Source of the DNA: Salvia splendens
Taxonomy: Eukaryota > Streptophyta > Magnoliopsida > Lamiales > Lamiaceae
Direction: 5' to 3'
Assembly (NCBI RefSeq): GCF_004379255.2
Contig: NC_056035.1
Span: forward strand, 24,924,502-24,988,501
Length of the DNA stretch: 64,000 nt
The notes beneath the pieces were generated by a model. The model had not been told where the DNA came from. It did no database searches and saw only the letters and a program-made list of their open reading frames with translations. Both the position numbers and the translations under genes were made by a program. How positions within the stretch are numbered: position 1 is the stretch's first letter; every line of letters starts with the position of its first letter. This document shows, one piece after another, positions 1-64,000 of this stretch.

Positions 1-1197
1 ATCTGTATCCCGAACTCAGAATCTAACCTTTGGGTGGGCAAAGCTTGTCAGAATCGAAAAGGACTTGATTAGGCAGAAGACTGAACTTCAGTTCCGTGAA
101 ACTGAAAACTTCGTCCACTCCCTGGAGAGAGGGAGCACGAATTTTATGAGTAAAATCAATTAATTTAGTCTTCTATCTAGTCTCCTTTATATAGAGTTAT
201 GATGGGCCAGATTAGGGATCCATGGAGGTTGGACTTGGGCCAAACCTGTTGGACTTTTACTAATTAAATTGAGCCCCAATTTAATACAAGTCCAATAGAA
301 TATTATTATCATCCACTATAGTATAATAATATTGACTACCCGTCCAATCCCAAATTACGAGTAATCCGGACTTTACCTCTTTAATTTATTATTTCCCGTG
401 TTTAAGATATAAATATCCATTAATTAATTTAAGTCTGCTATTTGACTTTAATTAATATCTTTTTCCAAGAGTTGTCAAGTTCAAAATCTTTATTTATTAT
501 TTTGGAATAAATTCCAACTGGCCGGGTTTCTGAATAATAAAACCTTTTTCGAACACCTCTTGAGGATATTATCAAACTGGACTCACCCAGCACACGATTC
601 ATTGCAATAACAATACTAGCACCTCTAGACATTAATCACCACTACCCAAGATATCAGGATTCTTGGATTGCGAAAAATCCGCACCATTTGATAAATCAAA
701 GTAGTGCATAATCAATATCGTATGCTCAATGTTATATCAACAATGATTAAGAAATAACAATCACCGAGACCTCGTCTTTCAGTAAATAGCAAGAAAGACT
801 TATTTCAACTATTTGATCCTTCAATGTTATACCACACCAGTGTCGTTTATTTCCCAAGGTAAGGAAACATGCGGACTGACACTGCAACCTTTCACGATAG
901 GTAGCCAAAGCCTATCTAGGTTGTGAAATTCTATTTCTCTTCTACAAAGGACCGACTGCGTCACCTTCTGTGAACGTCGTTCATGACCAGTCTACTATGC
1001 AGAAGAATTAGACTTATTTGCTTGTTATACATTTAAATGTTTGAGATACATCTTATAAATGCACAAGCAAACACCAATGCGACAAAATTACTTCTTCTCT
1101 CCTTGGGATAAAAGTGGATTGTAGAGTTCATTGTATACAAGCAATTCTATCCGTGCAACATGCTCGAAATATGTTTTTCAGTATACCAATTCTAACA
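1..1197 (-). mobile_element. Ty1/copia LTR, cut by the window edge
   Basis: Read on the minus strand, this stretch starts at 1197 with TGTTAGAATTGG and runs off the left end of the window. It shares long motifs with the LTR fragment at 51796-52577, such as the stretch around a GCTTTGCCCAC motif and the block encoding GASIVIAMNRVLGE in a shadow frame. It is more distantly related to the LTRs at 46700 and 58040. It interrupts the gag start of another copia element (1198-1618), so it is the younger of the two. No TSD can be tested because the other end lies outside. Whether it is a solo LTR or part of a full element is unknown. Confidence 0.7.
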
Positions 1198-1618
1198 TAG
1201 GGTTCACGCCTGTACCTGGGTGGTGGCTGATCATAGGACAAGCGTTGATAACGGTGATAGCCGGCATAGTCGTATGACATGTTGACGGACTAAAGATAGG
1301 ATGTTTTCTACGAAGGAAGGGGGAAGCTTCTATTTGATGGTTTTCTTCCTTTTTTTGGATGAATTGGACGAAGAGGGTCACTCTTTTCTTTTGGGTGGTG
1401 AGATATGGGTTATGGATAATGGTCTGACTTCAACGCGGCACGCCGGAATCCTTCCCGTCGGGCTTTGTAGAAGTAGGATTGTCCGGCTGCTAGAGCTCGG
1501 CGGACAGGCTGGACTCGGCAATCAAAGCAGGTGCTGTGCGCGGAATGTTTTCCGTCGGGCAGCAGTGGAGCTTTGATTTGAGATGGTGGGAGGGTCAGCT
1601 CTCAATGAAAGCACTAGT
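1198..1618 (-). mobile_element. copia leader and gag start, truncated
   Basis: On the minus strand, immediately after an LTR end at 1619, the sequence reads ACTAGTGCTTTCATTGAGAG, a primer-site-like motif seen after LTRs of several plant copia elements. A GC-rich leader follows. At 1280 an ATG opens a frame beginning MSYDYAGYHRYQ and rich in Y, R and P, which resembles the start of a gag protein. The frame is lost at 1198 where the LTR of feature 1-1197 begins. Family assignment rests on the primer-site motif and is moderate. The other overlapping ORFs here are shadow frames of the GC-rich leader. Confidence 0.5.
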
Positions 1619-2050
1619 TGTTAAGGGTGTTTCCCTTAACAGGCACCGGTGGCGAGTTTCGCTCGGCGGTGGAGATAAATTTCCGGCGGCCAACCGGCTC
1701 GACGGACGATGGCGGAGTTTCTGTGCGCGGGAGTCGCTCCCGTCGGGCAGATAACTCGGCGGCTGATAGAATACTCCGGCGTCCAATTAGGATCGGTAGA
1801 GGGAATCCAAAATTAGGATTGGAAAACACACGTTATCTTTGGTGGAGAAAATATTTCATTAATTGATTGAATAAAATGATTACATCCTTCCCTATTTATA
1901 ATACTAAACCCTAACTTACCGTACAAGAAAATAATATATGAAAAGATACTATGAATCAAAAGATAACTAAATAAAATATATGAAAAAGATTTGGGAAATA
2001 AAAGATGACTAAATAATTTAGATTTCCTAAGATATAGAGGATCGTATCAT
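1619..2050 (-). mobile_element. LTR of the truncated copia element
   Basis: The minus strand shows a promoter-like TATAAATAGGGAAGG motif near 1900, an A/T-rich stretch with possible AATAAA-type signals, a GC-rich leader, and an LTR terminus CCCTTAACA at 1619 followed by the putative primer site. The far (5') end of the LTR is not clear because it fades into the TG-rich array near 2050, so this copy is probably 5' truncated. Confidence 0.5.
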
Positions 2051-2307
2051 GCGTGCATATTTTATATAGTGTATATTTTTTTATAATGTATGTGTAACTT
2101 GCGTATTTTGTGTATAATGTGTACTGCATTGTGTAGTGTTTGTATACTGAGAATAGTGTGTGTATTTTCCTTTGTGTATTTTGAGCATAGTGTGTGTAGA
2201 TGTTGGTATTTTTTTGCATAATAATGTGTACCATGTGTTACACATAGTGTGTGTAATTTGTATTTTCTGCATAATGTGTGTTGTGTAGTGCATGTATGTG
2301 TAATTGA
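2051..2307. repeat. TG-rich degenerate array (inverted relative of the 5.8-9.8 kb array)
   Basis: The segment consists of irregular repeats of TGTGTATTTTGTGTATA with TGTGTAGT interludes. It is the reverse complement of the pattern at 5815-9815 and recurs at 51380-51795 and 52578-52690. It abuts a MOR1 exon copy directly at about 2308. The ORFs across it are artefacts of low complexity. Confidence 0.8.
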
Positions 2308-2545
2308 AGGGACGTCGGATTACAATCAATCTAGTGATTTCTATAGGGACGTCGGATTACAATCAATCTAGTGATTTCTATAGGGACGTCGGATTACAAT
2401 CAATCAAGTGCAGTTGCAACTAGAAATGTTACAGTTTAAACTTGTCTTTTATAATTTTGTTGGTCCAGGATATTCTATTTGAGGTTAAAACTGCTCTTTA
2501 CTAAGTACTCTTGTTGACACCGAGTATGAAACATTCCTGTATGAG
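2308..2545 (+). pseudogene. MOR1: Inverted copy of a MOR1/XMAP215 TOG3-region exon
   Basis: The plus strand carries the exon that also lies on the minus strand at about 12570-12763. Its start (GGGACGTCGGATTACAATCA) is repeated three times with a 38-bp period. Then follow codons resembling MOR1 TRNATVK and, after a disruption, LLSTLVDTEYE, ending at a consensus GTAAAT donor at 2546. Flanking intron bases also match, so this is a genomic copy and not a retrocopy. Frames are broken and several substitutions separate it from the 12.6-kb copy. It can only be a pseudogene fragment. Confidence 0.75.
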
Positions 2546-2769
2546 GTAAATTCTTTGGTGTAAAAATGTCATTTTTGCCATGATATGTGGGGTACATGTC
2601 AAAATATGCAACAATTTATTTCCCAAAACACCCCATGTAATTTTTATTAATAGAAAATGAATACTTAATTTAGTCATTAGATTAAGATAATAAGTGGCTG
2701 AGATTTGTTCTCCAGTTATACACTTAACATTAGTTAAACATTGATCACTTCTCTCATATATATGTATAT

Positions 2770-3048
2770 AGACTACATAGGGGTGCGTTATAATGCTAAC
2801 TTTTCGTAAATTGCTAACTGGCTAACTCATCAACGTAGTGTATTAAAAATGTCAACACATATTATTTGTGTTAACATTTTAATAAATTGTGTAGACATTT
2901 TAATATTAATGTTAACATAATGTATTAAAATATCAACTTAAATTTATGTTGACATTTCATTATCATCGTGTTGACATTTTTAATACACTACGTTGATGAG
3001 TTAGCAACTTAAGAAAAGTTAGCAACGGATCACACCCCTAGACTACAT
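2770..3048. mobile_element. MULE-like MITE with long terminal inverted repeats
   Basis: The element at 2779-3039 is about 261 bp. It begins AGGGGTGCG and ends with the complementary CACCCCT. The first roughly 80 bp and last roughly 75 bp are imperfect inverted repeats, both containing GCTAACTTTTC and CATCAACGTAGTGTATTA. A 9-bp direct repeat AGACTACAT flanks it (2770-2778 and 3040-3048), and the match extends to 11 bp if the outermost base is counted differently. A 9-11-bp target duplication and long TIRs fit a Mutator-like MITE. There is no coding capacity, and the inner part is A/T-rich and also partly self-complementary. Confidence 0.85.
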
Positions 3049-3232
3049 ATGTATTTGTTCTTAAGTTTTCATTCTATTTTTTTCTCTTTTGGAATCCTTT
3101 ACTTTTTTTCTTTTATATTTTGTTTATTCCTAAATATTTCTATTTTAAATTATCTTCAATTATTAATTACAAAAATCAGGCTTATTATTTATTTTGAACA
3201 CATTCCGCACAATGAACATACTAAAACAAAAA

Positions 3233-3835
3233 CTTTGATTCGAGGTTTGGAGATGACTATGGAGCTTTCTACTCACATTTGGATAGAGCTGGACTCAGCG
3301 GCTCTGGTTAGTTTGTTGTCATCAGGACATCTGGGCTCTGCAGATCTTAGACATCATATGACTTTGATCCGGAGTATGACATCTCAGCTGCAGGTTCGAT
3401 TATCACACATCTACAAGGAAGGAAACCGGGCTGCTGACTTTCTGGCAGGTAGGGGGGTCCAGACCCCTGCCCTTACATACTTTGATCCAATCTCTGCGCC
3501 TCGGTACCTGAATGCGCTAGTTAGGATGGACCAGCTTGGATATCCTAACTTCCGTTTCCGACGTAGAGATGTGGGTTGGACTTGTTCTCATGATGCTTTG
3601 CTTTACTTTATATTCGTCTATTCCTCTTGTTTATTTAGCCTATCTTTTCCTCTTGATAGCATGGAGGATCCCGGCTTGTGGGACCTCTGGTTTACATTTT
3701 CATGTTCTTGTTTTGGGTCTTAGTCATTTTTGGGCTAAGATAAGGTTTTTGGAACATTATATTTTTATTTTATTTACGGGTTGAGGGTCTGCCTAAACCT
3801 CCCGCCCACAATGGGCATTTTTTATTAAAAAAAAT
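3233..3835 (+). mobile_element. 5'-truncated L1-type LINE with RNase H domain
   Basis: The insertion is flanked by a perfect 17-bp target duplication (ACATACTAAAACAAAAA at 3216-3232 and 3836-3852) and ends in an A-rich tail after ATGGGCATTTTTTATTAAAA. The retained coding part reads GLEMTMELSTHIW, ELDSAALVSLLSSG, HIYKEGNRAADFLAGRG, the RVT_3/RNase H-like domain at the C-terminus of plant LINE ORF2. The HIY..GNRAAD block holds the conserved final Asp. About 600 bp remain of an element normally several kb long, which is typical of incomplete target-primed reverse transcription. The upstream part of the long ORF (3049-3232) is flanking DNA fused to it by chance. Confidence 0.9.
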
Positions 3836-3992
3836 ACATACTAAAACAAAAAGATGATGAAGCGCAGCTGAAACTCGCTTCTTTTGCACATGTGTTTTAT
3901 AGATATAAGATAAAGTGCAGACTGGTCAAGTAGACTCCCTCTATGTTGGTTCGGCAGCTCCACCATTGATATATATTGCTTGATTTTTCCAG

Positions 3993-4650
3993 AGCAGATA
4001 AGGGAAATGTATATGATTCATTGGTGAGTACCTTCTTAACAAGATTTTATTTCAATTGTATTGATTGAGCGGAATGCACCGTGGAATTTAATATAATTTG
4101 CAAGTGAACTTTTGTTGATATGCAAACTGCAGTTGCACTTTTGTTGAACAATTGATAATGCTTCAGTCGTAATGAATTTTGACCTTCTTACTCTTACCGA
4201 ATAATACTCCATCTGTCTCTTTAGAAATGAAACATTTTCCTTTTTTTAATTGTCCTATTAAAAATGAAACATTTCCTAAAATGAAAACAACATTATCTCT
4301 ACTTTTTCCTCTCTCTTACTTTACTCTTTCTTCATTATTAACTCACAAAACAATACTGCATAAAATCCCATGCCGGAAACTAAATATTTCATATTTATTG
4401 AGACGGAGAGAGTACTAATGATTGTTAATCATGGCCTAGGGCACAGAGTATTTTGATTTATAAGTTGACTGATGGCATTTCTCTCCACGTCAGAGTGTGT
4501 ATGCTGAACGTAGTGATGCAATATTGCTGGTTGTCATACCAGTTGCACATGCCCCAGAAGTCGCACCAGCTAAAGCTATTAGAATTGCAAAGGAACTAGA
4601 TGGAGAATTTCAGTTTGCTATCCAATTTTTTCGTATTCATGAAATTAAGA
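3993..4650 (+). pseudogene. DRP2: DRP2-type dynamin GTPase fragment, two exons
   Basis: Two exon-like blocks encode part of a dynamin GTPase domain. The first (3993-4023) follows a TTTTTCCAG acceptor and ends at GTGAGT; it gives ADKGNVYDSL, matching the DKGN..DDSL stretch after the DLPG switch II motif. The second (4494 to about 4650) gives SDAILLVVIPVAH, APEVAPAKAIRIAKE and LDGE, as in plant DRP2A/2B, where the family has the AILLVVIPA..APE stretch before the GTPase TKxD motif. The next expected GTPase motifs are absent: the frame continues into unrelated residues FQFAIQFF. No other dynamin exons lie nearby. The intron carries a Stowaway MITE. It is an isolated gene fragment, probably moved or left by rearrangement. 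Confidence 0.7.
4205..4414. mobile_element. Stowaway-type MITE
   Basis: The element begins TACTCCATCTGTCTC and ends with the complementary GAGACGGAGAGAGTA, with TA at each end as the target duplication. It is 210 bp long. The CTCCxTCxGTCxC terminus is the hallmark of plant Stowaway (Tc1/mariner) MITEs. It lies between the two DRP2 exon remnants. Confidence 0.8.
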
Positions 4651-5005
4651 GGTGAAGAAAATAGAAACTTGGTTAACTACAATCTTTTATTGTTTTTGCT
4701 TACTTGCTTTTATTTACTGTTTTTCTTAGTTAAATCAAACCCCAAATTGTGTGTCCAAATAGTGATAGAAGCCTAGTATTTGGTTATTTGATCGTATTCC
4801 TTGTGCTTACCCTTTAGCTATATTATTTCTGCCTAGTATACTGCAAATAATTCTGTACTAAAAAAATAGTGCACCAAGTGGTTTTGGCGCTGTTGCTGAA
4901 TAATACTTCCACGTTTAAGATTGATATTTTAAAAAGAACATATTGCTACTTTGGATTTTTATTGCTTTAATTTTTAAGTTTTGTTTTTATGAATTCTCCT
5001 GCAGG
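4651..5005. other. Noncoding A/T-rich stretch
   Basis: I see no gene or repeat here. Given the DRP2 exon before it and a TTCTCCTGCAG acceptor-like sequence near 5000, it could be intron, but no exon pairing can be shown. Confidence 0.4.
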
Positions 5006-5483
5006 CATGGGGGATTCATTTTACTATGATGCAGAGTAGCAAGGATGAGTAGCAAGGAGGATATTACTATTATGATGACTGCTCTAATTACTAATGATGT
5101 GACTGTTGGATCTGTTGGATCTTGTGTAGGTATGGAAGATGAACCTGAAAAAGAATAACTTGGAATCATATTACATGGAACTTGAAAGACAAGGTGAAGA
5201 GAGACTTCAAGAAGAAAGAGAAAGAAGATTGGACGACGTGAAAAAGTTCTTGGAGAAGTCACGCGATGAGGAAAATGCTAGAGCTATGAAGAGGTCGTTT
5301 CAACAAGAAAGTGAGGGAAGACTAAACAACTCGATAAAGTCCTTGCAGAAGTCGCTCCAAGTTATAAGCAGAAATTTGAGTGAAATGATACTTCGAGATT
5401 CTAAAAAGGGGTCAATTGTTGAAGAAGAAAAAAAAAATGTTGCAGAAATCCATGAACCGAGTTCAATCAAGATGAAAAAATGA
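5006..5483 (+). pseudogene. Unidentified coiled-coil ORF, possible gene fragment
   Basis: I do not recognise this gene. The ORF from 5139 gives 114 residues rich in E, K and R (LERQGEERLQEERERRLDD, then KKFLEKSRDEENARAMKR), strongly suggestive of an amphipathic coiled coil. An acceptor-like TTCTCCTGCAG stands just before 5006, and a second frame between 5006 and 5150 reads toward MEDEPEKE before a stop, so a frameshift may separate a longer original frame. A second ORF (5528-5731) continues with K/S-rich residues and may be the same broken gene. No catalytic motif is visible. Confidence 0.35.
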
Positions 5484-5814
5484 ACTATCATGTTCAACCT
5501 CATCTAACACAATGACCATACTTCCCCATGAAGATGAAGAAGATGAATCAGACAAAATTGTGGTTAATTCTTTCCAGCCCTCTCTTCCTCTCTGTAATTT
5601 TAATTCCTTTTATTGCTGACAAAGAAGGTTTTGATAAAGACTTACAATTAAGTAAAAAATGGAGGAAAAGTAGGAGCAAACTGGAAAACTCAAGTTCAAG
5701 CCAAGAGGTTGTCTGGAAAACGCAAATGTGAAAAGGGACAGAAAAAATTCAAAATTGGAAGCTGGAGGAGAAGTTGCATAGAGAGGCCGCAGACAAATTT
5801 CCAGCGGTCGTTGG

Positions 5815-8800
5815 GACATTACACACTATATATGCATTGCACAAACACTGCACTCCTATACAAACACACCATTTAAACAAAAAATTTACACTTGAAAATA
5901 TACACCGCACATATTACCCAAACTACACATATTATATACAAAATACACTCATTATACATACACTGCACAGACATGCACCAGAAACACACACTACATATGC
6001 AACACGCACTTCAAACTTGCAAACACACATAATAAAATATATGCTTTGTAAGCACTAAATACAGACAACTGCAAACACACAAAATACACACACTATACAG
6101 CAAATACACACATGTACATAAAACATACACTACACACACATATACAAAAAATACATGACTTCAATCACACATGCATGCACTACACAACACACACATTATA
6201 CACAAAATACAAATTGCACACACACATTATACAAAGTGTTAACACACTGTACACATTATTATGCAAAAAATACCAACATCTACACACATTATGCTCAAAA
6301 TACTCAGAGGAAAATACACACACTACTCAGTATACAACACTACACAATGCAATACACAATATACGCATGTTATACGTACATTATAAACAAAATATACACT
6401 ATATATACAATATGCACGCACTAGACATATACATACAGAATATGTGCTGCACACACACATTATACACAAAATATACATGAATTGAAAATACACATATACA
6501 CATACTGCACGTGTTATGCAAAAAATACAAGCACTTCAATCACACATACACGCACTACACAACACACATTATACACGAAATACACACAATACTCACATTA
6601 TATACAAAGTGTAAACACAATGCACGTGTTATGCAAAATATTACAAAAAACTACATACACTATCGCACATATTATAAGTTACACACACTATATACAAAGT
6701 ATGCATATTATACACACACTCTATAAACCAAATACACACTAGACATTATACAAAAGATACAGTCAACTACTACACACACTATACACCAAATATACATGTA
6801 CCAAAATTTCAAGCAAAGCACACACTATACATAAAATACAAGAACTATATGCACACGTACACTATATACAAAAATACATGTACAACACAAACACTTACAC
6901 AACTTATAAACAAAGTACATGCGCTATAAGCACAAAATATCATGTGCTACACACACGATACAAAAATTAAATAGTACACACACTATACCTAAAATACACT
7001 CTACACACATACATGAAATAAATGCACTGCAAATACACAGACGTACTACACAAAACACACGCCAAACACATAATACACAAAATAAACATGTACAAAAAAT
7101 ATATAGGCAGGACACACAAACACACTTCTGTATAAACACACACTATACACACACTGTACAAACATTCACAAAGCAAACAAACTAAAGACACTATACACAA
7201 AGTACACACACAATACACACAATATACACAATGCACAAAGTACACATTACACACTATACAAATACACACACTTTACACATACCTTACACAAAATACCTAC
7301 GCTATAAACAAAATATACACTTCACACACTACACATACACAACATACAGTGCACAACTGCACTACACAAACATTATACACAAAACATATATACAATATAT
7401 ACACACCGCACTCACTATACAAATAGACACTTTAAAAAAAATATAAACACTGCATTACACAAACATTATACACAAAATATATATACAATATATACACACC
7501 GCACTCACTATACAAACACAACACTTAAAAAAATATACACATAGAAAATACACACTACACAATATACACAAAATACACTTATTACACATACACTGCACAC
7601 ACATTCAAAACATACATACATTGGAAACACACTTACATACGCAACCGCACTTCATACTAACAACACACAACAAAAAATATATACTATAGACAAAATATAT
7701 GTACTCCAAACAAACAGGACAAGGTATATGCTTTGTAAACACAAAATACAAGAAAATACATACACCGCACACACATATATACAAAATACATGCACTTCAT
7801 GTACATGCACTACACAAAACACACAACACACACATTATACACAAAATACACACTATGCACACACAATATACAAAGTGTAACACACTGCATACTGATACAG
7901 AAGATATGCATACTTAGTCAGTGTTAGTTAGGATTTGATTAGATATTATTTATTAATTTGTTTCTTTAATTAGTTAGTTAGTTAGCAGATTTGAATTTTG
8001 AATTAAGTTGTTGCAAATTTCTCTCATTTTGTAAGTCTATATATTGACGCTCTTAAGTGGTGAAAAGGATCTTTTGGAGAGATCAGAATTTAGACGGCGT
8101 AGCCGTGGCCTCCTTCGTGAGGATTGACCTCCTTCGCGAGGATTATTTCTTATTCCAGTTTGATTAGTTACATTGAGTTCCTTCCCTTTTTCGTTTATCT
8201 TCTTGTTCATTAGTTTCGAGCCTTTACTCCTAACACATACATTGCACATTATATACACGCTATACACATACAATAGACAAAATATATATACAAAATACAC
8301 ACAATACATTCCAATCAAATATACTAATTAAACTATACACAAATCACACACATTAGGAACAAAATACATAAACTTCACATACTACACACTAAACAAAAAT
8401 TCACACATTACACACACATTATACACACAATACATATCAATTATACACAAACCTAATACACTAATCAAAGTATACCCAAAACACACCCACACTATGCACA
8501 ACAAACAGACAAAATACACATACTTCACACAATACACACAAAATATATATAATATACACACCGCACACACTATACAAACACCTACACTAGACACAAAAAA
8601 TGCACATGTAGGGAAATTGCACACTGTATTTGTATTACACAAAAAATACACACATATACATAAAATATATGTACTACAAATACACATAAACGCACTACAC
8701 AGAACACACACCACACACATTATATACAAAATACACTCTAAAAAAATATACACACAAGACATACGACACACATAGTATAAACACACTCTATACAAAAGTA

Positions 8801-9815
8801 TAAACACAAAATACACATTACACTTACTACACAATATACACATTGTATACTTGCTACACACTATATACAAAATACACACACTTTACACACATCTTCGACA
8901 AAAAAACCCACACTATACACATTTCACACACTACAAACACTATAGACACAATGTACATGTGTACTGCACACAATATACACTAAACCCAAACACACTAATC
9001 AAACTATACACAAAATACACACCACACATACTACACACTACACCCACTATACAAAAAATACACAGACACACAAAATATACACAATATAGACAAATATACA
9101 TGTAAAAAAATAGACACATAACACATACTACAGAAAAAATACAAACGAACAATGATACATACATACGCACACTACAAACTGCATACATTGCACATAAAAC
9201 ACACTATACACAAAATATAATAAACACACACTTCACATATTATTATATACTAAACACAAAATACACATACATTGCAACCAAACATACTAACCAAACTATA
9301 AACAATATACACAAACTATGCAAAAAATACACAAATTTCAAACTATACAAAAAAATTACCCACTTTACACACCCTATAAACACACAATACCTAGCAACTA
9401 TACACAAACCAAACATACTAATCAAACTATACACAAAAATCACACACTTTACATACACACACTATAAAAACACTACACACTACACATCACACACACTATA
9501 TATAAAATACGTAAATTACACACACTATAAACCAAATATACGCTATATACACAAAATGCACGCACTAAACCTACACAAAAAAATACACACTACACACACA
9601 ATATACAAAATAGAAAGTGTAACACACTTCACACATTATGCAAAAAACACACATAGCTACACACACTGTACATATTACAAAAAATACACACTATACACAA
9701 AATATACTTGAACTGAAATTATACACATAGCATACATTATAAACACACTATACACAAAATACATGCACTCGACACACACTATAAAAAATACACACTCTCT
9801 GCACATATTTTCTCG
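5815..9815. repeat. 4-kb degenerate CA/TA-rich, nearly G-free array
   Basis: Almost the entire interval is built from irregular variants of ACACACTATACACAAAATAC with spacings of roughly 16-20 bases, mixed with CACAT and TACAC runs. G is very rare on the plus strand, so strand asymmetry is extreme. Local higher-order duplications occur; for example, 7350-7430 and 7440-7520 share a long block. An LTR-like insert lies at 7922-8235. The array ends abruptly inside a MOR1 exon at about 9815. All ORFs across it (H/T/Y-rich or C/V/Y-rich) are composition artefacts. The pattern is an expanded and decayed minisatellite and not a simple (CA)n run. Confidence 0.85.
7922..8235 (+). mobile_element. LTR-like insert (solo LTR or TRIM LTR) inside the CA array
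   Basis: A 314-bp island unlike the surrounding array begins TGTTAGTTAGGATTTGATTAG and ends ACTCCTAACA, giving 6-bp inverted termini. It contains a TATATA box near 8038 and a leader-like stretch with a doubled CTCCTTCG(T/C)GAGGATT motif. Those features fit a short copia-type solo LTR. The immediate 5-bp flanks (GTCAG and CATAC) do not match. A CATAC occurs 8 bases before the apparent left end, so either the start is misplaced or the flank has decayed. Confidence 0.55.
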
Positions 9816-11710
9816 AATGGAGAGTAGTCTTAGGGCAACTCTAGCTTCTCCAGGCTTGCCTTCTTCTCCATCTCTCATGCATGATTCAAAAAAGCATAAG
9901 AACTATTTTAGTGGAAGAACTAGAAGAAATATTATCACCTACATAATTCGCAGAATTATCAACAAAGACGATGTTAAAAACAAAAGTAATAACTATGCAT
10001 TCACTTGCCACAACAACTTCCTTTAACTTAATAAGACTTTGGATAATGCTTGAGATATCACAGACAGATAATTACCTTTTCAACCAAGCAAGGAAGAAAG
10101 ATGGTTGCCTCACAGCCCTCATTTTTGAACAGATCTAGAAGCTCGGGAAGAAATTCAAGTACCTTAGCAAAATTACAGAAGGTCAAGTGTCAAGAAATGA
10201 TCCAGATAGTTTAAATATGATAAATAAGAATTATCAACACATATATATTCACCGGCTGTAACATCCCTAGAGAGCTAGATATTGGAGAATCAATAACAAT
10301 TTGTACGCAATTCCACGGGCTGTATTGTAATTTAGCAATTCTACAATCAATCTGAATGTGGTATCACTCCTTTCTTTTTCAAACAACAAGTGTCTTGAGA
10401 ATACTCATCAAACATGGTATCACTCATTTCTTTTTCAAAAATACCATTAAATGAAAATTTCAAGTTACACAATCAAAACTAGAATTTATGTTGAAATAAC
10501 CTTCTGCAAGATCTCAATGCCATCAACTTGCTTTTGAAGTCAGCACTTAAGAGCCTCCGATCAGATCCTCTCAAAGTATTTCATGACATCATTCTGTTTG
10601 AGGAAGTAAGCAAAGTCACATACTATAACATCTATAAGAATGAAACATATCATCAGATGTAAAAAAATTAATAAGCCACACAGATGCCAAAATAAGTCAA
10701 CATTGATGGTCTGACACCATTTACCCAAACCCAAAAGTTGACAAAAGTTCTAAAAATTTGTATGAAGGCCTCCCACAAAATTAATAAAGGAATCTTAAAA
10801 GAGAACAGAAACCTCAAGATCTTGAATTTGAATCTGGAAACAATAATCCTTTCTCTATCAACCAGCAAGAGTAACACTAAGTTAATAATCTACTTTGTTT
10901 ACTTAAAAGATACAGCATTGTTTGCAGCTTGCAGTTACCAAAATATTTGCACCTTGTTGCCCTAAAAATAAATTTGTACCAACCTTGGTTGAATCCTTCA
11001 GGTTAGTGTTGATGTCTTGAGCAGGCAAGATGTACTCTTGCCCGTATCCCTTGTTAGGTACAACTCTCTAAATAAACAGGACATCAATTAACAAATATAT
11101 TATGGTTAAGAAGAAAGATATTAACAACAGAAAACAAACTGAGAGTGCATTTCTTCTTCCATGCCCAGACTTGCGGTCGCCATGACCATTTATTCTGTCT
11201 TTAGGCTGCTTTTAAACGCGATGCTTGACAAAACAGATCTACCTTGAAAAGCTTCATATGTCTTCAGTCGTTAGCAAATAATAGCTTAAGCAGAACCTTG
11301 TATATCTCTCAAATTTTTTGATACCTATTAGGGGAGAGAATAAGATAGGTCTAGCGCCATCTAGCAGGTAAAAGAGTTGGCAAACCTCAATGAAGATAAA
11401 AATTTTGGATATTCATACCGTTTCTTGTCCACAAACACTCAATATTTCATTAAAGCATGCAGCCGATTTACGAACATCTACTGATTTATCCTGGATAGGT
11501 AACCAAGATATTTCTTGAGACATAAAGTTGACACAAACACCTACCTACAAAATAACAACTTTGCATAATGAGATACCGCCATAGCAAATGCAGTGGGTTT
11601 GAGTAGTTGTATTACATCAGGAAACTCAGCCAACAAACTAGGAAGCTTTCTTGATAGCCAATCAAAAAAATCTTGCGCTCTTCTGCGCCTACTTTGGCGT
11701 ATGTGAGAAC

Positions 11711-11824
11711 AGCTGTAATATATGGTAGCTGAAGACAGCAACAAACGATGAGGTCAACGATACTCAAAGCTGTAATATATGGTAGCTGAAGAAAGCAACA
11801 AACGATGATGTCAACGATACTCAA
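11711..11824. repeat. 57-bp tandem duplication inside a MOR1 exon
   Basis: AGCTGTAATATATGGTAGCT starts at 11711 and again at 11768, each followed by GAAGA(C/A)AGCAACAAACGATGA. It doubles the peptide block LQLPYITA in TOG4 and leaves the frame open locally, but the region remains a pseudogene. The related copy near 15610 has only one unit, so the duplication arose after the two MOR1 segments separated. Confidence 0.85.
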
Positions 11825-13590
11825 AGCAGGAGTTCGAAAAACACTATTTTCCTAATCTGACTACAGACCATTTTATTGGGATGAGCAACACCAAGCTAAG
11901 TATCTAAGGTGCTCAATGTACTCTCATGCATATGCTTTTTGTTGTAGCCAAGGCATTTCAAGACATCTGAAAGAATGCCCTGCATGAGCCACATTCATGT
12001 AAATCAAGCCTTCACAAGAGCTATGTACATGACAGAAGAGTTTTCAGTATTGGGAATTAAAGGTACAATTATTGTCTTTGAGGAATTCGGGAGTTTCTAA
12101 ATGATCCCAAGTATTTATAATATTATGATTGTAAATCAGTTAGTTGAAAAAAAACGACTCATAATAAACCTGTAACTAATAGTATAAGAATTCGGGAGTA
12201 CCTTGCTTGACTTCTCAACTGGCCAGTCCACCCGGCAGAATACGTTTGTTCGCCTCTTCCAGAATTTTGGTTACACTTTCAATAGATTCCAAGCAGACTT
12301 TGACAGAAAAATAAATTCAGATTGACAGCATGCCCTCTTAAATCATTCACAGATTTGATGATTAACAAACATATCTTCACGTGGGGCTGATCCTTTCACT
12401 GATATCTTCACGTGGAAGACCATCCATGCCACCAGTCACCGCAGATGATGTAGACTTAGTTGGAGCTACAGATGCCTGCAAAGAGTGATATTTGTAAATT
12501 TGAATTGAAGAACAAACAGGGAAAAAATGACAGTTTTACACCAAAAGAATTTACCTCGTACAGGAACTTTTCATACTCGGTGTCAACAAGAGTACTTAGT
12601 AAAGAAGTTTTAACCTCGGATAGAATATCCCTGGACCAACAAAATTATGAAGGACAAGTTTAACTGTAGCATTTCTAGTTGCAGCTGCACTAGATTGATT
12701 GTAATCCGACGTCCCTGCAAAAGTCACTATATTGATTGTAATCCGACGTCCCTGCAAAAGTCAATTAAATCCTGGAATAAAATTATCACGCATGTTTAAA
12801 CCTTGTCATAAACTAAGTCAGAAAGTAATGAGAGAATTCTTGAAGATAAGTTTTGAGCACCTTCAGCTTAATATGAGAAGTAACAAAGTCGTCCACTACA
12901 GATACCATCAGGATAGGCTTTTCTCTAAGAACCTTTGGATTCTTCCACTCCTTCATAATTTTATACAAACGTGTTTCCCAATATGACAAATTTACCTTCA
13001 CAAAATTCAACCAAGTTCATCATTTGTTCCTCATTGACCAGTTCGAAAAATAGGTCAGTTCTGAAAAACTAACTGTCCTAACCAAATTGCTCCACAACAT
13101 TGCGATGTTGGCACACCAATACAGATATCAGGGCCTGAATCCCCAATCTGAGATTTTAGATTATTTTTCAAATGACCCTCTCAAAAGTAAAATCAGGACC
13201 CACAGCTTCACTAAAGGTGGAAAGACACTTCATGGCTTGAGCACGAGTCTTTATGTCAGCTACTCTTCCTGTAATACCTATCAAGTAAAAACTATCATAT
13301 GTACGAAGTAACCAAAAGATTGTTAATTTTAACTCAATGAACATCAGAGAAAAATATGAGCATTTGCGTTTCAGAACTACAGGTAAGAGTTACAACTGTG
13401 AGAAATGACTAAGCCAATCAAAGAAATGCTAATGAATTTTCAAGGTACTGATTGCACCAAACTATAGAAGTTTTTGACCTAAAGGCAAAGCACAACACAC
13501 TTTTTAGGAAACTTGATACTGTCGCAGCAATGTGGGTGACAAATATCAATAACTTGTTGTTGGACCTGCTCAACAGACCATGCTTAGGTT

Positions 13591-13746
13591 AAGGTCAGTA
13601 GTCCAAGTTGGAGAAAGAATTACTAAGGCAGAACAATATACTAAAGTTGCTAAATCTATAAAATATTTAAGGTCAGTAGTCCAAGTTGGAGAAAGAATTA
13701 CTAAGGCAGAACAATATACTAAAGTTTTTGACCTAAGGCAGAACAA
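13591..13746. repeat. 78-bp tandem duplication in MOR1 intron
   Basis: AAGGTCAGTAGTCCAAGTTG at 13591 recurs at 13669, followed in both by GAGAAAGAATTACTAAGGC and an AACAATATACTAAAG tail. The two copies look nearly identical by eye. A partial third tail (AAGGCAGAACAATATACT) follows after 13734. Confidence 0.85.
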
Positions 13747-14639
13747 TATACTGAAACCACACATAGAAAAACTAACAATTTCTTCAACAGGAGCATATTA
13801 ACTAACCAGAAAATATTTACTCAAGAAAAACAGAAGAATGATAAAATTATATTGAAAAATGATCATCAATGAAATGATCAAAAGAGTTATTTTTCTACGT
13901 AGACATTATCATCAGAGCTAGATAAAATTGTTTCCATTCGTAACAAATTTCTATGATGCAGGATATTGTGTCCAAAATGTCAGTTGAGAGACAAACATGC
14001 AATCATTTTTTTCAGTAATCTGCAATTCATATGTTTGAGGGAGAATTACACCCAAAAAAGTGGGATACAATGAACCCACGATGCAAAACCATAACTTAAG
14101 GGGAAAAACACAAACAAATACGACCTAAATAGGCAATTGCCGCAAATAAGGTCAAACAGTAATTTGAACCCTAACCTTCAAGCCGCTCTTTCAACGCAAC
14201 ACCTCTTAGAGTAATCGTCTCTACTGGAATAAGGGATCCTAATCTGCTCTAAATCTCTTCCAAACTCATTTCAGTTGGCTGTAAAGAAAACTGTTAGTTA
14301 GTAAAAAATATCTATCGTGGGTGTCCCTAATAATGTATTCAGCATACAACAGGTAAGAGGGAGAAAAAAACAGCAGCTGGCTAAAAAAGAGAAGTGCATA
14401 CAACAAGAAAAACGGGAGAGTCAACAGTGGTTAACCATATTTTATGTGAAGTAGCTAGACGTCTAGAATACGTGCTCATAATGTGTCTCCTTAACCCTTG
14501 TGTTATAGTAACATTTTACATTTTACTTACCACTGCAATAGTAGGCTTCTTTCCACTAAGCATGAGCATGTTGATGATCATATTACGGCAAATGATGTAT
14601 TCCAATTATTCCATAATCCTCGGCGAAAATAAGAGAAAT

Positions 14640-15555
14640 TTGTCATAAAGAATACTAGTAATCAACTATGTTATTGATGGCGCATGACGGCCAACCCAAA
14701 AACCGCCACAGGGATATGGCAGTCGATAAAATATTATGAATATACATAATTATCAATTCAAAAAATTAGAAAATAATAAATAAAATATAAACTGAAATTT
14801 ATCTGCTACTTAAACAATAGTGTCATAATGTAATATATATCCTATTAAAGAAATCATAATGTCATAAGCAATTATATAATATGTCTAATAACATATCTGC
14901 TATTAAAGAAGCATAATATCATAAGCAATTATATAATATGCCTAATACTTAAAGTCTTGGTTCAATAATCAAAATACAAAACCGTCATCATAATAATAAC
15001 AATAATTATTATTATTTTCTGTTTTTATTATAATTTAGTAATAAGTAATTATGAAAATTTTAATGAAAATTTGAAATTATGAATTATATTATACTAAATT
15101 AAAATAATAATGACTATAATTATTATTATTAGTATTATTATATTATTTCTTATTATTACGTACTTGTACTAACTTCATATGAAAATTCAATCAAATTATT
15201 AAATTTATCCATTTTAATAATAAAAAATATTATAACAATTATTATTATGTTTTTAATAAATAATTCATTAAGGAAATCTTAAAATAATTTAATATTATTG
15301 ATTATATTAAAATGATTATTTTATTTATTAATAAAATTTTAATTATCATTACATCATTCAGCTAAGGCGGGGGCGGCAGGGAAACTAGGGCATTGGGGTG
15401 GTGCCATTGACATAGGGTGTTTTTGAGGGACGAAACTGTTTGGGCTGAGGTTTTGGTTAATTGAGGCTGCCCAATCAAAATGGATGTATATAGGCCAAGG
15501 CACCGCCATGGCACCTCACTCATGACGGAAAATGGCGGTCGCCATAAAATAGTTC
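14640..15555. other. AT-rich block between MOR1 pieces, possible DNA-transposon remnant
   Basis: No coding sequence is visible. The left edge contains GATGGCGCATGACGGCC and GCCACAGGGATATGGCAG, and the right edge ATGACGGAAAATGGCGGTC and GCCATAAAAT, with a very A/T-rich centre full of TTATTATTA runs. The ends are loosely inverted relative to each other, as in degraded hAT-like nonautonomous elements, but I could not define TIRs or a target duplication. It separates two MOR1 segments that are not adjacent in the gene. Confidence 0.35.
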
Positions 15556-16190
15556 TGTAGCCAATCAAAAAAACCCTTGTGCCCTACTGCACCTACTTTA
15601 GTGTTTGTGAGAACAACTGTAATATATGGTAGCTGAAGACAACAACGAACGATGAGGTCACTCAAAGCAGGAGTTCGAAAAACACTATTTTCCAAATAGA
15701 CTACAGACCATTTTATCGGAATGAGCAACACCAAGCCAATTATCTAAGGTGCACAATGCACACTCACGCATATGCCTTCTGAAAGAATGCCCTGCATGAG
15801 CCACATTCATGTAAATGATCAATCAAGCCTTGTGGTCAAGAAAAACCTGGATTGAGTTGTGGACTTTTGGTCAAGGAAACCATAACATACGTTCTTTAAT
15901 ATTCGACAAACTTCTGAAAAATCTCCATGAGCAATCTTTTTTGTTGATGTAAGTTCGGTTAGTTCAGCAACAGCCTCTTTCCTCTCACACCATTTTGAAA
16001 CTTTTTGAAAATAAAATACAAAAAAGTATGAATAAAAGGCTACATTAAATAATTTTTTTGAATATTTGTTATAAGTAAATGACAAAGATAGGCCACTTAC
16101 CACCCCTTCCCAAAATCCAGACTTCTCCAAAGGCTTCAATATATCAACTGGATCGACAAGGTCATCATACTCGGATATCTCCTAAGGTTC
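15556..16190 (-). pseudogene. MOR1: MOR1 mosaic: TOG2 start joined to a TOG4 piece
   Basis: On the minus strand, the exon at 16093-16190 reads DDLVDPVDIL, PLEKSGFWEGV and ends at GTAAGT, the entry into TOG2. The next exon (about 15890-16010) reads KWCERKEAVAELTEL, STKKIAHGDFSEVCR. After intron sequence homologous to that of the array units, the segment switches at about 15835 to the TOG4 exons (DVLKCL-like remnant, LQLPYITVVLTNTKVGA, GFFDWL). These are homologous to 11650-12000 but carry deletions. The order is not that of the gene, so this is a rearranged second copy. It supplies TOG2 codons upstream of the point where the array units begin. Confidence 0.8.
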
Positions 16191-16856
16191 TGATAGGAAA
16201 TATATCTTAGACTCGTAAAAGACAGCCATAAATTAAAGTCACGAAGGTAAAACCACGCGAAGGTATAATAGCAATATCAACAGCAAGACAATATCAATTT
16301 ATTATAGCTTAAGATAGTTTGGACTTGGGTCAGACACAGTGTTGCACATAAAATTGCAGTTCACAGAAAACCTATAACTGGGCTAGGCTAAGGGGTGGAC
16401 AGATTCTGCAAACGTAAGAGACGGCATTGAATTGCCTCGTTCCTAGGCTACGTGGTGACTTGATAACATTGTCCAGAAACATTGTTCAAATGCCAAACAA
16501 GTACTTCAGAATACACATCCCACAGCCTTAGAAACAACTTCTAGTTCGAGCTCCTTGTTCTAGACCTGACGAATGAAAATGCAACATATAATGATCTCGA
16601 TCATAAGAAAATTTATTTTATACAAGTTGCTGAGTACGTCAAATAACAAGTATAGCAGAGAAGATCAGCATATACACCAGTTGCATAAGCATAAATTATT
16701 GAAACACTAGACCAGAAGAACATAGTTGTCAATAACATTCTTACCAGAAGAACACTATGCAAATACTCTCAAACACTGCCGTCAGAGTGATCATCAAACT
16801 ATGCAACATAACATTCTTACAAAAGGAAGATTCACAACATCAATATAATAAGAACA
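16191..16856. other. Noncoding stretch between MOR1 pieces
   Basis: No exon of MOR1 or MAP65 and no repeat family is recognisable by eye. It is probably intron or intergenic residue of the rearranged pseudogene. Confidence 0.4.
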
Positions 16857-17480
16857 CTATATTATTAAAAGAAAAAAAACAAGATAAAATAGATCAAGAT
16901 ATAATATCTTTGTAATCTTGATCAAACATTTAACAACCAAATCAGAGAACTTCTGGTTTCTGATTGCAAGAGACTCATTTGAAGCTGGAGATGGCCATCT
17001 TGATGGATCCAGAAGTCTTAACAAATTTATAAGCACAGCAAATGATGTACGTTCTGCGTTATAATGCACGTGCAATCCGGCCACACATCGGCAATTATAT
17101 TCACAAGGAGAGGAGAAAAACTAGCCATGCTTGCCTCATAAGTTTATAGTGATAGTTACCAGAATCATTAACATCAGAACATTCAAAGCTCACAAAAGTT
17201 GACTTCCATCATCCATCTGCGGATCTCTATTATCCAAAAGCCATAGCAACAGTTCCGTGATGAGACTACAAGAGTACTCTCCTTAACTGCATAATCAAGC
17301 CTCTTGTTCTGAAAAGCCTGCAACAAAAGCAATAACAACTCCAAACCTCAATTTACACCCAAACAATTAAAATCATGACATGACCTTCAATTTTAGGCGT
17401 CATTAGTTAAAAGGTCAGACTACTTACCTACATCATAGTATTCCGGACATATTTACAAGATCTTGAAGCCAAAATTCTTC
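16857..17480 (-). pseudogene. MOR1: MOR1 C-terminal exons, out of order
   Basis: Three minus-strand exon remnants match the conserved C-terminal part of plant MOR1: SCKYVRNTMM (about 17430), QAFQNKRLDYAVKESTL with LLLWLLDN and MDDGSQLL (about 17190-17330), and LLRLLDPSRWPSP with AIRNQKFSDLVVKCLIK (16905-17060). Their mutual order is correct but they lie upstream (on the minus strand) of the TOG2 start at 16.1 kb, so the locus has been shuffled. A stop interrupts the block after GSQLL. Confidence 0.82.
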
Positions 17481-17689
17481 ACAACCTGCTAGGAATGATA
17501 ACAATTGTGAGGGAAACAATGCCGAAGAGGTATGTCAAAAATAGCAGAACAATTGTCTCTATTCCAATTCCAAATACAAAAGGAAGTAATTGCAATGCAT
17601 AAAGATGACACTTGTACAATTTATACATCAACGATCAGCCCCTGGACTGAAAATTTATACATCAGAACAATTGTCTCTATTCATGATCT

Positions 17690-19010
17690 CTTCTCTGTTT
17701 CAGATTATAGTCAAATCATAGTAGTACTTCGCAATGAGCTCATTCCACAATAATGAGGACAAATTAGCTACGTAGAAAATTTACCTCGTTGTCATAACTC
17801 CTCGAGAAGATTGAACCACACCTGAGAGTATAATGACAAAGGTTAAAACATATTCCTATAAAAAAACATCAAATATACCTATAATTCAGTTACCAATTTT
17901 ATAACAAAATCAGAAGCCAAACCTGAGTTTGGAAGAGCATAAGGTTCCCCTGTCGACCCCCAATCATTTCAGATACTTCTTTTGTCTGACATCATCCAGA
18001 TTTTTCTGGAGACTTTTCCAAAGGTCTCATGCCAACCATCTAAAAACATAGATGTCAAAACAGCTAAATTTGGAAATTTAAAAATAATGAGACGTAGATG
18101 GAAAATCTTGAAATAATTACCTTGGAAATAGCCGCCAAAGCTGAGAAAGCTGCATTCCTCACATCAGGTGTTCCATCATTAAGGGCCTAATAATCCATGC
18201 AGATCAATCTAGAGAATACAAAGAGTTGCTGATGACCCATCATAATAAAACGATAAATTACACAATTTGAATGGTAGCTCAACACAAAAAGTAGTTCATG
18301 CTTTTTGCAACAATGTACATATAGCTAAGCCAAATCTAGAAGTGAGATATAAAGTTATTTACAACGGAGCTACTGAATTCAAACAATATGATTCTGAGAT
18401 ATATTATAGATTCAACAATCAATATCAAGTGCGAACGAAATAATTGGTTAAAAAAATCCAAAAATAAATATGCATGGTTGAGAGAACACATTAAGCTACT
18501 AACTAACCTCCATGCATATGGGAACATATTCCTCGCGAACCTTAAGTATGGTCGCTCTGTTACTGTTTCAATACAGAATGTAACACAGCTCAACGTCATC
18601 GATCTTACAAGACGAACTTTGTTTTTCACTTCCACCTTCATAGCTGCAAGAAAACTAATAATCAGTAAACCTGGAGAAAGAATTCTCTCATTACGAACCA
18701 TAATAAATACCACATCTTCTTTCGTTCCTCGAGTAACCATGCATTTAATCTATTGGTTCAAACAATAGGTCAGCCGAATTAGGTGATTTTGTGGTAATTT
18801 CAGAACATATTTCCAACTATGTAACTGAAACTACTAGAAAATACATTCATATCTTATGCAACTTATGACCGGTAATTCCAGTGCCCGAGAATACTTCATT
18901 TAGATAGCATGTGATCAATAATGCAGCACAAGGAGGCGTGTACATCTTGATGTCAATGATTGAGGCAAATAAATGAAAATTTGTGAATATGCAATTACTT
19001 AAAATGTCCA
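17690..19010 (-). pseudogene. MOR1: Array unit 0: MOR1 TOG2 exons left of the gypsy insertion
   Basis: This segment is collinear with 28578-29909 of the array. Exons on the minus strand: KNKVRLVRSMTLSCVTFCIE (about 18650), then in a shifted frame KVREEYVPICME; SLNDGTPDVRNAAFSALAA (about 18125-18187); and VGMRPLEKS with SEMIGG (about 17940-18040). A one-base deletion after FCIET shifts the frame and is shared by every unit, showing that the array was built from an already broken gene. MAP65 codons are absent here: homology to the units stops at 17690, just before the MAP65 part would begin. The gypsy element joins at 19004-19010. Confidence 0.85.
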
Positions 19011-20143
19011 AGGAGTGTGTTTATTGGTGTGGTTAGGTGTTGCACTTTGAAATATGTTATGGTGTGTTTTTCCCTCTTGTGTTGAACATTGGGTTGGGTA
19101 AATTGAGAAAAACGATGAGAGAGGAACGATAGGACATGCATAGGAAAAAAAATGAGTTTATGGAAGGCTGACTTATGTTGTGATGTTGGCAAGGATTATT
19201 GTGTGTACGTGAGCTCGAGGAACGAGGGTTGCCTTAAATGGATATTGAATGGTTTAAGTAAACGAGGTGAGCTTTCTTATACTAAAAAAATACGAATCGT
19301 ATTTTATGAAAACTTGAACACATGTTCGTGATTTTTAAAGATGTTGTCTTGCCATAAATATTTTTGTGTATGATGCCTATCTGTTTGGCTAAGGCCAAGT
19401 GAATTATGAATGATGATATAAGTCGAATTCGAGTCCCAGTGAGGGTGGTGTCCCCGCTCGGACTAGTGTACACAAGCTACCTCTGTCATGATGGGCAGAG
19501 CAGGTGACCGAGGAAGGTGGCCACCTTCCCGGCACAAGGATACCTCTGACATGTTGGGCAGAGAAGGTGACCGTGGAAGGTGGCCACCTTCCCGGCACAT
19601 GTATGTAAGGTGACCGTGTGAGAACACCATCTCAACGGCACAATGTGATCAGATATGGCTAAGTACAGGAAAAAGGGACTGCAGTCCAATGTGATATTTT
19701 TAGTAAGCTCGGGTCTTTTCAACAACACCCCGAGTGTTACTATGATGATGGCTTGACAATATGTTCAAATGTATATGTGTAATTTTCGGCAATGTGTTCA
19801 CTGAGTACTTTTTGTACTCAGCCCTGCATATATTTCTAAATGTGCAGGTTGAGCAGCGAAGTGGTGGAGGAAGTGCTATGGAGACAAGACATTTTATTCA
19901 GTCAGATTTTGACTCTCGGGGGTTCATGTCTTCATACATGGAACCGCGTTCATTTGCTTCCGTTGTGCATCTTAAAAGACTCAAGTCTATTTTGTTCAAA
20001 ACTCTGATTTATTTCGAGCTATTCCCATTTGTTTCGGGTTGTGGTTGAGTTGTGTTGATTTTCCCCTTTCTTCCCCGCTTCTTTAATCCTCCCCTAGTCG
20101 CGATCAACCGTGTTTTCTATCCTTAGAAAATGCGGTCGTGACA
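19004..20143 (+). repeat. 5' LTR remnant of the gypsy element
   Basis: It corresponds to 25092-26232 of the 3' LTR with one 1-bp indel in an A-run and two noticed substitutions. The first about 2.05 kb of the LTR are missing. The junction carries the bases ATGTCCA, present both in the array flank and at 25092 in the LTR. A roughly 60-bp internal tandem duplication (ACCTCTG(T/A)CATG(A/T)TGGGCAG...GCCACCTTCCCGGCACA) occurs at 19480-19598. Confidence 0.9.
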
Positions 20144-20146
20144 GAG

Positions 20147-20159
20147 TGGTATCAGAGCC
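20147..20159 (+). promoter_or_regulatory. Primer binding site, initiator Met tRNA
   Basis: TGGTATCAGAGCC lies 3 bases after the LTR end and is complementary to the 3' end of plant initiator methionine tRNA, the usual primer of chromoviruses and many copia elements. Confidence 0.9.
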
Positions 20160-22640
20160 TTCTTTCTCGCTCTGAACCCGAGAGTCTTCTTTGAAAATCT
20201 TTGGTCTAGCCTTGTTCCACTAGACTGTATAATTGATGAAAATGCTCTTAGCACCCCCACCAATCGCGCTCAACGAGGAAAAAGGTAACTTGTTCTTTTT
20301 CAAAAGAAAGTCAAGATGTTTAAAAGTTTGAAATGGAGAAATAACTCATGCAGTTAATTTGAGTGAACAAATGAAAATACCAAGTTTAAAGAAAGAGTTG
20401 ATGTTTCTTGATTTGGTAGCGTGCTTAAAGAAAGAGTTAGTATGTCTTTTCTTGGCTAAAGACTGTGAATGTATGAATAAAAGAAGTAACTTTCCTAAAT
20501 GGAAAAAAGGTAATGAAATATGGAAGTATAAAGTATCCGAGTCTGGTACCAATTGGTGAAATGACATCTCTTTTTGAGTTAGTCATTGAATCATGTTGCT
20601 AGAATGAGGAAATCAAAATTTCCAAGAACTTAGAATACTTAGTTATGCGTTCCTTCTAGAACACAATATGAACTCGAACTTAGAAGTACAGTATGAACAT
20701 TTCTCGTTTTCCCGAGCGACGATAAGAAAGTACACGATAAGAAAGAAGTTTCGTCACGAGAAAAGTAATCCAACATAGAACAAAATGATGTTTTTACGTC
20801 CCAATGACATGAATAATCTGGGTTAGCCATTGTCTTTCTTGACAATCCAATCACTCCAAAGGATCATACCTTTGATCCAACTAAGCGATGAACACATACA
20901 TGGCAAGAGAATATGATTACAATGTAAACAAAGAATCTAGCTTTACAATAATAAGTAAACAGAAACGGCGTGTTACGAGGATGACAGTTCTGACGAACCG
21001 AGAGTACCAAAGAGTCGTAATCCCCACATATGGTCATCTGACGTGATCATAAGGTGCAAGTAGCTTGTGACCAAAGTTTCACATAACCCATTTACCATTC
21101 TCTATAAAGAGTTAAAAAGGGAGTATCACCATTGTAGTTAATCAAAAAGATTCAGCAGCAACGCTTACTTGAATTCTCATGAATTCCATTTTCTCGCATC
21201 CCCCTTGATCAAAATAATTTTGTTGGATTAAGAACTTAAATGACTTCTTTTGCGAGGTAATGTGTCATTATTTTTCCCTCTTCTATGTCAAGGCTGTGAA
21301 TCACTTTCAGTTTTGAGCTTACTCCCTCATGTTTTCTGATAACCTCAAGTGACTACGGTCATTGTCTACTCATTCTGTATAAAAGCAATACTTTGACTCT
21401 CTGAATTCTGGTCAGCAAACTCTTATACTCGGAGCTGCTTTATTTATAGCCTTCAGAATAAACATGTTTCCCTAAACTATTGTCTCTTCAATGATAATAT
21501 TCTTCAAAGATCATTAGTGGACTTTTTTTTGTTTTCAAAAGTGCTTCTTGACAAGCTCTTTATTTTATATGAGTAGTTCCCTCTTCTTAATTCCACTAAA
21601 AATTATTCCATCATGCTTTGAGCTCTTTAGCAACTCCAAGTCTAAAGTAATTTGCTCTCTTCCTGAACTAGTTTGCTCTGATTGTCTTCTCTACTAGTTA
21701 ATTTCCGTGACTTGGTTATAAACTTTGTAAATTCGTTAACGTGATATAGTATCACGATGTTGTTGACCCAAAAGGGTAGTTCCTTGTTATTCTTCTTTCT
21801 CAAATCCACTTGAGCCCAATCATTTTCAGTCTTACTATATTGGAGTAGCCATCTGGTAAGACCTTAAACCATTTAATTTGACCCTTTGTGATTTCAGACA
21901 TACTTATTGACAAGCTATTTGTTTTACATAAGTACTCTCATTTTCTGAATTCAAATATGACTGTTGTCTCTTGATTTGAGCTTTTCTGCAAGCTCTATGT
22001 TAAAGCTGGCACATTGCTTCTCCCTTGACTAATTTCCTCTTGTTGCCCTCTTTATTAGTTAGTTTCCCTGAACTGCTTATAAACTCTAAAAATTTCGTTG
22101 ATATGATCTTCTATCTAGTGTTGTTGAGCAAATTTCAATTGTTTGTTTTTCCCATTCTTTTCAAATCCATTTGTAACCAACCATCTCAGGTCTTCTTGTT
22201 ATCATCTGGGGATACTTGAAACTTTTCTACTTGACTGTTCATTTTGATTATATCATTGGCAACATATTATTGACATCTACATTCTATTCATCATACTCTC
22301 ACTTTCGCAATTTATTCCTTCTGGCAAGCTCTTCCCACAATAAAATTTTCAAGCTCTATGGGTAAAGCTCAAGCCCTTTGAAGTTGTATCTTTTCTTTTC
22401 TGGGGGTGAGCATAATGAGCCCAATTGAGCCTAGTCTTCGCATTTCGTGAAAAAAAAAACCTTTGTTGCAAGCAACTGGTGAGAGTTTGTGGTGAACCAA
22501 ATACTCACGTAATTGAAATAATTATAATCGTTCTGTTTTCATGGTTACCTTGGAGCCTACACAAAGCAAGAACGATTCGAATATTTCTTTTGGAATCCCA
22601 AATTCAGTTCCTATCAAAGTTACAACGGCTAGATCAACTC
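20160..22640. other. Noncoding interior of the gypsy element
   Basis: No gag, protease, reverse transcriptase or RNase H motif is visible. The stretch contains an imperfect tandem duplication of about 350 bp: 21540-21860 and 21890-22210 share CTTGACAAGCT, TTAGTT(A)ATTTCC and TTATAAACT blocks in the same order. The interior is therefore replaced or derived noncoding sequence, as in large nonautonomous (LARD-like) derivatives, and not simply a decayed gag-pol. Confidence 0.6.
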
Positions 22641-22649
22641 TATTTTTTT

Positions 22650-22993
22650 TTCCTCGCGTGAGACCCTATGAAATTCTGAGGGAAGTTGGCCCAGTAGCAT
22701 ATCGCTTGGCATTACCACCCAACTTTGGGAACGTACACAACGTATTACACGTCTCTCAACTTCGAAGGTACGTGTTCGACCATAAACATGTGATTCGCCA
22801 CGAAGAAGTCGCTTTAGAGCCTGACCTGAGTTACGAAGAAAAGCCGGTAGAAATACTAGACCGAAAGGTGCAACAGCTTCGGAACAAGTCGATTACTACA
22901 GTGAAGGTTTTGTGGAAAAACCACGGACAGGAAGAAGCAACATGGGAGCTAGAAGAGAAAATGAAGGAGAAATATCCCGAGCTTTTTGTTTAA
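22650..22993 (+). pseudogene. 3' end of gypsy pol: integrase tail and chromodomain
   Basis: The frame reads RPYEILREVGPVAYRLALPP, NVHNVLHVSQLRRYV, then EEKPVEILDRKVQQLRNK and VKVLWKNHGQEEATWELEE, ending KEKYPELFV at 22992. This is the C-terminal integrase GPY/F module followed by the chromodomain-like tail (VLW.NH..EEATWE) of Tekay/Del-type chromoviruses. It helps such elements choose insertion sites. Everything upstream (gag to the integrase core) is missing, and the apparent ATG at 22541 belongs to unrelated sequence. Confidence 0.9.
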
Positions 22994-23039
22994 ATACATC
23001 CTAAATTTCGGGACGAAATTTCTGTTAAGAGGGGAAGGA

Positions 23040-26000
23040 TGTAACATCCCAGAATTTTGTGACTTTTATTTAATAAGTTGATTTGAAATTTCAATTATGA
23101 AATTTCTTTGTTTCTATGTGATTAAGTGAATTATGTGAAATAATTCTCGTGGGTGATGTGGAATGAAGTATTTGATATTTTTATATTTATATTTTAATTC
23201 GGGGAAAATCAATTTAAATAAGATCATGCATCTTGTTCTAGCCAAATAAAGTAGCTATTGTCGGCCCCTCCAATTATTGGAAGGTTTATTCTTTCTTGGA
23301 TTTAATTAATTGTTTTGGGATATTCATCCAAATTAAATCCAAATCAAATTATCCCTAAATTGTGCTACATGAGATTCGAACTCTAACCTATTATTTTTTT
23401 TTTTGTAAGTTTCGAATATTCTCTATTTTAATTAGGAGGATGAATTAGTTTCTTTGATTTAATTGGTACCTTGTTGATTTCCTTTAGCTATTTTTTTTTT
23501 AAATCCAATTAAATCTTGCCACATTTTATTCCCCCACCCAATTAAATTAAGAGTTGAATTATTTCCTTGCGGCGAGTTAAGCAAATTTTCGCCCCCTCCC
23601 TCAGTATTTCATACTTGGAGATTTAATTTATTTTGTTCCCTTGTTTATGGAATGTTCATTGTTTATTTCCTAAATTGTGAATCTATTCCTCTCCAAGTAA
23701 ATACCAAATAAATTCCTTATTGAAATTCTAGCCATAATTTTCGAAACCTTGCCTTCTTTTTATTTGTGGGTTTTTATTTATAGGTGTTGATTTGTAGAAG
23801 TATATGAGAGAAGGGAGACTTTCTTGTTTGATAGGAAAATATGGCTCCTCTTATTCCACACACCATGAAACTACATGTTACATACATATATATAGTGGTT
23901 AATGGATAAGGTAATCCTTATCTCTAATACCAAGCTTATCTATAATTAAATTCATCCCTATCTCTAAATTCATCCCTATCTCTAATATAAACCCTAGCCC
24001 CCATTCTCCCTCACTCCACACGTTTTTTTTCCCCTCCCCCTCTACAATCTCTCCAAAAATCCTCCACTCAATTCTTGTTTCTTGCATCAATTGGAGTGGA
24101 TTTTCAAGAGTTCCCGACGAATCGTGCCAACGCTTGTTTCTACCGTTCATTTTTCCTGATTCAAAAAGGTATAACTAAGATTTTCTTCTCATCTCCTTCA
24201 TTGAACCATGTTCTTGATTCCTACATGCATATAGTAGTGTAGGAATCATAGATCGCAAAATTAATCGGTGGGAAAGTGAGTTTGCGTGAGAACTTTGATA
24301 GTTATGCGATTTTTGAATGAGTTTATGTAGAGATTGTTTTGAATCCTTGGTGAATGATGTAAGTTTATGTGCAAACATGTTTATAAGAGTCTTATCAAGC
24401 ATGATTGTGTGTTATAAGCATGAGAATTTGTGGTGGATGATTGGGAAAGAAACTCTAATTTCGAAATTTTGAGTCTGAAATTTGTGACGTTCGAACAGTA
24501 TTTCCTGATGTGTGATTGTCCTATCAAACGGTCGAATTTTGATATAAAAATTTTACTGAGTAAATTTCAAGGTGATTTCTGTGTCTCGTATAAATTTCAG
24601 CCCTTTTTGTTGAAAAATGAATTTTTGAAAAATGTTTGAAGTCGACTGCGCAATTCTGCCAGTAACGTGTGTTCTCGACCAGAAGGTTTCGAAATCTTTT
24701 TGACCGACCAAATGATCTCCGTTTGATGTGATTCTTGAACTAGATGAAAATTTGAAGTGTCTTCTGAGTCTTGTAAAATTTTCAGCCTTATTGGACATTG
24801 TATGAATTTATGGTGAATTTTTCAAACGAACTGCGCAATGCTGCCCGAATCTTTATGTTCCAACCAGAGTGTTGTATTAATGTTTTGACTGACCAAATGA
24901 TATTATTTCGGTGTGAAATTTTAACTGGTTGAACTTGAATGTGTCTACTGTGTTGTGACCAAATTTTAGCTTCATATGAGGTCGGATGGATTTTTAGTGA
25001 TATTTACAAAACGGTCGCGCAGTTCTGCCAGTTTTATGCCTTAATAAAATAGTGCTTATTTTCAAGATTTATGGTGTTATATGATGCATGTATGTCCAAG
25101 GAGTGTGTTTATTGGTGTGGTTAGGTGTTGCACTTTGAAATATGTTATGGTGTGTTTTTCCCTCTTGTGTTGAACATTGGGTTGGGTAAATTGAGAAAAA
25201 CGATGAGAGAGGAACGATAGGACATGCATAGGAAAAAAAAATGAGTTTATGGAAGGCTGACTTATGTTGTGATGTTGGCAAGGATTATTGTGTGTACGTG
25301 AGCTCGAGGAACGAGGGTTGCCTTAAATGGATATTGAATGGTTTAAGTAAACGAGGTGAGCTTTCTTATACTAAAAAAATACGAATCGTATTTTATGAAA
25401 ACTTGAACACATGTTCGTGATTTTTAAAGATGTTGTCTTGCCATAAATGTTTTTGTGTATGATGCCTATCTGTTTGGCTAAGGCCAAGTGAATTATGAAT
25501 GATGATATAAGTCGAATTCGGGTCCCAGTGAGGGTGGTGTCCCCGCTCGGACTAGTGTACACAAGCTACCTCTGTCATGATGGGCAGAGCAGGTGACCGA
25601 GGAAGGTGGCCACCTTCCCGGCACAAGGATACCTCTGACATGTTGGGCAGAGAAGGTGACCGTGGAAGGTGGCCACCTTCCCGGCACATGTATGTAAGGT
25701 GACCGTGTGAGAACACCATCTCAACGGCACAATGTGATCAGATATGGCTAAGTACAGGAAAAAGGGACTGCAGTCCAATGTGATATTTTTAGTAAGCTCG
25801 GGTCTTTTCAACAACACCCCGAGTGTTACTATGATGATGGCTTGACAATATGTTCAAATGTATATGTGTAATTTTCGGCAATGTGTTCACTGAGTACTTT
25901 TTGTACTCAGCCCTGCATATATTTCTAAATGTGCAGGTTGAGCAGCGAAGTGGTGGAGGAAGTGCTATGGAGACAAGACATTTTATTCAGTCAGATTTTG

Positions 26001-26232
26001 ACTCTCGGGGGTTCATGTCTTCATACATGGAACCGCGTTCATTTGCTTCCGTTGTGCATCTTAAAAGACTCAAGTCTATTTTGTTCAAAACTCTGATTTA
26101 TTTCGAGCTATTCCCATTTGTTTCGGGTTGTGGTTGAGTTGTGTTGATTTTCCCCTTTCTTCCCCGCTTCTTTAATCCTCCCCTAGTCGCGATCAACCGT
26201 GTTTTCTATCCTTAGAAAATGCGGTCGTGACA
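23040..26232 (+). repeat. 3' LTR of the gypsy element, 3193 bp
   Basis: It starts TGTAACATCCC directly after the polypurine tract AAGAGGGGAAGGA and ends GGTCGTGACA. It contains a diverged internal repetition at 24470-25030: three or four blocks each reading TGCGCA(A/G)T(T/G)CTGCC, an A/T-rich stretch, and GACC(A/G)A...TGATNT. The same blocks appear reversed at 61020-61420. It is unusually long for a copia LTR but normal for chromoviruses of the Tekay type. Confidence 0.9.
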
Positions 26233-29200
26233 AAAATAATAAAAGTCAACCTAGAACACACTGCAATTATAGAAGACAATAAAAAATTAAAAAAACGGGA
26301 AAGTGCTGGAGAAAAGGCTAGAAAGCAAACAAGATACTACTTCTAAGCACAAGGAAATGATATTATGCAGAGGTTAAACAACAGTTCAGAAATGAAATAA
26401 AGGAAAATCATGCCTTCAACAGTGTCATTTACACTCAAGTATCTGGACTTAGGCATTGCCTGAAGAGTTTGGGTAAGGGCCTCAGTTGAAGTAGGTTTCT
26501 TCTCCTACAATTTCTCCTGCACATCGTCAGCAAAAATCAAGCTCATGTTAAGCAATAATCAAAGCTCACAGATGCATTTACAAGTTCAAGAGTGACTGGA
26601 CTGAGATTATATCTTATTAACTCTAAGGGCTTTTGGATGTCGGCTCTATTCCAATTACCACTAGAAAAGGAAATAATCGCAAAACCTAAATATGTCGCAA
26701 AACCTAAATATTACAGTTGTACAATTTACACATCAACGATAATCCCCTGGAATGAAAAAGTCAAATAACTACTCAAAACACATCTACTATTATTTTATGG
26801 GGCATTGTAATTTGCAAATTAATATAACACAATACTGGACTAACCAATAGTAGAGGCAATAAGAAGCGACATCTTGCCAAAAAATGGGTTCTCAGATCCA
26901 TAGCAAAGTTGCCCAATGCTTGAATAGCTTCAACTGCAACAGCAATGTTTTTTTTTCTTTTTTTTTTCTTCCTGTATTTCCTTTTTTTTATGAAGGGTTC
27001 TCGGATCCCTACCAAGGATGCCCTTTTTTCCTTTTTTATTTCTTTTTTTTTCCTCTTTTTCTTTTTTTTTTCCTTTTTTTTCTTTATTTTCCCACAGTAA
27101 TGTTAACATCGGTGATAACCTGCAAAATTAAAAAATGTTGTGCAGGCAACATCAATTACTTGGTCATTATATTTACACCAACAATATATATTCTGCTTAA
27201 AATCAAGAAAAACCTGGATTAAGTTGTGGACTTGTGTTCAAGGAAACCATAGCATACCTTCTTTAATGTTCGACAAAGTTCTGAAAAATCACCAGGAGCA
27301 AGGACAGAACAAAGATCGTGAACTGTGCTGACAAGTCAATAAACTTGTGCAGCCTGTCAACTTAAAAAACCAAGAAAGACCTGCCAAGAACAGTTCACTG
27401 TTTAGACTTTAAAGAGATAGTCCGAAAGCTTTTAACAAACTCAGCATGAAAAAAAGTAGTCACCTTTTCCTTTTGAAGATCTTGAAGCTGGGCATTAAAC
27501 TCTATCTAATTTTTTCATGGATAGATTGGCCTCATCAACTGTGATATTCTCAACCTGGACACTAGTTCCAGCAATCTCGGCAGATATGTTCTGTATTTGA
27601 GATTGAACATCAGAATACACTTTTATCTTCCCATCCTTTTGTTTCCATAGTTTATCCAGTGCAGGAGCTATACCTTGAAGCTGTTCCTTGTTCGTTCCTG
27701 ACGTCTTGTCAGGCTGCAACAATGTACAGAAACCAAACATTATAAAATTTACTAATTGAGATACTCTTTAGCAAGAACAATTTTACACTTATGCCACTAG
27801 CTTGAAATGATTACCGCATTGCTATAACTTCTAGAGCTTTAAGAAAATGTCATTATCGAACACCATGAGGTCCGTCACTTACATTTCCGACATAATTCTT
27901 TTCTCCAAAAGCTGATAATAGATTGGTGAGTTCAACTCTAGCATCTGCCAGTGTCTGAAGAAGGTGGGCTCTAGATTTCAATGTCAGGTCAACTTTTCTC
28001 TTGTACACATCCAAGCACTCCTGATCCAATTGAAGAAGAATTTTGTCCCGCTCTTCGTAATTTTCACCAAATTTATCCAAAATTTGCTGCAGGAAAAAAG
28101 ATTCATTTCTGCGACAGAATGCAACAACTCGAGGGAAACTGAAACACTAAGCAAAGATCCCAAATTAGCCTTTAATGAGGAATTACCTGCAGTTGCTGCA
28201 GCAAAGATCCGCAAGTGGTTTGCTTCATATCCATTCTACTAGTTCAGAGGAAACTGTAAAAAAAGATGAATCATGAATTCCACATCATACCCCATAGACA
28301 GTGCTATCTGGCATGACTTACATCAGCAATAATTTCAGGAGAAGGAGAAGAGTGCATATGGAATCACGGACAAAAACTCATAAAAGGACTAAGCTCTCCA
28401 TATAATCAAAGATTTCATACATAACTATAACGAAGGCTACTGAACAGCCTAAAGAAATCATGAACATTTAAGATCATAGAATGTAGTTTCAAAGTTACCC
28501 GTTAGGCCCCAAGCTACCAATCAATTTCGTCCCATTTGTATGTCAGAAGATAAAAGAAAATGATTATAAATTTCATGATCTCTTCTCTGTTTCAGATTAT
28601 AGTCAAATCATAGTAGTACTTCGCAATGAGCTCATTCCACAATAATGAGGACAAATTAGCTATGTAGAAAATTTACCTCGTTGTCATAACTCCTCGAGAA
28701 GATTGAATCACACCTGAGAGTATAATGACAAAGGTTAAAACATATTCCTATAAAAAAACATCAAATATACCTATAATTCAGTTACCCATTATATAACAAA
28801 ATCAGAAGCCAAACCTGAGTTTGGAAGAGCATAAGGATCCCCCATCGACCCCCAATCATTTCAGATACTTCTTTTGTCTGACATCATCCGGATTTTTCTG
28901 GAGACTTTTCCAAAGGTCTCATGCCAACCATCTAAAAACATAGATGTCAAAACAGATAAACTGGAAATTTAAAAATAATGAAACGTAGATGGAAAATCTT
29001 GAAATAATTACCTTGGAAATAGCCGCCAAAGCTGAGAAAGCTGCATTCCTCACATCAGGAGTTCCATCATTAAGGGACTGATAATCCATGCAGATCAATC
29101 TAGAGAATACAAAGAGTTGCTGATGACCCATCATAATAAAAAGATAAATTATACAATTTGAATGGTAGCTCAACACAAAAAGCAGTTCATGCTTTTTGCA

Positions 29201-29899
29201 ACAATGTACGTATAGCTAAGCCAAATCTAGAAGTGAGATATAAAGTTATTTACAACGGAGCTACTGAATTCAAACAATATGATTCTGAGATATATTATAG
29301 ATTCAACAATCAATATCAAGTGCGAACGAAATAATTGGTTAAAAAATCCAAAAATAAATATGCATGGTTGAGAGAACACCTTAAGCTACTAACTAACCTC
29401 CATGCATATGGGAACATATTCCTCGCGAACCTTAAGTATGGTCGCTCTGTTACTGTTTCAATACAGAATGTAACACAGCTCAACGTCATCGATCTTACAA
29501 GACGAACTTTGTTTTTCACTTCCACCTTCATAGCTGCAAGAAAACTAACAATCAGTAAACCTGGAGAAAGAATTCTCTCATTACGAACCATAATAAATAC
29601 CACGTCTTCTTTCTTTCCTCGAGTAACCATGCATTTAATCTATTGGTTCAAACAATAGGTCAGCCGAATTAGGTGATTTTGTGGTAATTTCAGAACATAT
29701 TTCCAACTATGTAACTGAAACTACTAGAAAATACATTCATATCTTATGCAACTTATGACCGGTAATTCCAGTGCCCAAGAACACTTCATTTAGATAGCAT
29801 GTGATCAATAATGCAGCACAAGGAGGCGTGTACATCTTGATGTCAATGATTGAGGCAAATAAATGAAAATTTGTGAATATGCAATTACTTAAAATGTCC
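26233..29899 (-). pseudogene. MAP65/MOR1: Array unit 1: MAP65::MOR1 chimera (3667 bp)
   Basis: Minus-strand order: MOR1 exons KNKVRLVRS (29545), NDGTPDVRNAAFSALAA (29085), VGMRPLEKS (28940); then MAP65 exon 1 (28234-28187, MDMKQTTCGSLLQQLQ), exon 2 (28086-27883, NYEERDKILLQLDQECLDVY, KRKVDLTLKSRAHLLQ), exon 3 (27713-27464, PDKTSGTNKEQLQGIAPALD, DVQSQIQNI, MKKLD); then the fusion exon (27353-27258) back into MOR1 (GDFSELCRTLKK), IAVAVEAIQALGNFA (about 26950) and PTSTEALTQTLQAM (about 26460). MAP65 bundles antiparallel microtubules; MOR1 promotes their growth. Splice donors and acceptors are mostly intact. Breaks: one extra base after MKKLD, one missing base before LVSTVHD, frameshifts around MRPLEKS and FCIET. 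All are shared with the other units. Confidence 0.88.
27258..27353 (-). pseudogene. MAP65/MOR1: In-frame MAP65::MOR1 fusion exon, unit 1
   Basis: A TTGACAG acceptor at 27354 and a GTATGC donor at 27257 bound a 96-bp exon. Its first part encodes the MAP65 stretch STVHDLCSVL. From about 27297 it encodes the MOR1 TOG2 stretch APGDFSELCRTLKK in the same frame. The corresponding exon in units 3 and 4 is 92 bp longer, keeps more MAP65 codons (DFFTTVTEV, GVHSKSI) and is out of frame with MOR1. A one-base deletion near the exon start still breaks the link to the preceding MAP65 exon. Confidence 0.85.
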
Positions 29900-32800
29900 A
29901 AAATAATAAAAGTCAACCTAGAACACACTGCAATTATAGAAGACAATAAAAAATTAAAAAAAAGGGAAAGTGCTGGAGAAAAGGCTAGAAAGCAAACAAG
30001 ATACTACTTCTAAGCACAAGGAAATGATATTATGCAGAGGTTAAACAACAGTTCAGAAATGAAATAAAGGAAAATCATGCCTTCAACAGTGTCATTTACA
30101 CTCAAGCATCTGGACTTAGGCATTGCCTGAAGAGTTTGGGTAAGGGCCTCAGTTGAAGTAGGTTTCTTCTCCTACAATTTCTCCTGCACATTGTCAGCAA
30201 AAATCAAGCTCATGTTAAGCAATAATCAAAGCTCACAGATGCATTTACAAGTTCAAGAGTGACTGGACTGAGATTATATCTTATTAACTCTAAGGGCTTT
30301 TGGATGTCGGCTCTATTCCAATTACCACTAGAAAAGGAAATAATCGCAAAACCTAAATATGTCGCAAAACCTAAATATTACAGTTGTACAATTTACACAT
30401 CAACGATAATCCCCTGGAATGAAAAAGTCAAATAACTACTCAAAACACATCTACTATTATTTTATGGGGCATTGTGATTTGCAAATTAATATAATACAAT
30501 ACTGGACTAACCAATAGTAGAGGCAATAAGAAGCGACATCTTGCCAAAAAATGGGTTCTCAGATCCATAGCAAAGTTGCCCAATGCTTGAATAGCTTTAA
30601 CTGCAACAGCAATGTTTTTTTTTCTTTTTTTTTTCTTCCTGTATTTCCTTTTTTTTATGAAGGGTTCTCGGATCCCTACCAAGGATGCCCTTTTTTCCTT
30701 TTTTATTTCTTTTTTTTTCCTTTTTTTTCTTTATTTTCCCACAGTAATGTTAACATCGGTGATAACCTGCAAAATTAAAAAATGTTGTGCAGGCAACATC
30801 AATTACTTGGTCATTATATTTACACCAACAATATATATTCTGCTTAAAATCAAGAAAAACCTGGATTAAGTTGTGGACTTGTGTTCAAGGAAACCATAGC
30901 ATACCTTCTTTAATGTTCGACAAAGTTCTGAAAAATCACCAGGAGCAAGGACAGAACAAAGATCGTGAACTGTGCTGACAAGTCAATAAACTTGTGCAGC
31001 CTGTCAACTTAAAAAACCAAGAAAGACCTGCCAAGAACAGTTCACTGTTTAGACTTTAAAGAGATAGTCCGAAAGCTTTTAACAAACTCAGCATGAAAAA
31101 AAGTAGTCACCTTTTCCTTTTGAAGATCTTGAAGCTGGGCATTAAACTCTATCTAATTTTTTCATGGATAGATTGGCCTCATCAACTGTGATATTCTTAA
31201 CCTGGACACTAGTTCCAGCAATCTCGGCAGATATGTTCTGTATTTGAGATTGAACATCAGAATACACTTTTATCTTCCCATCCTTTTGTTTCCATAGTTT
31301 ATCCAGTGCAGGAGCTATACCTTGAAGCTGTTCCTTGTTCGTTCCTGACGTCTTGTCAGGCTGCAACAATGTACAGAAACCAAACATTATAAAATTTACT
31401 AATTGAGATACTCTTTAGCAAGAACAATTTTACACTTATGCCACTAGCTTGAAATGATTACCGCATTGCTATAACTTCTAGAGCTTTAAGAAAATGTCAT
31501 TATCGAACACCATGAGGTCCGTCACTTACATTTCCGACATAATTCTTTTCTCCAAAAGCTGATAATAGATTGGTGAGTTCAACTCTAGCATCTGCCAGTG
31601 TCTGAAGAAGGTGGGCTCTAGATTTCAATGTCAGGTCAACTTTTCTCTTGTACACATCCAAGCACTCCTGATCCAATTGAAGAAGAATTTTGTCCCGCTC
31701 TTCGTAATTTTCACCAAATTTATCCAAAATTTGCTGCAGGAAAAAAGATTCATTTCTGCGACAGAATGCAACAACTCGAGGGAAACTGAAACACTAAGCA
31801 AAGATCCCAAATTAGCCTTTAATGAGGAATTACCTGCAGTTGCTGCAGCAAAGATCCGCAAGTGGTTTGCTTCATATCCATTCTACTAGTTCAGAGGAAA
31901 CTGTAAAAAAAGATGAATCATGAATTCCACATCATACCCCATAGACAGTGCTATCTGGCATGACTTACATCAGCAATAATTTCAGGAGAAGGAGAAGAGT
32001 GCATATGGAATCACGGACAAAAACTCATAAAAGGACTAAGCTCTCCATATAATCAAAGATTTCATACATGACTATAACGAAGGCTACTGAACAGCCTAAA
32101 GAAATCATGAACATTTAAGATCATAGAATGTAGTTTCAAAGTTACCCGTTAGGCCCCAAGCTACCAATCAATTTCGTCCCATTTGTATGTCAGAAGATAA
32201 AAGAAAATGATTATAAATTTCATGATCTCTTCTCTGTTTCAGATTATAGTCAAATCATAGTAGTACTTCGCAATGAGCTCATTCCACAATAATGAGGACA
32301 AATTAGCTATATAGAAAATTTACCTCGTTGTCATAACTCCTCGAGAAGATTGAATCACACCTGAGAGTATAATGACAAAGGTTAAAACATATTCCTATAA
32401 AAAAACATCAAATATACCTATAATTCAGTTACCCATTATATAACAAAATCAGAAGCCAAACCTGAGTTTGGAAGAGCATAAGGATCCCCCATCGACCCCC
32501 AATCATTTCAGATACTTCTTTTGTCTGACATCATCCGGATTTTTCTGGAGACTTTTCCAAAGGTCTCATGCCAACCATCTAAAAACATAGATGTCAAAAC
32601 AGATAAACTGGAAATTTAAAAATAATGAAACGTAGATGGAAAATCTTGAAATAATTACCTTGGAAATAGCCGCCAAAGCTGAGAAAGCTGCATTCCTCAC
32701 ATCAGGAGTTCCATCATTAAGGGACTGATAATCCATGCAGATCAATCTAGAGAATACAAAGAGTTGCTGATGACCCATCATAATAAAAAGATAAATTATA

Positions 32801-33546
32801 CAATTTGAATGGTAGCTCAACACAAAAAGCAGTTCATGCTTTTTGCAACAATGTACGTATAGCTAAGCCAAATCTAGAAGTGAGATATAAAGTTATTTAC
32901 AACGGAGCTACTGAATTCAAACAATATGATTCTGAGATATATTATAGATTCAACAATCAATATCAAGTGCGAACGAAATAATTGGTTAAAAAATCCAAAA
33001 ATAAATATGCATGGTTGAGAGAACACCTTAAGCTACTAACTAACCTCCATGCATATGGGAACATATTCCTCGCGAACCTTAAGTATGGTCGCTCTGTTAC
33101 TGTTTCAATACAGAATGTAACACAGCTCAACGTCATCGATCTTACAAGACGAACTTTGTTTTTCACTTCCACCTTCATAGCTGCAAGAAAACTAATAATC
33201 AGTAAACCTGGAGAAAGAATTCTCTCATTACGAACCATAATAAATACCACGTCTTCTTTCTTTCCTCGAGTAACCATGCATTTAATCTATTGGTTCAAAC
33301 AATAGGTCAGCCGAATTAGGTGATTTTGTGGTAATTTCAGAACATATTTCCAACTATGTAACTGAAACTACTAGAAATTACAATCATATCTTACGCAACT
33401 TATGACCGGTAATTCCAGTGCCCGAGAACACTTCATTTAGATAGCATGTGATCAATAATGCAGCACAAGGAGGCGTGTACATCTTGATGTCAATGATTGA
33501 GGCAAATAAATGAAAATTTGTGAATATGCAATTTGTTAAAATGTCC
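29900..33546 (-). pseudogene. MAP65/MOR1: Array unit 2: MAP65::MOR1 chimera (3647 bp)
   Basis: It is nearly identical to unit 1: only about ten substitutions were noticed across 3.6 kb, apart from a polypyrimidine tract 20 bases shorter near 30720. It carries the same exon set: KNKVRLVRS (33190), NDGTPDVRN (32730), MAP65 exons 1-3 (31881 down to 31111) and a fusion exon at 31000-30905 with the same 92-bp deletion as unit 1. Units 1 and 2 therefore arose from each other, or were homogenised, after the deletion. Distinguishing changes include VKAIQALG for VEAIQALG and VQVKNIT for VQVENIT. Confidence 0.88.
30905..31000 (-). pseudogene. MAP65/MOR1: In-frame MAP65::MOR1 fusion exon, unit 2
   Basis: This is the same 96-bp exon as in unit 1, offset by 3647 bases, with matching acceptor, donor and STVHDLCSVL to APGDFSEL junction. 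Confidence 0.85.
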
Positions 33547-36500
33547 TAAATAATAAAAGTCAACCTAGAACACACTGCAATGATAGAAGACAATAAAAAA
33601 TTAAAAAAAAAGGGAAAGTGCTGGAGAAAAGGCTAGAAAGCAAACAAGATACTACTTCTAAGCACAAGGAAATGATATTATGCAGAGGTTAAATAACAGT
33701 TCAGAAATGAAATAAAGGAAAATCATGCCTTCAACAGTGTCATATACACTCAAGCATCTGGACTTAGGCATTGCCTGAAGAGTTTGGGTAAGGGCCTCCG
33801 TTGAAGTAGGTTTCTTCTCCTACAATTTCTCCTGCACATCGTCAGCAAAAATCAAGCTCATGTTAAGCAATAATCAAAACTCACAGATACATTTACAAGT
33901 TCAAGAGTGACTGGACTGAGATTATATCTTATTAACTCTAAGGGCTTTTGGGTGTCGGCTCTACTCCAATTACCACTAGAAAAGGAAATAATCGCAAAAC
34001 CTAAATATTACAGTTGTACAATTTACACATCAACGATAATCCCCTGGAATGAAAAAGTCAAATAACTACTCAAAACACATCTACTATTATTTTATGGGGC
34101 ATTGTAATTTGCAAATTAATATTACACAATACTGGACTAACCAATAGTAGAGGCAATAAGAAGCGACATCTTGCCGAAAAATGGGTTCTCAGATCCATAG
34201 CAAAGTTGCCCAATGCTTGAATAGCTTCAACTGCAACAGCAATGTTTTTTTTTCTTTTTTTTTTCCTTTTTTTTCCTTGCTTTTATGAAGGGTTCTCGGA
34301 TCCCTACCAAGGATGCCCCTTTTTTTTCCTTTTTAATTTCTTTTTTTTTCCTTTTTTTCTTTTTTTTCCTTTTTTTTCTTCATTTTCCCACAGTAATGTT
34401 TACATCGGTGATAACCTGCAAAATTCAAAAATGTTGTGCAGGCAACATCAATTACTTGGTCACTATATTTACACCAACAATATATATTCTGCATAAAATC
34501 AAGAAAAACCTGGATTAAGTTGTGAACTTGTGTTCAAGGAAACCATATCATACCTTCTTTAATGTTCGACAAAGTTCTGAAAAATCACTAGGAGCAAGGA
34601 CAGCAAAAAGATGCTTTTTGAGTGAACACCAGTGGCGTCATTCAGGCTTAGTTGCACTTCTGTGACAGTAGTAAAGAAGTCCGTGGCGAGGACAGCACAA
34701 AGATCGTGAACTGTGCTGACAAGTCAATAACCTTGTGCAGCCTGTCAATTTAAAAAACCAAGAAAGGCCTGCCAAGAACAGTTCACTGTTTAGACTTTAG
34801 AGAGATAGTCCGAAAGCGTTTAACAAACTCAGCATGAAAAAAAGTAGACACCTTTTCCTTTTGAAGATCTTGAAGCTGGGCATTAAACTCTATCTAATTT
34901 TTTCATGGATAGATTGGCCTCATCAACTGTGATATTCTCAACCTGGACACTAGTTCCAGCAATCTCCGCATATATGTTCTGTATTTGAGATTGAACATCA
35001 GAATACTCTTTTATCTTCCCATCCTTTTGTTTCCATAGTTTATCCAAAGCAGGAGCTATACCTTGAAGCTGTTCCTTGTTCGTTCCTGACGTCTTGTCAG
35101 GCTGCAAAAAAGTACAGAAACCAAACATTATAAAATTTACTAATTGAGATACTCTTTAGCAAGAACAATTTTACACTTATGCCACTAGCTTGAAATGATT
35201 ACCGCATTACTATAACATCTAGAGCTTTAAGAAAATGTCATTATCGAACACCATGAGGCCCATCACTTACAATTCCGACATAATTCTTTTCTCCAAAAGC
35301 TGATAATAGATTGGTGAGTTCAACTCTAGCATCTGCCAGTGTCTGAAGAAGGTGGGCTCTAGATTTCAATGTCAGGTCAACTTTTCTCTTGTACACATCC
35401 AAGCACTCCTGATCCAATTGAAGAAGAATTTTGTCCCGCTCTTCGTAATTTTCACAAACTTTATCCCAAATTTGCTGCAGGAAAAAAGATTCATTTCTGT
35501 GACAGAATGCAACAACTCGAGGGAAACTGAAACACTCAGCAAAGATCCCAAATTAGCCTTTAATGAGGAATTACCTGCAGTTGCTGCAGCAAAGATCCGC
35601 AAGTGGTTTGCTTCATATCCATTCTACTAGTTCAGAGGAAACTGTAAAAAAAGATGAATCATGAATTCCACATCATACCCCATAGACAGTGCTATCTGGC
35701 ATGACTTAGATCAGCAATGATTTCAGGAGAAGGAGAAGAAGCATATGGAATCACAGACAAAAACTCATAAAAGGACTAAGCTCTCCATATAATCAAAGAT
35801 TTCATACATAACTATATCGAAGGCTACTGAACAGCCTAAAGAAATCATGAACATTTAAGATCATAGAATGTAGTTTCAAAGTTACCCGTTAGGCCCCAAG
35901 ATACCAATCAATTTCGTCCCATTTGTATGTCAGAAGATAAAAGAAAATGATTATAAATTTCATGATCTCTTCTCTGTTTCAGATTATAGTCAAATCATAG
36001 TAGTACTTCGCAACGAGCTCATTCCACAATAAAGAGGACAAATTAGCTACGTAGAAAATTTACCTCGTAGTCAAAACTGCTCTAGAAGGTTGAACAACAC
36101 CTGAGAGTATAATGACAAAGGTTAAAACTTATTCCTATAAAAAAACATCAAATATACCTATAATTCAGTTACCCATTATATAACAAAATCAGAAGCCAAA
36201 CCTGAGTTTGGAAGAGCATAAGGATCCCCCGTCGACCCCCAATCATTTCAGATACTTCTTTTGTCTGACATCATCCAGATTTTTCTGGAGACTTTTCCAA
36301 AGGTCTCATGCCAACCATCTAAAAACATAAATGTCAAAACAGATAAATTGGAAATTTAAAAATAATGAGACGTAGATGGAAAATCTTGAAATAATTACCT
36401 TGGAAATAGCCGCCAAAGCTGAGAAAGCTGCATTCCTCACATCAGGTGTTCCATCATTAAGGGACTGATAATCCATGCAGATCAATCTAGAGAATACAAA

Positions 36501-37286
36501 GAGTTGCTGATGACCCATCATAATAAAAAGATAAATTATACAATTTGAATGGTAGCTCAACACAAAAAGCAGTTCATGCTTTTTGCAACAATGTACATAT
36601 AGCTAAGCCAAATCTAGAAGTGAGATATAAAGTTATTTGCAACGGAGCTACTGAATTCAAACAATATGATTCTGATATATATTATAGATTCAACAATCAA
36701 TATCAAGTGCGAACGAAATAATTGGTTAAAAAATCCAAAAATAAATATGCATGGTTGAGAGAACACATTAAGCTACTAACTAACCTCCATGCATATGGGA
36801 ACATATTCCTCGTGAACCTTAAGTATGGTCGCTCTGTTACTGTTTCAATACAGAATGTAACACAGCTCAACGTCATCGATCTTACAAGACGAACTTTGTT
36901 TTTCACTTCCACCTTCATAGCTGCAAGAAGACTAATAATCAGTAAACCTGGAGAAAGAATTCTCTCATTACGAACCATAATAAATACCACATCTTCTTTC
37001 GTTCCTCGAGTAACCATGCATTTAATCTATTGGTTCAAACAATAGGTCAGCCGAATTAGGTGATTTTGTGGTAATTTCAGAACATATTTCCAACTATGTA
37101 ACTGAAACTACTAGAAAATACATTCATATCTTATGCAACTTATGACCGGTAATTCCAGTGCCCGAGAACACTTCATTTAGATAGCATGTGATCAATAATG
37201 CAGCACAAGGAGGCGTGTACATCTTGATGTCAATGATTGAGGCAAATAAATGAAAATTTGTGAATATGCAATTACTTAAAATGTCC
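33547..37286 (-). pseudogene. MAP65/MOR1: Array unit 3: MAP65::MOR1 chimera (3740 bp)
   Basis: It has the same organisation as units 1 and 2 but with the long fusion exon (about 34554-34741). This retains MAP65 codons DFFTTVTEV and GVHSKSI before running into MOR1 SDFSELCRTLKK out of frame. MAP65 exon 2 here reads IWDKVCENYEERDK, closer to the family consensus IWDEVGE than the ILDKFGENYEE of units 1 and 2. The frameshifts common to the array are all present. The left boundary carries one substitution (TGTCCTAAAT for TGTCCAAAAT). Confidence 0.87.
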
Positions 37287-40200
37287 AAAATAATAAAAGT
37301 CAACCTAGAACACACTGCAATGATAGAAGACAATAAAAAATTAAAAAACGGGAAAGTGCTGGAGAAAAGGCTAGAAAGCAAACAAGATACGACTTCTAAG
37401 CACAAGGAAATGATATTATGCTGAGGTTAAATAACAGTTCAGAAATGAAATAAAGGAAAATCATGCCTTCAACAGTGTCATTTACACTCAAGCATCTGGA
37501 CTTAGGCATTGCCTGAAGAGTTTGGGTAAGGGCCTCCGTTGAAGCAGGTTTCTTCTCCTACAATTTCTCCTGCACATTGTCAGCAAAAATCAAGCTCATG
37601 TTAAGCAATAATCAAAACTCACAGATGCATTTACAAGTTCAAGAGTGACTGGACTGAGATTATATCTTATTAACTCTAAGGGCTTTTGGGTGTCGGCTCT
37701 ATTCCAATTACCACTAGAAAAGGAAATAATCGCAAAACCTAAATATGTCGCAAAACCTAAATATTACAGTTGAACAATTTACACATCAACGATAATCCCC
37801 TGGAATGAAAAAGTCAAATAACTACTCAAAACACATCTACTATTATTTTAAGGGGCATTGTAATTTGCAAATTAATATAACACAATACTGGACTAACCAA
37901 TAGTAGAGGCAATAAGAAGCGACATCTTGCCGAAAAATGGGTTCTCAGATCCATAGCAAAGTTGCCCAATGCTTGAATAGCTTCAACTGCAACAGCAATG
38001 TTTTTTTTTCTTTTTTTTTTCCTTTTTTTTCCTTGTTTTTATGAAGGGTTCTCAAATCCCTACCAAGGATGCCCTTTTTATTCCTTTTTTATTTTTTTTT
38101 TTTCCTTTTTTTCTTTTTTTTTTCCATTTTTTTTCTTTATTTTCCCACAGTAATGTTTACATCGGTGATAACCTGCAAAATTCAAAAATGTTGTGCAGGC
38201 AACATCAATTACTTGGTCACTATATTTACACCAACAATATATATTCTGCATAAAATCAAGAAAAACCTGGATTAAGTTGTGGACTTGTGTTCAAGGAAAC
38301 CATAGCATACCTTCTTTAATGTTCGACAAAGTTCTGAAAAATCACTAGGAGCAAGGACAGCACAAAGATGCTTTTTGAGTGAACGCCAGTGGCGTCATTC
38401 AGGCTTAGTTGCACTTCTGTGACAGTAGTAAAGAAGTCCGTGGCGAGGACAGCACAAAGATCGTGAACTGTGCTGACAAGTCAATAACCTTGTGCAGCCT
38501 GTCAATTTAAAAAACCAAGAAAGACCTGCCAAGAACAGTTCACTGTTTAGACTTTAGAGAGATAGTCCGAAAGCTTTTAACAAACTCAGCATGAAAAAAA
38601 GTAGACACCTTTTCCTTTTGAAGATCTTGAAGCTGGGCATTAAACTCTATCTAATTTTTTCATGGATAGATTGGCCTCCATCAACTGTGATATTCTCAAC
38701 CTGGACACTAGTTCCAGCAATCTCCGCAGATATGTTCTGTATTTGAGATTGAACATCAGAATACTCTTTTATCTTCCCATCCTTTTGTTTCCATAGTTTA
38801 TCCAGTGCAGGAGCTATACCTTTAAGCTGTTCCTTGTTCATTCCTGACGTCTTGTCAGGCTGCAAAAAAGTACAGAAACCAAACATTATAAAATTTACTA
38901 ATTGAGATACTCTTTAGCAAGAACAATTTTACACTTATGCCACTAGCTTGAAATGATTACCGCATTACTATAACATCTAGAGCTTTAAGAAAATGTCATT
39001 ATCGAACACCATGAGGCCCATCACTTACAATTCCGACATAATTCTTTTCTCCAAAAGCTGATAATAGATTGGTGAGTTCAACTCTAGCATCTGCCAGTGT
39101 CTGAAGAAGGTGGGCTCTAGATTTCAATGTCAGGTCAACTTTTCTCTTGTACACATCCAAGCACTCCTGATCCAATTGAAGAAGAATTTTGTCCCGCTCT
39201 TCGTAATTTTCACAAACTTTATCCCAAATTTGCTGCAGGAAAAAAGATTCATTTCTGTGACAGAATGCAACAACTCGAGGGAAACTGAAACACTCAGCAA
39301 AGATCCCAAATTAGCCTTTAATGAGGAATTACCTGCAGTTGCTGCAGCAAAGATCCGCAAGTGGTTTGCTTCATATCCATTCTACTAGTTCAGAGGAAAC
39401 TGTAAAAAAAGATGAATCATGAATTCCACATCATACCCCATAGACAGTGCTATCTGGCATGACTTACATAAGCAATAATTTCAGGAGAAGGAGAAGAAGC
39501 ATATGGAATCACGGACAAAAACTCATAAAAGGACTAAGCTCTCCATATAATCAAAGATTTCATACATAACTATATCGAAGGCTACTGAACAGCCTAAAGA
39601 AATCATGAACATTTAAGATCATAGAATGTAGTTTCAAAGTTACCCGTTAGGCCCCAAGATACCAATCAATTTCGTCCCATTTGTATGTCAGAAGATAAAA
39701 GAAAATGATTATAAATTTCATGATCTCTTCTCTGTTTCAGATTATAGTCAAATCATAGTAGTACTTCGCAATGAGCTCATTCCAAAATAATGAGGACAAA
39801 TTTGCTACGTAGAAAATTTACCTCGTAGTCAAAACTGCTCAAGAAGGTTGAACAACACCTGAGAGTATAATGACAAAGGTTAAAACATATTCCTATAAAA
39901 AAACATCAAATATACCTATAATTCAGTTACCCATTATATAACAAAATCAGAAGCCAAACCTGACTTTGGAAGAGCATAAGGATCCCCCGTCGACCCCCAA
40001 TCATTTCAGATACTTCTTTTGTCTGACATCATCCAGATTTTTCTGGAGACTTTTCCAAAGGTCTCATGCCAACCATCTAAAAACATAGATGTCAAAACAG
40101 ATAAATTGGAAATTTAAAAATAATGAGACGTAGATGGAAAATCTTGAAATAATTACCTTGGAAATAGCCGCCAAAGCTGAGAAAGCTGCATTCCTCACAT

Positions 40201-41015
40201 CAGGTGTTCCATCATTAAGGGCCTGATAATCCATGCAGATCAATTTAGAGAACACAAAGAGTTGCTGATGACCCATCATAATAAAACGATAAATTACAAA
40301 ATTTGAATGGTAGCTCAACACAAAAAGTAGTTCATGCGTTTTGCAACAATGTACATATAGCTAAGCAAAATCTAGAAGTGAGATATAAAGTTATTTACAA
40401 CGAAGCTACTGAATTCAAACAATATGATTCTGAGATAGATTAAATAATCAATATCAAGTGCGAAAGAAATAATTGATTGAAAAAAATCCAAAAATAAATA
40501 TGGACGGTTGAGAGAACACATTATGCTACTAACTAACCTCCAAGCATATGGGAACATATTCCTCGTGAACCTTAAGTATGGTTTCTCTGTTACTGTTTCA
40601 ATACAGAATGTAACACAGCTCAACCTCATCGATCTTACAAAACGAACTTTGTTTTTCACTTCCACCTTCATGTCTGCAAGAAAACTAATAATCAGTAAAC
40701 CTGTAGAAAGAACTCTCTCATTACGAACCATAATAAATACCACATCTTCTTTCGTTCCTCGAGTAACCATGTATTTAATCTATTGGATCAAACAATAGGT
40801 CAGCCGAATTAGGTGATTTTGGATTTTGTGGTAATTTCAGAACATATTTCCATGTAGGTAACTGAAACTACCAGAAAATATATTCATATCTTTTGCAATT
40901 ATGACCGGTAATTCCAGTGCCCGAGAATGCAGCACAAGGAGGCGTGTACATCTTGATGTCAATGATTGAGGCAAATAAATGAAAATTTGTGAATATGCAA
41001 TTACTTAAAATGTCC
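37287..41015 (-). pseudogene. MAP65/MOR1: Array unit 4: MAP65::MOR1 chimera (3729 bp)
   Basis: It is collinear with unit 3, including the long fusion exon. MAP65 exon 3 has an extra C in VDGGQS (GGCCTCCATC for GGCCTCATC), adding a private frameshift. The MOR1 exons at 40.1-40.8 kb are the most diverged of the complete units (EKPYLRFTR, VKNKVRFVRSMRL, several small deletions around 40440 and 40910), suggesting that this end of the array is older. Confidence 0.86.
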
Positions 41016-42805
41016 AAAATAATAAAAGTTAACCTAGAACACACTGCAATGATAGAAGACAATAAAAAATTAAAAAACGGGAAAGTGTTGGAGAAAAGGC
41101 TAGAAAGCAAACAAGATACGATTTCTAAGTACAAGGAAATGATATTATGCAGAGGTTAAATAACAGTTCAGAAATGAAATAAAGGAAAATCATGCCTTCA
41201 ACAGTGTCATTTACACTCAAGCATCTGGACTTAGGCATTGCCTGAAGAGTTTGGGTAAGGGCCTCCGTTGAAGTAGGTTTCTTCTCCTACAATTTCTCCT
41301 GCACATCGTCAGCAAAAATCAAGCTCATGTTAATCAAAACTCACAGATGCATTTACAAGTTCAAGAGTGACTGGACTGAGATTATATCTTATTAACTCTA
41401 AGGGCTTTTGGGTGTCGGCTCTATTCCAATTACCACTAGAAAAGGAAATAATCGCAAAACCTAAATATTATAGTTGTACAATTTACACATCAATGATAAT
41501 CCCCTGGAATGAAAAAGTCAAATAACTACTCAAAGCACATCTATTATCATTTTTATGGGGCATTGTAATTTAAAATTTTAAAATTTAATACAACACAATA
41601 CTGGACTAACCAATAGTAGAGGCAATAAGAAGCAACATCTGACCGGAAAATGGGTTCTCAGATCCATACCAAAGTTGTCCAGTGGTTGAATAGCTTCAAT
41701 TGCAACAGCAATGTTTTTTTTTCTTTTTTTTCCTTCCTTTTTTTTATGAAGGGTTCTCGGATCCCTACCAAGGTTGCCGTTTTTTTTTTCTTTTTTATTC
41801 CTTTTTTTCCTTTTTTCCTTTTTTTTCTTTTTTTCCCACAGTAATGTTTACATCGGTGATAACCTGCAAAATTCAAAAATGTTGTGCAGGCAACATCAAT
41901 TACTTGGTCACTATATTAACACCAACAATATATTCTGCATAAAATCAAGAAAAACCTGGATTAAGTTGTGGACTCTTGTTCAAGGAAACCATAGCATACC
42001 TTCTTTAATGATTGTTCTGAAAAATCACCAGGAGAAGGACAGCACAGAGATGCTTTTTGGGTGAACACCAGTGGCGTTATTCAGGCTTAGATGATTTCTG
42101 TGACAGTAGTAAAGAAGTCCGTGGCAAGGACAGTACAAAGATCGTGGACTGTGCTGACATGTCTATAACCTTGTGCAGCCTGTCAATTTAGAAAACCAAG
42201 AAAGACATGCCAAGAACAGTTCACTGTTTAGACTGTAGAGAGATAGTCCAAAAGCTTTTAACAAACTCAGAATGAAAAAAAGTAGTCACCTTTTCCTTTT
42301 GAAGATCTTGAAGCTGGGCATTAAACTCTATCTAATTTTTTCATGGATAGATTGGCCTCATCAACTGTGATATTCTCAACCTGGACACTAGTTCCAGCAA
42401 CCTCCGCTGATATGTTCTGTATTTGAGATTGAACATCAGAATACTCTTTTATCTTCTCATCCTTTTGTTTCCATAGTTTATCCAGTGCAGGAGCTATACC
42501 TTGAAGCTGTTCCTTGTTCGTTCCTGACGTCTTGTCAGGCTGCAAAAAAGTACAGAAACCAAACATTATAAAATTTACTAATTGAGATACTCTTTAGCGA
42601 GAATAATTTTACACATGCCACTAGCTTGAAATGATTACCGCATTACTATTACATCTAGAGCTTTAAGACTCAGCAAAGATCCCAAATTAGTCTTTAATGA
42701 GGAATTACCTGCAGTTGCTGCAGCAAAGATCCGCAAGTGGTTTGCTTCATATCCATTCTACTAGTTCAATGGAAACCTGTAAAAAAATATGAATCATGAA
42801 TTTCA
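41016..42805 (-). pseudogene. MAP65/MOR1: Array unit 5 (partial, rightmost): MAP65 5' exons fused to MOR1
   Basis: The unit holds MAP65 exon 1 (about 42765-42715), exon 3 (about 42537-42291, PDKTSGTNKEQLQG), a long fusion exon (about 42170-42000) and the MOR1 exons that follow. MAP65 exon 2 is gone: after GAGCTTTAAGA at 42669 the sequence jumps to CTCAGCAAAGATCCC, removing roughly 300 bp present in the other units. To the right of 42805 it does not continue into MOR1 as other units do but into different DNA, interpreted as the native upstream part of MAP65. It is the most diverged unit and probably represents the founder end. Confidence 0.85.
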
Positions 42806-43335
42806 CCATAATCTAGTAGACCACTACCTAATGTGAGTTAAACCTCACATGGATCACTTTAAATCAGCTCGACCTAATTCGTAAAAGATCAAGAACTGCA
42901 ACTTTGAATATCAATGTATAGGTAGAATTTATTCTCATAGCAGCATCGATAAAAAAAATATGCAATAATCAGAAACTCAATTGCCGCACTGCACACTCAC
43001 ATTCAACACACATAATCGGTAAAGTCAACTTCGGAGTAAGTGGATCTCTTTAAAAAACCATTGTCAATTGAATTGAGATACAACTCCACAACAGTTAAAG
43101 ACTCAAGCATTACACAAGCATTCTCAACATTTGGAAAAAAATACAGAGAGGAGGAGTTGACAATGAAGATGGAAGTTACCGGATCGTAGTAGGCGGGTCG
43201 GGCTGTGGGATATGTAGGCTCAGATCTTATGTACTTTGATGGTAGCTTGAGTGATGGTTGAGTGAGAGAGAGTGAGATGCAAAGGAATAAATTGAGAAGA
43301 GGACGGATGGAATAGTTTGGTGGGGTCTAGACACC
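42806..43335 (-). promoter_or_regulatory. Putative MAP65 first intron, 5' leader and promoter region
   Basis: This DNA follows unit 5 without MOR1 sequence. On the minus strand, a pyrimidine-rich leader-like segment (about 43330-43185, with CTCACTCTCTCTCACTCAACC) ends CTACGATCCG|GTAACTTCC, a plausible 5'-UTR exon with donor at about 43181. About 0.4 kb of intron-like sequence then leads to MAP65 exon 1. I infer it is the original start of the MAP65 gene. There is no protein evidence, and the TATA box is not certain. Confidence 0.45.
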
Positions 43336-43464
43336 ATATACAACACTCCCTCCCTCTCCAAGCATCCAAAAATTTCCCCAAAAATAATCCGGATCGGTCT
43401 TCAAAACAACAAGAGAAACTGTTTAATAATTGATGTGAATCCTCTTTGCCAATTATAATATGCT

Positions 43465-44000
43465 GCATGCTTTTTCACTGCATCAAAGACAGCCTTCACA
43501 TTCTGTTGTGTCTTAGCACTACATTAAATGTAAGCAGCAGCTCCAATGGATTCCTTCAAGTCATCTCCCTGTGCTGTTGTGATGGGCACTGCTCTAAGGT
43601 GGTCCACGGAGAACTGCTTATCCTCTCGAAGATCGAGTTTTGTCCTCACAACGATTATTGGAACTCCGTGAGCATAATACCTTTATTCAGATATCCACTT
43701 CATGGAGACATTCCCGTAACTGGCCTTGCTATTAAGAGAGAAGGCGAGTATAACGACATCAGTCCCACGGTAGCTCAATGGTCTAAATCTATTGTAATCC
43801 TCTTGACCCGTAGTTTCCCACAATCCCAGATTAACAGTGCTACCATCCACTACGACATTGGCACTAAAATTATCGAAAACAGTAGGGACATAATCCGTTA
43901 GAAAATTGTTGCTAGTGCAAGAAAGGAGCAGACATGTTTTACCTACAGCCCCATCGCTCACGGTCACTGTCACGCACTTAATAAATCTAGACGCACTCAT
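43465..44000 (-). pseudogene. ROP: ROP/RAC small GTPase retropseudogene
   Basis: ROP GTPases are plant Rho-type switches for cell polarity. From the ATG at 44000 the frame reads [12 protein letters not shown], then an extra TVS before [10 protein letters not shown] (P-loop GDGAVGKT altered to SDGAVGKT), [19 protein letters not shown] (effector loop), [11 protein letters not shown] (switch II, consensus WDTAGQEDY) and [12 protein letters not shown]. Beyond 43683 the homology continues in shifted frames: [19 protein letters not shown], QNVKAVFDA. Functional ROP genes contain several introns; here more than 500 bp are contiguous, so it is a processed copy. Frameshifts and a stop (YI*CSAKTQQ) inactivate it. 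The C-terminal lipidation tail is not recognisable. Confidence 0.88.
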
Positions 44001-44204
44001 CTCGCCGCCGGCAAATCCCCATCCAACCGGAGAGCAATTATCTCAACTCGAATTTCTTCAATCCCCCAACTACGCAACTCCAACTAGCAACCAACGAACT
44101 GCTTAATTACCATAGCAGGGGAGAAAGAGGGGTGGATATTTTCGAGCAGATAGAGATATGCCAATAAAAGCAGTTGAAAATGGAGTAAAATTCAGGGGAA
44201 CCGT

Positions 44205-44545
44205 TGATAATTTGCAGAACACTGGATGCTTGATCTTCTTCTTAGGCCTCAACTGGTACTGTGCCCACACTTCTTTCTGCAGTTAACAGCACGAGGATGC
44301 AGGCGGGCATAACATTTGCCTCAGATCATCAAGGAAGGCTCGATTATTCCTCCACAAAGCCTCAAAACCAAATGCAACTTCGATTCTTTCTGGGTATTGT
44401 AATCGGCGAGCGGCCGGCCATCAAAGATCAGACGCTGCTGATCCGGAGGAATTCCTTCCCTTTCTTGGATTTTGGAGCGACCTCGAGCGTAATAGTTTTC
44501 TCCCAATTGTGCAGTCGTCTCTCTCTCTCGGTTTGGGGGATGAAT
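44205..44545 (-). pseudogene. Ubiquitin-ribosomal protein L40 fusion retropseudogene
   Basis: Minus-strand codons match ubiquitin: KTITLEV (about 44490), [17 protein letters not shown], then [13 protein letters not shown] and HLVLRLCGG, followed by the L40 extension IIEPSLM, KCYARLHPRAVNCRKKCG and RPKKKIK (to about 44215). The N-terminal MQIFVKTLTG is lost. About ten residues are deleted before KIQ and six (AGKQLE) after LIF, R74 is changed to C, and frameshifts occur in L40. The stop after KKKIK is mutated. It is intronless and lies about 200 bp upstream of the ROP pseudogene on the same strand. Confidence 0.85.
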
Positions 44546-44559
44546 TAGGTTTCAAAATT

Positions 44560-45090
44560 GAATTAGATTTTCAAATTTGAATTAGATTTCCAACCGTTGA
44601 AAACTTGAAGATTGGCGTATTGTATGTGGAGAAAACGCAAAAATGTAGACATGAAACGCAGCTCCATTCGTTTCTCTTTTTCATAATAATTTTCATTCTT
44701 ATTTAACATTATTAGTATAATTATGAATAAAAAAAAAAATATTGTAGTAACATATAGTAACTATTAAAATATTAGTTATGATTATCAATTTTGTAATAAA
44801 TGAATATCTCAAATATATGTTATCCTTATTTTAAATTTTTATAGTTAATTATATTTAAGTAGGGATAATATTTATCATTCAATATGCAAATATTCAATAA
44901 TATAGCACGAAAAGTGATTCTAAAATGGTGACGAATGCTACCCCGTCAGGTGTAGGAACACTTACCAAAAAAAAAGTGTGTTTTTATGGGTAGACATCCC
45001 AAAACGGAAAAATGTACTATCTCCTTCCACCATTATTTGTCACAAGTTTCCTTTTTGATCCATCTGACAGCACTTGTCATATTTACTTTT
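44560..45090. other. AT-rich intergenic stretch
   Basis: No gene or recognisable element is present. Doubled ATTAGATTT(T/C)(C)AA words occur near 44560-44590, and long A/T runs follow. Confidence 0.4.
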
Positions 45091-45331
45091 TACTCCCTCC
45101 GTCCCATTATAAGTGATGGATTTCTTTTGGACACGGGAATTAACAAAATAATATGTATTGAGTTAAAGTAGAGTGTATAAAGTATGTGAGAGAATAAAGT
45201 AAGAGAGAGAAAGAGAGAATAAAGTAAGAGATGGTTGATGTTTTGTTTTTAGCTAAAAAAAGAAATTGATCACTTGTGGAGGGACAACTCAAAATGTAAA
45301 GTTGATCACTTGTGGTGAGACCGAGAGAGTA
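45091..45331. mobile_element. Stowaway-type MITE
   Basis: TACTCCCTCCGTCCCATTAT at the left and its imperfect complement (GTGAGACCGAGAGAGTA) at the right enclose 241 bp. Both ends continue into ...AAGTGAT, giving TIRs of about 28 bp, and TA marks both termini. It has no coding capacity. Confidence 0.85.
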
Positions 45332-45422
45332 CTAATTTTGGGAATGAACATCATTTTCCACTCACTCATCATTCTCAATTTTGTTATAAACTAATACTAT
45401 AAAATGTAGAACTCACCTCCCA

Positions 45423-45536
45423 CTAACTTTTTCCACCTATTTTTTTTAAAATTAGAGCCAGTCAACTTATGCCATCCTACTAACTTTTTCCACCTATTTT
45501 TTTTAAAATTCGAGCAGGTCAACTTATGCCAAGTAA
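45423..45536. repeat. 57-bp tandem duplication
   Basis: CTAACTTTTTCCACCTATTT begins at 45423 and again at 45480; each copy ends GTCAACTTATGCCA. The two differ at a few positions. Confidence 0.85.
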
Positions 45537-45654
45537 TGGTAAAACAGGCCAAGTAATGGCAACAGATAGAGTACTTATTATTTGTGGACTGAGCCAGTAA
45601 AATTTCAAAACTAAATAGCGAGAACTCATACATTTACGCCTCAATTCTTTGAAA

Positions 45655-46652
45655 CTTTGTTTTAAAGGAAATAATGGAAATCAAATCATGATCCTCGTAA
45701 ATTCAAAGGTTAAAATCTTTTATATTTATGTATTTAGAACAACTTATAAAAGCTCTTATATTTATGTATTTAGAACAATTTATAAAAGAGTGATGGATGT
45801 AATAGAATAAGTATATTAAAAGTTTAATATAATGTAGTTCTTCAAGAATTTCAACTTTTATTTTTTGCATAGTCTTTTATTTTCAGTGTCTAATATCTAT
45901 CATGGCATTAATGCAGCTATGATTCATGAATAATCGTCATTGTTATTTACAATACTAAGTTATGATCCAATATATTTTAAATATTGAAGTGGATGTCGGG
46001 CTTGATTAAGACTGTCTAGATTAGCTCTTTGACCCGAGTTAAACTATCAATAATGAAAACTGAAGTGCTCTTTGGCACAAGTCAAAATTGTCAACAGAAA
46101 ACTGAAGAGCTCATTGGTACGAGCCTAAACTATCAATGAAATTGCAAAAGCTCCTTGAAATGAGCCTAAACTTTCAATAGAAAAGAAAGAAGCTCCATAT
46201 TATGAGGATAAATTACTAATGAAAATTGTAGAATTCTTGGATATGAATATAAACTATTTATTAAATTGAAGATCATTGTAAGATAAGTATCAAAAAAATC
46301 GATATCCAACTTGAGGAGAGTGTTGGAATGAAAATATATGAGATCAAGAAATCAAGCAATGATTGTGGTCGAAATCGAGGAGAATCAAATTAAGATCCTT
46401 AAAAAATACAAACTAAAATCTTTTATACATGTACTTAGAGACAATGAAGCACAACTTAGTTGGTATGACGCTTCACCTCTAACGATAGGTCGGGATCACC
46501 ATGGGGGTAGATAGAGAATCATTATTGATCCTCTCTGAATATAAAAATAAAAATAAAAAACTTAGAGCATCCTATAAAAGGGTGATGACTTAATCGAATA
46601 AGTATATTAAAAGTTTAATACAATGTAGTCATTTCATAAATTTGTTTTCTAC
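45655..46652 (+). mobile_element. Old copia remnant with two diverged LTR parts
   Basis: At 46305-46320 the sequence ATCCAACTTGAGGAGAG|TGTTGGAA is the classic copia polypurine tract and 3' LTR start. The 3' LTR (46320 to about 46652) shares a collinear block with 45670-45850: AATCAAAT..GATCCT, AAAATCTTTTATA, (T)ATAAAAG(A/G)GTGATG, AATAAGTATATTAAAAGTTT and AATGTAGT. The left block is therefore a truncated 5' LTR. The roughly 0.4-kb interior has no pol motifs and contains diverged repeats of a GAAAACTGAAG(T/A)GCTC unit of roughly 60 bp. Confidence 0.7.
46441..46559 (+). mobile_element. tRNA-derived SINE inside the old copia LTR
   Basis: The 119-bp insert has an A-box-like TTAGTTGGTATGACGC, a B-box-like GGTCGGGATCACC and an A-rich 3' tail (AAAATAAAAATAAAAAA). 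It is flanked by the 8-bp repeat ACTTAGAG (46433-46440 and 46560-46567). The partner LTR block at 45750-45800 reads through the same point without it (ATTTAGAACAATTTATAAAAG), which acts as an internal empty site. Confidence 0.85.
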
Positions 46653-46653
46653 T

Positions 46654-46699
46654 ACTCCCTCCCTCCGTCCCATAAAAATATATGCACTTTCCATTTTCG
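46654..46699. mobile_element. Stowaway MITE end cut by a copia LTR
   Basis: CTCCCTCCCTCCGTCCCATA continues to TTCCATTTTCG and stops where the copia LTR begins at 46700. The matching right end is not seen in the window. Confidence 0.65.
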
Positions 46700-48168
46700 T
46701 GTTAGGGTTTGTATACTAGAAATCACCTTTCGAGTGATTGAATACTGTAAAACTCTAATAATTATTTTCCAATGAATGCAACAGATTATTTTTGTCGTAA
46801 TGTTGTTATGTTTTACATTTAATGGATGTTTAATGCATATTTAAATGTATAAGTCAACATAACAAAGTCCAAGTCTTTGTTTTAGTAGACCGGTTGTGGA
46901 CTGCGCTCAATTTAAGGTACGCGGTCAGTTCTGAAAAAAGAAAAATAAGATTTTCACAACCTAGATAGGCCTAGACTACCTATTGTGAAAGGTTGCAATG
47001 TCAGTCCGATTATTTCTAAGCCTTATTGAAATATGATGACATTGGTGTGGTATAGCACTGAATGGATCTAACAGCAAGATGAGTCTTTATGCTATCTACT
47101 GAAAGACGAGGTCTTGATAACTAATTTCTTAATCAATGTACGTTAGCATTGAGCATACGATATTGAGTATCTACTACTTTGACTTTCCAAAGGTGCGGGT
47201 TTTTCGTCACCCAACGATCCAGGTATATTGGGTAGTGGTGATCATTATCTGGAGGTGCTAGGATTGCTATTATATTGAATCGCGCGCGAGGAGAGTCTCG
47301 TTTGATAACATCCACAAGAGGAGCTCGAAACAAAGTTTTATTATTCGGAACCTAGCTAGTTGGAGTTTGATTACTCTATGAATAATAAATAAGAGTTTCT
47401 TGCTAAATCCACTCTTAGAGATTAAAATATGTTAATTAATTAAGTCCGTAGTTGGCATTAATTAATTAATGGATGTTTCTACCTTAAGCGCGAGAAATGA
47501 ATTAAACAAATTAAAGGAAACCCGGAACACTTGTAATTTCGGATTTGGAAAGGCAATGCAATATTACTTCTGTAGTGGCTGCTTGTAATATTCCAATATA
47601 AGCTTGTATTAAATTATGGGTTCAATTTAATTAGTAAAAAGCTAATTGGGTGAGGCCATGTCCAAATTCTTCCTTAGATCCCTGATTGGGCTCAATATGT
47701 GACTTAATATAAATAGGAGAATAAAGAAGACAGAAAAGTGAATAATTATTCTCATTAAAAATTTTTGTCCCCTCCTTTTTGAGAGAGAGAGTTCGAAAAT
47801 TACTTCTTCCATGAGTAGAGTTCTGTCTTCGTTATTCGAGTCATAATATTCTGGTGAGATTTGCCCACACAAATATCAGTATACAGTCCGGGACACCAGT
47901 CAGAAGATCCGAGGTTGAGTTCTGAAGATCTTCACTTGGAGAAGACGCAAGCCATCTTCGATTCATTGGAGAATCAACAAGGTAAATTGGCTGACTTCGT
48001 AGTATGCATGTTTTAGGATTTATTTGTTCTAAAGCATGATTTAAATTCAAGTTACGAGCATGATACATGTGATAATTGCGCGAATAGAATTTGTCTAAGT
48101 AATCTGCTAAATAGATCAAATTCATGTGATCGGTTTTGTTATGCACGCTTCCGCTGCCAACCCCTTCA
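46700..48168 (+). mobile_element. 5' LTR of copia element K1
   Basis: The LTR starts TGTTAGGGTTTGTATACT and ends near CCAACCCCTTCA, directly before the primer site. It is about 1.47 kb, similar along its length to the LTR at 58040-59487. The exact 3' end could be a few bases earlier (after GCTGCCA). It inserted into a Stowaway MITE. No 3' LTR partner is found for this copy. Confidence 0.85.
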
Positions 48169-48170
48169 AT

Positions 48171-48183
48171 TGGTATCAGAGCC
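48171..48183 (+). promoter_or_regulatory. K1 primer binding site, initiator Met tRNA
   Basis: TGGTATCAGAGCC follows the LTR end within a few bases. The same arrangement occurs at 59490-59502. Confidence 0.9.
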
Positions 48184-50222
48184 AGTCTTTGGCTCTGATT
48201 ATTTGGATTTAAATTTCGCGAAATTCATGTATGCATGTGTTATTTGATTTCGAAGCATGTTCTTGTTGTTTTTTTGTTTAATTTTACGCATGATGAACTC
48301 AAGAACAATCGAATCAAAGAACTTGAATTTATCGATCGTACGAGACGTGCGATCCGTCGGCGTTTGCATCGAGACGGATTGCGCCACGAACGATCGGGAT
48401 AGGGTTGTCGATTGAGTGGGAGCCGAGAGATCGTGATCACGGGGTGACGCGCAGACGAGCGTGGGATCGTGCGCACCGCCGACCGAGATCGCATGCCCAG
48501 GCGGAGCCCGCGACAGCCTCGACAAGGCGGTGGCCTGCTAGGAGTGGTGGTTCGTCCGAAAACCACAGAGACACCACGAGTCACCAGGCCAAACCCTAGG
48601 CGGAAGGTCCAGCGCAACCCGACGAGACGCCTGGCCGAGAGTGTCGCGCCTGTGTGCATGACGCTGGCTCGGGCAGTGGGAGGAACTGGAACGAGGTAGA
48701 TCGAGACGGGCGGTCGGAGCTGGCCGAGAGCAGGCGCGCCACCGTGCGCACTGCTGGCCGACAGCTCGAGCAGCCCGACAGAACACGAGGCGGTGACGGG
48801 CGCTCGCCGCTGGGCCGAGAGGAGCCGTGCCTCCGCGCACGCTCCTGGCTGAGACGCTGGCAACACCCGACGAGCCGCTGGCCGAGACGCTGGCGCGCCA
48901 CCTGCGCGCTGGTCGTTGTGACGCTGCGTGCGTCGTGGTCCGACGAAGAACTCGTCGGATTTTCGTCGTTCATCGTTTGTGCGAACCTCATACGATGAGA
49001 TAACGATGAAAGATTATTTTATTGATTATTTAATTTTTTAATTAAAAGATATCATTAAAATATTATTATTTAATGGAAATAAAATCTTTTTGGATGATTT
49101 ACCTAGATTTTAGGAATATTTTTATTATTATCTATATCTATGGAAATAAATAATATTATTTTATTCCTAGTTGATATGGATGAGAATAATTTAATAGTTT
49201 CCTAATATTTATCTAAATTTTAGGAATATTTTTATTATTATCTATATCTATGGAAGTAAATAATATTTTTTTTCTAGATGATATGGATGAGAATAATTTA
49301 ATAATTTCCTAATATTTATATATCTAGAATCCTAATTATGATAGATATGTATGAATACATTAAATAATTAATCTTCTCTTCCTAATCATTGAACATGGAA
49401 ATAATTTGAATTTAATTTTTCATGTCTTATTAAAAATTAAATAATTTAATTATTTTAGATATATCTTATAGTAGACATGAATAAGAATTAAATACTAGAA
49501 CATTATTTTCTTAATGGAAGACGTCAACTATGTATAAAAGATTTAATTATCCAGCATATTAAATACCAACAAAATTTAATTAAGCCTTAATCTGCCTCAA
49601 GGCTAAGGATAATTGAATAAAAACCATAACCCAAAATATCTAAGCTGTAATTACGAACTCAACGTTTGTATATGGTCTCCACCAATTGGTTTGTAATTTA
49701 TGAAGTTGTTTCCAATATTAACACCACCTGCACTGTGGGGACAATAATCCTAAGAAATAGCGAGTTCATAAGGCGGACTTCTCAAATATAAATAGTATGA
49801 ACTAGAATGTGGTTTCCAATATTATCGCCACCTGCACTGTGGGGATAATAATCCTAAGAAACTACGAGATTCAGAAATTCACACAGAATTTATGGGATAG
49901 CTTGATCTTGTTAGCAGTGCATGAGCATTGTTATGTGAGTGTGTTGTAGAAATGAGATTCTGTAATGCTAAATTCGGTGGTCTTGCTTAGGCAACATTAG
50001 GCGGCCATGCCACACTTGTGGTCTCTAGACTATTCGTCGATGATTGTGACCAGTAAAATTGTAAGATTTTAATGCGTATTGACCTCCTCTGGAGGATACA
50101 AAATTTTAATTCTACTGTTGTAAGATTTTGAAAAGTTTTATAGTTAATCTAATCAAACTTCTTACATAAGTTTATGACAAATGGTAAATATTCTTCTTTG
50201 CAGTGCAAATCAAATCGTCAAT
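48184..50222 (+). other. K1 untranslated leader, 2 kb
   Basis: No conserved protein is encoded between the primer site and gag. A GC-rich, probably TE-internal block (about 48320-49000) yields long overlapping ORFs on both strands that look like composition artefacts. A very A/T-rich part follows, with a 110-bp tandem duplication (TTAGGAATATTTTTATTA at 49110 and 49220). A further duplicated CCACCTGCACTGTGGGGA(C/T)A block lies near 49730 and 49830. The distal half recurs in reverse at 63240-64000. Confidence 0.65.
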
Positions 50223-51379
50223 ATGTCGTTCAATCCTCTTTCTGCAATACTTAAAGAAAACAAACTCGAGGGCCAAAATTACATAGAATGGAAGCAAAAT
50301 TTGGACAACGTTCTTACAGCAGAAGAGTACAACTTTGTGCTCACAACCCCGCGACCTCCAGTGCCGCCAGCCAACGCAGCGGCATGAGTCAGAGATGCAC
50401 ATAGACAGTGGCATAAGGCGAATGAGATGGCTAAGTGCTATATGTTGGTATCTATGTCATCAGTACTCAAGCATTAGCATTCAGCCATGGAAACTGCCGC
50501 CGAGATCATGCAGAATCTCAAGAATCTTTTTGGTACTCAGAATCGAAAGGCTACGTCTCAAGCCTTTCGGAGTATCATGTCGAAGACTATGAAGGAAGAC
50601 TCGTCTGTGAGGGACCATGTCCTCGAGATGATGGGCCACCTCAACCAGATTGAGGTCTTTGGAGGGACGATCGATCCCGAGTCCCAAGTGACCATTATCC
50701 TTCAGAGTCTTCCCCTAGCTTCCAGCAGTTCAAACTCAACTTCGAGATGAACAAAAGGAACTACACCTTGGCGGAGCTGTTGATTGAACTCCAGTCGGCA
50801 GAGGATCTTATGATTCAGGCTAAGGCGGCCATGATGACTTCGGCGCCTCGTTCCTTTGGCTCCAAGCCTAGCGCGGGAAAAAGGCAGGCACCGAACTCAG
50901 GACCGGCCAAGAAAGCTAAGGGAAAGAAGAAGAAGAGGGCAAACAAGAAGCCCACGGGAAAGTGTTTCACGTGTGGAGAAAAAGGGTATTGGAAGCCAGA
51001 CTGTCCTAAAAAGGGCAAGGCTACAGGTATGCACCAAGCTTTAGTAGTCGAGTCATGTTTGGCTTCGAAGTCTACTTGCACTTGGGTTATTGACACATGA
51101 GCTACTGATCATATTTGTTTTGATCCTGACTTAATGCAAGTGACAAGACGACTACGTGATCGTGAGATCGAAGTCCACCTGGGCGACGCTACAAAAGTGG
51201 TGGCCGTTGCAGTGGGAGACGTTTATTTTCGTTTTAGTAGTGATAGTTTTTTTATTTTGAAGAATGTTTTGTTGATACCTTCTTTTAGAAGAAATTTAAT
51301 TTCAGTTTCTAAATTAGTTTTTTATGGATATTTGATTTCTTTTAATGACAACTGCGTTATTAAGAAAGATGGCTCTTAG
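50223..51379 (+). pseudogene. K1 gag and protease start, broken
   Basis: Gag begins MSFNPLSAILKENKLEGQNY. The frame is broken by stops after PPANAAA (TGA) and at KH*HSA (TAG), by a one-base loss in QSLP, and by a stop in the protease motif, where DTGA has become DT*A. Conserved blocks: a gag core (METAAEIMQNLKNLFGTQ), a basic linker (GKKKKRAN), and a CCHC knuckle C-F-T-C-G-E-K-G-Y-W-K-P-D-C in which the zinc-binding His is replaced by Tyr. The pre-integrase leader (RRNLISVSKLV) ends at KKDGS, where TG-rich array sequence replaces it. It is nonfunctional. Confidence 0.9.
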
Positions 51380-51795
51380 TGTATATGTGTATACCGTGTA
51401 ATAAGTGTCGTGTGTAAATTGTGGGTATACTTTTTGTATAGTGCATTGGGTTTTTTTATATTGTATTTAGTCCATTTTTTTTTGAGTATAATATATCTAA
51501 TCCGTTTTTTATAGTATATTTAGTCCGTTTGTTTTGTGTGTAGTATGTGCAGTGTGTTTTTATATTTTACGTGTATTATGTGATGTGTGTGTATGTACAG
51601 TGTGTATATGTGGATGCAATGTTTGTATTTTGTGTATAGTGCTTGTATTTTGTTTGTAATGTGTTTATTGAGTGTGCTATGTGTGTATTTTCTCTACGTA
51701 TATATTTTTTGTATAGTGTGAGTGCAGAGTAGTGTGCTATGTGTGTATTTTCTGTACATATAAATTTTGTGTATAGTGTGAGTGCAGAGTAGTGG
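51380..51795. repeat. TG-rich degenerate array replacing copia pol
   Basis: From the codon after KKDGS the sequence becomes GTGTATTTTGTGTATAGTG-type repeats, the reverse complement of the 5.8-9.8 kb pattern. A 60-bp block with TGTGCTATGTGTGTATTTTC is present twice, at about 51674 and 51734. The array joins an LTR fragment at about 51796. Confidence 0.8.
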
Positions 51796-52577
51796 TGCTA
51801 GTATTGTTATTGCAATGAATCATGTGCTGGGAGAGGCCAGTATAATAATATCCTCAAGAGGTGTTTAGAAAAAGGTTTTATTATTCAGAAAACGAGCCAA
51901 TTGGAATTTATTTCATGAATAATAAATAATGTTTCTAAACTAGACCACTCTTAGAAAAAGAAATTAATTAATAAAAGTCAGATAGCAGACTTGATATCAA
52001 TTAATGGATATTTAGATCTTATACACGGGAAATGATTTAATTAAAGAGGATGATAATAATATTTAAGTTTGGACTTGAATTAAATTACTTTTAATTTAAT
52101 TAGTGAAAGCCTGAACCGTGGCTCAATCCAATCCTCCACAGATCCTTGGTCTGGCCCAAAATAATTAACTTAATATAAAAAAGAGAAGAATAGAAGGCAA
52201 AATTAATTCTACGGGTAATTTTTGTCCTCTGCCATTTGTGAGAGAGTGACATTTCGAGATTTAGGGTTCTTCTTTCTGTCTTCAATTCTTCTCCAGCTTT
52301 TGAGGATTTGACGAGCTTTGCCCACACAAAGGTCAAATTCAAGTTAAAGGGAACAGATCAGAAGATCCATGGTAGAGTTTGAATTGAAGAAGGTGACAAA
52401 ATTCAACTCTTGAATTCCTATGGTATGTTGTAATTAATTGCATATATTCAGTACGATTTATGATTATATGCTTGTTTGAACATGATTCTAAGTTTACAAT
52501 CTGAAAAAGCATGTTTAGATGTAAATCAATCAATCAAACTAAATAGATTCTTATTTATTCCGCTGCGAAAACCAACA
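51796..52577 (+). mobile_element. 5'-truncated copia LTR inside the TG array
   Basis: GTGCTAGTATTGTTATTGCA through TTCCGCTGCGAAAACCAACA matches the downstream two thirds of the LTR family at 1-1197 on the opposite strand. The LTR 3' end lies at about 52577, but no primer site follows: TG-rich array resumes at once. It is a truncated solo LTR. Confidence 0.7.
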
Positions 52578-52690
52578 TAGTGTGTGTGTGAAAAATGTAT
52601 GTGTTTTTTGCACAGTGTGTGTATTTTGTGTATAGTGTGTAAAGTGTCTGGTATTGTATCGTGTGGATATTTTGTGTAAAGTTTGCTGAA
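52578..52690. repeat. TG-rich array, short segment
   Basis: It continues the 51380-51795 pattern (GTGTGTATTTTGTGTATAGT) on the other side of the LTR fragment, so the LTR interrupts what was one array. Confidence 0.75.
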
Positions 52691-55600
52691 GAGAGACCTG
52701 AGTAGTCTATTCCGCAAAACAGATTAAAAACATGCAAAGTTCGCGCAACTGATAAGTCAGATGATAAACGGATCAAGTAGGCAACTATCGGGTCGTTGGT
52801 TAAGCAAACTGAGAGACTTAGGGCCTTCAATACCTTAACCCACAATACTATAGACTAGTAAAGGGAAGTAAGGGTCGAATCCCACAGGTACAGAGGCGGG
52901 CTGAGTTGTGTACGAGACATATTGGGTTGGCTAATGCCACGCTTCACTAAGGTGGGTTGACTACAATTAGAACCTGGACTACTCAGGTCACAATGTTACT
53001 TGATCAACTAAACTATCATGACGAAAAATAACATATCACAACGGATCAACTCAAACAGGAACAACACGACAGCATAAAGCGGGTTGGGACCGCTGTCACT
53101 ACCACGCACTACTAAAAGTTGTTTACAACAAAAAGGTGACAAAGACTGTGACTCTAACGAACTATGACCATCTTCTTCGCTAAGCAACCAAGAAAGACCA
53201 CGACAAATAAAACAGAACAGATGACATTAAAGCAGGAAACAGACAGATTAAAGAACGAATTCATATAATTCAGACGGAAGGAGAACAGATCTAAGCAACT
53301 ACCTTAATTTCATGAATGTTGACGAACTAGAACTGAAATCTAACTACGAGAAATCGAAAACAGAACAACGAGCAATTATCAAAACAAAATCTAACACAGA
53401 GATCAACAAATTCAAACCATCATGCATCGCATACTCTATCAAAACATCATATCTAAACATGAACGACTGAATTATGCAGAACTACTTCCAAATCAGAACA
53501 TAACTAAGCTAGACAAGAGAAACGAAAGCAGAAAACACTAGATCTAAAACAACTCGCATTAAAAACTCCATTTCATAAATGATCTTCAACAAGCAAAATG
53601 AAACAGAATTCCCAACTCCAGATTTGAAGATCGATCAACAACAGAAAGTAACCAGATTGGAAGATCGATCAAAAACATAAGAACTACTAGAATTCGGAAA
53701 AGCATGAACTGAAAACAGAATAACGATTGTTTTGACCCCTCGGGGTTTAAGGAAAAACAAACTACGAAGGCTTCTGGGCAGATATGAGTCTCTTCTTCCT
53801 TGTCGAGAAAGAAGAGAGGAAAGTTGACGTATAACAGTGACTCTGGTGGCTCCTAGATTCCTTGCTCCATGCTACGAAGTGTAAATGTGGAATGTGAAGT
53901 AACTATGATGATTCCGAACCCGGTAGAAATGAAGAACTCCTTGTGTGTGTATCATCTCCACTATTTATAGGTTGGCATTGGGCTTAAACCCCTAGGTTAA
54001 ACTCATCCTGTCTTGACATTAATGCCCTTGAGATAGCATCTTCTTTTCTCTCTCCTATGACTGATTACCTCATGTGGTGAACTCCACTTGATCAACTTGC
54101 TGGTCGGGCAGGCTCCATTTCTTGTCCGGAACTGATCAGCTTATCTTCAAATTTGGTTATTTTTTGCTTCTTTTCCTAGTTTATCAAGTTGTTCTTGCAC
54201 TCTGCTGCTTCAGCACTTTTTAGGCCCCTGCACACTCAAATTCACACTTTTTCACACATTATCACCCCTGTTAGTGTAATAAACTCCTATAAAACCATGC
54301 TTGTAACGAGCCCTATGAAACTGCTCACACTTAAACCATGCTTGTCCTCAAGTATAAAAGAACAACAAGAAAAAGGGCAAGTTACATGCATGGATCCCTG
54401 ACCGACTCCTAAAACTAAACAGACTCAACAGACATTAACACAGACTGACACATATACAACACTTAAGCTCATATTTACATCTCCCCTTTTGTTCAGTCTG
54501 ATAAGATTATCAATTCATCAAGATGACCCCTGTTCTAACTAACTGTTGGGTTCATTTGGTCACTCATTCCTCACCAGAGATGTTAGGACCATTCACTCAT
54601 TCATTTTGCCATACCACTGATGTTTGAGTTTCATAGGCAAAGACTAGTTCCTTAAGGTCTTCCTAAGGGTTGTAATGGGGCCAGAGGTTATGATGTAAAT
54701 AGGTAACGATCCTATGAGTTCTAGGTTCATAGGATTCTTCATAGCAACGAAGGACATGTGAACTTGGGAATAAAACTGGAGCAGCTTCCCTATTACATCT
54801 TCAATCTCCCCCCACATAAACACTATCCTTTGGCCATTGTGGCCTTGCCTTATTCATCTAACTTTTTCACAGGGTCAGGTTACATTCTTTTCCTGCCCTA
54901 TCTAAACTGAATTTTTTTTAGGGCTAAGTTACATTCTCTCCTGCCCTTTATTTAACTATATACTTTTTTTCTAGGTCAGGTTATAAATTCCTGCCCTTTT
55001 CTTCTTCTTTTTTTCTTTTCCTCTCTCTCTCTCTCTTTCTACCCGCTTGGTCGTAACTCTTTCTTTTCTATCCCTTCTAACCCCAGTCGGTTAGCTGCTC
55101 TGTTCTATCCCCTTACTAACATGGCGTAGAGGCTCATGGTTTCAAAGGAGGATGAATTTGAAACGTTGGCTTAAAATGGGGTGACTAAGGGGTGCCCATA
55201 CAATGAGGCAGATTCATCTGGTTCGAATGGAAAAAGGTCCAACTGGTTATTCCTATTGCCTTTAGTCCTTACTAGCCTGTGTCATTTCCCTCTCAGCATC
55301 AAGTGGCAGCCTCTCAATTTTTTTGTATCAGTAGAAAGTGTCTACTCTGGTTTATAACTCACATTTGGAGGGCTTCACAGTTAGCTAAAAATCTGGGCTC
55401 TTCCATCGTTCTTACTTCCTCTAGACTAACTTCAACTTACTTTCAGAAAGAGGAGTCTCACAAATCAACATGCACTTTCTTCATCATTCACTCTTACTAA
55501 GGGTTTTATGCCTTCTGTTTTGCCAACTCATTCATGTTTTCCTAGCACAACTTGGGCATACACATATATTGATTCGACATGCTTCATTCAAATGACTCAC

Positions 55601-56030
55601 TATCCTACCAACTGACCTGTCAACTAATGAAGTTATGATTCGACATGCTGCGCTTAGTTGATTAACAGGTTCAAACGGTAAATATAGATAAGTCAAGTCA
55701 TGCTTATCTCCAAATACTCCACACTACTCCCCCCCTCACTTTATCAAAGCTTTCCCTCAAGCTAGCCTGATAAAGTGAAACAGAGGAGTGAGTGTTGCCT
55801 AAACACAAGATTAACAAACTATATTAACAAAAACAAAACTTCTCACACTTAGACCGAGTATTGGGCTAAGTGGGAGAAGACACCAACTAATCACAAAAGA
55901 AGACACTCAAGGTAAACACAAACTTCTCACACTTAGACTGGCCACCAGGCTAAGTGTGGAGATGATAGACAAGAAGAACAGACACGCATATACATTCAGG
56001 AATTTAAAATACTTGGTCATTGAGGGGGTG
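52691..56030 (-). mobile_element. Noncoding part of a gypsy-like element
   Basis: No conserved protein is visible. Motifs typical of noncoding regions of plant gypsy elements occur: GGGTCGAATCCCACAGG near 52870; a TTTTCACACATTATCACCCC stretch near 54250; paired CACACTTAGAC(C/T)G...GGCTAAGTG blocks at 55850 and 55935, each able to form a small hairpin; and a TATCAAAGCTTTCC...CCTGATAAAGTGAAA block near 55745. Minus-strand orientation is inferred from the adjacent ORF. A pyrimidine-rich tract (CTCTCTCTCTCTCTTTC) sits near 55025. Confidence 0.45.
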
Positions 56031-58039
56031 GTCATCTCCTAGGCTGATCCCTCTTGGAGTCAGCAGGTCTGGGGTGGGAGTCAGCTCGTCCTTGTGGTCG
56101 TCTGCTACTCGCGCCTGGGTCTGTAGGTTGGTCTCTTCCAGCTGGTCTTTTGCTGCCTGCGCCTAAAGCTTTAGGTTGTGGAACCTTTTGCCCCTGTGGC
56201 ACTATCTCTCTGGCCATCAGGGACACAGTCTCTCGCACTGCGTAGACTGAAATCCTAACATCCTCATTGTGTTTCATTTGGGTCTCCGTCTTGGCTATTA
56301 GTGACTGTATCTGGGCCTCGGAGCTCAGAGCTATTCTTTCAGTATTCAGGGATATCCTCTCAAGCAGCCCTTCCATTCGTGCTCTCCAATCGTCCAGGTG
56401 GCCCACGAGTTCCACGAGGCGTGGTAGATGTAGTAGGTATAGCAGCTTCGTTCTGTGGCACTGTCTCCTTTTCCTCCTCAACTACAACCACCTCCATCTG
56501 CTTCCTCTTAGTCTTCTTCTTAATAACTCCCTCCGGCTGCGAATCTGGTTTAATCACCTGATAAAAATACATTCTGCCTCCTCTCTGTACCAAACAACTC
56601 CGGATCAGGGCAGTAGGACAACCTGGGTATCCTCCCAACTATAGTCATATCCACACAATTTGCAAAAATAGCCCCTAGAACATGGCAGCAATTTAAGTTA
56701 CGGGAAGTGCGGCTGGAGATTGACTGGAAAATCCTAGCGATCCAATACCCCAAATGTACCTTCCTCTTCTTTAGCATACACCACATAAAGTACAATTCTG
56801 CCTCTGTGACGGAGGTGACTGTGTTGGTTTGGGCCAATAGATTTGCACCTACAAAGACTTGTGTTAATCTGAGGATGGCATATTTGATGCAGTTAGCTCT
56901 GGATTTTGTTGGTTGATAAGCTTCAGTGCCCCTTGGAACCATCTCCTCCCAAGTAGCTTGTTCGTTGAAGTCTGGGACCTCCTTTGGAGCACCGATGTCT
57001 CTCTCAAACCATTCAGCTTCTTGGTCCGCAGTGTACGTGAAGGTCAAGTCTCACGGGCCACTCTCTGAGGCTCATCCTCATTTCCCTCGTAAAAATCCTA
57101 AAGCTGTTGGATTCAGCCCCCACATCAGTCGTGAACGTGAATCAGAATGAGGTGAAGAACTCTTGATCCAACTCTATTGGCATTCTCGGCGTGTGCAGAT
57201 CCAAAAGCCACTCAAATCCTATTCCCGTAGTGTACTGCATGAACTCCTCACTTCCTTCAAGCTTTTCCAGGGCGAGTTGGTCCAGCCGCCTTCCAGACCT
57301 TGGTTTCTTGCCCGGCCCCAACCTCGCAGCACATTCATCTGTTGTTTGGAGGTCATCAAATGTGACCATTCGCCCTGGCATCTCGTTATCCAGTCGGACA
57401 CGAATCCTCTCAAACTAAATTCTGGCCATCTCCGGCCTCTGCTCGGACGCACTTCCCGCCTCATCATTTCTTCGCTTTGTACGACGCTCCATCCTCAGCG
57501 CCTCATCTTCCTCATCATCTTGTTCTTCAGATCTCCTTCTTCCTTCTTGAATTACTAAGGTTGTAGATGCATGCCTTGGTTTTTTCTTCAATGGGGTAGC
57601 ATGGCCTTTCCTTTCCGTTTTCGCTCCCTCTTTTCTCTTTCTCTGTCCTCCACTTCAGCAGGTGGGTTGGGTTGCCCAGAACTAGGAAGGGCATTAATTG
57701 GCGTGAAAAAGACATCCTCCTCTTCATCAGGTTCTTCATCAGTTATCAGCCTCCTTCTGTGGCGTGACGCTCCAACCGCGCTTCTTGCTGAACTATTCAC
57801 ATCCTCCCTTGTTCTCTGTATAGGGGTTTCCCATGGTTGTTCCTCATCGGACCTGTTTCCTGAGGTCTCTGTTCTGGCTGGCCTCGTCTGATAAATACGG
57901 ACGGCATCAGCTCTTGCTTAAGTAGCCTCATTTCTGGGAGACACCTTCTCAGTATCCTTCTCTTCATCGGTTACAACAACCACTTCCCTGTTCTCCGGTG
58001 ATTCATCAGCTATTCTCTCTACCCTCTCAGTAGGGTTCC
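56031..58039 (-). pseudogene. Athila/TAT-like 'putative plant transposon protein', broken
   Basis: On the minus strand, fragments in successive frames read EDVFFTPINALP (57.7 kb), MVTFDDLQTTDECA and GIGFEWLLDLHTPRMPIELD with EFFTSF (57.2), TYTADQEAEWFERD and IKYAILRLTQVFVGANLL, MWCMLKKRKVHLGYWIAR (56.8), ending in a region with KNEDV-like heptads, GRDQPTDPGASSRR and KRDQPRR (56.1). This matches the layout of the plant-specific domain found in Athila-type gypsy elements (a cut R/K-rich tail after a helical core). Frame changes near 57050-57150 and 57470 break it. The N-terminus is cut by the copia LTR at 58040. The family call is from memory of the domain. Confidence 0.6.
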
Positions 58040-59487
58040 TGTTAGAGTTTATATACTGGAAATCACATTTCGAGTGATTCAATACTATAAAAACTCTTAT
58101 TTTATTTTCCAATGGATGCAATAGATTATTTTTGTCATAATATTGTTATGTTTTACATTTAATGGATGTTTATTGCATGTTTAAATGTATAAGTAACTTA
58201 ACTAAGTCTAAGTCTTTGTTTTAGTAGACCGGTTGTGGGCGTCGTCCACTTTAAGGTAACACGGTCAGTTCTAAACAAAGAAAAATAAGAATTTCACAAC
58301 TTAGATAGGCCTAGACTACCTATCATGAAAGGTTGCAATGTCAGTCCGCATATTTCTAAGCCTTACTGAAATAAGATGACATTGGTGTGGTAGAGCACTG
58401 AATTGGATCTAACAGCGAGACAAGTCTTTATGCTATCTATTGAAAGACGAGGTCTTGATAATTATTTCTTAATCAATGTACGTTGGCATTGAGCATACGG
58501 TATTGATTATGCACTACTTTGACTTACAAAATGGTGCGGATTTTTCACAACCCAATAATCCTGGTATATTGGGTAATAGTGATTAATATCTAGCGGTGCT
58601 AGGATTGCTATTATATTGAATCGTACGCGAGGAGAGTCTAGTTTGATAACGTCCTCAAGAGGAGCTTGAAACAAGGCTTTATTATTCGGAACCTAGCTAG
58701 TTGGAGTTTGATTACTCTATGAATAATAAATAAACGTTTCTTGCTATGTCCACTTTTGAAATTAATAATATGTTAATTAATTAAGTTCATAGCAGACATT
58801 AATTAATTAATGCACGGGAAATGACCTACAAACAAATGGAAACCTGGATTACTTATAATTTCGGATTTGGATGGGCAGTGCAATATTACTTCTGTAGTAG
58901 CTGCTCGTAATATTCCAATATAAGCTTGTATTAAATTGTGAGTTCAATTTAATTAGTAAAAAGCTAATTGGGGGAGGCCATATCCAAAACCTTCCATAGA
59001 TCCCTGACAAGGCTCAATATGTGACTTAATATAAATAGGAGAATAAAGGAGACAGAAAAGAATACATATTTTTTTTCTCTAAATTTTCATCCCCCTCTCC
59101 TTCTCTGTGAGGGACGATTTTCAGCTCTCCTCCGTGAGGGATTTCCATCTTCTTTATTTAAGTCCTAGTATTCTGGTGAGATCAGCCCACACTGATATCA
59201 ACATACAGTCCGGGAACCAGTCAGAAGATCCGTGGTTTAGTACTCAAGATCTTCACGTAGAGAAGACGCTAGCTATCTTCGATTCTTTGGAGAATCTTCA
59301 AGGTAAATTGGCTAATCCGTTGTAAGCATGTTTTAAGTTTCAATTACTCTAAAGCATGAATTAATTCAAGTTGTGAACATGATACATGTGATAATTGCGC
59401 GAATAGAATTTGTCTAAATAATCTGCTAAATATATCAGAATTATTATGTGATCAATTTGATGCATGCTTCCACTGCCAACCCCTTCA
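58040..59487 (+). mobile_element. 5' LTR of copia element K2
   Basis: TGTTAGAGTTTATATACTGG to CCAACCCCTTCA, about 1.45 kb, is similar throughout to the K1 LTR. A primer site (ATTGGTATCAGAGCC, 59488-59502) follows. It inserted into the Athila-like ORF, whose frame runs up to the LTR border. Confidence 0.88.
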
Positions 59488-59502
59488 ATTGGTATCAGAG
59501 CC

Positions 59503-59733
59503 AGTGTTTGGCTCTGATTATTTGGATTTAAATTTCGTGAAATTCATGTATGCATGTGTCATTTGATTGCAAAGTATGTTCTTGTATTTAGTTGTTATAT
59601 TTTATGCATGATGAACTCAAGAACTATCGAATCGATGAACTTGAATTTTTCGACCGCGCGAGGCGTGCGATCGAGAAGTGGGTCGTCAATGGAGTGGGAG
59701 CCGAGGGTTCATGATCACGGGGCGATGCACAGA
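59503..59733 (+). other. K2 leader, truncated
   Basis: It is homologous to the K1 leader at 48184-48440 (TTTGGCTCTGATTATTTGGA, ATGATGAACTCAAGAAC). It ends at GATGCACAGA, where a reversed gypsy LTR begins. Confidence 0.8.
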
Positions 59734-61825
59734 TGTCACGACCGCCCATACTAGGGGTACTACAAATGTGGCGATCATGACCAACAATAACGACAACATA
59801 CAAGGATGACAGTTTATGAAAACTCAATTAGCTTAAAGGAAGAAAATATTTTAGTTTAAAGAAGTTTAATGTTATAAGTTTACTATTATTTAGAAACGAC
59901 TTATGACAGCTATTTTTAAAAGAAGAAGCAGAGAAAACAAATTTTAAAATTCAATTAACTTCTAAAAGAAAACATTTGGTTTAATCCATGGAAAAACCAT
60001 TTTAGAGTAACAAGGTAAACACAAGGTTAAAGTCTAACACAACTAAACATGCTCAAACACAGTACGAAAAAGAATAAAGTCTTGAGGCATAGTTCAAAAA
60101 TATAGCAGCGAAAATAAGGTTCAAAGAGAGTCAAGGATGACGCCTATGTATGAAGACACAACGCATCCTAAGTTCTTAGGCCAACTTAACATCCTCCACA
60201 ACATCTCGCTCAACCTGCACATAAAGAAAACATATGCAGGGTTGAGTACTTGTTGTACTCAATGGGCTCATGCCGAAAACATTTTATAATAGTTATGTCA
60301 TCCATACCAGTGATCTCGAGTTAAGAAGATATCACGAGAACACAAAAATATTTCAAAGTCGGGCCAGACAATTTATCTCCCCACTTCACATCAATCCATC
60401 AATCACAATCATCATATCACAGTGCGATAGTGTGGCCACACTATTCGCCCACGAGACCGGCCGACTAGCAAGGACTGCTCACGATCCCACCAGTGTACAT
60501 AGCCTGATAGGGTTTGCGGCCCTACTCAGACCCGAATTCGTTTTCACAACACAACCATGTAGCCTAACGGAGCAAGCTCAGACGAACTAGGCATCAGGCA
60601 ACAATCTCACAAACAAAAACAACATGGCATGACATAACAAGTTAAACCACCCTTATAACACCACCTCGTATTTTCGGAAAAATAAAGAGATTTGAAAAAG
60701 AAAGCCCACCTCGATTGCTTAACAACACAAAATCCAACTTATGGCAACTCTCGTTCCTCGAGCTCACGTATACACAATCACCCTTGCCAACGACAACACA
60801 ATCAGCCTTCCATCAATTTATATTATCATGCATGTCCTATCGTTCTTTTTTTTAAATCCCTTAAATTACCCGTCACAACATTCATCAACATAAGGAAAAA
60901 CATGCCATAATATTTCTCAACGTGTCACACATAATCACGTCATAGGATACCTTCTCAAATCATACATGCATAATATAATTCATTAAAACTTGGCAACAAG
61001 TGATATTTCCACATAACAACAAATCTGGCAGAACTGCGCGGTTGGTTTGTAGAAATCACTAAAAATCCAACCGATCTCATATGAAGCTAAACTTTGGTCA
61101 CAACACGGTAGACACATTCAAGCTCATCCAGTTAAAATTTCACACTCAAATCATGTCATTTGGTCAGTCAAAACATTAATGCAACTCTCTGGTCGGAACA
61201 TAAAAATTCTGGCAGCACTGCGCAGTTCATATAAACAATTCACCAAATATTCATCCGATGCCCAATGAGGCTGAAATTTTCACACAACTCAGAAGGCCTT
61301 CAAATTTTCATCTAGTTCAAAATTCACATCAAAAGGAGGTCATTTGGTTGGTCAAATAGAAAACGGAACTTTCTGGGCGAGAACACAAGTTTCTGGTAGA
61401 TTGCGCAGTCAACTTCAAACATTTATTAAAAATTCATTTTTCGACAAAAAAGGCTGAAATTCACACAGAACACAGAAAACACCTTGACGTATACTCAATA
61501 AAAATTTCTTGCCAAAATTCGGTCGTTTGTTGGGTCAAAAACACGTCGTAACCCACTGTCCGAACACCACAGTTTTCAGGCTTCACAATTTCGAAATTAG
61601 GGTTTCTTCCTCATTTATCCAAATACAATTTTTCATGCTTACAACGCACAATCGTGCTTAAAAGGTTCTCACAATCATGTTCACATATAATCTCACATCA
61701 TTCACCAATGATTCAATCAAACTTCACACATATTCATTCAAAATCGCATATTCACCAATGTTCTCATACAAACACAAATTCCCACCGATTAATTATGTGA
61801 TCTAAGATTCTTACACTCACTATAT
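59734..61825 (-). mobile_element. Reversed, truncated gypsy LTR (same family as 19-26 kb)
   Basis: It starts TGTCACGACCGCC, the complement of the ...GGTCGTGACA terminus, and stays collinear in reverse with the 3' LTR at about 24225-26232. Diagnostic blocks are TGCGC(G/A)GTT repeats, the TTTGGTCAGTCAAAAC block and ATTAATCGGTGGGAA. The divergence is clearly greater than between the two LTRs at 19-26 kb, so it is an older relative. At about 61825 it passes into copia pol. Confidence 0.85.
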
Positions 61826-63231
61826 GCATGACTCACACTTATGAAAAGGTTCCTCCTCTAGACCTTTGATAAGATCTTATTGAACAAGAGAATGGATCCT
61901 CCTTTCATTGGCATGACCAAGTCTAAGGTGCCACAAGTACGTTTCGTTCATTGAACTTAAAGGTTCCTTTCGTTTCTTTGAAATTTTCGATGTTATATTG
62001 AGTTCTGATTTGTGATTATTAAATTGTGTAGAAGTGATTGTGTACAGATTGTTTTCCATGATACCACGACAGATATAAGAACCATCTTTCTTAATAACGC
62101 AGTTGTCATTAAAAGAAATCGAATATCCATCATAAACCAATTTAGAAACTGAAATTAAATTTCTTCTAAAAGAAGGTATCAAAAAACATTCTTCAAAATC
62201 AAAAATCTATCACTACTAAAACGCAAATAAATGTCTCCCACTGCAACGGCCGCCACTTTGGTAGCGTCGCCCAGCTGGACTTCGATTTCACGATCATGTA
62301 GCCATCTTGTCACCTGCATTAAGTCAGGATCAAAACAAATATGATCAGTGGCTCCTGTGTCAATAACCCAAGTGCAAATTGATGTCGAAGTCAAACAAGA
62401 CTCGACAACTAGAGCCTGGTGCATACCTGTAGCCTTGCCCCGTTTAGGACAGTCTGGCTTCCAATGCCCCTTCTCTCCACACTTGAAACACTTCCCCGTA
62501 GGCCTCTTGTTAGCCCTCTTCTTTTTCTTTCCCTTAGCTATCTTGGCCAGTCCTGAGTTCGGTGCCTGCCTTTTTCCTTTGCTAGGCTTTAAGCCAGAGG
62601 AACGAGGCGCCGAAATCATCATGGCCGCCTTAGCTTGGACCATAAGGTCCTCTGCCGATTGAAGTTCAGTCAACAGCTCTGCCAAGGTGTAATTCCTTTT
62701 GTTCATCTCGAAGTTGACTTTGAATTGTTGGAAGCTAGGGGGAAGACTTTGAAGGATGATAGTCACCTGGGACTCGGGATCGATGGTCCCTCCCAAGACC
62801 TCAATTTGGTTGAGGTGGCCCATCATCTCGAGGACGTGATCCCTCACAGATGAGCCTTCCTTCATTGTCTTCGACATGATACTCCGAAAGGCTTGAGATT
62901 TAGCCGTTCGATTCTGAGTACCAAAAAGATTTTTGAGATTCTGCATAATCTCGGCGGCTGTTTCCATGGCTGAATGCTGATGCTTGAGTACCGAAGACAT
63001 AAAAGCCAACATGTAGCACTTAGCCATCTCATTCGCCTTATGCCACCGTCTGTGTGCATCTCTGACTCCTGCCGCAGCGTTAGCTGGCGGCACTGGAGGT
63101 CGCGGGGTGGTGAGCACAAAGATGTACTCATATGCTGTGAGAACGAAGTCCAAATTTTGTTTCCATTCTATGTAATTTTGGCCCTCGAGTTATTTTCTTT
63201 GAGAATTGCGGAAAGAGGATTAAACGACATA
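61826..63231 (-). pseudogene. Copia element K3 gag, protease and pre-integrase, two frameshifts
   Basis: This is the same family as K1, on the opposite strand and better preserved. From the start codon near 63231 (MSFNPLSAILKEN), a one-base loss near 63188 shifts into a long ORF (63153-62179). It holds the gag core (METAAEIMQNLKNLFGTQ), CCHC knuckle C-F-K-C-G-E-K-G-H-W-K-P-D-C with His intact, and the protease start WVIDTGATDHIC with its Asp. A second one-base loss near 62185 leads to the pre-integrase segment (RRNLISVSKLVYDG, ETYLWHLRLGHANERRIHSL), which ends at KCESC (61826). The integrase core, RT and RNase H are missing. Confidence 0.9.
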
Positions 63232-64000
63232 TTGACGATTTGATTTGCACTGCAAAACAGAATATTTTACTATTGTCATAAACTTATGTAAGAAGTTTGA
63301 TTAGATTAACCATAAAACTTTTCAAAATCTTACAACTGTAAAATTAAAATTTTGTACCCTCCAGAGGAAGTCAATACGCATTAAAATCTTACAATTTTAC
63401 TGGTCACAACACCGACGAATAGTCCAGAGACCACAGAGTGGCATGGCCGCCTAATGTTGCCTAAGCAAGACCATCTCTTTAGCATTACAAAGTCTCATTT
63501 CTACAACACACTCCCATAACAATGCTCATGTGCTGCTAACAAGATCAAGCTATCTTATAAATCCTGTGTGAACATCTGAATCTCGCAGTTTCTTAAGATT
63601 ATTGTCTCCACAGTGCAGGTGGCGATAATATTGGAAACTACATTCTAGTTGATACAATTTATATTTGAGAAGTCCGCCTCATGAACTTGCTATTTCCTTA
63701 GGATTATTGTCCCCACAGAGCAGGTGGCGATAATATTAGAAAAAGGTTTCATAAATTGCAGACCAATTGATGGAGACCATATACAAACGTTGAGTTCGTA
63801 ATTATAGCTTAGATATTTTGGGTTATGGTTTTACTTTAATTATCCTTAGCCTGAGGCAGTTTAAGGCTTAATTAAATTCCGTTGGTATTTAATCTACTAG
63901 ATAATTAAATCTTTAGATTAATGTTGTTATCTTGTTGTAGGAAATTGTTGATCTAGAATTTTATTCTCATTCATGTCTACTATAGGGTATATCTAAAATA
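63232..64000 (-). other. K3 untranslated leader, distal part
   Basis: It is the reverse of the K1 leader at about 49500-50220, including the doubled block CCACCTGC(A/T)CTGTGG (here near 63610 and 63715) and the ATTGACTTCCTCTGGAGG-type motif near 63365. It runs off the right edge, so its LTR is outside. Confidence 0.75.

Follow-up and report, generated by a model that had tools for sequence, protein, structure and literature searches.

A tandem MAP65–MOR1 repeat family of probable pseudogene origin in Salvia splendens

We analysed a window of 64,000 nucleotides from Salvia splendens chromosome C4, in which five units joining part of a MAP65 gene to part of a MOR1 gene lie head to tail on the minus strand. 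Unit starts lie at 26233, 29900, 33548, 37287 and 41016, with spacings of 3667, 3648, 3738 and 3729 bp, and the MAP65 starts by gene phase are at 42752, 39376, 35618, 31877 and 28230. The MAP65 content of the units corresponds to aa 1–214 and the MOR1 content to aa 318–525. The array opens with a MAP65 5' region (upstream sequence plus 5'UTR intron; 42822–43327, minus strand) that shares 86–89% DNA identity with the MAP65 loci of C11 and C12 and ends close to 43335, the right-hand boundary given by the initial annotation. It is followed by copy E (39432–42821), in which MAP65 exons 1, 3 and 4 are joined to MOR1 aa 318–525 and exon 2 is deleted, by copies D (35674–39431) and C (31933–35673), in which exons 1–4 precede the same MOR1 segment, and by copy B (28287–31932), which has lost 74 bp at the fusion exon. 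These four units fill 28287–42821. The fifth, copy A, is divided into a 5' part (26233–28286) with MAP65 exons 1–4, the first MOR1 exons and the same deletion as B, and a displaced MOR1 tail (17680–19003; exons for aa 407–525) that shows 97.7–98.0% identity to the corresponding stretches of three other units and 94.9% to a fourth. Compared to the unit at 29900–33546, the other units are 93–99% identical over long pieces and the truncated right-hand unit 85%. Starts, spacings and identities bear out the tandem order and coordinates first proposed; the original count of four complete units with a partial one on each side becomes five by phase, the left partial being the displaced tail of the first unit.

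Copy A is interrupted by a young LTR retrotransposon on the plus strand (19004–26232), whose LTRs differ by two substitutions and a 1-nt indel and whose frame at 22517–22990 matches integrase C-terminal SH3 and chromodomain-like Pfam families. The equivalent site on C22 is uninterrupted. A TGTCC motif shared by other units was considered as a possible scar of the same element and rejected, since the uninterrupted C22 site carries it too. Further left on the minus strand are MOR1 fragments in scrambled order (15528–17469; aa 1542–1663, then 267–333, then 950–1008), which occur in identical order on C22, and collinear degenerate MOR1 exons for aa 585–1427 (9804–14284), the 3' remainder of the fusion. 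The LTR insertion, these left-hand remnants and the arrays on C22 and C11 were all absent from the initial annotation.

The assignment of the units to two unrelated microtubule-associated families, made at the outset from the letters, was upheld by profile, protein and structure matches. Using conceptual translations that bridge frameshifts, the MAP65 part scored 60.2 bits against PF03999 (cut-off 26.9) and the MOR1 part 28.2 bits against the TOG2 profile PF21041, a narrow margin over its cut-off of 27.1; unjoined pieces fell below the cut-off (MAP65, 23.9 bits; HEAT, 20.2 bits). The best protein matches of the MAP65 part were Salvia MAP65-1-like proteins (79% identity). In the PDB, the MOR1 part matched Stu2/Alp14 (E = 1.3e-16), and the search with the MAP65 part gave no convincing match (best E = 0.047). 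Array units are also matched by an S. splendens protein model of 106 aa, annotated as '65-kDa microtubule-associated protein 2-like' (P0241).

Intact parental genes were found away from the window. Exons 1–4, introns and 5' region of the S. splendens MAP65/ASE1 loci at C12:6.05 Mb and C11:5.27 Mb are all represented in the array, and copy C is 87–90% identical to them in DNA. The intact MAP65 genes extend beyond the array content, which is limited to aa 1–214 (to aa 240 on C11) and frameshifted; no sequence for aa 241–572 was found in the window. Likewise, the MOR1 loci at C17:2.64 Mb and C18:2.65 Mb contain the TOG2 exons with introns as in the array, at 78–82% DNA identity over the best long stretches, whereas array units hold aa 318–525 only (from near aa 249 in C11 units) and carry a stop, frameshifts and an A-rich insertion.

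The array family occupies at least three chromosomes: C4, C22 and C11. On C22 we found a seven-unit array without the LTR insert whose two outer ends are those of the window array, and on C11 at least 13 further unit junctions, a lower bound drawn from 26 scored out of 208 candidates. Array regions lie at 24.94–24.97 Mb on C4, at 11.49 and 11.86–11.90 Mb on C22 and at 15.92–16.17 Mb on C11. The C11 copies are 76–93% identical to the query unit, and window units differ from one another by 2.0–5.7%, with copies A and B differing at only one of 969 MAP65 sites; such homogenization of head-to-tail copies within a locus is a satellite-like trait. In the tree, array copies grouped apart from the intact genes and the copy-E types of C4 and C22 fell together at 100%. 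The MOR1 tree was built without C11a1, C11a2, C4_E, C22a1, C22a3 and C22b3; MOR1 K2P values of C11a1 and C11a2 were discarded as misaligned across a deletion, and the C11b copies, whose MAP65 part is rearranged, were left out of the MAP65 distance tables and tree. From the signature scan of the window and C22, in which the start signature missed three C22b units, we used the J2 positions, the MAP65 starts of the window and the uninterrupted C22 site, and discarded the unit lengths and distances. We also considered C4 and C22 as partner chromosomes from the last genome duplication and rejected this, as their arrays differ by 0.018–0.024 compared with 0.037–0.078 for presumed homoeologous gene pairs. 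The chance that the array is an assembly artefact is practically negligible: PacBio reads averaging 7.4 kb (PMC8408255) span about two units, but the differences between units, the divergence of the C11 copies and a C22 locus with identical ends and a different unit number all argue against an artefact.

Two junctions define the units. J1, the fusion exon, lies at 27298–27316 in copy A (minus strand), with equivalents at about 30945–30963, 34602–34609, 38353–38360 and 42036–42042, so that it is seen in all five aligned window copies. J2, which joins a MOR1 intron to the MAP65 5'UTR intron, lies at 28277–28297 (minus strand), with equivalents at about 31932, 35673 and 39431; its exact signature occurs four times, at 28265, 31912, 35653 and 39411. 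The initial annotation had both junctions in every unit, and this holds for J1 in the five aligned copies and for J2 at about 28285. J2 is common to the copies examined from C4, C22 and C11, but the fusion exon is confined to C4 and C22: the two 10-kb samples from C11 on which the order of J1 forms is based carry an intron–intron join instead, out of frame by native splice phases. For this reason, a later deletion on the C4/C22 lineage probably produced the fusion exon, although a separate second fusion on that lineage could also account for it.

The units were originally described as a chimeric gene, a view that their disabling mutations and the codon positions of their exon changes do not support. 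Eight of these are common to all five window copies, and the intact MAP65 and MOR1 genes have none of these events. Examples with wide distribution include a MAP65 −1 frameshift at aa 177 (all eight aligned C4 and C11 copies), a MOR1 insertion at aa 337 (five of five copies), a MOR1 +1 frameshift at aa 487 (four of four) and a MOR1 −1 frameshift at aa 434 (four of five). No copy has the open frame to the C-terminal microtubule-binding half that characterizes MAP65/ASE1 proteins, +1 and −1 frameshifts being present in each of the five; nor does any copy encode multiple TOG domains within a single open frame, as MOR1/XMAP215 does, each unit having a single broken part of TOG2 and the downstream remnants being broken as well. 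Exon changes among array copies were spread over codon positions as 64/52/56, compared with 4/2/15 between intact parental gene pairs, based on seven to nine sampled array copies per exon (exon 2 without copy E, and exon 4 without A and C22b2, where these parts are absent). Among window copies alone the distribution was 17/14/8. Speaking the other way, exons diverged less than introns in eight of ten pairs of window copies, a comparison in which T-rich intron tracts inflate the intron values. In the sampled copies, array DNA is evolving free of coding constraint; with introns retained and disabling mutations present, the units have the properties of unprocessed (duplicated) pseudogenes. The eight mutations found in five of five copies and the even spread of changes over codon positions place the death of the fusion ahead of its amplification.

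A working chimeric gene family, each unit making a MAP65 N-terminus fused to TOG2, is therefore extremely improbable. Retained introns, the presence of MAP65 5' sequence where the array begins, an exon 2 (aa 16–84) that is open and undisabled in all four window copies possessing it, and the presence of the 106-aa model in public protein sets would fit such a family. They are outweighed by the eight shared disabling mutations, the lack of a third-position excess and the out-of-frame join of the C11 type.

In our assessment, the arrays very likely represent a Salvia splendens family of tandem repeats derived from a pseudogene. We propose that a 5' piece copied from a MAP65-1-type gene, reaching from the upstream region through exon 4, was fused within introns to a MOR1 copy from which the first ~236 codons are missing; the intron join is visible on C11 and would be the ancestral form. 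Given the native splice phases, this initial join would not have kept the reading frame, and disabling mutations would then have followed, such that a fusion protein was probably never made. The repeated unit may have arisen by tandem duplication with ends in the MOR1 intron and the MAP65 5'UTR intron, which are joined at J2 and share a few matching bases. The present fusion exon would stem from the loss of ~0.9 kb on the C4/C22 lineage, and in some units it is further shortened by the 74-bp deletion between short direct repeats. Unequal exchange or conversion presumably altered copy number, giving five units in the window and seven at one locus of C22. Larger segmental copying would have taken arrays to the other places where copies are found. 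In our view the DNA probably has no function today.

That fusion came first and amplification second, as initially suggested, is supported by the outer ends of the array: the MAP65 5' region stands at one end and collinear MOR1 aa 585–1427 lies beyond the other. The same ends bear on whether, in place of chromosomal fusion followed by tandem duplication, a mobile element capturing gene pieces (a Helitron or Pack-MULE) assembled the unit or a DNA circle amplified it. Two intron-bearing gene fragments per unit and arrays on several chromosomes could be read that way, but in both the window and C22 the flanks beyond J2 continue as MAP65 5' region and MOR1 aa 585–1427, which a circle of the unit alone fails to account for. 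We consider capture or circle amplification unlikely.

The start of the MAP65 5' region recurs at six further array 5' ends, which are spread over C4, C22 and C11, making seven in all with that of the window. If transcription began there, the arrays might act as a non-coding silencing locus yielding small RNAs against MAP65-1 and MOR1, and exact 21-mers common to array and intact coding exons number 118 and 161 for the two MAP65 genes and 46 and 56 for the two MOR1 genes. An identity of 80–90% alone predicts shared 21-mers, however, and the repeat analysis did not report an inverted repeat within the array as such, and we regard a silencing locus as very unlikely. There is a similarly slim chance that small RNAs from array starts would tie the dose of MAP65-1 and MOR1 to array copy number (five and seven units at two loci, and at least 13 J2 junctions on C11). 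If transcribed, the arrays would offer a natural setting in which to test whether silencing of two microtubule regulators together depends on copy number.

Returning to the pseudogene-derived repeat, the array resembles a fossil left by genome rearrangement and not a new working gene. Its outer ends and two J1 forms preserve in one genome the birth of a fusion, its death and its conversion to a repeat, and arrays of differing age and copy number survive in S. splendens. Such arrays could pass for new cytoskeletal genes in annotation, as the P0241 model illustrates. Among the open-licence papers listed for a MAP65/MOR1 fusion of this kind, titles and abstract openings contained nothing on it; it may still be published elsewhere.

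The closest parallel is the Sdic cluster of Drosophila melanogaster, in which, according to PMC3395120, an AnnX::Cdic chimera is present in four tandem copies and the parental genes survive. In both cases, duplicated parts of two genes were fused and then repeated in tandem, with the parents persisting in the genome. Sdic is functional, its copies are expressed and the cluster lies between its two parent genes (PMC3395120), whereas all five Salvia copies are disabled, with no intact reading frame found, and the array is not flanked by its parents, its best intact relatives being those on C11, C12, C17 and C18. By this analogy, we read the Salvia array as a dead counterpart of Drosophila Sdic.

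The tandem repeat described in the initial annotation, with 3.65- to 3.74-kb units carrying MAP65 and MOR1 TOG2 exons on one strand, was recovered, but its count of four complete units with a partial one on each side became five when units were delimited by gene phase. All lie on the minus strand: copies E (39432–42821, at the 5' end of the array), D (35674–39431), C (31933–35673), B (28287–31932) and A, whose two parts (26233–28286 and 17680–19003) are separated by an LTR retrotransposon. Pairwise identity among the five ranges from 94.3 to 98.0%. The LTRs of the retrotransposon (19004–26232) are two substitutions and one 1-nt indel apart, and in a related array on chromosome C22 the insertion spot is uninterrupted. 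The element begins with TGTCC, but so does the empty target (TTAAAATGTCCAAAATAAT), both on C22 and in the other units; a clear duplication of the target site was not visible.

Both gene assignments were borne out. Based on conceptual translations bridging frameshifts, the MAP65 part scored 60.2 bits against MAP65_ASE1 (cut-off 26.9) and the MOR1 part narrowly passed the XMAP215/CLASP TOG model (28.2 bits, cut-off 27.1), while unjoined single pieces fell below cut-off. The top protein matches of the MAP65 part were Salvia MAP65-1-like proteins, and an exon in the left flank of the window matched full-length plant MOR1 proteins, including Salvia ones. Aligned to the Salvia proteins, units contain MAP65 aa 1–214 and MOR1 aa 318–525.

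Two joins per unit had been proposed. The join between successive units (J2), where the MOR1 intron preceding the aa-527 exon meets the MAP65 5'UTR intron, is the same, with a short two-sided matching stretch, in C4, C11 and C22 units. The MAP65-to-MOR1 join (J1) is a fusion exon on C4 and C22 only: there, the switch from MAP65 (at about aa 214) to MOR1 (at about aa 318) lies within exons and contains a short filler resembling MAP65 sequence ~74 bp upstream. The 74 bp separating these direct repeats are missing from copies A and B and from two units of the C22b array. On C11, MAP65 instead extends past aa 240 into the following intron, and MOR1 begins in the intron before aa 237; with native splice sites, judged by eye, this join links phase 0 with phase 2 and is out of frame. 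In the simplest history, based on two 10-kb samples from C11, the C11 form would be older and the fusion exon would derive from it by a deletion of ~0.9 kb.

The fusion appears to have been dead before it was amplified. Frameshift-aware spliced alignment identified eight disabling events, each present in all five window copies: two frameshifts in MAP65 (+1 at aa 154, −1 at aa 177) and, in MOR1, a stop at aa 376, a long A-rich insertion at aa 337 and four frameshifts (−1 at aa 434, 496 and 503; +1 at aa 487/488). Owing to the adjacent 74-bp deletion, the aa-177 event was aligned at aa 205 in copies A and B; the DNA site is identical. Variable exon sites among window copies fall at the three codon positions in 17 of 314, 14 of 313 and 8 of 313 cases, and across seven exon blocks array-derived distinct changes number 64/52/56, compared with 4/2/15 differences between intact parental pairs. 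Counter to a dead gene, exon divergence is below intron divergence in 8 of 10 window-copy pairs (unstable T tracts are part of the intron sequence compared), and exon 2 of MAP65 is free of disabling changes in all four window copies that retain it.

Intact MAP65 genes at C12:6.05 Mb and C11:5.27 Mb show zero disabling changes in aligned exons and differ from each other by 7.2%. With introns counted, the MAP65 part of copy C is 87–90% identical to both. Because copy C agrees about equally with each where they disagree (21 sites with C12, 25 with C11), the captured piece probably branched off before these genes separated. MOR1 genes, of which parts were retrieved, are located at C17:2.64 Mb and C18:2.65 Mb. 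The live alternative to inert DNA, though one that we regard as highly improbable, is a silencing role: the array shares exact 21-mers with intact coding exons (118 and 161 in the MAP65 genes, 46 and 56 in the MOR1 genes), but that many are expected from identity alone.

We searched an assembly of 805.9 Mb in 1162 contigs, a version that may differ slightly from the published one, which comprises 807.7 Mb, 1184 scaffolds, 22 pseudochromosomes and PacBio reads averaging 7.4 kb (PMC8408255). A unit query found a copy on C4 at 25.138–25.141 Mb, 0.2 Mb from the window, and a large C11 set at 15.92–16.17 Mb, with at least 13 matches spanning J2 and at least two more covering its MOR1 side only; with 26 of 208 candidates scored, these counts are lower bounds, and no C22 sequence was among the matches listed. 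A MAP65 5' flank query (12 of 12 candidates scored) located array 5' ends on C4 (n = 2), C22 (n = 2, plus a partial third) and C11 (n = 3), along with the intact C11 and C12 genes and short matches on C7 and C8. The 30-kb region C22:11,864,200–11,894,199 holds a complete relative of the window array: its 5' copy resembles copy E in the absence of exon 2, and six more units follow, with seven MAP65 starts and six exact J2 signatures compared to four in the window. Next come the out-of-order MOR1 block seen in the window and MOR1 aa 586–622, 98.6% identical to the window over 5.5 kb. The second C4 locus (C4:25136000–25145999) matches window 39459–47445 at 96–99%; it belongs to a recent segmental duplication and looks as if it were a copy of the region minus the inner units and MOR1 remnant. 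Within it, 25136656–25137377 matches window 5727–6448 at 98.9%. Two S. splendens database entries are named '65-kDa microtubule-associated protein 2-like': P0241 (106 aa), listed on C22, whose segments match units of the C22a array at 89–100%, and P0280 (93 aa), listed on the C11 contig, which may be a C11 array copy.

Several lesions extend to C11 and are missing from the intact genes: among aligned C4 and C11 array copies, MAP65 −1 at aa 177 occurs in 8/8, the MOR1 insertion at aa 337 in 5/5, +1 at aa 487 in 4/4 and −1 at aa 434 in 4/5, the C11a copy having a larger deletion there. MAP65 +1 at aa 154 was found in none of four aligned C11 copies and the MOR1 stop at aa 376 in neither of two. 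K2P distances between C4 and C11 arrays are 0.087–0.097 for MAP65 and 0.113–0.126 for MOR1 (C11b only), those between arrays and intact genes 0.084–0.107 and 0.148–0.185, respectively, and those between C4 and C22 arrays 0.018–0.024; C4 differs from its own segmental copy by 0.011. Gene pairs taken as homoeologues gave 0.037 (C17/C18), 0.055 (C11/C12) and 0.078 (C21/C22), distances that include constrained exons, and we infer that the C4 and C11 arrays diverged before the last genome duplication. In trees, array copies cluster apart from intact genes, with C11 as the first branch. Copy-E types of C4, C4X, C22a and C22b (the last three sampled outside the window) group at 100%, away from inner units, which argues that a multi-unit array predates the separation of the C4 and C22 loci.

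Directly upstream of the array lie a broken, intronless Rac/Rop-like GTPase (43404–44042, minus strand; Ras family, E = 6.9e-26), the end of which also adjoins C22 array 5' ends, and a ubiquitin-like fragment (44324–44551, minus strand; E = 5.2e-11). The out-of-order MOR1 fragments (aa 1542–1663, 267–333 and 950–1008; 15528–17469, minus strand) that separate the array from the collinear MOR1 remnant are also found on C22; the aa 950–1008 piece is 79–88% identical to window 11655–12004. At the far end of the remnant, imperfect AC-rich repeats occupy ~4 kb (5800–9800), where both GC and AT skew are strong. Two copia-type retrotransposon stretches in opposite orientation (49451–51378 and 62076–64000; 90% identity) gave gag and zinc-knuckle matches. 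The copies of a direct repeat (46696–48354 and 58036–59672) share 85% identity across 1.7 kb, and a weaker relative lies reversed at 255–1038.

Overall, the array is very probably an inert, pseudogene-derived tandem repeat that segmental copying, unequal exchange and end joining would keep in motion. To our knowledge, the nearest described case is Sdic of Drosophila, in which an AnnX::Cdic chimera is present in four tandem copies (PMC3395120). The two are alike in origin, each being a tandem two-gene chimera, but Sdic is functional, whereas we read the S. splendens array as inert.
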